A stretch of DNA of 35,632 bases, taken from a bacterium (GTDB taxonomy: Bacteria; Sysuimicrobiota; Sysuimicrobiia; Sysuimicrobiales; Segetimicrobiaceae). A program made the position numbers and the translations under genes. Location of the stretch: positions 1 to 35,632 of the forward strand of contig DASSXJ010000311.1 of assembly GCA_035703895.1 (NCBI GenBank), given 5' to 3'. Positions within the stretch are counted from its first letter, which is position 1. Each line of letters starts with the position of its first letter. The notes beneath the pieces are model-generated. The model did no database searches. It had not been told where the DNA came from and worked only from the letters and a program-made list of their open reading frames with translations. Below are positions 1 through 35,632 of the stretch, one piece after another.

Positions 1-594
1 AACGAGATGAGCGACAATCCCGGCGGCGGGGCTCCCGGAGACGGGACCCATCTGCTGCGTGCCATGGTTGAAGCGGGTCTGACCGATAGCGCGTTCGGCA
101 CCATGTACGACCCTGAGGCCGCCGATGCAGCACACAATGCGGGCGTCGGCGCGACGTTGCGGGTGCGTCTGGGCGGCAAGCACGACCGCCTGCACGGTGA
201 TCCACTGGATCTTACGGTCTACGTCAAGAGTCTGACCGATGGACAGTTCAAGCTATCCACGCCGATGGGACAGGGGGCTCCGATGAACCTCGGCAAGATG
301 GCACGGCTTGTGTGTGGCGGTATCGATATCGTCGTCGCGAGCAAGCGCACGCAGGTACTCGACCCCGAGCCGTTCCTGCTGCATGGTATCGACGTGGGCC
401 GGTGCCGGATCGTCGGGGTGAAGTCGAGCGCGCACTTCCGGGCCGGATTCTCCGCAATCGCGAAACATATCGTCACAGCCGACCCACCGGGCATCACCAC
501 CTCGAATCTATCGAGCCTGCCGTATCGCCGACTGCGTAGGCCGATCTATCCGCTCGACGAGGAGACGATTTATAAGCCTGGCGGAATGGCTTGA
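1..594 (+). CDS. MlrC-like (peptidase family M81) C-terminal part, 5' truncated by window edge
   Basis: The frame is open from base 1 to the stop at 592-594, giving 197 visible residues. The in-frame ATG at 7 is internal, because the family's conserved block (here DNPGGGAPGDGT) begins just after it and needs a large N-terminal metal-binding domain upstream. Also visible are LGGKHD, VKSSAHFRAGF and a terminal RPIYPLDE, all typical of the MlrC C-terminal domain. MlrC, first described in microcystin breakdown, is a predicted zinc peptidase of about 500 residues that acts on small peptides in the cytoplasm. In environmental genomes the family commonly sits beside Dpp-type importers, which suits this window. 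The catalytic N-terminal domain is not visible, so activity cannot be judged. The next confident gene on this strand starts 310 bp downstream. Confidence 0.88.
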   Translation, partial: NEMSDNPGGGAPGDGTHLLRAMVEAGLTDSAFGTMYDPEAADAAHNAGVGATLRVRLGGKHDRLHGDPLDLTVYVKSLTDGQFKLSTPMGQGAPMNLGKMARLVCGGIDIVVASKRTQVLDPEPFLLHGIDVGRCRIVGVKSSAHFRAGFSAIAKHIVTADPPGITTSNLSSLPYRRLRRPIYPLDEETIYKPGGMA

Positions 595-904
595 GAAGCG
601 GATCCATCACCCTGCCCCGGCCCGCCTGAGGACGGTCGACATCTTACGATCTGCCTTGGCCGTGGCGTGTGCCTGTTTCGGGCCCAGCGCGTATCAAGCG
701 AAGTTGGTGAAGCCGACTACGGGCAAACGGGGGGAGATTGGTAAGGACCGTTCGTGGCGCCACCGCCTCGCGGTGGGACGAAACGTTGATGACTAAATCG
801 ACGTCCGCACCTCTTCATAGATCCGGAGAGGAGATGCGCCCCTCCGTGCGTAAGACAATAAGGAAAGCGTATGCTCCACTGGAACAATATGTCGGAGGCG
901 ACAG
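595..904. other. Non-coding or decayed stretch
   Basis: I find no convincing gene between the MlrC-like stop and the small ORF at 905. Open frames here (for example one ending at 935) have no recognisable motif and collide with the better-supported ORF at 905. The only notable content is a block at 712-749 that resembles the 3' end of the SDR gene at 27959-27997, described as a separate repeat. Confidence 0.5.
712..749 (+). repeat. Imperfect copy of the 3' end of the SDR gene (mate at 27959-27997)
   Basis: Sixteen bases (GCCGACTACGGGCAAA, 712-727) are identical to 27959-27974. After a G-rich stretch of unequal length, GGTAAGGACC recurs in both copies. In the mate this segment encodes the last residues of the SDR at 27173 (ADYGQ...stop) plus about 10 bases of trailer. 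Here the same frame also reads ADYGQ and then stops a few codons later. The upstream bases match only weakly. It may be the leftover end of a lost SDR copy. Confidence 0.5.
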
Positions 905-1105
905 ATGGACTGGATCGAAAGGTTCCTCCATATAAGCCCTGATGCGGGCAGCGGCTCATTGGAGCTAAGCATCGTAATCGGTGCGTTGATCGGCCTCACA
1001 ATGATCTTGGTGGGAGTCGCTAAGGTAGTCCCGACCGTGCACTCGTGGTTCAATCGTGCACGCCAGCGTCAGTCTGACATGGTCACCCCGGAGCGAACGC
1101 AATAG
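905..1105 (+). CDS. Small single-pass membrane protein, hypothetical
   Basis: The frame encodes 66 residues from an ATG preceded by GGAGG at 892-896, a well-placed ribosome binding site. The product begins MDWIERFLHISPDAGSGSLE. A hydrophobic stretch of about 22 residues follows (residues 22-43), then a basic tail containing NRARQRQ, so a single transmembrane helix with a cytoplasmic basic end is likely. A weak hairpin followed by TTTT lies just after the stop. I do not know its function. The ordered layout (amphipathic start, Gly/Ser turn, membrane helix, basic tail) and the ribosome site argue for a real gene, but no homologue can be named from the sequence alone. Confidence 0.5.
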   Translation: MDWIERFLHISPDAGSGSLELSIVIGALIGLTMILVGVAKVVPTVHSWFNRARQRQSDMVTPERTQ

Positions 1106-1111
1106 CCCGAC

Positions 1112-1140
1112 CGGAGTCGGACTCTACCGGTCTCCGTTTT
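1112..1140 (+). terminator. Possible weak intrinsic terminator after the small membrane protein
   Basis: CGGAG and CTCCG arms enclose an imperfect stem (GG/CC inside) and are followed by TTTT. This lies a few bases after the stop at 1105. The stem contains mismatches and the T-run is short, so it is only a candidate. Confidence 0.3.
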
Positions 1141-1191
1141 GGTTCGCAGGACCGTACTTTGCGACCGATTCCTCAGCGATTCCGGCGTCGC

Positions 1192-1354
1192 CTAGATAGC
1201 GCCACCATCGATCGATGAATCGGCCAGCGTCCGGTCGAGCGCGTTCGAGGTGTCACGCATCAATACCAGATCAAGACCCTCCGCGGTTAGATCACCACAC
1301 GCGGGATGACAGATAATCATAGTCCCTCATCATGAAGGTGACGCGTCGAAACAT
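1192..1354 (-). pseudogene. Broken small gene at the tail of the minus-strand operon
   Basis: Downstream of the prolyl-oligopeptidase-like stop (1406) there is a strong ribosome site (AAGGAG, five bases before an ATG at 1354). That frame reads MFRRVTFMMRDYDYLSS and stops after 20 codons at 1292. A second frame that overlaps it, from ATG 1320 to the stop at 1192, encodes 42 residues including CGDLTAEGLDLVLMRD, which reads like genuine protein. The simplest reading is a gene whose start is intact but whose body has been frameshifted and cut short. I cannot name the family; an isochorismatase-like fold is only a guess. Alternatively, the first ORF is a genuine tiny peptide. Confidence 0.3.
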
Positions 1355-1405
1355 TTCGTCTCCTTTCCCGCGGAGAGGACGCCGACTCTTGGAAGCTGCG
1401 TAGTC

Positions 1406-3571
1406 TTATTGAGAGTCGCCGACTGATCTGGGCGTCGTACTCTGTCGTGCATTCCCGCTCGAGAAACCCGTCCGGGGCACCATACCCAATTCGCGCATGA
1501 TGAAGGCGGTCAAATCAATCGCCACCTCCCCAGAATCGGGACCGTTCTCTCCAGAGATGGCGCCAGTTTCCCCATGCCAAAACAGTTTGTAGCATCGATA
1601 CAGGATAGGCGCATCTGACGACGTGACAAAGCGCATTGCGGCGACCATCTTGCGGCATTGCCCCGACCACCCAACCTCCGACGCTAAGCATGCAAAAAAC
1701 GTGGCCGGATAGGCTTCACCCTCCCGGAGGTTTTGGTAAGGAGACCACTCCGCCATGGCACGGGCCGTCTCCGGGTCGGTCGCATCTCCCCACTCGCCCA
1801 GCGCCGCCGGAAAGCGCTCGCGAAGCCGAAAAAAGTCGGTAAGTCCGCCAATGCCGGCAACAGCCCGGAACAGATCCGGCCGGCGTGCCAGGGTTATCGC
1901 GGTGAGCATCCCTCCTCCGCTAAAGCCCACGATGGCGAGTTGGTCCTTTGACGCTATTCCCTTCTTGATGAGGAATTCGGCAGCGGCGACAAAGTCTAGC
2001 GAGCTCTGCCCCTTGTTCTTTCCGCGGCCTCGCTCCCACCACTCCGTGCCAAATACACCATCCCCACGGAGCGTGGCCCAGGCGTAGACGCCTCCTGCGT
2101 CGAGAAACGGCAAGTACCATGCCGGTGGGTCGAAGTAAGAAAAATTCAAATTGCCATACCCGGACAAGAGTACAGGATGCGGCTCGGATAAGTCTAAGTC
2201 AGGACGGTAGACAAGCCGGATCGGGATTCGCGCGCCGTCCGTGCTCGTGCATTCCACGACTCGTCGATTCAGCGGCCCGAGATCGGCAACGGGAGCAGGC
2301 GTCCGCTCAACCGTACGATTGGTCAGGTTAAACTGATAGAAGGAGGGAAGAGAGGTAAAGGTGCCGTGCATGAAGGAAAATCCGCCTGCGCAGGGAGTGA
2401 TCGCTCTGTGACTGACATAGAAACCTCCCCCGCTGGCCCCTGAGATGCCCCCAGGGGGCAGCGGCACCGTTCCGTCGGGTGTACCATCGACGCGAAAGAG
2501 AACCAGCTCGTAGCCAAAGTCGTCGAGGAACCCAATGACGAGCCGGTCTTGCACCCGGGAGAGGAAGCCGATCACGCGATTTCCTGGCGGGATCATCTCG
2601 GTCCAGGTGGAATGATCGGACGCTGTGGTTAATGGAATGCGCACCACACGCCCTTTCGGTGCGCCCTCGGTAGTAATTGCGACGTAGGAATCGTCGACAA
2701 AGACCCCCTGGCATCTTCCCGCAACGTCTTTCAAGAACGGGCGCCAACCGCCGGAACGCAGATCCTTGATGTAGCGTGCGCTCGGAAGTGGCTGGCCTAT
2801 CGTCAAACTCCCCAGCAGTGCTGCGATGTATCGCCCGTCGTCAGAGATCTGAAGTGCGCCGGCACGGGCAGCGAGGTCAGCGGCACTCGGGGGCGGGTCA
2901 CCGATGCGGTGACAAAAGATCCCGGGTCCGCTCTGTGTTCCGGCGGGGCCGTAGCCAATGTAATAGAAGGTTCTTGAGTCAGGAAGCCAGACATCGCGCC
3001 GCTGATTCGTCGGCGACACGAGATGGGCATTCAGGCGATCAACTAGGAGATGCTTCCTCTCAACGTCGATGAAGCGGAGGGCCTGGGGTTTGTTCTCCAC
3101 CGTGGCCGATCGGGTCTCCGGCCCAAATTCGTTGATGAGGTATATCGCCACCAGAGATCCGTCGGGCGAAGGCACAAATCCGCGCAGAGCCTTGGGTTCG
3201 TCCTTTCCCAGTTGGTCCGGATCGTAGATCAACTGGCCTGGGCCAAACGGGGTGTCCGAAATCCTCAACTGCGGGTACGCTTTTCGACGGGGGACAACCG
3301 ATACCCATCGGTTGCCGGACGGCACGGGGCCGCTCCAGCTCAGCGAGTGGTAAAGAAAGCCTGTCGAGTCCTGTTGCTTGCGGATCTCTTGGTAGTGAGG
3401 CCAGTCCTCTAAGTATCGACGCGCCAGTGCGTCTTCCGCCGTGCTCCATGCAAGTGCCTCGGGTGTATCGTCCTCGAGCCAGTCGTAGGGGTCTTCATAC
3501 GTTATGCCGCCGACAGTCCGGCGCACGACTTCGCGGCGGGCCGCCGTATATCGCAGATTTCGGCCGTTCAT
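1406..3571 (-). CDS. Prolyl-oligopeptidase-like serine peptidase (S9)
   Basis: The product has 721 residues, the usual length for the S9A group. An N-terminal segment (EDPYDWLEDD) typical of the family leads into a beta-propeller of about 400 residues, then an alpha/beta-hydrolase domain. The nucleophile is Ser551 in GFSGGG and the likely catalytic His is His666 in WHGETG. The third triad member is unclear: the usual Asp-x-Arg-Val loop is replaced by SEVGWSGQ, with Glu632 the nearest acid. The family cleaves short proline-containing peptides in the cytoplasm, and no signal peptide is seen. I place the start at ATG 3571 because AGGAGAGGAGAG lies just upstream and the ATG overlaps the preceding gene's stop as ATGA (3568-3571). 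A start at 3601 would lack both signals. Confidence 0.85.
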   Translation of the reverse strand: MNGRNLRYTAARREVVRRTVGGITYEDPYDWLEDDTPEALAWSTAEDALARRYLEDWPHYQEIRKQQDSTGFLYHSLSWSGPVPSGNRWVSVVPRRKAYPQLRISDTPFGPGQLIYDPDQLGKDEPKALRGFVPSPDGSLVAIYLINEFGPETRSATVENKPQALRFIDVERKHLLVDRLNAHLVSPTNQRRDVWLPDSRTFYYIGYGPAGTQSGPGIFCHRIGDPPPSAADLAARAGALQISDDGRYIAALLGSLTIGQPLPSARYIKDLRSGGWRPFLKDVAGRCQGVFVDDSYVAITTEGAPKGRVVRIPLTTASDHSTWTEMIPPGNRVIGFLSRVQDRLVIGFLDDFGYELVLFRVDGTPDGTVPLPPGGISGASGGGFYVSHRAITPCAGGFSFMHGTFTSLPSFYQFNLTNRTVERTPAPVADLGPLNRRVVECTSTDGARIPIRLVYRPDLDLSEPHPVLLSGYGNLNFSYFDPPAWYLPFLDAGGVYAWATLRGDGVFGTEWWERGRGKNKGQSSLDFVAAAEFLIKKGIASKDQLAIVGFSGGGMLTAITLARRPDLFRAVAGIGGLTDFFRLRERFPAALGEWGDATDPETARAMAEWSPYQNLREGEAYPATFFACLASEVGWSGQCRKMVAAMRFVTSSDAPILYRCYKLFWHGETGAISGENGPDSGEVAIDLTAFIMRELGMVPRTGFSSGNARQSTTPRSVGDSQ

Positions 3572-4605
3572 TCGCTCTCCTCTCCTGGCTGCCGCAGGCA
3601 CCTGAATGCGTCGGGATTGACGAGATTCTGCGGTCGCTTGCCCGACATGCCGGCAATAACGTCCTGCGCCGCGACCAATGACCGTTGAGCACGGAGCCGC
3701 CTGGAGGCGCTGTGGCAGTGCGCGCCTAGGACGACATTTGATAACTCCATGAGTCCGGGATGAACCCTTGGTTCGCCCTCGTAAACGTCAATCGCTGCGG
3801 CGGCGATGTGTCGGGCGCGCAACGCGTCGACCAGTGCGCCTTCGTCGACGCCGCCGGTCGATGTGTTCACCAAGATCGCGGTGGGCTTCATTCGACGCAG
3901 TTGAGAGGTGGAGATCAAATGTGCGGTCTCAGCGCGCGGCGTGGCAAGCACGCATACAAAGTCGGAGTCCGCGAGAAGTTCATCGAGCGCTACCATCGTT
4001 ATTGCGGTCTCTCCGCCTGTGCCATCCGCGATGCCGTCGCACTGCGGATCATGGCACAGAATACGCATGCGGAAGCCCCCCGCCCGTTCCGCGATGGCCC
4101 GTCCAACATTACCGAGCCCAATGAGCCCGAGCGTAGATCTATATATGTCCTCTCCGAGGAAGCCATCCAGCCGCCAACCCTGGAAGTGACCGCTCCTGAC
4201 GAACCGATCGGCTTCCAGTATCCGGCGGGCAGCCGCGATCATCAGGCCGAAAACGAAGTCCGCGACCGCGTGAGTGGAATCGTCCGGCGTGTTGGAAACC
4301 ATCACGTGGTGCCGGGTGGCCGCCTCGACATCGATATTTGCGTAGTGGGCGCCCACGTTCGTCACGATCTGCAAGCCGGGCAGTGAAAGCACGACAGAGC
4401 CTATGGGGTCCATCGTCTGACTCACGATTCCCCTGCACCCCGCGGCGAGGGTCCTTATCGACTCCTGCTTCAGTGGCAGGTCGTGGGGGTAGGAGACGAT
4501 TTCGCACGCCTCGGCCAGGACTCGTAAGCCCGCTTCAAGGATTGGATGCATAAGCAGTACGCGCGGCCGATTCGCCGCATCCGGGTCATGCCTGACAGTC
4601 GTCAC
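3568..4605 (-). CDS. D-isomer-specific 2-hydroxyacid dehydrogenase-like protein lacking the catalytic Arg
   Basis: The product has 345 residues, the usual length. The nucleotide-binding motif GLIGLGNVGR is followed by an acidic residue after the second strand (CHDP), which suggests NAD rather than NADP. The family interconverts 2-hydroxyacids and 2-oxoacids using Arg, Glu and His. The Glu (DVYEGEP) and His (GAHCHSAS) are present. The segment that normally reads N-T-x-R-G is N-T-S-T-G here, with Thr250 where the substrate-binding Arg belongs. The start is GTG 4605, which forms a GTGA overlap with the SDR stop; the upstream open frame is only a shadow of the SDR gene. The stop overlaps the next ATG by four bases, so translation is probably coupled on both sides. 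Substrate is unknown and activity is in doubt. Confidence 0.85.
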   Translation of the reverse strand: MTTVRHDPDAANRPRVLLMHPILEAGLRVLAEACEIVSYPHDLPLKQESIRTLAAGCRGIVSQTMDPIGSVVLSLPGLQIVTNVGAHYANIDVEAATRHHVMVSNTPDDSTHAVADFVFGLMIAAARRILEADRFVRSGHFQGWRLDGFLGEDIYRSTLGLIGLGNVGRAIAERAGGFRMRILCHDPQCDGIADGTGGETAITMVALDELLADSDFVCVLATPRAETAHLISTSQLRRMKPTAILVNTSTGGVDEGALVDALRARHIAAAAIDVYEGEPRVHPGLMELSNVVLGAHCHSASRRLRAQRSLVAAQDVIAGMSGKRPQNLVNPDAFRCLRQPGEESE

Positions 4606-5429
4606 CGCCGGGGCTCCGCGGCTAGGTATCCACCATCGACAGGCAGCATGATTCCAGTGATCCAGCGCGCCTCGTCGCTTCCGAGAAAGACCGCGGCATA
4701 CCCGACATCCCACGGTGTTCCTTCGGTTTGAAGCAATGACCGGAGACGACGCGCTTCTCTTTTCGCATCATCGAGGCCCTGGGCTACTGCCATCGGAGTG
4801 TACACATGCCCCGGTACAATACAATTGACTCGAATGCCGTCGGGTCCATGTTGGAATGCCATCGCTCGGGTCATGTTGATGATGGCGCCCTTCGCTGTTC
4901 CGTACGCCAACATCGGCGTTCCGCCTCGCAATCCCATTATTGATGAAAGATTGATGACGGCACCGCCTCCAATGCGAACCATCTCCGGGATCGCGTGCCG
5001 CGCCATGAGCAGAACGGACTTGACATTGATGGCCATCGTGCGATCCCATTCGTCTAGGACCACGTCGGTTGCGGACCCGATTGGGCCGGCCACACCCACG
5101 CTGTTGACAAGAACATCGATTCGGCCCCACGTTTCGAGGACCCGGCGTACCGCATCTCGGCAATCCGCATCAACCGTCACGTCTGCCTGCACAACCAGCA
5201 GCTCACCCGGATTCCGCCCTTCGTCGACAATCATTTTTTTGGTCAACTCGGCTTCGTCAGGCTTCAGATCGACGAGCGCCACCCGCGCCCCGGAACGAGC
5301 ATACAAAATTGATATGGCTCGTCCGATACTTATTCCGGGACCGCTGGAGCCTGCCCCCGAGATGAGTGCCACCTTGCCAAACAACCTGGCTTGAGCGGTG
5401 GGTGGGTTCTGAGGGCCGTCCGGGTTCAT
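4602..5429 (-). CDS. Short-chain dehydrogenase/reductase (SDR)
   Basis: The product has 275 residues, typical of classical SDRs. The glycine motif is the longer variant SGAGSSGPGISIGRA near residues 24-38. An Asp follows the second strand (LVDL), favouring NAD(H). NSVG replaces the usual NNAG. The catalytic set is complete: Asn135, Ser163, Tyr176 and Lys180 (YGTAK). The C-terminal PVDGGY block is present. Such enzymes oxidise secondary alcohols or reduce ketones in the cytoplasm. I chose ATG 5429 (MNPDGPQ), because the open frame further upstream runs into the preceding hydrolase gene and lacks SDR character. It lies 22 bp after the hydrolase stop and overlaps the hydroxyacid dehydrogenase by four bases, so it probably works in the same oxidation sequence. 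Substrate cannot be inferred. Confidence 0.88.
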   Translation of the reverse strand: MNPDGPQNPPTAQARLFGKVALISGAGSSGPGISIGRAISILYARSGARVALVDLKPDEAELTKKMIVDEGRNPGELLVVQADVTVDADCRDAVRRVLETWGRIDVLVNSVGVAGPIGSATDVVLDEWDRTMAINVKSVLLMARHAIPEMVRIGGGAVINLSSIMGLRGGTPMLAYGTAKGAIINMTRAMAFQHGPDGIRVNCIVPGHVYTPMAVAQGLDDAKREARRLRSLLQTEGTPWDVGYAAVFLGSDEARWITGIMLPVDGGYLAAEPRR

Positions 5430-5451
5430 TGGATGCGCACGACTGCAGGCG

Positions 5452-6195
5452 TCATTGTGTTCCCGGTCTTTGGGGTTGAGAGCCAGCGATTGATTCCACC
5501 CAGTGCAGGTGCAGCCTGACCGCGTCGGCAAACAATGAGGGGTTTTCGAGGGGTAACATATGGGGCCCAGCCAGGACCTCCATTCGGCGAGGGGCATGGA
5601 GAGCGTCAAACACCTCTAAGACATGTCCCATCGGCGCCGCCGCGTCGTGCCGCCCTGCAAGCATCGTGACCGGACAACGAATCATGCCAATCTCTTCTCG
5701 CACGGCATGAGCCGCCATCGCTCTCCACCACATGGCAAATGCCCGTGCGTCATCGCTGAGCAAGCGACGCCGAGCGTACGTCACACCGGGATGCTCGGGA
5801 TTGGCAAGGGCCGCGGGCGTAAACCAGCGCTCGAGTGTCGAATTCAGGACGCCGGCCATTCCCGCACGGTCGACACTTGTTGCCCGCTCGCGGAGTCTTT
5901 GACTTCGCTCGGGACTGTCGAGCACACTCGTACACGCGACCATCAGTGACCGTATGCGCTTCGGGTCCCGCAACGCCATGCGCACGGCCAGGGTGCCGCC
6001 CATTGAAACACCGACGACGTCGGCGGCGCCGTCGACCCTTTCGAGCACCTCGTCCGCGACACGCTCGATCGTGAGCTCGTCTCCACGAAGGGGGTTATGA
6101 CCGTGGCCGGGAAGATCGGGCTTCGTGGCTTGAAGCTCAATGAACTGCCAACATTCGCTGTCCAGACCGAGTGGGTGAAGCAACAGCAGTGTCAT
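5452..6195 (-). CDS. Alpha/beta hydrolase (enol-lactonase / N-formylmaleamate-deformylase type)
   Basis: The product has 247 residues and no signal peptide. The triad is visible as Ser64 in GVSMGG, Asp184 in AGRHDAAAP and His212 in GPHMLPLENP. LLLHPLG near the N-terminus provides the oxyanion-hole region. Size and motif spacing fit the group that includes 3-oxoadipate enol-lactonase (PcaD) and the nicotinate-pathway deformylase NicD. Its ATG overlaps the stop of the upstream NicX/M29-like gene as ATGA (6192-6195), which implies coupled expression. The adjacency recalls NicX followed by NicD in pyridine-ring degradation. The exact ester, lactone or amide substrate is inference only. Confidence 0.82.
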   Translation of the reverse strand: MTLLLLHPLGLDSECWQFIELQATKPDLPGHGHNPLRGDELTIERVADEVLERVDGAADVVGVSMGGTLAVRMALRDPKRIRSLMVACTSVLDSPERSQRLRERATSVDRAGMAGVLNSTLERWFTPAALANPEHPGVTYARRRLLSDDARAFAMWWRAMAAHAVREEIGMIRCPVTMLAGRHDAAAPMGHVLEVFDALHAPRRMEVLAGPHMLPLENPSLFADAVRLHLHWVESIAGSQPQRPGTQ

Positions 6196-7262
6196 CGGCG
6201 CGCCTCGGTCGCGGCGGCCGGAGCCGGTGGTTGCCGAAGGCCTAGATCAACGAGAAACTTACCATCTCGGATCCGCTCCTTCCCGTCGACATAGACTGTT
6301 GGTTTGAGCACGATTCCGTCCATATGAATCTTGCTTCGGAGAGTTCCTCCGACGTCGATGTTGGTGCCTAGCCCAAAATGGATAGAGCCGAAGATGTTCT
6401 TGTCCTCGCGTTGATTCCCGGTGACGCGGGCGACGGGATTGAGTCCGATCGACGCCTCCGTGGGAAAACAGTAGGCGTTGTCATCACCATACCGGGCGAG
6501 GTACGTCTCCAACTCACTGGCCTCTGCGCCACCTGTGATTCGAGTAATGCGTCCATCCCGAACCTCTAGTTCGATGGGAGACGCAAGCCGCCCAAACCGG
6601 TGCATCGTCAGATCGATCACCGCGACGCCATTTGCGCTCCCCTCGACCGGCGGGATGTTGAATTCGCCGGTCGGATAGACGCATGCGAACAAGCTTGTTT
6701 TACGGCCTTCCTCCGCTCTTCGATATGCGCGAAGCGGATCGCGATTGCCACGGGGTTCTGGTGGGACGTATACGCGGTCCTCAACGCTGTACGTCAGATC
6801 GGTCCCAAACCCGGACGTGACGCGAACGCTCTTGGCAGCACCGCCGAACACCAAGGAGGCCACCCGGAACTTCAAGCGTGCGATTTCCGAATAGTCCGCT
6901 GTGACTGCACCGGTTTGGAACATTTCAAGGGTCATGCCGCCGTCCATGCAAAGGCTCGGTACACCCTTTGCCATCGCCTCTGATGCGGCCTCACAATGCA
7001 ACATGCCCGTCGTGGCTAGAAGCACATTCACGTCCGACTCGAGCATCGCCTTGCAAACTGTTTTGGGAGGATTGTAGTAGTCAGCGGGCCGTGGATCGAA
7101 GAGCGCAATGGTCGGCTCGGCCCCGCAATCGGCCACTATACTCATTACCGCCTGCCAGACTCGTTCATCGTGAGCTGTGTCGGTGAGCACCAAGACATTC
7201 ATTCCGGACTCCACATTTGCCACGATCGGTCTCCTCAAGTACGCTAGCGACCCGGTTAGCAT
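6192..7262 (-). CDS. Metalloenzyme of the M29 aminopeptidase / 2,5-dihydroxypyridine dioxygenase (NicX-like) superfamily
   Basis: The product has 356 residues, closer to NicX-type proteins (about 350) than to true M29 aminopeptidases (about 410). The C-terminal half carries the family's metal-site signature: FPTEASIGLNP, then His295 in SIHFGLG, then His313 and Asp315 in KIHMDGI. M29 members remove N-terminal amino acids, whereas NicX opens the ring of 2,5-dihydroxypyridine with iron; both share this fold. I start at ATG 7262 because GAGGAG lies about seven bases upstream. The gene follows the importer genes after 65 bp and overlaps the alpha/beta hydrolase by four bases. The hydrolase partner slightly favours the ring-opening reading, but peptidase activity remains possible. 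Confidence 0.75.
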   Translation of the reverse strand: MLTGSLAYLRRPIVANVESGMNVLVLTDTAHDERVWQAVMSIVADCGAEPTIALFDPRPADYYNPPKTVCKAMLESDVNVLLATTGMLHCEAASEAMAKGVPSLCMDGGMTLEMFQTGAVTADYSEIARLKFRVASLVFGGAAKSVRVTSGFGTDLTYSVEDRVYVPPEPRGNRDPLRAYRRAEEGRKTSLFACVYPTGEFNIPPVEGSANGVAVIDLTMHRFGRLASPIELEVRDGRITRITGGAEASELETYLARYGDDNAYCFPTEASIGLNPVARVTGNQREDKNIFGSIHFGLGTNIDVGGTLRSKIHMDGIVLKPTVYVDGKERIRDGKFLVDLGLRQPPAPAAATEARR

Positions 7263-7327
7263 GTGATATCTCCTCGCCGTCCGACATATTTACGACTCCT
7301 GAGGCCTCTCCGATCTCCTGCTCACTC

Positions 7328-8269
7328 TCAGTTTGACCAGCGCCTTTCTGAGCCTACGGTAAGTAGCTTGGGATCAAACGCATCCCGGAGCGCATTCCCT
7401 AGAATCGCTGCGGCGAGCACAGTGACGAAAATCAAGACACCGGGGGCCAAGACTAGTGTCCACGAGTACGCAAAATAGCTTTGGGCATTCTGAAGCATGT
7501 TGCCCCAACTGGGCGTCGGGGGAGCGATGCCCAATCCGAGAAAATCAAGCGCGGCTTCAATCAAAATCGCCTGCCCGAATCCGAGACCCGTAGCCACGAG
7601 TAGAGTTGGCAGAACGTGCGGAAGGACATGCTTAAATATCATCCTGAATCGAGTGGCCCCTAGCGAAACAGCTGCCGCGACAAATTCGCTGTGGCGTACG
7701 ATCAGCGCTTCCCCCCGTACTAACCGTGCCACGTTTGCCCAACCGACAAACGCAATGATGAGCGAGAGTGTAAGTACATTTGGTCTGAAGAGAATCGACA
7801 TAAAGATGAACACGTATATTGCGGGCAGCCCCTTGAGAAGATCGACCACGCGCATCAATGCATCGTCCACGATGCCACCGTAGAATCCCCCGATCACGCC
7901 TACACCGGTACCGACGATACCCGCAATGAGGACACTAAGGAGTCCGACGCCGACGGAGACCTGAGCGCCGTAGAGTAACCGTATAAAGGTGTCTCGCCCC
8001 AGCTCGTCCGTACCCAGGATGTGGCGGCCGCCAGGCGCCGCGAAGGTGTTGTCGAGATTCTGTTTGACGGGATCAAAGCGGAGGATGTGACTACCGATGA
8101 GCGGCGCCGTCAAGGCGATCCCGATACACCACAGAATTACCACGCCTGCGATCATCCCAATCGGATCGCGGGCTAGGTGCTCGAGTGTCATCCGCCAGTA
8201 ACCGCGTGTGGTCTCCGGCCCATATTGGTTAGCCCCTCGAATGTCGCGCTCACCCACCGTGGTGTCCAA
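7328..8269 (-). CDS. Dpp/Opp-type ABC transporter permease (DppC family)
   Basis: The product has 313 residues. It has an N-terminal cytoplasmic segment, a first membrane helix (about residues 38-58), and the periplasmic motif LGTDELGRD typical of DppC/OppC. Five further helices follow. The cytoplasmic coupling loop has the EAA-type pattern EFVAAAVSLGATRFRMI, and the family tail LGLGIAPPTPSWG is present. With the DppB-type partner it forms the inner-membrane channel for the binding protein encoded upstream. The start is a TTG at 8269 with GAGGAAG upstream, 13 bp after the partner's stop; a GTG four codons later is an alternative. No ATPase gene follows, and the next gene is a metabolic enzyme. 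Confidence 0.92.
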   Translation of the reverse strand: MDTTVGERDIRGANQYGPETTRGYWRMTLEHLARDPIGMIAGVVILWCIGIALTAPLIGSHILRFDPVKQNLDNTFAAPGGRHILGTDELGRDTFIRLLYGAQVSVGVGLLSVLIAGIVGTGVGVIGGFYGGIVDDALMRVVDLLKGLPAIYVFIFMSILFRPNVLTLSLIIAFVGWANVARLVRGEALIVRHSEFVAAAVSLGATRFRMIFKHVLPHVLPTLLVATGLGFGQAILIEAALDFLGLGIAPPTPSWGNMLQNAQSYFAYSWTLVLAPGVLIFVTVLAAAILGNALRDAFDPKLLTVGSERRWSN

Positions 8270-8282
8270 TCCTGTTCTTCCT

Positions 8283-9254
8283 CTAGTACCGCAGTCGAGG
8301 ATCGGCCGAGGCGTACAGAATGTCCGCGAGCAGGTTGCCGCCGATGGCCAAGAGAGCCATGAAGGTCGTCAGTCCGAGAACCGCCGTGTAGTCTGTCTGC
8401 ACCGCGCGCTGATACAGGAGCTGGCCCATGCCTCCCCAACTGAAAACGACTTCTATGATGAGAGACCCGCTGAATAACGCCGGTGCTTCGAGACCGACCA
8501 GGGTAATCAATGGGATCATCGCATTGCGAAGCACATGAATATAGAGCACACGAGTTTCTGCCATGCCCTTCGCGCGGGCGGTCCGAATGTAGTCGTGTCC
8601 GAGCACTTCAAGCACGCTCGACCTAACGAACCGAGACCAAATCGCGATGTACCCGAACGCGACTGCCAGGGCGGGCAAGATCAAGTGCACGATCCGATCC
8701 GGGATATCACCGCCACCCTGTCCGGCTTTTGCAATACCGCCCGACGGAAGCGCGGGCAAACCCAGATCGTGCGGTTTAACCGCGAACACGAGGATCAGGA
8801 GGAGCCCCAGCCAAAACGCGGGGATTGCATAGCCCGTCACCGACAGAGAAGTGAGGAGATGGTCGAGGGGCCTACCTCGCCGGACCGCCGCCGCGATGCC
8901 GGTGGGTACTGCGACACACAAAGAGACAGCGGTGGCAGTTAGCGTCAACAGCAGCGTGGCCGGGAGCCGGCTCTGAATCAAGGTAAGCACCGGGATACCG
9001 TCGGTCATCGATCGCCCAAAGTCACCATGGGCAAGGCCAAACAGCCACGTCCCATACTGCACATAGAGCGGTCGGTCCAACCCCAGGTACGATTTGAGTT
9101 GCTCGACCTGCGCCCCGGTCAGGTTCGGATTCAAATCGAGGCCGGGTATGTAACTACCCGCGGCAACATGCATGATGAGGAATGTTATCGTGGTCGCCGC
9201 GATGAATGTTGGTAACGAGACTGCGATCCTGCGCAGCATATATCGGCCTAGCAT
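8283..9254 (-). CDS. Dpp/Opp-type ABC transporter permease (DppB family)
   Basis: The product has 323 residues with the standard six-helix layout. It opens with MLGRYMLRRIAVSLPT, followed by a large periplasmic segment (GLDRPLYVQYGTWL). The EAA coupling loop reads DYIRTARAKGMAETRV. FSWGGMGQLL and the terminal ADPRLRY are family hallmarks. It pairs with the DppC-type subunit 13 bp downstream and receives substrate from the binding protein encoded 60 bp upstream. The Dpp/Opp family imports oligopeptides but also nickel, opines, glutathione and other small organics, so the substrate is not fixed by the sequence. Confidence 0.93.
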   Translation of the reverse strand: MLGRYMLRRIAVSLPTFIAATTITFLIMHVAAGSYIPGLDLNPNLTGAQVEQLKSYLGLDRPLYVQYGTWLFGLAHGDFGRSMTDGIPVLTLIQSRLPATLLLTLTATAVSLCVAVPTGIAAAVRRGRPLDHLLTSLSVTGYAIPAFWLGLLLILVFAVKPHDLGLPALPSGGIAKAGQGGGDIPDRIVHLILPALAVAFGYIAIWSRFVRSSVLEVLGHDYIRTARAKGMAETRVLYIHVLRNAMIPLITLVGLEAPALFSGSLIIEVVFSWGGMGQLLYQRAVQTDYTAVLGLTTFMALLAIGGNLLADILYASADPRLRY

Positions 9255-9314
9255 CGTGTCATCGAACCTGCAGTCGGATGCCGGAAACGATCTCGCGTGC
9301 CTGCGTCGCCCGGG

Positions 9315-11051
9315 TCACTTCGTACCCGCCAGCCAAACGTCCTTAATCCACGGCCGATTGTTCGTCGTGTTGTAAGGCCCGACGTTCCAGCCGACCACGC
9401 GTTTGTTAATCCCCCAAACGCCCTTCTGGTAGACTAATGGCGCCGCCGGCAAATCGTCGCTCAGCAAGTCTTGCACTCGTGCGTAGATCTCCTTGCGCAC
9501 CGACGGGCTCGTGGTGGCAGCCGCCTGATCGATCAATTTATCGACCTCCGGATTGCTGTAGTGCATCCCGTTGAGCCCTCCTGTAACCGTGCCCGAGGTC
9601 GTGAAGAAGCCTCCGAGCAGCTCGTCCGGGTCTGGAGAGTTGGCCAACGCGACCCTGAGCATCACATCGAACGTTCTGATGGAGGTTAGTTGTGCCACGA
9701 GCTGAGAATTCTGTATCGGTCTTGGCGTCGCGTCAACGCCGACATCCTTCCACATGCCCTGCATGGCTACCAGAATGCTCTCGCGTACCTTGTTCCCGGC
9801 GTTTGTCAGGATCTCAAATGCCAGCTTCGTCCCTCCCTTGGCACGCACACCGTCCGCGCCTCGGACCCAGCCCGCCGCATCCAATAGCTCCTCAGCCCGA
9901 TTCTTGTTGAAAGGGTACGTGTTGTGGAGATGTGAGTTATAGGCCCAACTGACCGATGGGAGCTCGCAGTCGCCCGTAACCGCCTGCTCGAAGTAGATGG
10001 TTCTCGCGATACGGACACGGTCTAAGGAGTATTGAAGCGCTTTCCGGACATTCTTATCCCCGAAGAGCTTGTAGCTCGGTTTGGTCGGATCGAGGTTGTA
10101 CACATACCATGTGGCGCCGGGCAGCAAAAAACTCTTACGAACGATATTCTTTGCGCTCGCCAGGCTGACCCATGCGGTCGCATCTGGCTGCGCGACGTCC
10201 ACCTCGCCCGTTCTCAACTGCTCCGCCAGGACCACCGCGTTCGGGACCAGCTTCATCACATAGCCGTCCAACAACGCCGGCCCGCGCCAGTAGCGGTCAT
10301 TTCGAGCAAGCACAACTTGCTGGCCCTTATCCCATTTCACGAACTTGAAGGGACCCGAGCTGACCGTCGGCGCGCTCCAAAACGGGTGTGTGTTGAGCGC
10401 TTTTGGGCTTACGGCGCCGATCATGTGCTTTGGCTGGATTCGAATTCGTCCGTATTCTGCCAGGAATGGCGCCCACGGTTTCTTCAACCTGAACACGATG
10501 GTCGCTGGGTCCGGAGCATCGACACTTGAAAGGAACTGCTCCAGGGCCGGCCGGAACAGCGAGATAAAGTCCTTGGTTTCGGGTACAAACATCAGACGAT
10601 AGGAGAACGCCACATCTTCAGCGGTAAGTGGGTGGCCGTCGCTCCACTCGATGCCACTTCGTAGCTTGAACGTATACGTCAACTGATCGGCGGACGGCTT
10701 GGGGACCTCGGAGGCAAGCGCTGGAATGAGTTCGCCGGCCGAGGTGATATCCAGCAGCCCATCGCCAAGCAAAATAATGATCCAGGTACTGACGTTGTCC
10801 AGCGTATTCAGCGAGTTGAGGGTTGTGACATCAGCGAACCCACCTTCAACCAGTTGACCGCCTTTCCGGGGTGGGCCCGCGGGTGCCTGCGCGGATAGCC
10901 GGGGGCTGTTAGGCTGTGCCGCCAAGCACTCGACGTCTCCGGCGCGGAAGGCCGCCCACACGGCTGATGCCGCGACGGCCTTGAAGAAGCGGCGGCGGGA
11001 CCAGACCTGCAGGAACTGTTCGAACATCGGATAGGTTTCGTCTGAACTCAT
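9315..11051 (-). CDS. ABC transporter substrate-binding protein, family 5, Tat-like signal
   Basis: The product has 578 residues with the SBP_bac_5 fold. Typical blocks are YTFKLRSGIEWSDGHPLTAEDV, shown here only by its core WSDGHPLTAEDV, and SSGPFKFVKWDKGQQV. The start is ATG 11051, with AGAGGAG seven bases upstream; the longer frame to 11186 overlaps the EthD-domain gene. The N-terminus contains SRRRFFKA, which matches the twin-arginine export motif, followed by a short hydrophobic stretch. It is therefore probably exported folded. It delivers ligands to the two permeases encoded next. Its place directly after aromatic-type catabolic genes suggests the ligand is the pathway substrate, possibly not a peptide. 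Confidence 0.9.
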   Translation of the reverse strand: MSSDETYPMFEQFLQVWSRRRFFKAVAASAVWAAFRAGDVECLAAQPNSPRLSAQAPAGPPRKGGQLVEGGFADVTTLNSLNTLDNVSTWIIILLGDGLLDITSAGELIPALASEVPKPSADQLTYTFKLRSGIEWSDGHPLTAEDVAFSYRLMFVPETKDFISLFRPALEQFLSSVDAPDPATIVFRLKKPWAPFLAEYGRIRIQPKHMIGAVSPKALNTHPFWSAPTVSSGPFKFVKWDKGQQVVLARNDRYWRGPALLDGYVMKLVPNAVVLAEQLRTGEVDVAQPDATAWVSLASAKNIVRKSFLLPGATWYVYNLDPTKPSYKLFGDKNVRKALQYSLDRVRIARTIYFEQAVTGDCELPSVSWAYNSHLHNTYPFNKNRAEELLDAAGWVRGADGVRAKGGTKLAFEILTNAGNKVRESILVAMQGMWKDVGVDATPRPIQNSQLVAQLTSIRTFDVMLRVALANSPDPDELLGGFFTTSGTVTGGLNGMHYSNPEVDKLIDQAAATTSPSVRKEIYARVQDLLSDDLPAAPLVYQKGVWGINKRVVGWNVGPYNTTNNRPWIKDVWLAGTK

Positions 11052-11064
11052 GAGCGTTCTCCTC

Positions 11065-11751
11065 TTATCCGGATACGGGTCGTGCAATGAGCCTTTCGGT
11101 GCCGAAGCAACGGCCGCCCAGTACAACGGTCGCTTTGTACGCTGCGTCAGACCGCGTATAGTCGAGAGCTTCCGAGGGACTGCCAAACCAGATGATTTCG
11201 ACAGCGTCGCACTGCCTGGGCTCTGGCGAGTTCACAAGCAGAAGCTCGTGGCGCATGGGCGAAATCTCATCCACGATTTGTGCGTGCGCGCCCTTAAGCC
11301 GCTCGACGAGCGCTCCGGCTCCGTGCACCGGATGGCTACGGTAGAAAGTCATCAGCTTCACGGAGTCGCCGCCGATTTGCCCGGTGACCAACACGTCCCT
11401 GTGCGCGGTAACCGAGTTAAAAGCTGCCTCGTCGAGCAGACTATAGCGATCGGCGTGCAAGCCTACAGGAGCACCAGGAGCGAAAGCCGCCTCCACGGCT
11501 GCGATGCTTTCATACGTGGCCTCCGCGCAGACGTCAAACCCCGGATAGGGCAGCAGGTGACGACCGGCCTCAAGCACCGGAAAATTCTGGACGTAAGACA
11601 GGCGTCCGGGACGGCCGGCGCGACGCGAGCGGGCACCGTGTTCAGCCCACAGCTCGACGAATTCGGCCGTGGTCAATCCAGGTCGCCGGGGCGCCAGGCC
11701 AAACCGTACCACCCGGGTGGATGATTCAGAAGATCCCTGGGAGCGGGTCAT
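11065..11751 (-). CDS. EthD-domain protein, two-repeat dimeric alpha/beta barrel
   Basis: The product has 228 residues. The first half has the EthD pattern: a strand (VVRFGLAPR), the helix FVELWAEHGARSRRAG, then LSYVQNFPV. The second half (KLMTFYRSHPVHGAG onward) repeats the ferredoxin-like topology, so the protein is probably a fused pair of barrel units. EthD proteins accompany ether-, steroid- and aromatic-degrading enzymes; some relatives act as small cofactor-free enzymes. No catalytic residue can be assigned. It lies 46 bp after the NTF2-like gene and 13 bp before the binding-protein gene. The ATG at 11751 has no clear ribosome site, so the start could be a little further downstream. 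Confidence 0.7.
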   Translation of the reverse strand: MTRSQGSSESSTRVVRFGLAPRRPGLTTAEFVELWAEHGARSRRAGRPGRLSYVQNFPVLEAGRHLLPYPGFDVCAEATYESIAAVEAAFAPGAPVGLHADRYSLLDEAAFNSVTAHRDVLVTGQIGGDSVKLMTFYRSHPVHGAGALVERLKGAHAQIVDEISPMRHELLLVNSPEPRQCDAVEIIWFGSPSEALDYTRSDAAYKATVVLGGRCFGTERLIARPVSG

Positions 11752-11797
11752 GGCCGGTGCTTATTCGGGCACGGCTCTGGAGGGGACCGCCGCACGA

Positions 11798-12217
11798 TCA
11801 TCGCAGGGCGAAATCGAAGCTGACCGATCGTGATGCAAACCGCCATTCACTGTCCTCCCGGGCCATAACGTCATCGCAACGACCGACGTGGGTGAGAACC
11901 GGCGGCGCGCCGGGCGTGATGTCGTAGGCCTGAAAGTAGCACCGCCCCCTCACCGATCCATCCGCAATACCCTCGAGCAGAATCTGGCTGCACCAGTGCC
12001 GCCGGAGGACGCCGGTCCGCGCCCGCGCGGCAACGTTTGTGCGATTGCGCTCAATCACCGCCGAACGGCCGCGGCACGCAACTTTTCCCGCGATCGTTAG
12101 CGTCCCGCCCGCTGTGTAACAGGCGCCAAACGCCTCGGGCTGGCCGTCATCCGCGGCCGCGTAGACGCGCGCGTACAGGGCGAGGATCGCCGCGTAATCA
12201 TCGCCGGCGACCGTCAT
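11798..12217 (-). CDS. NTF2/SnoaL-like small protein
   Basis: The product has 139 residues, the usual length for single-domain NTF2-like proteins. The opening helix YAAILALYARVYAAADDG is followed by FGACYTAGGTLTIAGK and the curved-sheet strands HWCSQILLEG, GRCYFQAYDI and WRFASRSVSFDF. This fold serves both as small enzymes (isomerases, hydrolases, dehydratases) and as the beta subunit of ring-hydroxylating dioxygenases. A Rieske protein is encoded two genes upstream, but no dioxygenase alpha subunit is present, so a dioxygenase role is not supported. The ATG overlaps the amidohydrolase stop by four bases (12214-12217). Confidence 0.72.
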   Translation of the reverse strand: MTVAGDDYAAILALYARVYAAADDGQPEAFGACYTAGGTLTIAGKVACRGRSAVIERNRTNVAARARTGVLRRHWCSQILLEGIADGSVRGRCYFQAYDITPGAPPVLTHVGRCDDVMAREDSEWRFASRSVSFDFALR

Positions 12218-13299
12218 GTGCTCGCGCGGTCCAGGTTATACCAGGCGTTGGCGTTCCCACCCAAGACGCGCCGGCCCGCATCGCTGGTAGGCCCGTGCAA
12301 CAGGTCGGAGGGACTCATGGTCGACCAGTGCGGATAGTTGGTCGCGAACAGCAAGAGCTCGGTGGCATCTGTCATGTCAGTCCATTCCGCGACTGTGGCC
12401 GGATCCCCGGGGATTTCAAATCGCGACGTGCAAAACCGGACGTGCGTTCGCAGGTACTTGCTCGGCATCTGGGTGACCCAGGGTGTTTCGGACCGCGAGT
12501 ACAGCCAGTCCATATCCATTCGCCACATGAGCGGCATGAGCAGATCGTGTCCGCCGTCGGCGAAGACAAACTTGACGTCCGGCAGGCGCCCAAAAACGCC
12601 TTCCGCGATAAGACTGGCCAGATGATAGATGAAATTGAGAGGATACATCACGCTGTATTCGATGTAGTGAAGGGGATAGCCAATCGCGGTTGGTTTGAAA
12701 TCGACGCCGGCCCCCCCATCGGTGTGAATGGCCACCGGCAACCGATGGCGCGCGGCGGCCTCCCAGACCTTGAAGTACTGCCGCTGACCGTACGGCTGAT
12801 GGGACTCCAGCGGGATCGCGATTTGGATCATCCGCGGGTGCTGCGCCCAGCGCTCGATCTCGCGGACCGCGCCGCCGGCATCTTCGGGATTCACCCGTAT
12901 GGAACCGAAGTAGCGGCCCCCGGCGTTCCACTCTCCCAGCCAGGTCGCGGCGAGCCAGTCGTTGGTCGCCGCGCAGATGACCGTGTTCATCTCCGTATCC
13001 GGGAGAAGACCGCGCGTCAGCGGCAGCAGGATGGCGGCGTCGGCGCCGCAGGCCGCCAAATGGGCGGCGAGAAGGTCCGGGTCCGAGCCTGGCAGCCCGC
13101 CGCCGGACCGCGAATCCTCGCGGTACTCGCCGTACGGCGGAATCCCGGTCGGCGCGGGGTACAGATACCGGTGCGGCGGCGGGAACACCCGGCTCCGCCA
13201 GGGCTCTTCCATGTACTCCCGCAGCTCGTCGCTGCGGCGTACGATCGGATGGACCGCCGCATCCACGACGTCGAGACGGACCTGCGTCTGCGGGCTCAT
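12214..13299 (-). CDS. Amidohydrolase-2 family protein with altered metal-site residues
   Basis: The product has 361 residues and is a clear paralogue of the gene at 13654-14814: both share EPWRSR, GSDPDLL/GSDPALM, IRVNPED/IRVCPFD, YGQ and the overall TIM-barrel layout. The family includes ACMSD and gamma-resorcylate-type decarboxylases. The paralogue's DCDVH motif reads DAAVH here (Ala15 in place of Asp), and the conserved late Asp (ATDYPH in the paralogue) is Asn321 (ATNYPH). Both are metal-site positions, so this copy may be inactive, use a different mechanism, or act as a partner subunit. The start is ATG 13299, forming an ATGA overlap with the Rieske gene; the open frame further upstream is its shadow. 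Confidence 0.85.
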   Translation of the reverse strand: MSPQTQVRLDVVDAAVHPIVRRSDELREYMEEPWRSRVFPPPHRYLYPAPTGIPPYGEYREDSRSGGGLPGSDPDLLAAHLAACGADAAILLPLTRGLLPDTEMNTVICAATNDWLAATWLGEWNAGGRYFGSIRVNPEDAGGAVREIERWAQHPRMIQIAIPLESHQPYGQRQYFKVWEAAARHRLPVAIHTDGGAGVDFKPTAIGYPLHYIEYSVMYPLNFIYHLASLIAEGVFGRLPDVKFVFADGGHDLLMPLMWRMDMDWLYSRSETPWVTQMPSKYLRTHVRFCTSRFEIPGDPATVAEWTDMTDATELLLFATNYPHWSTMSPSDLLHGPTSDAGRRVLGGNANAWYNLDRAST

Positions 13300-13661
13300 G
13301 CGCCTTCGATCACCACGAATCCGTCTTTGACCTTCACGGGATACGACCGCACGGCCATCGCCGGAAGGGCGATGGAGCGGCCCGTGGCGATCTCGAACTC
13401 GATCCCATGCCACGGACAGCGGACAAACTGTCCCGCTCGAGACCACGTGATTTCGTACGGCGCGGTCCCGGCTTCGACCAGCCCCGTGACGCGTCCCAGG
13501 CAGAGCGGCCCGCCCCGGTGGGGACAATAGTTGAGCAGTCCGTAGTACTGACCGTCGACGTTGAACACCCCGATCCCGAATTTGCCTAACGGCACAATCT
13601 TGACCGTGCCCGGAGGCAATTCCTCAACGCGGCACACCGCTCGGCTTGATGCGTCAGCCAT
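13296..13661 (-). CDS. Rieske [2Fe-2S] ferredoxin
   Basis: The product has 121 residues, a free-standing Rieske domain. The cluster ligands are Cys46 and His48 (CPHRGG) and Cys82 and His85 (CPWHG). Between the two ligand pairs lies a longer insert (about residues 55-78) than in the smallest bacterial members. Such proteins usually pass electrons to ring-hydroxylating oxygenases; some are fused to or serve other redox enzymes. No terminal oxygenase or reductase is encoded in the window, so its partner must lie elsewhere or be one of the neighbouring enzymes. It overlaps both amidohydrolase genes (8 bp upstream, 4 bp downstream), so it is embedded between the two paralogues. Confidence 0.93.
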   Translation of the reverse strand: MADASSRAVCRVEELPPGTVKIVPLGKFGIGVFNVDGQYYGLLNYCPHRGGPLCLGRVTGLVEAGTAPYEITWSRAGQFVRCPWHGIEFEIATGRSIALPAMAVRSYPVKVKDGFVVIEGA

Positions 13662-14814
13662 TCAGGGGCGACCCATCCAAGCTGTCGCGGGCCCGCGTGC
13701 GCGGAAGGCGGTAGAGCTCGATGGCGTTGTCTCGCAGAATAGAGTTCCGCATCGCCTGCGGGAGCCGGGCGGCCGTCCATTCCGGAACGTCCATGTCATA
13801 GTGAGGATAATCGGTGGCGAGCAATAGCAGACGTTCGGCGTCCATCCACGTCATCATCCGCTGCATGGACTTAAGGTGAAACCCCTCTTCGAGGGGCTGC
13901 GTGGTCAACCGGACATGTTCCCGGATGTACTCGGAAGGCCGGCGTTTCACATCGGGGACTTCTGGCCCGAGCGCGTTCCAGTACTGGTCGAGCCGCCAGA
14001 GGAACGGGGGCAGCCAGCTGAAGCCGCCTTCGACGCACACAACCCGCAACTCAGGAAACTTTTGGAATGCCCCGTCGAAGACAAAGCTGTTCAGGTGGCC
14101 CATGTACAGAAGGGGATGTTGGGCGAACGTTTCAATCCAATACGACGGAAACCCGACAGGCGTGAGGGCGCGCATCCCGGGCTGCTTGATGATGTGGAGT
14201 GCGATCGGAAGTCCGTGGCGGGCCGCCGTCTCGAGGATCGGATGAAACTGTGGCTGACCGTACGGCGCGGGCGATTCGGGAAACATGGAGACCTGAACCA
14301 TAAAGGGATGGCCGGCCCACTTCTCGATTTCCCGGATAGCCCCCTCAGGATCAAACGGGCAGACCCGGATTGAGCCCCGATAACGTCCGTGCCAATTGAA
14401 TTTTGAAAGCCATGTGTCGGCCTGCCAGTTGTTACAAGTCGCGCACATCGCCGTCTCAAATGCCGGATCACTAATTTTCAGGCGGGGGAAAAGCGGGATA
14501 AGGATCGCGTAGTCTACGCCGAGTTCCTGGATAAGCTGCTTATCCATCAGAGCCGGATCCGATCCTTCTGGGCCGCCGTGAGCCGGGAGCGCGTCCACCC
14601 GTGTCGCTGTAGACGGCATGTAGATGCGTGCCCCGCCGCTTTCGACCTCCGCGGGGTACCGACGGAAGTACCTGCTTCGCCAGGGCTCGGGGACGTAGTC
14701 CACCAACCCCTCGATCGTCGAGCTCGGGTGAACGTCACAATCAACTATTTTGACCTCAAGTTGACGGCCCGCTGCCATATCTTTCTTTTGCGACTGCTCA
14801 GCCACGTAGGTCAT
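13654..14814 (-). CDS. Amidohydrolase-2 family metal-dependent hydrolase/decarboxylase
   Basis: The product has 386 residues. The metal-site motifs are intact: Asp27 and His29 (DCDVH), a mid-barrel His in ALHI, a His in YMGHLNSF, and the catalytic Asp335 in ATDYPHYD. The family contains ACMSD, 5-carboxyvanillate and gamma-resorcylate decarboxylases as well as amide and lactone hydrolases, all cytoplasmic. It is the first structural gene of the large minus-strand operon. A palindromic operator candidate lies 57 bp upstream of its ATG (14871-14888), and GAGGCGAG lies just before the start. An internal ATG at codon 13 is an alternative start. Neighbouring Rieske, NTF2-like and EthD genes favour an aromatic or heterocyclic acid as substrate. 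Confidence 0.88.
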   Translation of the reverse strand: MTYVAEQSQKKDMAAGRQLEVKIVDCDVHPSSTIEGLVDYVPEPWRSRYFRRYPAEVESGGARIYMPSTATRVDALPAHGGPEGSDPALMDKQLIQELGVDYAILIPLFPRLKISDPAFETAMCATCNNWQADTWLSKFNWHGRYRGSIRVCPFDPEGAIREIEKWAGHPFMVQVSMFPESPAPYGQPQFHPILETAARHGLPIALHIIKQPGMRALTPVGFPSYWIETFAQHPLLYMGHLNSFVFDGAFQKFPELRVVCVEGGFSWLPPFLWRLDQYWNALGPEVPDVKRRPSEYIREHVRLTTQPLEEGFHLKSMQRMMTWMDAERLLLLATDYPHYDMDVPEWTAARLPQAMRNSILRDNAIELYRLPRTRARDSLDGSPLNG

Positions 14815-14870
14815 TTGGGCTCGCCTCTTGCACCTGACTCATATGGAACAGGCGCAATCGATAGAAACTA

Positions 14871-14888
14871 TTGGATCCACGGATCCAA
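14871..14888. promoter_or_regulatory. Palindromic operator candidate upstream of the amidohydrolase operon
   Basis: TTGGATCC-AC-GGATCCAA is a perfect inverted repeat with a 2-base spacer. It lies in the 147-bp gap between the GntR stop and the first amidohydrolase ATG. Almost the same element occurs at 15771-15790 on the other side of the regulator gene. Symmetric elements of 15-20 bp are what FadR-type GntR dimers bind. On the minus strand the arm TTGGAT could double as a -35 element, so binding would block the operon promoter (inference). Confidence 0.7.
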
Positions 14889-14961
14889 ACTCCTGCTGCG
14901 GCGGGTCCTTCATTCCGTGCTACCGGCGTCGGTCGCGGGGCCCTATCTTGACGAAGGTGGG

Positions 14962-15687
14962 CTATTGACGCGCGGCGACCTTCAGAAGACCCGTCTCTCG
15001 GCCTCCGTTCGGCCGGCCGGCAAAGTATTCTTTGGCGGCGCGCGCAATATGAGTGTGCATCGTCTGACCGGCTGCTTTGGCATCATGCTGCTTCAGGGCT
15101 TTGACGATCGCCTCGTGCTCCGCCACAGACCGGCGGGCTCGTCCCGGGATAAACAGCGGCGTAAACACGGTTCGGCCGACCCACAACTGTTCAAGAAACC
15201 GCAAGAGCGTCGGCATGTGCGAGGACTCCCACACGACACGGTGAAACCGTTCGTTTAAATCGGTGACTTTGGACAGGTTGTCTTTGCCGGTTGAGATGGC
15301 CCGCATGGCTCTGGTCAGGTCCTCCAACTTGTCGATCTGCGCCGGCCGGATAAGCCGCGCAGCAGAACGAGCGGCTTCAGACTCCAAGAGTGAACGCAGA
15401 CGATAATTCTCTTCAGCCGCCTCAGCACTAAACGTCTGGACAGCCATCCAGCGCTGGGGCAATTGGACGACCAGTCCTTCAGCCTGAAGGCGTCGAAGCG
15501 CTTCCCGCACAGGCTGACGGCTCACCTGGAGTTCGGTGGCAAGCCTGTCCTGTTGTAACCGTTCACCCGGACGGAACTTGCCGCCCAGGATTGCTTCTCG
15601 GATGGTGCGGGTCACCAGGTCGTTAATGGAGGTCAGGGCGTCCGACCGTAGCGGTGGCAGCGTTATCGTTCGGGTATTGTCGGCCAT
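14962..15687 (-). CDS. GntR-family transcriptional regulator, FadR subfamily with FCD domain
   Basis: The product has 241 residues. The N-terminal winged helix-turn-helix (about residues 20-80) has the recognition region LATELQVSRQPVREAL. The C-terminal all-helical FCD ligand domain spans about residues 90-222, with Asn145, His149, His191 and His213 near the positions used to bind a metal. FCD regulators usually sense carboxylic acids and repress catabolic genes until the acid binds. AAGGAGG five bases before the ATG gives strong initiation. The gene is flanked by two matching palindromes and has a good promoter whose start site sits next to one of them, so autoregulation and control of both adjacent units are likely. 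Its ligand is probably an acid handled by the neighbouring enzymes. Confidence 0.93.
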   Translation of the reverse strand: MADNTRTITLPPLRSDALTSINDLVTRTIREAILGGKFRPGERLQQDRLATELQVSRQPVREALRRLQAEGLVVQLPQRWMAVQTFSAEAAEENYRLRSLLESEAARSAARLIRPAQIDKLEDLTRAMRAISTGKDNLSKVTDLNERFHRVVWESSHMPTLLRFLEQLWVGRTVFTPLFIPGRARRSVAEHEAIVKALKQHDAKAAGQTMHTHIARAAKEYFAGRPNGGRETGLLKVAARQ

Positions 15688-15770
15688 TCGGCCTCCTTGG
15701 CGTCAACGATGGTCCGGAACAGGTTTGTCTTGGCTCGTCCCGTTACCTTGTCGTGGCGAAAAAGAGGATG

Positions 15771-15790
15771 TTTGGATCCGGGGATCCAAA
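15771..15790. promoter_or_regulatory. Palindromic operator candidate between the GntR gene and the divergent flavoprotein gene
   Basis: TTTGGATCC-GG-GGATCCAAA is a perfect 20-bp inverted repeat. Its 8-base arms are identical to those of the element at 14871-14888. It lies immediately downstream of the predicted -10 of the regulator gene and 87 bp before the flavoprotein start, so a bound dimer could block both divergent transcripts. Confidence 0.72.
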
Positions 15791-15801
15791 TAACCGTCTC
15801 T

Positions 15802-15830
15802 ATCATACAGCGCATGCGGTTGAGCTTCAA
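15802..15830 (-). promoter_or_regulatory. Sigma-70-type promoter of the GntR gene
   Basis: Read on the minus strand, TTGAAG (15830-15825) is separated by exactly 17 bases from TATGAT (15807-15802), a good match to housekeeping -35 and -10 elements. Transcription would begin near 15795, directly before the palindrome at 15771-15790, and give a leader of about 100 bases. This geometry suits repression by the regulator itself. Confidence 0.6.
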
Positions 15831-15877
15831 CCATCAGCGTACGTCTTCTCGTTCCGCAGCAGGCGAGTCGTTCGCGG

Positions 15878-17626
15878 GTGGGGATTGCTGAGGTGCATCT
15901 CCACGTGACTGAATGGTACGAGCTTCATGACTACGACGTTGTGGTCATCGGCGCGGGGGGCGCAGGCCTGCGCGCCGCGATTGCGGCCGCCGAGGGCGGC
16001 GTAACGGTCGGCGTCATCTGCAAGTCCCTGCTCGGCAAAGCGCACACCGTGATGGCTGAAGGCGGCATCGCCGCCGCGCTCGGCACTGTGGATCCCGCGG
16101 ACACATGGCAAGTCCACTTTGCGGACACGATGCGTGCGGGCCAGGGGATTAACGATTGCAGGATGGTCGCGCTTCTGGCCCGCGAAGCCCCGGATCGCAT
16201 CTATGAGCTCGAACGATGGGGCGGGGTGTTCGACCGGACTCGGGACGGACGAATCTTGCAGCGCTGGCTCGGGGCCCACACGTACCGGAGGCTCTGCCAC
16301 GTCGGCGACCGAACCGGCCTCGAAATCATTCGTACGCTGCAAGACAAGGCCGTCCACAGCGGGGTCGACGTGCATATGGAGGTCACGCTTACCCGTCTGC
16401 TTACCGACGGCGAACAGATCGCCGGCGCCTTCGGGTACCGGCGCGCGGACGGGCGGTATGTCGTGTTCAAGGCCAAGGCCGTTATTCTTGCCACGGGAGG
16501 GTGGGGAAAGGTTTTCAAGGTTACCAGTAATTCCTGGGAGTGCACGGGGGACGGTTGCGCGATGGCGTACGACGCCGGGGCGGAACTGGTGGACATGGAG
16601 ATGGTGCAGTTCCATCCGACGGGCATGGTTTGGCCGCCAGGCGTCCGCGGCATCCTTGTCACAGAGGCGGTCCGGGGCGAGGGGGGTATCCTTCTGAACG
16701 CCCGTGGAGAGCGCTTCATGGAGCGGTACGACCCGAAGAAGATGGAGCTTTCGAGCCGCGACGTCGTCGCGCGGTCTATTTATCAGGAAGTACAGGCCGG
16801 GCGGGGCACGCCACACGGCGGCGCCTACCTGGATATCAGTCACCGCGACGCCGAGTTTATCAAGAAGAAGCTACCGAGCATGTACGAGCAGTTTCTGAAG
16901 CTGGCGGACATCGACATCACGAAGATCCCGATGGAGGTCGCGCCGACCGTCCATTACGTCATGGGGGGCGTGTGGGTGGAGGCGGGCACCGGCGCGACGA
17001 CTGTGCCCGGTCTCTATGCCGCCGGCGAGGTCGCAGCGGGCGTGCACGGCGCGAATCGGATGGGTGGCAATTCCCTGGCCGATCTCCTCGTGTTCGGGAA
17101 GCGGACGGGCGAGCATGCCGCCCAGTATGCAGAGAGCCTTAGGATCGTACCCGCGGTGGATGATCGCCAGGCGGCGGAGGAGCGCAGGGTGCTCCAGGCG
17201 CCATTCGAGAGGGACCGCGGCGAGAACCCGTATGAACTCCATGAGCAACTGCAGGACGTCATGGGCGAGGACGCCGGGATCGCGCGCACTGGCTCGACGC
17301 TCGCCCGCGGCCTCGAAAAGATCCTCGCACTCCAGGAACGAACGGAGCGGCTCTATGCCGGGGGATCGATGTTATACAACCCCGGCTGGCACCAATGCCG
17401 CGATGTGCGATTCATGCTCACGCTGTGTGAGGCGATCTTGCGCTCGGGCATCGCGCGCACAGAGAGTCGCGGCGCGCACTGGAGATTGGACTACCCCGAC
17501 CAGGACGCGGAGTGGGGACGCAAGAACGTGGTCGTCAAACGTGAGGAGGGACAGATGCAGGTGACAACGCGACCGGTTCCCCAGATGCCGCCGGAACTGG
17601 TGCGACTCGAGGAGATGCAAGTGTAG
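15878..17626 (+). CDS. SdhA/FrdA-like FAD-dependent oxidoreductase without partner subunits
   Basis: The product has 582 residues, the length of succinate dehydrogenase or fumarate reductase flavoproteins. Near the N-terminus VVIGAGGAGLRAA binds FAD. His56 in KAHTVMAEGG is the position of covalent FAD attachment, with Glu where Gln is usual. HPTG, TEAVRGEGG and SSRDVVARSI supply substrate- and proton-handling residues, and NRMGGNSLADLLVFGKR is the second FAD contact. These features predict reversible dehydrogenation of a succinate-like dicarboxylate. No iron-sulfur or membrane-anchor subunit is encoded nearby, so electrons must leave by another route. The start is uncertain: GTG 15878 is used, but GTG 15893 or 15905 are also possible. 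The divergent position beside the GntR operator implies shared control. Confidence 0.87.
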   Translation: MGIAEVHLHVTEWYELHDYDVVVIGAGGAGLRAAIAAAEGGVTVGVICKSLLGKAHTVMAEGGIAAALGTVDPADTWQVHFADTMRAGQGINDCRMVALLAREAPDRIYELERWGGVFDRTRDGRILQRWLGAHTYRRLCHVGDRTGLEIIRTLQDKAVHSGVDVHMEVTLTRLLTDGEQIAGAFGYRRADGRYVVFKAKAVILATGGWGKVFKVTSNSWECTGDGCAMAYDAGAELVDMEMVQFHPTGMVWPPGVRGILVTEAVRGEGGILLNARGERFMERYDPKKMELSSRDVVARSIYQEVQAGRGTPHGGAYLDISHRDAEFIKKKLPSMYEQFLKLADIDITKIPMEVAPTVHYVMGGVWVEAGTGATTVPGLYAAGEVAAGVHGANRMGGNSLADLLVFGKRTGEHAAQYAESLRIVPAVDDRQAAEERRVLQAPFERDRGENPYELHEQLQDVMGEDAGIARTGSTLARGLEKILALQERTERLYAGGSMLYNPGWHQCRDVRFMLTLCEAILRSGIARTESRGAHWRLDYPDQDAEWGRKNVVVKREEGQMQVTTRPVPQMPPELVRLEEMQV

Positions 17627-17630
17627 GAAC

Positions 17631-18836
17631 ATGTCGATGCCCCTCTCTGCTGGACCTCTCGCGGGCCTCACGGTGCTCGATCTCTCGACGATTGTCTCGG
17701 GAGGTACTGCGACCTCCATGCTTGCCGACTTCGGTGCGGAAGTGCTGAAGATCGAACACCCTCGCCAAGGCGATCCGCTCCGGTCCTGGGGACCATTTAT
17801 GGCGGGACAGTCGGTCTGGTGGAAGGTCATGTCCCGAAACAAGAAGTCGGTCACGCTGAACCTCAGCCTCCCGAAGGGACAACGGCTCCTTGCCGATCTC
17901 GCCCGGCGCGCCGACGTTTTGGTGGAGAACTTCCGACCTGGCACCCTGGAGAAATGGGAGCTCGGCCCCGATCGTCTCATGGAGATCAACCCGAGGCTCG
18001 TGATCCTCCGCATCTCCGGGTTCGGCCAGACCGGCCCGTACAGTCACCGGCCGGGGTTCGGGACCGTTGCGGAGGCAATGAGCGGGCTTGTGGCGATCAG
18101 CGGGTTTCCGGAGTCATCTCCGCTCGTACCGCCAATCCCCCTGGCCGACCAGGTCTCCGGGCTTGTCGGCGCGATGGCCGTGCTCATGGCCATTCATCAT
18201 CGCGGGCGCTCCGCCCGCGGCCAGGTCATCGACGTCAGTCTCTACGAGCCCCTGTTTCGGCTCCTCATCCCGTATGTGACCCAGTACGCCGCTCTCGGAA
18301 TTCAAGCACAGCGCACCGGCAACCAGTTCCCGCACGCCGCGCCTCGCGACCTCTACCGGGCCCGCGACGGCGGTTGGGTCGCGCTCTCCGCCACCAGCCA
18401 ACGAGTCTTCGAGCGCTTGGCCCGAGCAATCGGACGGCCGGAGCTTGTTGCGGATCCTCGCTTCAGAGATAATGCGGCCCGCGTCGAGCACCGGGAACCA
18501 CTTGATGCGATCCTGGCCCAGTGGATGGCGGCGCGAACGCAGGACGAGATCCTCGCACAGCTGGAGGAAAGCGGCGCCGTAGCCGGTCCAGTGTACGACA
18601 TTCCGCGTATCCTCCGCGATCCGCACTACGCGGCGCGAGACAATGTCATCGCCGCACCTGACCCGGAACTCGGAGACATCAGGATGGTAGGGATCATCCC
18701 CAAGTTTTCCGACACACCGGGAGGCGTTCGCGCCTCAGGGCCCCGACTGGGGCACCACAACGGCGAAATCTATCGAGAATGGCTTGGGTTGGGAGAAGAG
18801 GATCTTGAGCATCTCCGCGCCGATGGGGTCATCTGA
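17631..18836 (+). CDS. CaiB/BaiF class III CoA-transferase
   Basis: The product has 401 residues, the standard length. The N-terminal block GLTVLDLSTIVSGG, the SRNKKSVTLNL segment, FGQTGPY and Asp173 in PLADQVSG (the acid that forms the aspartyl-CoA anhydride) all fit the family. RGQVIDVSLYE follows in the expected order. These enzymes move CoA between carboxylic acids in the cytoplasm (formyl-CoA, carnitine and benzylsuccinate CoA-transferases are examples). The gene begins four bases after the flavoprotein stop, so the two probably form one unit: activation of a dicarboxylic acid and its desaturation, or the reverse, is a reasonable inference. A second ATG two codons later is better spaced from TAGGAA. 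Confidence 0.93.
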   Translation: MSMPLSAGPLAGLTVLDLSTIVSGGTATSMLADFGAEVLKIEHPRQGDPLRSWGPFMAGQSVWWKVMSRNKKSVTLNLSLPKGQRLLADLARRADVLVENFRPGTLEKWELGPDRLMEINPRLVILRISGFGQTGPYSHRPGFGTVAEAMSGLVAISGFPESSPLVPPIPLADQVSGLVGAMAVLMAIHHRGRSARGQVIDVSLYEPLFRLLIPYVTQYAALGIQAQRTGNQFPHAAPRDLYRARDGGWVALSATSQRVFERLARAIGRPELVADPRFRDNAARVEHREPLDAILAQWMAARTQDEILAQLEESGAVAGPVYDIPRILRDPHYAARDNVIAAPDPELGDIRMVGIIPKFSDTPGGVRASGPRLGHHNGEIYREWLGLGEEDLEHLRADGVI

Positions 18837-18897
18837 GGGCGGCGGCCGTGATCCTATATTTACTAGTCTCGCCACGTAGGGGTCTAAGTTGTCCCCT

Positions 18898-18946
18898 CCC
18901 ATTTTGCCGTGCTTCTATCGAAGTTTCTATAGCGGCAGGGGATGGG
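18898..18946 (+). other. Possible structured segment in the gap before the VOC gene
   Basis: Within the 204-bp gap, CCCAT (18898-18902) can pair with ATGGG (18942-18946) and GCCG (18906-18909) with CGGC (18933-18936). The loop includes CTTC-TATC-GAAG. No T-run follows, so it is not an obvious terminator, and it does not match a riboswitch class I know. The rest of the gap shows no gene. Confidence 0.25.
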
Positions 18947-19040
18947 ACCTCCCGTTCGTGAACCAGTTCCCTATCGCGGAGGTGAAGGGTAGATTGCTGA
19001 TCCATCCATCTCATCTATCTCCAGGCATGATCGTGCGATT

Positions 19041-19943
19041 GTGAGCAACGAGTCGGCGGCAGATTTTAGGCTCGACCACGTGATCGTCTTTGTCGACAAC
19101 CTTGCAGCAGCAGAACGCGCGTACGAGCACCTGGGCCTTCAGATTACATCGCACGCTGATCATCCTGGATTCGGAACGCGAAACGCCGCAACTGCCTTTG
19201 GGCTGGGATTCATTGAACTATTGACGGAGGCGCAGCCCGAAGATCTTCGCTCCAGTCGGTATGGGCGGCTATTTGTAGAGCGCCACGCACAGCGGGGAAA
19301 CGGTCCCGCGGTCTTTGTGTTCAAGCCGGAACAGTACGAAGAGGTCATCGCGCGGTGTCGGGCTCGAGGCGGATTGTGCGAACATCGGCAAACTGGATAC
19401 AGTCGGGGGCTCGATGGCATTGCCAGACAATGGGAAGCTGCTATGATGCCGGGGACGGAGCCCGTATATCTCGATTCTCGCCTTCCGGTGCTGGGGCGTC
19501 CCCGCACGTGGCCCGATAAAACCCCGGGCAATCATCCCATAGGCGCACTCCGGATTGATGGGATTGTTCTCGGGGTGCGGGATCTCGACGACACGGTCGA
19601 GTTGTACCGGAGGCAATTGGGGCTGGAGGCCTCACGCGTGTCTGATGCTGGCGGGGTGCGCGCGGCCCGGATCTCCCTTGGGGAAACTGGGCAGCAGGTA
19701 ATCGTCGCGGCACCGGATCAGGCGGAAAGTGATCTCGCCGACCACGTCTCTCGAGTCGGTGACGGGATCTTTGCAATCGTTCTCCAGGTCGAGAGGCTGG
19801 AGCGTGCCGAACAGGAGTTGCGCCATCGCGGGATTGGGATCAATCGGATACCATGGTTGGACGATTTGCCCGTCATGGTTTCGGGGGGCGCGGCGGGGAG
19901 CCGGTTCGCGCTGACAGAGCAAAAGGTGCACGCGGGAGGGTAG
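19041..19943 (+). CDS. VOC (glyoxalase-like) family protein
   Basis: The product has 300 residues. The opening LDHVIVFVDNLAAAERAYE is the Glyoxalase_3-type pattern, with a first metal His; GLGFIELL offers the usual Glu. A second barrel-half starts near residue 170 (IDGIVLGVRDLDDTVELYRRQ). The superfamily includes dioxygenases, isomerases and binding proteins, so a precise reaction cannot be given. The start is taken as GTG 19041; the ribosome site is weak and no better start is seen before the domain. The gene lies 18 bp upstream of the second permease pair, so it travels with the importer rather than with the flavoprotein unit, which ends 204 bp earlier. Confidence 0.78.
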   Translation: MSNESAADFRLDHVIVFVDNLAAAERAYEHLGLQITSHADHPGFGTRNAATAFGLGFIELLTEAQPEDLRSSRYGRLFVERHAQRGNGPAVFVFKPEQYEEVIARCRARGGLCEHRQTGYSRGLDGIARQWEAAMMPGTEPVYLDSRLPVLGRPRTWPDKTPGNHPIGALRIDGIVLGVRDLDDTVELYRRQLGLEASRVSDAGGVRAARISLGETGQQVIVAAPDQAESDLADHVSRVGDGIFAIVLQVERLERAEQELRHRGIGINRIPWLDDLPVMVSGGAAGSRFALTEQKVHAGG

Positions 19944-19961
19944 GATCGCGGTGAGCAGCTG

Positions 19962-20879
19962 ATGGCCCATCTCGCTGTGCGCCGGAGCTGGCAAGCACTG
20001 ATCGTCTTGTTGTGGGCGTTGACGGCGGTCTTCTTTCTTGTTCGTTTAACGGGTGACCCCACGCTGCTCTACATTCCCGAGAACTCCACGCAAGAAGAGA
20101 TCGCGCGTCTCCGCCATGCATTTGGATTCGATCGGCCGCTCTGGGAGCAATATGCTCGGTTCCTGTCCGGTGCGCTCCGTGGCGATTTTGGCGCCTCTCT
20201 CCGGTATGATCAACCGGCGCTCCCCCTGGTGCTCAATCGGTTACCGAATACCGCTGAACTGGCCCTCGCGACGCTCGTCATTATCGTTGGCGTTGGAATT
20301 CCGGTAGGGGTGCTAGCCGCCACACGGCGGAACTCCTGGTGGGATACTGGCTCTATGATCGCGGCGATGACGGGGCAGTCGTTGCCAAGTTACTGGCTCG
20401 GGATCATGCTTATCCTGCTGTTTGCAGTCAGACTCGGCTGGTTACCCGCCGCCGGGCGAGGGAATCCATTGAGCGTGATCCTGCCCGCGGTGACCCTTGC
20501 CGCGTATTCCACAGCCAGGCTTGCCCGAGTCGTCCGGTCCGAGATGCTCGAGATCTTGGGGAGAGAGTTTATTCGCACTGCCGAATCGAAGGGCCTCCGC
20601 CCGGTAATGATCCTGCGAAAGCACGCACTGCGAAACGCCCTCATCCCGGTGGTGACTCTCCTCGGTCTCGAGCTTGGGTTCCTGTTGGGAGGGGCGATCA
20701 TCGTGGAGTCTGTGTTCGCGTGGCCTGGGGTCGGGAGCTTGGTGATCCAAGCGGTGAACAACCGCGATTACCCCGTGGTCCAGGCCGACGCCTTCCTCGT
20801 AGCGCTGATCTTCGTCATTGCCAACCTCCTGGTAGATCTGCTATATGGGGTACTCGATCCCCGGGTTCGTTATGGTTGA
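19962..20879 (+). CDS. Dpp/Opp-type ABC transporter permease (DppB family), second set
   Basis: The product has 305 residues with six predicted membrane helices. It has a large periplasmic segment after the first helix (FGFDRPLWEQYARFL), the coupling loop EFIRTAESKGLRPVMI, FAWPGVGSLV and the terminal LDPRVRYG. The last 8 bp overlap the start of the DppC-type gene, so the pair is translationally coupled. It is clearly diverged from the first set at 8283-9254, so the two importers are separate acquisitions or old paralogues rather than a recent duplication. Substrate is unknown; downstream peptidase-like genes make a short peptide or acyl-amino acid plausible. Confidence 0.93.
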   Translation: MAHLAVRRSWQALIVLLWALTAVFFLVRLTGDPTLLYIPENSTQEEIARLRHAFGFDRPLWEQYARFLSGALRGDFGASLRYDQPALPLVLNRLPNTAELALATLVIIVGVGIPVGVLAATRRNSWWDTGSMIAAMTGQSLPSYWLGIMLILLFAVRLGWLPAAGRGNPLSVILPAVTLAAYSTARLARVVRSEMLEILGREFIRTAESKGLRPVMILRKHALRNALIPVVTLLGLELGFLLGGAIIVESVFAWPGVGSLVIQAVNNRDYPVVQADAFLVALIFVIANLLVDLLYGVLDPRVRYG

Positions 20880-21744
20880 TCGGGCCACGACCGCAGTCGT
20901 AAAACACCGGCGGCAGGCCCGGCCGGGCGTGCTGGCTGCCGAAGGTGTCTTAGGGCTGATTGTTCTTCTCGCGATCCTGCCAAATGCGTTTGCGCCGCAC
21001 AGCGCTTTGGATCAAGACTTGGCGACCCGGCTGAGACCGCCGGCATGGTTGGCGGGTGGAAGCTGGGATCACGTCTTGGGTACCGATGCGCTCGGCCGCG
21101 ATGTTTTGAGCCGTATCATCTTTGGCGCCCGGGTCTCACTCGCCGTCGGAGTCATGGCCGTCGTCGTATCCGGGGTGCTCGGCGTGGGCCTTGGTGTGAT
21201 CGCGGGGTATTTCCGTGGTCACGTTGATGACCTTATCATGCGGGTGACGGAGGTTCAGTTGTCGTTTCCATTCATCCTTGCGGCCGTGGCGATCGTCTCG
21301 GTCCTGGGAGCCGGTTTGCGGAACATCATCCTGGTTCTCGGGTTGACCGGGTGGACCACGTACGCGAGGGTGGTTCGCGGAGCGGCACTCGCACTTCGCG
21401 AGCAGGAGTTTCTTGAGGCGGCCAGAGCGGTTGGCTGCTCCCACTTCCGCGTGATGCGTCGCTATATCCTCCCCAATATTATGGGTACCGTTCTTGTCTT
21501 GGGCACGTTCGCACTCGCGACGTTCGTCATCGCTGAGTCAGCCTTGAGCTACCTCGGCCTCGGGGTCCAGCCCCCAACGCCCACGTGGGGGGGGATGTTG
21601 GCCGACGGCTACCTCTACTTGAGGACGGCCTGGTGGATCACCACGTTTCCCGGGCTCGTGCTTATGCTGACCGTGCTCTCGATTAACGTCATCGGTGATT
21701 GGGCGAGAGATGTGTTTGATCCGCGCTTGCGGAACATACTGTGA
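20872..21744 (+). CDS. Dpp/Opp-type ABC transporter permease (DppC family), second set
   Basis: The product has 290 residues. The motif LGTDALGRDVLSRIIFGA follows the first helix, the coupling loop EFLEAARAVGCSHFRVM precedes the fifth helix, and LGLGVQPPTPTWGGML closes the family signature. I start at ATG 20872, which overlaps the DppB-type stop by 8 bases; the longer frame from 20845 adds nine residues that merely shadow the upstream gene. The binding protein follows after 61 bp. As with the first set, no ATPase gene is adjacent. Confidence 0.92.
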   Translation: MVDRATTAVVKHRRQARPGVLAAEGVLGLIVLLAILPNAFAPHSALDQDLATRLRPPAWLAGGSWDHVLGTDALGRDVLSRIIFGARVSLAVGVMAVVVSGVLGVGLGVIAGYFRGHVDDLIMRVTEVQLSFPFILAAVAIVSVLGAGLRNIILVLGLTGWTTYARVVRGAALALREQEFLEAARAVGCSHFRVMRRYILPNIMGTVLVLGTFALATFVIAESALSYLGLGVQPPTPTWGGMLADGYLYLRTAWWITTFPGLVLMLTVLSINVIGDWARDVFDPRLRNIL

Positions 21745-21805
21745 ATGGACTGGCGGTGTGGTGCCACACTGGCCACGAAACGAGCACGTGAGGGAGGGGA
21801 ACGGT

Positions 21806-23371
21806 ATGACAAGATCAGGAACGGTCGCTCGGTCGGCGGCGGCTGCGATGGTGGCGGCGGTGACCGCACTGTGGGCGGGGTTGGTCCCGCCGACCACGAC
21901 GGCGCAGGCCGGGGCCACGGTGACCATTGCGCAGCCGGCAGATGCGATCACGATGGATCCTCAAAAACATGCGGTGGCGTTCACTGATAACGTTCTGGTG
22001 AATGTCTTCGAACCCCTGATCAGAAAGGATCCCTACTCGACCGATCCGGACAAGGCGCTGCAGCCGTGGCTTGCGGAGTCGTGGCGAGAGTTCGGTCCCA
22101 AGCGCTGGCAAATCAAGTTGCGGAAAGGCATCAAGTTCCATGACGGCGAGGAGCTCACCGCGGCCATCGTCAAGTTTAGCTTCGAGCGGCTGATCAATCC
22201 CGATACGAAGTCGCCGGCGGCGAGCTTGTTCGGGACGCTCGATCGCGTGGAAGTCGTCGATAAGTACACCGTCAACTTCGTCAACAAGGCGCCCGACCCG
22301 ATCTGGCCCGCGCGGCTCGCGGGCGACCTCGATTTCGTCGTCCCGATGACTTACATACAGGACAAGGGCGACGCAAACTTTGCGCAGCACCCGGTTGGGA
22401 CTGGCCCATATCGATTCGTCGAGTGGCGAAAAGGCGAGCAGGTCGTCCTGGATGCCAATCCAGATTATTGGAGAGGGGCGCCCAAGCAGATTCGTCGATT
22501 GGTCTTCAAACCGATCCCCGACGCTGCTACCCGCGTGGCCGCGCTTCAATCGGGCGCCGTGGATATCATTAATGAGCTTCCAGTTGCGCTGCTTACGACG
22601 CTCGAGCGCGACCCTCGCATATACGTGACATCGGCGGAGGGGTCCAGCGGACTGTTCTTTATCGGGGCCGACATGCGGTTCGGGGGACCGCTGGCCAATA
22701 AGAAGGTCCGGCAAGCCCTCAACTACGCCGTCAACGTGGACAGCATCATCAAGAACGTCATGCAGGGTCAGGCTGTGCGGACCCCTACGCTGGTGGGCCC
22801 ATTCACGTGGGGCTACGCGGCACTCAAGCCATATCCATATGATCCCGACAAAGCGAAGCAGCTGCTCACGGAGGCAGGATTTGCCGGTGGGTTTGACGTG
22901 ACGTTCAACGCGAGCCCCACTCGATGGTCGGAGGGGAAGGAAATCGTAGAGGCGATTACCGCCGATCTCAACAAGGTCGGCGTTCGCGCGAAGCTCAAGT
23001 ACCAGGAATGGGCGACGTACGTGGACATGCTGTGGAGCAACAAGCCTCATGACCTGTACATCCGTACCTGGTCAACGGGAGACAAACTTGACGCCGATAC
23101 GCCCATGTTCTTGATTCTCCGATCGGGAGTCGCGAGTTCTACCTACAGCAACCCTGAGGTCGACACCCTGCTCGACGCAGAACGGCGCGAGCTGCGGCCC
23201 GACGTACGGAAGAAGTTGTTCGGACAAATCCAGGAGCGCATCATGGAGGACCCACCCGCGGTCTTCCTCTTCGCTGGGAACGCGATTTACGGGGTCAACC
23301 GGCGGTTGCGTTGGAAGGCTCCTCACGACTACCGCATGTGGCTGACCGATCTCGCAGTGGTCGGGCGCTGA
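21806..23371 (+). CDS. ABC transporter substrate-binding protein, family 5, second set
   Basis: The product has 521 residues. A Sec-type signal peptide covers about residues 1-35, with a likely cut after AQA. SBP_bac_5 landmarks are KLRKGIKFHDGEELTAA, GTGPYRFVEWRKGEQV and ANPDYWRG. The start is ATG 21806, where GGGAGGGG lies upstream at a suitable distance; the open frame back to 21695 overlaps the permease. It lacks a lipobox Cys, so it is periplasmic in a diderm or released unless anchored otherwise. It feeds the permeases encoded directly upstream. The order permease-permease-binding protein differs from the first set, where the binding protein comes first. Confidence 0.92.
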   Translation: MTRSGTVARSAAAAMVAAVTALWAGLVPPTTTAQAGATVTIAQPADAITMDPQKHAVAFTDNVLVNVFEPLIRKDPYSTDPDKALQPWLAESWREFGPKRWQIKLRKGIKFHDGEELTAAIVKFSFERLINPDTKSPAASLFGTLDRVEVVDKYTVNFVNKAPDPIWPARLAGDLDFVVPMTYIQDKGDANFAQHPVGTGPYRFVEWRKGEQVVLDANPDYWRGAPKQIRRLVFKPIPDAATRVAALQSGAVDIINELPVALLTTLERDPRIYVTSAEGSSGLFFIGADMRFGGPLANKKVRQALNYAVNVDSIIKNVMQGQAVRTPTLVGPFTWGYAALKPYPYDPDKAKQLLTEAGFAGGFDVTFNASPTRWSEGKEIVEAITADLNKVGVRAKLKYQEWATYVDMLWSNKPHDLYIRTWSTGDKLDADTPMFLILRSGVASSTYSNPEVDTLLDAERRELRPDVRKKLFGQIQERIMEDPPAVFLFAGNAIYGVNRRLRWKAPHDYRMWLTDLAVVGR

Positions 23372-23411
23372 GGCGCGACGGCGGGGTCTCGGCGCCGCCG
23401 AGGAGGTAACG

Positions 23412-25769
23412 GTGCCTGTCGCCGCGGAGAGGACCCAGCCCCCAGCGGCGATGCTGCTATCCGACGAGACGCTCGATGCCCGGTTGCGGCGTCTCGCCGA
23501 ATCGTCACGGGTGAGAGTCGAGCGCCTCGGACATTCGCACGAGGGCCGGCCAATCTGGGCCATCATCATTGGCATGGCCGAGACATTGGAACGGCTTCCG
23601 TACCACGAGGCTCAGAATCACCGGTTGGCAGGGCCGCGGGTCCGGTTCCGCACCCTTGAGGAATTCGAGATTGGATCGGAGGGACCGGTGCCTGGAGCCT
23701 CACAGACTAAGGTTTCGGTCCTCGTAGCCGGTGGTTCATTTGGATTTGAGGCCGCGCATGTGGAGGCCCTGGTCGAGTTGGCCGAATGCCTGGCAACGTC
23801 TTCCGAGCCCCGTGTCGAGCGCATTCTTGAACGGTTGCTGATCGTCATCATTCCGCTGATGAATCCTGATGGGCGCGCCGCCGCTATTGCGGAATGGCTG
23901 GGGTCCCCGTTGGCGGTAGGACATCAGGGCAGCGGGAACGCCTACGGGTTCCCGGTCAATCGGGACTTCTTCAACCTGTCGCAGCTGGAGACGCAAGCCG
24001 TACGGGTCGCAATCAATCGATTCCATCCCGTGGCGGCCTATGATCCGCACGAGGATATGTACCACTTGAGCCACACTCTGCCCTACGTGTGCTGGACGCC
24101 ACCGTTCGCTCGACCCTACCATCCGGAGATCGATTCGAGGATCCTAGACTGCATCGGCCGCCTGGGTGGCGCGATCGCCGAGGAATGGCAGCGCCGCGGA
24201 TTCAACTATCTGTACCATCCCGAGGGCGATCATGGGTTCCTATCACTCTTTCGGCTGGGAGGGCGGCTTCACTTGGATCTTTGCCTGCAGGGCGTGCCCG
24301 CGCTGATCACCGAAAGCGCTCGCAGGCCCGGGTCCCAAACCTGGGAGGATCGCATTGCCCAGAAAATGACCGCAGGCCTTGCTTTCCTTTCTGAAGTGGC
24401 AAGCCAATCCGACAGGTATCTGGCCGCCCGGTACGCCGTGAGGCGCGACCTGGAGACTCCCGATGCATTCGTACTCCCTCGGGCGGCAAACACGGAGGGT
24501 ACTCTGGCGTCAGTGGTGGAACCGTTGTTGCAGCATCAGGTGCTCGTTTTTTCTGCGACCGATCCGGAAGCCGCTTATATCATCCCCACGCATCAGCCCG
24601 ACGGCCGATTCGTACGCGCGCTGCTTAGCCAGGCGGCGTGGAACCATGTCGCGCTCCCTCCGCAAGTGGGGGCAACGTGCCTGCGGCTGTCGGCGCTGCC
24701 CGCGGAACAGCAAACCGGTTGGTGGCAGGCACAATTGGAACCAGTATTGAGCCTGCCGATACGGCACCACGGGCAGGCGGACGGCGGAGTGAGGCGGGAA
24801 GGGGTCGTCATCGCGAATGACGCTGAAGGGATCGCAGCCACCAACCGCTTGCTCAATCACGGTGCCGAGGTATGGCGTGTTTCCAGCGGCTGGTTCGGCG
24901 TCGTCGGGCAGCCCCGGGGAGTAGTTCGCGGGGTGGTTGGGGAAGCCGTTTCGGGACGCGCGGTTCCCGACGCTGGAGATCATCGAATAGCTCGGCCACG
25001 AATCGCGCTCTATGTGGGGCAAGGTGTGGACCAACGACATCACCTGCTCTCCGGTAGCGTTCGGTTTGCGCTGGAGCGGCTTGGGTTTCCTTATGTGCCG
25101 ATCGAGGCCGAGAACGTGCGCGCCGGCGAGCTACGGCAGTTCCAACTGCTCATCGTGCCGGGAGGTTGGGGCCCGGAGATTGTCTACGGCTGGGAAGATC
25201 CAGAACCTCCCTGGCAGCGTCCCGGGACCCGCGACGGGCTCGGCGATGAGGGCCTGAGGGCGATCTACGCATTCGTGGAGAACGGCGGTCGGTATCTGGG
25301 CATCGGCTCCGGCGGCGGGATCCTCGCCTCGACCGAGTTCCTTGGCCTCGTGGATTCGGATCTTGTGGACGAGATGCTGGGGGAGGCACGCGCCTTCATC
25401 CAGGTTACCCAGGGCCATCCACTTTTCTACGGGGTGCGCTCATTTACAGACGAGAAAGGCAGCACAATACCAAGCCGGCTTGCCGTCCCATATTACTCGG
25501 AACCGTTCGCGGGTCTGCATGGTGGACCGATCTTCAAGGCCGGACCCCACGCTCAGGTACTTGCCGAATACGTTGCGATCGACGATCCGAAGAGCGTCCG
25601 AGAATCCGCGTATTTTGATGCGGAGGCACATACCCCCGCCATTCTCTACCAGCCTGTAGGACGTGGCTGGGCAGCTGTATTCGTCTTCGAACCGTATCTG
25701 CGGGGCGTCTGGCGAAGCACGCTTCCGCTTCTCGCCAACGCCGTCTTTCTGGCAGGCTTAGCCCCCTGA
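23412..25769 (+). CDS. M14 carboxypeptidase-like protein fused to a GATase-like domain, both with altered active sites
   Basis: The product has 785 residues and no signal peptide; the start is GTG 23412, with a near-perfect AGGAGGTAAC upstream. Residues of about 35-330 resemble M14 zinc carboxypeptidases: NPDGRAA, NRDFFNLSQLETQA, and His213 in DPHED as a metal ligand. The HxxE motif reads FGFE, with Phe110 replacing the first zinc His while Glu113 remains. From about residue 535 a class I glutamine-amidotransferase-like domain begins (LLIVPGGWGPE), whose nucleophile elbow is GIGSGGG with Ser633 instead of Cys. A middle region of about 200 residues is unassigned. Both halves may therefore bind rather than cleave. 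The stop overlaps the dipeptidase ATG as TGATG, giving coupled translation. Confidence 0.75.
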   Translation: MPVAAERTQPPAAMLLSDETLDARLRRLAESSRVRVERLGHSHEGRPIWAIIIGMAETLERLPYHEAQNHRLAGPRVRFRTLEEFEIGSEGPVPGASQTKVSVLVAGGSFGFEAAHVEALVELAECLATSSEPRVERILERLLIVIIPLMNPDGRAAAIAEWLGSPLAVGHQGSGNAYGFPVNRDFFNLSQLETQAVRVAINRFHPVAAYDPHEDMYHLSHTLPYVCWTPPFARPYHPEIDSRILDCIGRLGGAIAEEWQRRGFNYLYHPEGDHGFLSLFRLGGRLHLDLCLQGVPALITESARRPGSQTWEDRIAQKMTAGLAFLSEVASQSDRYLAARYAVRRDLETPDAFVLPRAANTEGTLASVVEPLLQHQVLVFSATDPEAAYIIPTHQPDGRFVRALLSQAAWNHVALPPQVGATCLRLSALPAEQQTGWWQAQLEPVLSLPIRHHGQADGGVRREGVVIANDAEGIAATNRLLNHGAEVWRVSSGWFGVVGQPRGVVRGVVGEAVSGRAVPDAGDHRIARPRIALYVGQGVDQRHHLLSGSVRFALERLGFPYVPIEAENVRAGELRQFQLLIVPGGWGPEIVYGWEDPEPPWQRPGTRDGLGDEGLRAIYAFVENGGRYLGIGSGGGILASTEFLGLVDSDLVDEMLGEARAFIQVTQGHPLFYGVRSFTDEKGSTIPSRLAVPYYSEPFAGLHGGPIFKAGPHAQVLAEYVAIDDPKSVRESAYFDAEAHTPAILYQPVGRGWAAVFVFEPYLRGVWRSTLPLLANAVFLAGLAP

Positions 25770-26689
25770 TGAGCATCGTGATCGATGCCCACTCGGATAC
25801 GCTGCTCTTTGTCAGTCGAGGGCTGTATCGCCTCAACGACGACAGCGCTGATGCCCAGGTCGACATCCCGAAGCTGCGGACGGGAGGGGTTACTGCACAA
25901 GTCCTAGCACTCTACGTCGAATCGGCGTACCAACGCGCGCCAGCTCACCGGACGTGCGAGCTCATAGACCTTGCCTATCGTGAGTGTGCGGCGGCCAGTT
26001 CCGCCATGCTGGTAGCAACGTCAGCAGCCGAGGTGCGGGCAGCCAAGACAACTAATCAGATTGCGCTTCTCCTCAGCATCGAGGGTGGGGAAGCGCTTGA
26101 GTGTAGCCTTGCGATGTTGCGGATCTATCATCGGTTGGGGGTCCGCCTGCTAGGACTCACACATAATCCGCGCAACCTCCTCGCTGATGGTCTCGACGCA
26201 TCTGCCGCGCCCGGCGGTCTCACCCCGTTTGGGCGCGACGTGGTGACGGAAATGGAAAGGTTGGGCATCGTTGTTGACGTGTCGCACCTGGCGGAGCCCG
26301 GCTTCTGGGAGGTCATGGCCATGGCGGCGCGTCCCGTGATCGCCTCCCATTCCAAAGTCCGAGCAGTTGGGCACCCTCGAGGGCTATCGGATGAGCAGAT
26401 CTTGGCGCTCGCAAAGACGGAAGGGATGCTCGGCATCAACTTGTATCGACTTCAAGAACTCGATGCCATTGTCGAGCAGATCGACCATGTGCGTGAACTT
26501 GTTGGGAGTGATTACGTCGGACTCGGCCTGGATTTCTATGGACGCGCTGAGGCTCCACGCGACCTTCAGGATATTTCGCAGTTGCCCCGCCTCTCCGACC
26601 GGTTGCAGCAGCGCGGATACCCGTCCAGGGAGATCGACAACATCATGGGGGAGAACTTCTTGCGGGTTTTCGGTGCGGTGACTGGCTGA
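25769..26689 (+). CDS. Membrane (renal-type) dipeptidase, peptidase family M19
   Basis: The product has 306 residues, short but within the range of bacterial M19 enzymes. The binuclear zinc ligands are present in order: His8 and Asp10 (DAHSDT), the bridging Glu in SIEGGE, His in VDVSHL and His in IASHS, with a late Asp in GLGLDFYG. M19 enzymes hydrolyse dipeptides, including those with D- or dehydro-residues, and some lactams. No signal peptide is present, so it acts in the cytoplasm on imported substrate. It overlaps the upstream fusion gene by one base and is followed 21 bp later by the Rid-family gene. Confidence 0.93.
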   Translation: MSIVIDAHSDTLLFVSRGLYRLNDDSADAQVDIPKLRTGGVTAQVLALYVESAYQRAPAHRTCELIDLAYRECAAASSAMLVATSAAEVRAAKTTNQIALLLSIEGGEALECSLAMLRIYHRLGVRLLGLTHNPRNLLADGLDASAAPGGLTPFGRDVVTEMERLGIVVDVSHLAEPGFWEVMAMAARPVIASHSKVRAVGHPRGLSDEQILALAKTEGMLGINLYRLQELDAIVEQIDHVRELVGSDYVGLGLDFYGRAEAPRDLQDISQLPRLSDRLQQRGYPSREIDNIMGENFLRVFGAVTG

Positions 26690-26710
26690 TCAGAGTGACG
26701 GAGGTGAGCG

Positions 26711-27115
26711 GTGAAGAAGATCGCATATCACTTGAACTGGCCCTCGTACGCACGAATCCCTAATGCCGTGAATGCTATCCGCGCAGGGAACTTGCTCTTC
26801 TTGTCGGGATGTTCCGCCGTAGATCCGGATGGGAACGTCGTCGGTTTGGGGGACATGGAGAAGCAGACGCGGCAGGCAATGGAGAACATGAAGGCGGCGC
26901 TTGACGCGGCCGGTGCGACATTCAAAAATGTCGTCCACATGGACACGTTCTATGCGGACCCCCGCCTCACGCAACAGATGATACATGTCCGCAGTTCCTA
27001 CTTCTCATCGGAAAACCCATACACAACAACGGGCGTCCAGGTGGCGGGGTTCGGGAAGCCAGGGATGCTCGTTGAGATGGACGCAATCGCTGTCCTCGAC
27101 GACGATCACGAGTAA
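26711..27115 (+). CDS. Rid (YjgF/YER057c) family protein lacking the RidA arginine
   Basis: The product has 134 residues, the usual trimer-forming length. The start is GTG 26711 with GGAGGTGA four bases upstream. Conserved elements include FLSGCSAVDPDG, QTRQAMENMKAAL and LVEMDAIAVL. RidA deaminases need Arg105 in a P-A-R-S segment to bind the imine/enamine carboxylate; here the segment is P-Y-T-T, with Thr at residue 105. It therefore belongs to the Arg-less subfamilies, which often occur in catabolic operons for amides, pyrimidines or nitroaromatics. A role in clearing reactive enamines cannot be assumed. Confidence 0.9.
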   Translation: MKKIAYHLNWPSYARIPNAVNAIRAGNLLFLSGCSAVDPDGNVVGLGDMEKQTRQAMENMKAALDAAGATFKNVVHMDTFYADPRLTQQMIHVRSSYFSSENPYTTTGVQVAGFGKPGMLVEMDAIAVLDDDHE

Positions 27116-27172
27116 GAAGGTTTGGTGATGCCTGTGGCGCCAAGCCGGGAGCGCGGAGAGGGAGGGGGTTGG

Positions 27173-27988
27173 ATGACCCGTGAGTTTGCGGGGAAAGTGG
27201 CGATCGTTTCCGGCGCAGCGGCAGGGATCAGCAGTGTGATCCTCCGGCGGTTTGCCGAGGCCGGTGCGCGCGCCGTGATCGCCGACCTCGATGAGGAACG
27301 AGCGGCTGCCGCCGTTCAGCAGCTCACCGCGCAGGATCACGAGGTTCGATTCGTCCGCACCGACGTGCGAGACAGCGCGCAGGTGGACGCGATGGTTCGA
27401 ACGGCGGTCGAACAATTCGGCCGGGTTGACATCCTGGTGCACGGCGCCGGGGTTGGCGTGCACAAGGACGTGGTGGACCTCACGGACGAGGAGTGGGATC
27501 TGCAGATCGACGTGCAGCTTCGTGGGGCCTTCCTGTTGAGCCGCGCAGTCGGCCGGCAGCTGATCGCGCAGGGACAGGGCGGCCGTATCGTCTTTATCGG
27601 GTCGACCTCCGGCAACAACGCGCGCGTGAAGGCGGGACCGCACGCCGCGTCAAAGGCCGGCGAGATCCAGCTCGCCCGCGTCATGGCCCTCGAGATGGGC
27701 CGCCACGGCATCACCGTGAACGTGGTATCGCCCGGCCTGACCGACATCGCCGGCATCTCGCGCTCGGTGCAGACGGCGGAATACCAGCGCGCCTTCGTCT
27801 CACAGGTGCCGCTGGGCCGCCTGGGCACGCCGGATGAGATCGCGGACGCCGTGCTCTTCTTCGCTTCAGATCGCGCCCGGTTCATCACCGGGCAGGTGTT
27901 GTGCGTGGATGGCGGGTACTCTGCAGGCAAGCTCGCGGTGCAAGGTCCTCACGTGGCCGCCGACTACGGGCAAAGAGGGGGGGGATAG
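27173..27988 (+). CDS. SDR-family protein without the catalytic tyrosine
   Basis: The product has 271 residues. I start at ATG 27173, preceded by GGGAGGGGG; a TTG at 27122 would add 17 residues unlike SDRs. The fold is classical: SGAAAGISS at residues 13-21 (the last Gly of the motif is Ser), Asp after strand two (IADLD), a Ser in GSTSG, and LCVDGGYSAG near the end. The catalytic YxxxK reads H-A-A-S-K, with His157 where Tyr belongs and Lys161 kept, as if the Tyr codon of a P-H-Y-A-A-S-K segment had been lost. The 3' end shares an imperfect repeat with 712-749. It may be inactive or use other chemistry. Confidence 0.85.
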   Translation: MTREFAGKVAIVSGAAAGISSVILRRFAEAGARAVIADLDEERAAAAVQQLTAQDHEVRFVRTDVRDSAQVDAMVRTAVEQFGRVDILVHGAGVGVHKDVVDLTDEEWDLQIDVQLRGAFLLSRAVGRQLIAQGQGGRIVFIGSTSGNNARVKAGPHAASKAGEIQLARVMALEMGRHGITVNVVSPGLTDIAGISRSVQTAEYQRAFVSQVPLGRLGTPDEIADAVLFFASDRARFITGQVLCVDGGYSAGKLAVQGPHVAADYGQRGGG

Positions 27989-27997
27989 GTAAGGACC
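27959..27997 (+). repeat. Mate of the 712-749 repeat, at the SDR stop codon
   Basis: This segment covers the last codons and stop of the SDR gene plus the first bases of its trailer. It shares 16 identical bases and a second 10-base block with 712-749. Confidence 0.5.
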
Positions 27998-28115
27998 CGC
28001 CGCAGCGCCCCTGTCCGGCCTGGGGGCAAACTGGCCCGTCAACATCTCGCTCACTCCTTCATGGCAAGCTATTCGTCGTCTGTGAAACATTGTCCAGGAT
28101 TACATGGGCACGAAG

Positions 28116-28121
28116 TATAAT
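28116..28121 (+). promoter_or_regulatory. Candidate -10 element for the amidohydrolase pair
   Basis: A perfect TATAAT lies in an AT-rich patch of the 208-bp gap before the amidohydrolase pair. The best -35 match, TTGTCC, is 20 bases away, longer than ideal, so an activator may be needed. The predicted start would give a leader of about 70 bases. Confidence 0.4.
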
Positions 28122-28196
28122 TTTTCGGCGTATCCTGTGTTGAGCGACGTGTCCATCAGCAAATAGGCCGTGGTACTTCGAACGGGAGGGACCAGC

Positions 28197-29450
28197 ATGT
28201 CACCCACCGCACCGGAGTGGCTGGTCGTCCATGCGTCCCACCTGATCGATGGGACGGGTTCTCCGCCCATCGAGCACCCCACCGTGGTCGTGCACCGGGG
28301 TGTGATTGACGCCATCCATGCCGGCACCGCTCCGCGAGGAGGGTGGCCCTCGGAGACGCCCGAGCTCGACTTGGCCGGACACACGCTCCTGCCCGGCCTG
28401 ATCGATGCCCATGTCCACCTTGTGCTGCCGGGCGATGGGACCCCGTTTGAAGATTCCGTGCGGGAACCGGACGGAGTATTGTTGACGACCGCCATACGCA
28501 ACGCGCAGATTGCGCTCCGGGCCGGAATCACGACGCTCCGGGACTGCGGCGGCATGCGCGACACGACACTCGAGCTGCGGCGGGCGCAGCGTCTCGGGTA
28601 TGCCGTCATTCCCCGGTTGCATCTCTGTCGCTGTCCCGTCACGATCACGGGCGGCCACTGCTGGTATTTCGGTGGCGAAGCGGACGGCCCCGAGGGCATG
28701 CGACGCATCGTGCGCAGGTTGGCGAAGGCCGGGGTGGACTACATCAAGATCATGGGTAGCGGCGGCGGCACCCTCGGAACCTACTCGTCCCGGCCGTCAT
28801 ATACAGTCGACGAACTCCGCGCTGCCGTTGAAGAAGCTCATCGGCTCAACCGCCGTGTCGGCATCCATTGTACCTGTGCTCAGGCTACCCGGAATGCCAT
28901 CGCCGCGGGGGCGGACCACATTGAGCACGCGATTTTCCTTGCCGATGAGCAAGGACATCAGCGGTTCGAGCCGGACGTCGCCGATGCGGTTGCGCAGCGC
29001 GATGCCGCAGTCACATCGACCCTCTGCGTCGGTCACTTCCTCGTGAACGCGCTCTCGGCAAGGGAGAACAGAACGCCGGAGGAACGATCCGCCGTGGAGC
29101 GGTGGCGGCCGATGAACGACGGCAACATGGATAATGTCCGCCGTATGCGGCAGGCCGGTGTCCGCTACGTCGCCGGGACGGACGCCGGCTGGCGCTTCAC
29201 CCCATTCGATGGTCTGGTGACCGAGCTAGAGCTGCTGCGAGAGGCCGGTGCGTCTGCCGGCGGTGCGATCGTGGCGGCGACGTCGGCAGCGGCCGCGGCA
29301 ATGGGAATCGCCGATGAGGTAGGTGCCCTCCGGGAAGGCCTTCAGGCGGATATGATCGCCGTCGCCGGCGATCCGCTCGAGAACCTGGCGGTCCTGCGCC
29401 GTCCCGCGATGGTCATGCTCGACGGCGCCGTCGTCATTCGGAACAGCTAG
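28197..29450 (+). CDS. Metal-dependent amidohydrolase (imidazolonepropionase/prolidase-like), copy 1
   Basis: The product has 417 residues. Start ATG 28197 has GGGAGGG just upstream; a GTG at 28170 is less well placed. Metal ligands appear in order: His72 and His74 (DAHVHL), a Lys in YIKIMGSGG for the carbamylated bridge, His in GIHCTC, His in HIEHAI, and the catalytic Asp in GTDAGW. This binuclear amidohydrolase group includes imidazolonepropionase, Xaa-Pro dipeptidases and isoaspartyl or cyclic-amide hydrolases. No signal peptide is seen. It is followed 18 bp later by a diverged paralogue. Confidence 0.9.
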   Translation: MSPTAPEWLVVHASHLIDGTGSPPIEHPTVVVHRGVIDAIHAGTAPRGGWPSETPELDLAGHTLLPGLIDAHVHLVLPGDGTPFEDSVREPDGVLLTTAIRNAQIALRAGITTLRDCGGMRDTTLELRRAQRLGYAVIPRLHLCRCPVTITGGHCWYFGGEADGPEGMRRIVRRLAKAGVDYIKIMGSGGGTLGTYSSRPSYTVDELRAAVEEAHRLNRRVGIHCTCAQATRNAIAAGADHIEHAIFLADEQGHQRFEPDVADAVAQRDAAVTSTLCVGHFLVNALSARENRTPEERSAVERWRPMNDGNMDNVRRMRQAGVRYVAGTDAGWRFTPFDGLVTELELLREAGASAGGAIVAATSAAAAAMGIADEVGALREGLQADMIAVAGDPLENLAVLRRPAMVMLDGAVVIRNS

Positions 29451-29457
29451 GAGGACA

Positions 29458-29478
29458 ATGCACACCACATGCTGCTGA
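29458..29478 (+). other. Six-codon mini-ORF under a strong ribosome site, overlapping the next gene's start
   Basis: GGAGG occurs at 29450-29454, and the ATG it best serves (29458) opens a frame reading MHTTCC and then stops. The real gene's ATG at 29469 lies inside it in another frame, 14 bases from the ribosome site. Re-initiation could set the level of the second amidohydrolase (inference). Confidence 0.3.
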
Positions 29479-30692
29479 AGAATGCGACCGTTATCTCAAT
29501 GACGGGCCCGAATTCGGCACCGAGCGCGCCAGCCGATGTGCTCATCGAGAGCGGCCGGATCACGAAGATCGCGGCGCAGATCCCGGTGCCCGCGGACGGA
29601 CAGGCGACCGATCTTCGAGGCAGGTTTCTTTTACCAGGGCTGATAGACGCGCACTGCCACATCACGGCGAGTGGGGACCACATTGAGGTCGAGCTTGCGC
29701 ACGATCCCCGGGTCCGCATCCTGCGGGCGGCCCACAACGCCACCATGACGCTCCTCGCGGGGATTACCACAATCCGAGATACCTGCGGGCTCGATGACAG
29801 CGACATCGTGCTTAGAGATGCCATCTGTTCGGGACAGATCATGGGACCCCGGATCGTGGCGTGCGGGCGGATGATCACGATGACGGGGGGCCACGGTTGG
29901 TTCTACGGACAGGAGGTGGACGGGCCTGACGCTGTTCGGCGAGCCGTCCGAGAACGCATCAAAGCCCGGGCGGATTGGGTGAAATTCATGGCCAGTGGCG
30001 GGTTCGCCGAGGAAGGGGAGCAACCAGCCTCCAGCCAGTTAGATCCGGACGAGCTGGCCGCCGGCGTCCGCGAGGCCAACAAAGCGGGGCGAAAGACATG
30101 TGCGCACGCACACGGAGCCCCCGCCATCAAGAACGTGCTCCGTGCGCGGATCGACTCGGTGGAGCACGCCTCGTTCATGGATCAAGAGGCGATTGACCTC
30201 CTGCTGGAGCGTGGGGCCTTTATCATCCCCACCTTCTCGATCTACTACAAGATGAAGGAGACGGGAGCCGTCCACAACCTCGCTCCGTACCTGATCGATC
30301 TGGTCAACCGATCGTGGGAGCTCAAGATCGGTCGGTTTGTCGACGCCTATCGAGGGGGCGTGCGCTTCGCGGCGGGGTCCGACAACGGCTCACCCGTGGC
30401 GCCGCATCCCGACATCGCCACGGAGCTGGAGATCTTCGTGCGCATCGGGCTCAGTCCGTATGAGGCCTTGAAGAGCGCTACCGCCAGCGCCTCACAGCTG
30501 CTGGATTTGCACAATGAGATCGGGACAATCGAAGTAGGGAAGCGTGCAGACTTGGTGGTGCTCCGAGACGACCCCTTGCGCAATATTTCCGCAGTTCGCG
30601 GTGTGGAAGCCGTGATTAAAGACGGCAAAGCCTACTGGGTCGACGGGAGCGATGATCGAGTGACGTTTCCAGCTAAAGTGCTCCACGCATAA
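29469..30692 (+). CDS. Metal-dependent amidohydrolase (imidazolonepropionase/prolidase-like), copy 2
   Basis: The product has 407 residues. Metal-site residues are His62 and His64 (DAHCHI), a Lys in WVKFMASGG, His in CAHAHGA, His in SVEHAS, and Asp in AGSDNGS, so a binuclear centre is predicted. It is paralogous to copy 1 but clearly diverged, including in the loops around the active site (TGGHGWFYG here, TGGHCWYFG in copy 1), so the two probably differ in substrate. No in-frame start exists upstream of ATG 29469, because a stop lies at 29448. The start therefore stands despite the long spacing to the ribosome site. Confidence 0.9.
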   Translation: MLLKNATVISMTGPNSAPSAPADVLIESGRITKIAAQIPVPADGQATDLRGRFLLPGLIDAHCHITASGDHIEVELAHDPRVRILRAAHNATMTLLAGITTIRDTCGLDDSDIVLRDAICSGQIMGPRIVACGRMITMTGGHGWFYGQEVDGPDAVRRAVRERIKARADWVKFMASGGFAEEGEQPASSQLDPDELAAGVREANKAGRKTCAHAHGAPAIKNVLRARIDSVEHASFMDQEAIDLLLERGAFIIPTFSIYYKMKETGAVHNLAPYLIDLVNRSWELKIGRFVDAYRGGVRFAAGSDNGSPVAPHPDIATELEIFVRIGLSPYEALKSATASASQLLDLHNEIGTIEVGKRADLVVLRDDPLRNISAVRGVEAVIKDGKAYWVDGSDDRVTFPAKVLHA

Positions 30693-30760
30693 GGCTTCGC
30701 CGGGCAAGGAGCGGAGAAGCACGGCACCAAAGACACATGAGCGAATGTAAGGGGTGCGTG

Positions 30761-31702
30761 ATGAAAACGACGGCCAAGGTGCTCCTTGTTGGAGTGGTGG
30801 TCCTGACCTCCGGCGTTGGGGTCGGGGCGCAGGGGGTTCCTGCGGGCGACCCCGCGGTTGCCGTGCCCGTCAGCGGGAAGGTCGCGATCGTGAACCAGGG
30901 AAGAGCCAACACCCAACTCGTCACGATCCTGTACATAGCGGGTGCCAGTACCACGCAGCAGTATGACGTAGACGTCACCCTGCCGGTGCTCGGAGTGTCG
31001 CTTCAGGGCGAGGCATCCGTGCAAATGAGCTCGCGAGCCACAGGCGTCGTGGCCGTCGCGGATGCTCATGCAACAGGTCAGGCGCGGAGTGTTTCGCTGC
31101 ATGGAGCCGCGGGGGACACGACGGTTTCCCTCAATGTGGACCAGCCGATGCATGGGTTCGGATCGTACGATCCGGCCGAGGCCACGATCCACATCCGAGG
31201 AACAGGCGGTACGGGCATGTTCGACGGCATCAATATCGCCGGCGAATTGAAAGGATTCTTCCGACCCACGGGGACGCTCTACCTCAGCTATCCTTCAACC
31301 GGCGCGGCCCTGAGCGCGGTGGAGCGCGGTCTGGCGCAGAACGCCGCCCTCACCGCCGCTCAGCGCCTGGAGGCGCTGGAGCAAGCCAAACAGGCGCTCG
31401 CGCAGGCCAAACCGGCGACCTTCCCGCCTGACGACGCCACCCAGGCGATCGTGACGTCGACCATCCAGCGCGCGGGTACTCAGGTTCAGGTGGTGCTTCG
31501 GATTGTGGTCCCCGCAGGCGATGCTCGCCAGATGGTGAAGGTCGTGGCGGTCGAGCCAAACGGCCTCGCCAGGACGGTTTACCAGGGCTCGCACGCCCCC
31601 GGGGAGGCGGTCTCCGCGCTGGCAACCGGCACACCCCCGTTTGTCGTGCAAGTGTACGTCGCCGGTACGCTGGCGAAGCAGATCACGGCGCCGGTCCAGT
31701 GA
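30761..31702 (+). CDS. Secreted protein of unknown function
   Basis: The product has 313 residues. I start at ATG 30761 (MKTTAKVLLVG), with AAGGGG upstream, because it opens directly into a Sec signal peptide with a likely cut near GAQG at residue 24. The mature protein has two parts. The first (to about residue 180) is rich in Val, Thr and Gly with alternating hydrophobic residues, suggesting beta-sandwich strands. Next comes an Ala/Gln/Leu-rich helical linker (about 185-220), then a second beta-rich part (IVTSTIQRAGTQVQVVLRI onward). I recognise no family. It may belong to the amidohydrolase pair's transcript (68-bp gap), perhaps as an envelope or substrate-binding component. It converges on the kinase fusion gene with only 10 bp between stops. 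Confidence 0.7.
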   Translation: MKTTAKVLLVGVVVLTSGVGVGAQGVPAGDPAVAVPVSGKVAIVNQGRANTQLVTILYIAGASTTQQYDVDVTLPVLGVSLQGEASVQMSSRATGVVAVADAHATGQARSVSLHGAAGDTTVSLNVDQPMHGFGSYDPAEATIHIRGTGGTGMFDGINIAGELKGFFRPTGTLYLSYPSTGAALSAVERGLAQNAALTAAQRLEALEQAKQALAQAKPATFPPDDATQAIVTSTIQRAGTQVQVVLRIVVPAGDARQMVKVVAVEPNGLARTVYQGSHAPGEAVSALATGTPPFVVQVYVAGTLAKQITAPVQ

Positions 31703-31712
31703 CCGCGCCAAC

Positions 31713-33266
31713 TTAGGTGCGCGGGATCGATTTGGCCAGATGGTATTGGCCGATCGCTCTGGCGATGTTCGCTGCGCGACGCGACTTGTGTGGCTTGCTG
31801 TAGCCGAAGTAATTGTCGCATACCACATCGATGAGGAAACGACTTGCGAGTTCATATGTGATTTGGATTGTGGCACGCAGGAACATGCGCTTCTCATCCT
31901 CCCGCACTGGCGTGCCCCAACCCTGCCCGTAGCCGGTCATCGCTGCATGAAATATGCCGACATCAAAAATTGCCTGCGGATCATCCTCCGCGGTCCGGTT
32001 GCACCACGAACGCATGCTATCACCGAGGTCGATTGCCCGAAAGTGCCTCATAATGGTGTCGAAGTCAATGATGCCGAACGCCCGCCCCGCTTCGTCAAAT
32101 AGAATATTTGAGATCTTCAAATCACCGTGAATGATCTGCTTTCTCTCCGGCGCAGCGTCTGCTGTCAGGATGATGCCGGGCACGGTGGCCAGCACGTCCT
32201 CGGCAATGTGCCGCAGCGGCCGAGGCAGCTTGGCCGCTATGGCGCGGAGCTTGTCCAGAACGTACGCCGTGTCGTGAAAATGCTCAATGCTCCCCTCTGG
32301 CTCGAGCGAGAGATCGCGCAGGTGGCGATGCATCTCCCCCACGATACGACCCGCTTCCATCGCCGTGTCGGTTGATTCGATCGCATCGAAGATACGGCCA
32401 GGGATGAGGGGATACAGCCGCCATCGTCCGCCAGAATCGTCTCGCACCGCCGTCTGTCCGTCGATAGTTCTCATGAGATTGGGTACGCGCATTCCGCATT
32501 CGGCGAGATGCTCTGTGACGATGCGCATGTCCTCAAGTGCCTCGGTGGATACGATTTCATGCAGCCTTTGGAGGACGAATTCCCTCTCTCCCGACCCAAC
32601 CCGATAGGTGTGATTGATCAGCCCGGTGCCGAAGCGTTGAACGCCCGTGGGAGCCGGGATGGGAAAGCGGCCGAGGATACTCCTGGGTCGGGGATGGTGA
32701 CGGCGTCGTGCTCCCCGGAGGCTCACTTGGGGGAAGGCCCTTGGCTGATGGAAGTCGGGTGTGGAGCCTTCCGTTGGATGGTAGGCGAGAAATTGGTCGC
32801 GGACGATGATGAAAGCGTTGAGGGCATTTGTGCGCTGCGGCACCATTTGCCAGGGAATGACGATAGAGGATCGCCAGCGTCCTGAATCCTCAGGCGCAGA
32901 GGGGAGCCACTCGAGGGTCGGGCGAAAGTGCTCGTATTCATGATCGCGGATGCGCGGGGCGCGCTTGCAGAAGTCGAGGACAAGAAAGTGCCCGCCCGCG
33001 CCAAGTTCGACTTCAAGATATTTCCTCGAACCGACGATGAAGCACTCCACAACGTCGTACTGCCACAGATTCGCGACACGCGTGCCGGGCGGTTGCGCCG
33101 GGATGTTGGGTGAGACCTGGTGCGGCAGTACTGCGGTTATGGCCAGCCCCTCCGGAGTTGAGGACAACGTCACTGCCCCGTGGAGCCGCCTGTCGGGGCA
33201 CGGCACCCCGTTCCAATAGTGGTCGATTTTTAGCGTCAATGCCTCGGGCGCGTGTGGAATGATCAC
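31713..33266 (-). CDS. Fusion of a DOMON/CBM9-like domain with an APH/NahK-type small-molecule kinase
   Basis: The product has 517 residues from GTG 33266, with AGGTGAG upstream. Residues of about 1-190 resemble the DOMON/family-9 carbohydrate-binding beta-sandwich (LWQYDVVECFI, YLEVELGAGGHFLVLDF). Residues of about 205-517 are a phosphotransferase of the aminoglycoside/homoserine/N-acetylhexosamine kinase group: GTGLINHTYRV, FVLQRLHEIV, the catalytic HGDLKISN (His380, Asp382) and the metal-binding IIDFD. The kinase part most resembles NahK-type sugar kinases. The N-terminal domain may present or recognise the sugar. No signal peptide is visible, which is odd for a carbohydrate-binding module and supports a cytoplasmic role. 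The gene stands alone on this strand. Confidence 0.78.
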   Translation of the reverse strand: MIIPHAPEALTLKIDHYWNGVPCPDRRLHGAVTLSSTPEGLAITAVLPHQVSPNIPAQPPGTRVANLWQYDVVECFIVGSRKYLEVELGAGGHFLVLDFCKRAPRIRDHEYEHFRPTLEWLPSAPEDSGRWRSSIVIPWQMVPQRTNALNAFIIVRDQFLAYHPTEGSTPDFHQPRAFPQVSLRGARRRHHPRPRSILGRFPIPAPTGVQRFGTGLINHTYRVGSGEREFVLQRLHEIVSTEALEDMRIVTEHLAECGMRVPNLMRTIDGQTAVRDDSGGRWRLYPLIPGRIFDAIESTDTAMEAGRIVGEMHRHLRDLSLEPEGSIEHFHDTAYVLDKLRAIAAKLPRPLRHIAEDVLATVPGIILTADAAPERKQIIHGDLKISNILFDEAGRAFGIIDFDTIMRHFRAIDLGDSMRSWCNRTAEDDPQAIFDVGIFHAAMTGYGQGWGTPVREDEKRMFLRATIQITYELASRFLIDVVCDNYFGYSKPHKSRRAANIARAIGQYHLAKSIPRT

Positions 33267-33495
33267 AGCGCTCAGATTCTCACCTTTCTCACATCCTCAA
33301 TGAGCCTGGTGATCCGAAGCGGTTGTGGACTTTCTCTGGTTGTGCATTTGCCACCTCTTCTCTGGCCCCCCTTATGCATGCGCGGGGCGTTGAGTGACAC
33401 GGCGCGTGATCGCCGTGCCGGGGTGTTCGCAAGGGAGTCGTCAGCGTGCTCACGAAACGTCCTGGGCAGCGCTGCCTGTTCGATGGGGGGTATGC

Positions 33496-35004
33496 ATGAT
33501 GTCGATTCGGATCCTGACGGCGTGCGCACTAGCACTGGCGCTGGCGGCCGCCGGACCAACCATGGCCACCGGGGCAACCGCCTTGACGATCGATCTGCAG
33601 GGGGATCCGGCGACGCTCGACCCCGGGCGTCAGTATGATACCAACAGTTACGACGTCTACCGAAACATCTACGACAACTTTCTACACCGCAACCCGCAAA
33701 CGAGCGCAATCGAGGCCTATGTCGCCACGGCGTGGAAGGCCGTCACCCCAACCGAATGGCACTTCACCATTCGCAAAGACATCAAGTTCCATGACGGCAC
33801 ACCGCTGGTTGCCGCCGATGTGGAGGCGACCCTCGAACGCATTCTCGATCGCCAGTTCAACAGTCCTCAGTACGCCAACTTTAATGCGATCGCGAGCGTC
33901 AAGGCTACGGGACCGGATGCGCTCACCATCATCACCTCGCGGCCGTACCCTGTGCTGCTCGCCCAGCTCGTCAACCTCAGCATCGTTTCCAAAGCATACG
34001 TAGCGGCCCATGATCAGCCGTACGTCAACGCGCATCCGATGGGGAGCGGTCCGTACCGCTTCGACGCCTGGCTCCGCGGCGACCACGTCACGCTGCGTGC
34101 GGTCCCTGGCTACTGGAGAGGCCGGCCGCAGATCGAAGAGGTTACGTTTCGGACAGTACCTGAAACTGCGACGCGCGTCGCCGACCTGCAGTCCGGACGG
34201 GTCCAGCTCGCGCTCGGCCTCACTTCTGATGACGTCAAGACAATCAAAAGCGACCCCAAACTCCAACTGCTCGGCGGGGCGACCGAACGTGTCGCGTACC
34301 TGGCGTTCAACGCGCTGGGACCGAGCCCGATGCGGGACGTGCGGGCGCGGGAAGCGATCGCACACGCGGTGGATGCCCCCTCGCTGATCCGGATCCTACT
34401 CGCCGGCTATGCCCGATCGGTAACCGCGCTCCTAACGTCCCGCCACTTTGGCTACGATGCGAAGATCCCGGGCTACCCTCACGATCTCGCGAAGGTGAAG
34501 CAGATGCTCGCCGAGAGCGGTCACGCGGGCGGCCTCACGCTCGTGTTTACCACCTCGCCGACCTACGACCAACGCATCATCCAGGCGATCCAGGGACAAC
34601 TCGAGCAGGCGGGCGTGACCGTGAAGACCCAGTCGTATGACTTCGGCACCTATCTGCAGAAGATCCAGTCCCCCCAACACGACTGGGGGGACCTGCGCTA
34701 CGGGCAGTGGTCGTGTTCCTGCCTGGACGCCGACGGCGTCATCTATCCGCTGTTCCACACCGGGAGCATCTGGTCGAGCTACAGCGATCCCGCCTTCGAC
34801 AAGGCGGTCGATGACGCCCGCTCGACACTTGATGCGGCGGCACGGAAAGCCGCCTATTCGATCGCGCTGAACGTTCTCCAGCGGGATGTCCCCGACGTGC
34901 CGCTGTGGGAGGTCGTCGCGCTGTACGGGGCGGACCGGAACCTTCACTGGCATCCGACTGTGGACGAGCAACTCTTCGTCGCCGATATGGCTCTCGGGCA
35001 TTAG
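33496..35004 (+). CDS. ABC transporter substrate-binding protein, family 5, third set
   Basis: The product has 502 residues. The start is one of two adjacent ATGs (33496 or 33499), with GGGGGG upstream. A Sec signal peptide (about residues 1-27) precedes LTIDLQGDPATLDPGRQYD. Family landmarks include FTIRKDIKFHDGTPLVAADV, GSGPYRFDAWLRGDHVTL and GYWRGRPQIEE. A Cys-Ser-Cys pair (WSCSCLDADG) lies in the second lobe, near where ligands bind in this family, and could form a disulfide. It is divergent from the kinase fusion gene across a 229-bp gap, and the matching permease follows after 38 bp. Confidence 0.92.
   Translation: MMSIRILTACALALALAAAGPTMATGATALTIDLQGDPATLDPGRQYDTNSYDVYRNIYDNFLHRNPQTSAIEAYVATAWKAVTPTEWHFTIRKDIKFHDGTPLVAADVEATLERILDRQFNSPQYANFNAIASVKATGPDALTIITSRPYPVLLAQLVNLSIVSKAYVAAHDQPYVNAHPMGSGPYRFDAWLRGDHVTLRAVPGYWRGRPQIEEVTFRTVPETATRVADLQSGRVQLALGLTSDDVKTIKSDPKLQLLGGATERVAYLAFNALGPSPMRDVRAREAIAHAVDAPSLIRILLAGYARSVTALLTSRHFGYDAKIPGYPHDLAKVKQMLAESGHAGGLTLVFTTSPTYDQRIIQAIQGQLEQAGVTVKTQSYDFGTYLQKIQSPQHDWGDLRYGQWSCSCLDADGVIYPLFHTGSIWSSYSDPAFDKAVDDARSTLDAAARKAAYSIALNVLQRDVPDVPLWEVVALYGADRNLHWHPTVDEQLFVADMALGH
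34668..34692 (+). repeat. GC-rich perfect hairpin inside the third binding-protein gene
   Basis: The arms GTCCCCCCA and TGGGGGGAC form a 9-bp perfect stem with a 7-base loop, wholly within the coding sequence (residues around SPQHDWGD). The codons are ordinary for the protein, so it may be chance. Confidence 0.4.
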
Positions 35005-35042
35005 ACCCGGACGGTAGCGCGGGAAGACGGTCGAGCGAGACC

Positions 35043-35632
35043 ATGGGACGTTTCCTGGCCGGGCGGTTGCTGCAGGCAGTTGCCGTCCTATGGGGGGTCT
35101 CGACGATCGTCTTCGTAATCGTCCGGTTCTCGGGCGATCCGGTGGCCCTGATGGTCCCTCAGGGCACGCCGGCAGACGTCATCGCCCAGATGCGGCACAC
35201 CCTTGGGCTCGACCTGCCCCTCCATGTGCAGTACCTCCGTTTTCTTGCCGGGCTCGCGCGTGGAGACCTCGGGACCTCCTATGTTCAGGACACGCTAGCG
35301 CTGCCGCTGGTGCTTCAGCGGCTTCCATATACTATCGAGCTTACCGTGGCGGCGTTCGGGCTTGCCCTCGCCGTCGGCCTCCCTCTCGGCGTGGCTGCGG
35401 GCATTCGCCGAGGCGGGGCGTTCGACCGCCTCGCCCTGCCTCTCATCCTCATCGGCCAGGCGATGCCGTCGTTTTGGACCGGTCTGCTCCTCATCTTGAT
35501 CGTCAGCGTTCGGTGGCACCTGTTGCCATCTTCTGGGTCTGGAACGCTACCGACATTAGTGCTCCCGTCCATCACGCTCGCCTGGCTGTCCCTCGCCACC
35601 ATCGCGCGGATGAGCCGGTCGGCCGTGCTGGA
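35043..35632 (+). CDS. Dpp/Opp-type ABC transporter permease (DppB family), third set, 3' truncated by window edge
   Basis: The frame is open from ATG 35043 to the end of the window (196 full codons). It starts MGRFLAGRLLQAVAVLWG and continues with IVRFSGDPVALMVP, the periplasmic segment LGLDLPLHVQYLRFLAGL and RLPYTIELTVAA. Three further membrane helices reach the region of the coupling loop (ATIARMSRSAVL). This matches the DppB layout closely. It belongs with the binding protein 38 bp upstream. A DppC-type partner and possibly the ATPases would be expected just past the window. Confidence 0.92.
   Translation, partial: MGRFLAGRLLQAVAVLWGVSTIVFVIVRFSGDPVALMVPQGTPADVIAQMRHTLGLDLPLHVQYLRFLAGLARGDLGTSYVQDTLALPLVLQRLPYTIELTVAAFGLALAVGLPLGVAAGIRRGGAFDRLALPLILIGQAMPSFWTGLLLILIVSVRWHLLPSSGSGTLPTLVLPSITLAWLSLATIARMSRSAVL

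Follow-up and report, generated by a model that had tools for sequence, protein, structure and literature searches.

Phased GGATCC boxes as putative operators of an FCD-type GntR regulator in a Segetimicrobiaceae genome

Introduction

GntR proteins are usually dimers. In Caulobacter, VanR binds the ATTGGATCCAAT boxes of the vanillate promoter, which form its operator. For FadR-subfamily sites, additional half-boxes have been reported at 7-12 nt from the centre, and a lone site in a divergent GntR region usually acts on the genes to either side (Suvorova et al. 2015, PMC4494728). NanR, an FCD regulator, recognizes closely spaced hexamer repeats with a (GGTATA)3 operator, of which two or more boxes are needed (PMC8012715), and its repeat unit has been given as the 8-letter TGGTATAW (PMC4494728). 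Atu1419 from Agrobacterium fabrum is a tetrameric FCD regulator of the VanR group with the site ATGTATACAT (PMC7797058). The vanillate promoter sequence of Caulobacter crescentus contains ATTGGATCCAAT and ATTGGATCCAg (PMC6538847). Here, a GntR-FCD regulator gene and its surroundings are compared with these systems. The locus lies in a stretch of 35,632 nucleotides of bacterial DNA (contig DASSXJ010000311.1, assembly GCA_035703895.1), referred to as the window, from the 4.38-Mb genome G000.

Results

The regulator gene (14962-15687, minus strand) has AGGAGG ahead of its ATG and encodes a protein of 241 aa. By its predicted domains the protein is an ordinary member of the GntR superfamily, FCD (FadR-type) subfamily, with an N-terminal GntR winged helix (Pfam GntR, 7.5e-16; 58 bits, cut-off 27) and a C-terminal FCD domain (Pfam FCD, 2.6e-26; 92.9 bits, cut-off 24.3). 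The best NCBIfam match is PhnR (TIGR03338) at 118.3 bits, under the equivalog cut-off of 271.5 bits, and the second-best is NanR (1.1e-19) at 71 bits, below the NF003011 cut-off of 260 bits, so that these scores place the protein neither within PhnR nor as an ortholog of E. coli NanR. The solved structures closest to it in sequence belong to other FCD regulators and include McbR, the 6z74 group and NanR. His149, His191 and His213 fall in alignment columns that are invariant or almost so, and are candidate metal-holding FCD histidines. The recognition helix is SRQPVREALRRL, in which residue 58 is a Gln (SRQPVREA) common to the ortholog from genome G017 described below, and nine of nine distant homologs aligned possess Thr or Met at this position; the Gln is a candidate specificity residue that may relate to the changed operator letters. 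The protein has an N-terminal leader of ~20 residues, part of which is conserved in the G017 ortholog (LP...A..S.ND). Besides this regulator, G000 encodes about ten FCD homologs that are more distant, and no other transcription-factor gene was found among the window's main reading frames.

Two intergenic elements of the common form TTGGATCC-N2-GGATCCAA flank the regulator gene. The first, s1 (TTGGATCCACGGATCCAA, 14871-14888), lies inside a 147-bp gap (14815-14961), 57 bp ahead of the gene that heads a minus-strand run, and the second, s2 (TTTGGATCCGGGGATCCAAA, palindromic core 15771-15790), lies inside a 190-bp gap (15688-15877), 84 bp before the ATG of the regulator gene. Read directly from the letters, both are perfect inverted repeats, and s2 is one base longer per arm, with 9-base arms, as an initial annotation of the window had described. 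The two centres are 901 bp apart, in agreement with the spacing of about 900 bp given there, and the gene context is also as annotated: the GntR-FCD gene, a minus-strand run from 14814 down, headed by an amidohydrolase gene, and a divergent unit from 15878 on the plus strand.

A sigma-70-like promoter of the regulator, TTGAAG-N17-TATGAT, was predicted at 15802-15830 on the minus strand by a promoter scan (one found; 0.3 on average in shuffles). At its 15790 arm, the palindromic core of s2 begins ~12 bases downstream of the TATGAT hexamer, which bears out the annotated placement just past the predicted -10. This is the only such promoter recognized in the region, and no promoter-like sequence was recognized beside s1 and the operon or for the flavoprotein unit. 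The run behind s1 (1406-14814, minus strand) is a putative 13.4-kb operon, predicted from gene spacing only to form a single transcript. Its products are two Amidohydro_2 proteins, a SnoaL-like protein, an EthD-domain protein, an SBP5 protein with two ABC permeases, a weakly M29-like peptidase, an alpha/beta hydrolase, an SDR protein, a 2-hydroxyacid dehydrogenase and an S9 peptidase. The divergent unit beyond s2 (15878-18836, plus strand) encodes a fumarate reductase/succinate dehydrogenase-type flavoprotein and a family III CoA-transferase. The window as a whole encodes two pairs of peptide/nickel-type ABC permeases along with three SBP5 binding proteins, at 7328-11186 (minus), 19962-23371 (plus) and 33394-35004 (plus); no ABC ATPase was found among the main window reading frames scanned, and the ATPases for these permeases are presumably encoded elsewhere.

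At up to three mismatches, s1 and s2 are the sole matches to the motif in the window, where the initial annotation had likewise seen it nowhere else; shuffled windows hold 0.15 such matches on average, and two matches were reached in 3 of 100 shuffles. The genome-wide scan proposed in the initial annotation returned two exact copies in G000, both intergenic beside the regulator, none at one or two mismatches and 16 at three. Eight of these 16 were inspected, and all eight lie within stop-to-stop frames of 322-700 codons. By a simple 4^-16 estimate, an exact 16-base match is expected ~0.001 times in a 4.38-Mb genome. Exact copies are absent from 42 other genomes of the phylum, from 592 genomes of two other phyla and from a third search set. 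Perfect inverted repeats as such are not rare in the window, which holds 21 with arms of at least 8 and spacers of up to 20; the unusual part is that the same arm occurs twice, both times intergenic, flanking one regulator gene. Elsewhere in the window, a 16-bp perfect spacerless palindrome, CGGATCGTACGATCCG (31159-31174), lies inside a reading frame (30737-31702) that matched no Pfam family.

The phylum sample comprised 43 genomes, all from one order, and among the 42 others the sole close ortholog of the regulator is found in G017, from a different family of the same order (56% identity, 223 residues). When the whole window was compared by BLASTN with the 1.4 kb around this ortholog, the top match was 15764-15791, with 24 of 28 positions identical (E 0.003). 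The matching element lies upstream of the G017 ortholog in the same orientation relative to the gene as in the window; in the regulator sense, the window reads ATTTGGATCCCCGGATCCAAACATCCTC and the G017 upstream DNA reads ATTGGGATTTCCGGATCCAAAGATCCTC. At L048:3274-3320, this G017 element is nested in a more extended, imperfect inverted repeat, CGAATTGGGATTTCCG ... CGGATTTTCAAATTCG, the centre of which differs from the centre of the box pair.

The single site of G017 at two mismatches is a second element, TTGGATCCAAAGATCCAG on contig C159. It directly abuts a truncated copy of the regulator that is without the first ~150 residues and exhibits 55-61% identity to the regulator over 67-75 residues. 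The remnant (C159:15718-15975) corresponds to residues ~150-228, with a stop codon five codons ahead of the operator-like element. The locus appears as if the stretch from promoter to mid-gene had been deleted or misassembled, and the truncated frame could reflect misassembly. The gene run behind this element, on the minus strand, encodes dehydrogenase-like, SBP5, hydantoinase-like and M29-like proteins, the dehydrogenase- and hydantoinase-like labels being a reading of the translations. M29-like, SBP5, SDR and glyoxalase-like families are common to the window and both G017 loci.

Neither the TTGGATCC nor the GGATCCAA half-site is present at any of 36 other FCD loci (at most 41% identity), and a collection-wide protein scan returned only 30-36% identical relatives, all without the motif. 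No ortholog was found at a strict threshold in two further phyla, one of the protein searches being empty and without a positive control. As the searches yielded a single intact close ortholog, the footprint is drawn from four sites in two genomes, with one of the sites beside a truncated gene.

Two further near matches were considered as operators and rejected. Among the sites inspected in a phylum-wide 2-mismatch search, an FCD homolog lies nearby only at L072, besides C159, and at L072 the motif is part of the coding sequence for the helix RILESK in a different FCD protein, which makes this a chance match. A near-identical site in genome G036, TTGGATCCAAAGATCCAC, is coding sequence inside an imidazolonepropionase-like gene, indicating that a single 2-mismatch site can arise by chance.

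Within the elements, the repeat unit is the self-complementary hexamer GGATCC every 8 bp. The putative operator s1, with no strand assigned, reads TTGGATCC-AC-GGATCCAA and possesses boxes at 14873-14878 and 14881-14886. The putative operator s2, likewise unstranded, extends over 15766-15790 as GGATGT-TT-GGATCC-GG-GGATCC-AAA, with boxes read directly from the letters at 15766-15771, 15774-15779 and 15782-15787. Its third box, GGATGT (15766-15771), lies at the regulator promoter, is conserved and is in phase with the other two. The palindromes of the initial annotation are both perfect, but conservation tracks the 8-bp-phased hexamers, including this third box outside the palindrome, which had been overlooked. 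In the regulator sense, the boxes are [GGATCC]CC[GGATCC]AA[ACATCC] at s2, [GGATTT]CC[GGATCC]AA[AGATCC]TC[GGATTT] upstream of the intact G017 ortholog (C85) and [GGATCC]AA[AGATCC]AG[GGATTC] at C159, and in the operon sense s1 reads [GGATCC]GT[GGATCC]AA[TAGTTT]. Flanking GGAT/ATCC half-boxes number four in the 8-bp register and one in the seven other registers combined. Four of eight adjacent slots are filled, against 0.06 expected, a count reached in none of 20,000 flank shuffles, with the boxes defined from the same sites and the counts not fully independent, since both G017 sites could go back to a common ancestor. At least two hexamers at ~8-bp pitch, the NanR-type arrangement, can be read at each of s1, s2, C85 and C159. 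GGAT/ATCC is kept in all four sites, and the canonical GT...AC core of the FadR subfamily (TKGT...ACMA) is absent.

Each element could instead be bound by one regulator dimer on a single 18-20 bp palindrome with TTGGATCC half-sites, as would be usual for FCD regulators, which generally bind palindromes (PMC4494728), and as the perfect twofold symmetry of both window copies, with 9-base arms at s2, would allow. Given that GGATCC is its own reverse complement, direct and inverted repeats are indistinguishable in the window. The G017 cores, however, are imperfect palindromes, with three mismatches at C85 and two at C159, and both sites are asymmetric yet retain the 8-bp phasing and a third, outside box, which breaks the tie towards phasing. 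Furthermore, the usual FCD core of ~10 bp is fitted by one GGATCC box (G3...C8, cf. Atu1419, PMC7797058), suggesting that the 18-bp element is two overlapping cores. Binding of one dimer to the long palindrome is therefore considered rather unlikely. The geometry speaks rather for a NanR-like arrangement, in which neighbouring dimers sit on adjacent boxes, a preference held with roughly even confidence. More tentatively, the regulator may belong to a small FCD lineage with an SRQPV recognition helix, represented by the two orthologs seen, that uses a tandem array of GGATCC hexamers at 8-bp pitch as its operator, with neighbouring dimers overlapping on the DNA. If so, the array would read equally as direct and inverted repeats and would be intermediate between a palindrome of the VanR type and the direct repeat of NanR.

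The identity, uniqueness, ortholog conservation and phasing of the sites are read from the sequence. Judging by genome-wide uniqueness, conservation beside the ortholog and the position just downstream of the predicted -10, s1 and s2 are very probably the operators of the FCD-type GntR regulator whose gene they flank. These observations preserve one part of the complete switch proposed in the initial annotation, namely the paired putative operators of the adjacent regulator; for its other transcripts, those of the operon and the flavoprotein unit, no promoter-like sequence was recognized. Alternatively, the elements might belong to a different transcription factor whose gene lies elsewhere in the genome, or be chance occurrences. 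The further FCD homologs of G000 leave room for another factor, and assignment by proximity is indirect. However, the genome holds no other good site, no other regulator gene was found in the window, the expectation for an exact match is far below one, and the palindromes upstream of two FCD paralogs in G000 look different (GGTATATCTATGTATACC, ATTGTATACGGGATACAAT). The element also travels with the ortholog of this regulator, and uniqueness together with co-conservation makes another factor or chance improbable.

Binding, the direction of regulation and the ligand are inferred as follows. The regulator would bind the GGATCC boxes at 8-bp pitch, two at s1 and three at s2, as cooperative dimers. 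At s2 it would occupy roughly +5 to +29, immediately downstream of the promoter that drives its own gene, and block transcription; autorepression downstream of the sigma-70-like promoter is likely. At s1 it would repress the amidohydrolase/ABC-transporter operon, and a small carboxylate-type catabolite in the FCD pocket would release it. Such repression by cooperative dimers is the preferred model on the grounds of promoter-operator geometry, the FCD core fit and the packing precedent of NanR. Control of the divergent flavoprotein/CoA-transferase unit by s2 is plausible, given the two-sided action usual for single sites in divergent GntR regions (PMC4494728).

As an addition to the cooperative-dimer model rather than an alternative, a regulator tetramer might bridge s1 and s2 and loop out the regulator gene. 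This is doubtful given the 901-bp spacing and the usual dimeric state of GntR proteins. The tetrameric Atu1419 does, however, loop between palindromes 190 bp apart (PMC7797058). That the inverted repeats work at the RNA level, forming a terminator or attenuator hairpin in the 5' leader, can be rejected as very improbable because the fold is not kept in the ortholog, where the element folds no better than shuffles (z +0.51) though its letters are conserved, the s1 fold is not unusual (z -1.37) and the third box plays no part in the hairpin, even though both repeats are flagged as terminator-like on the minus strand (two found, 1.4 expected) and the fold computed for the s2 RNA has an energy of -13.4 kcal/mol (z -2.96).

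Discussion

For a phylum that is small and little studied, the locus supplies an operator and a regulon of a catabolic gene island that can be put to the test. The operator assignment is well supported; the gene control itself is fairly ordinary, with an unusual repeat layout, and the locus provides a natural case linking two known FCD modes of reading DNA, the short palindrome and phased direct repeats. The third box illustrates that letters beyond an obvious palindrome can carry conserved signal. The suggestion that the motif defines a new operator class is, however, too strong, given the precedents of the TTGGATCC-armed boxes of the Caulobacter vanillate promoter (PMC6538847) and the closely spaced, phased hexamers of NanR (PMC8012715).

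E. coli NanR resembles the window system in its close hexamer repeats and in an operator that lies downstream of the RNA polymerase site (PMC8012715), a blocking position similar to that of s2, and it provides the precedent that FCD dimers can occupy hexamers as closely packed as here. The window boxes, however, are self-complementary GGATCC in twos or threes, whereas those of NanR are GGTATA; a 32-residue N-terminal extension drives cooperativity in NanR, whereas the leader of the window protein is only ~20 residues; and the genes around the window regulator do not suggest sialic acid use.

The Caulobacter vanillate promoter shares the TTGGATCC arm, a resemblance known from the operator arms alone. 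Its boxes are separate palindromes, whereas in the window two overlap at 8-bp pitch, and no vanillate demethylase gene was recognized in the window. Atu1419 is similar in possessing several sites around its own gene, promoter sites and the 10-bp core geometry (G3/C8) (PMC7797058), but the core letters of the window boxes differ. Finally, the distance of 12 nt between the centre of the palindrome and that of the third s2 box falls in the range reported for the extra half-box of FadR-subfamily sites, whereas the common consensus of those sites is TKGT...ACMA and that of the window is GG-AT-CC.
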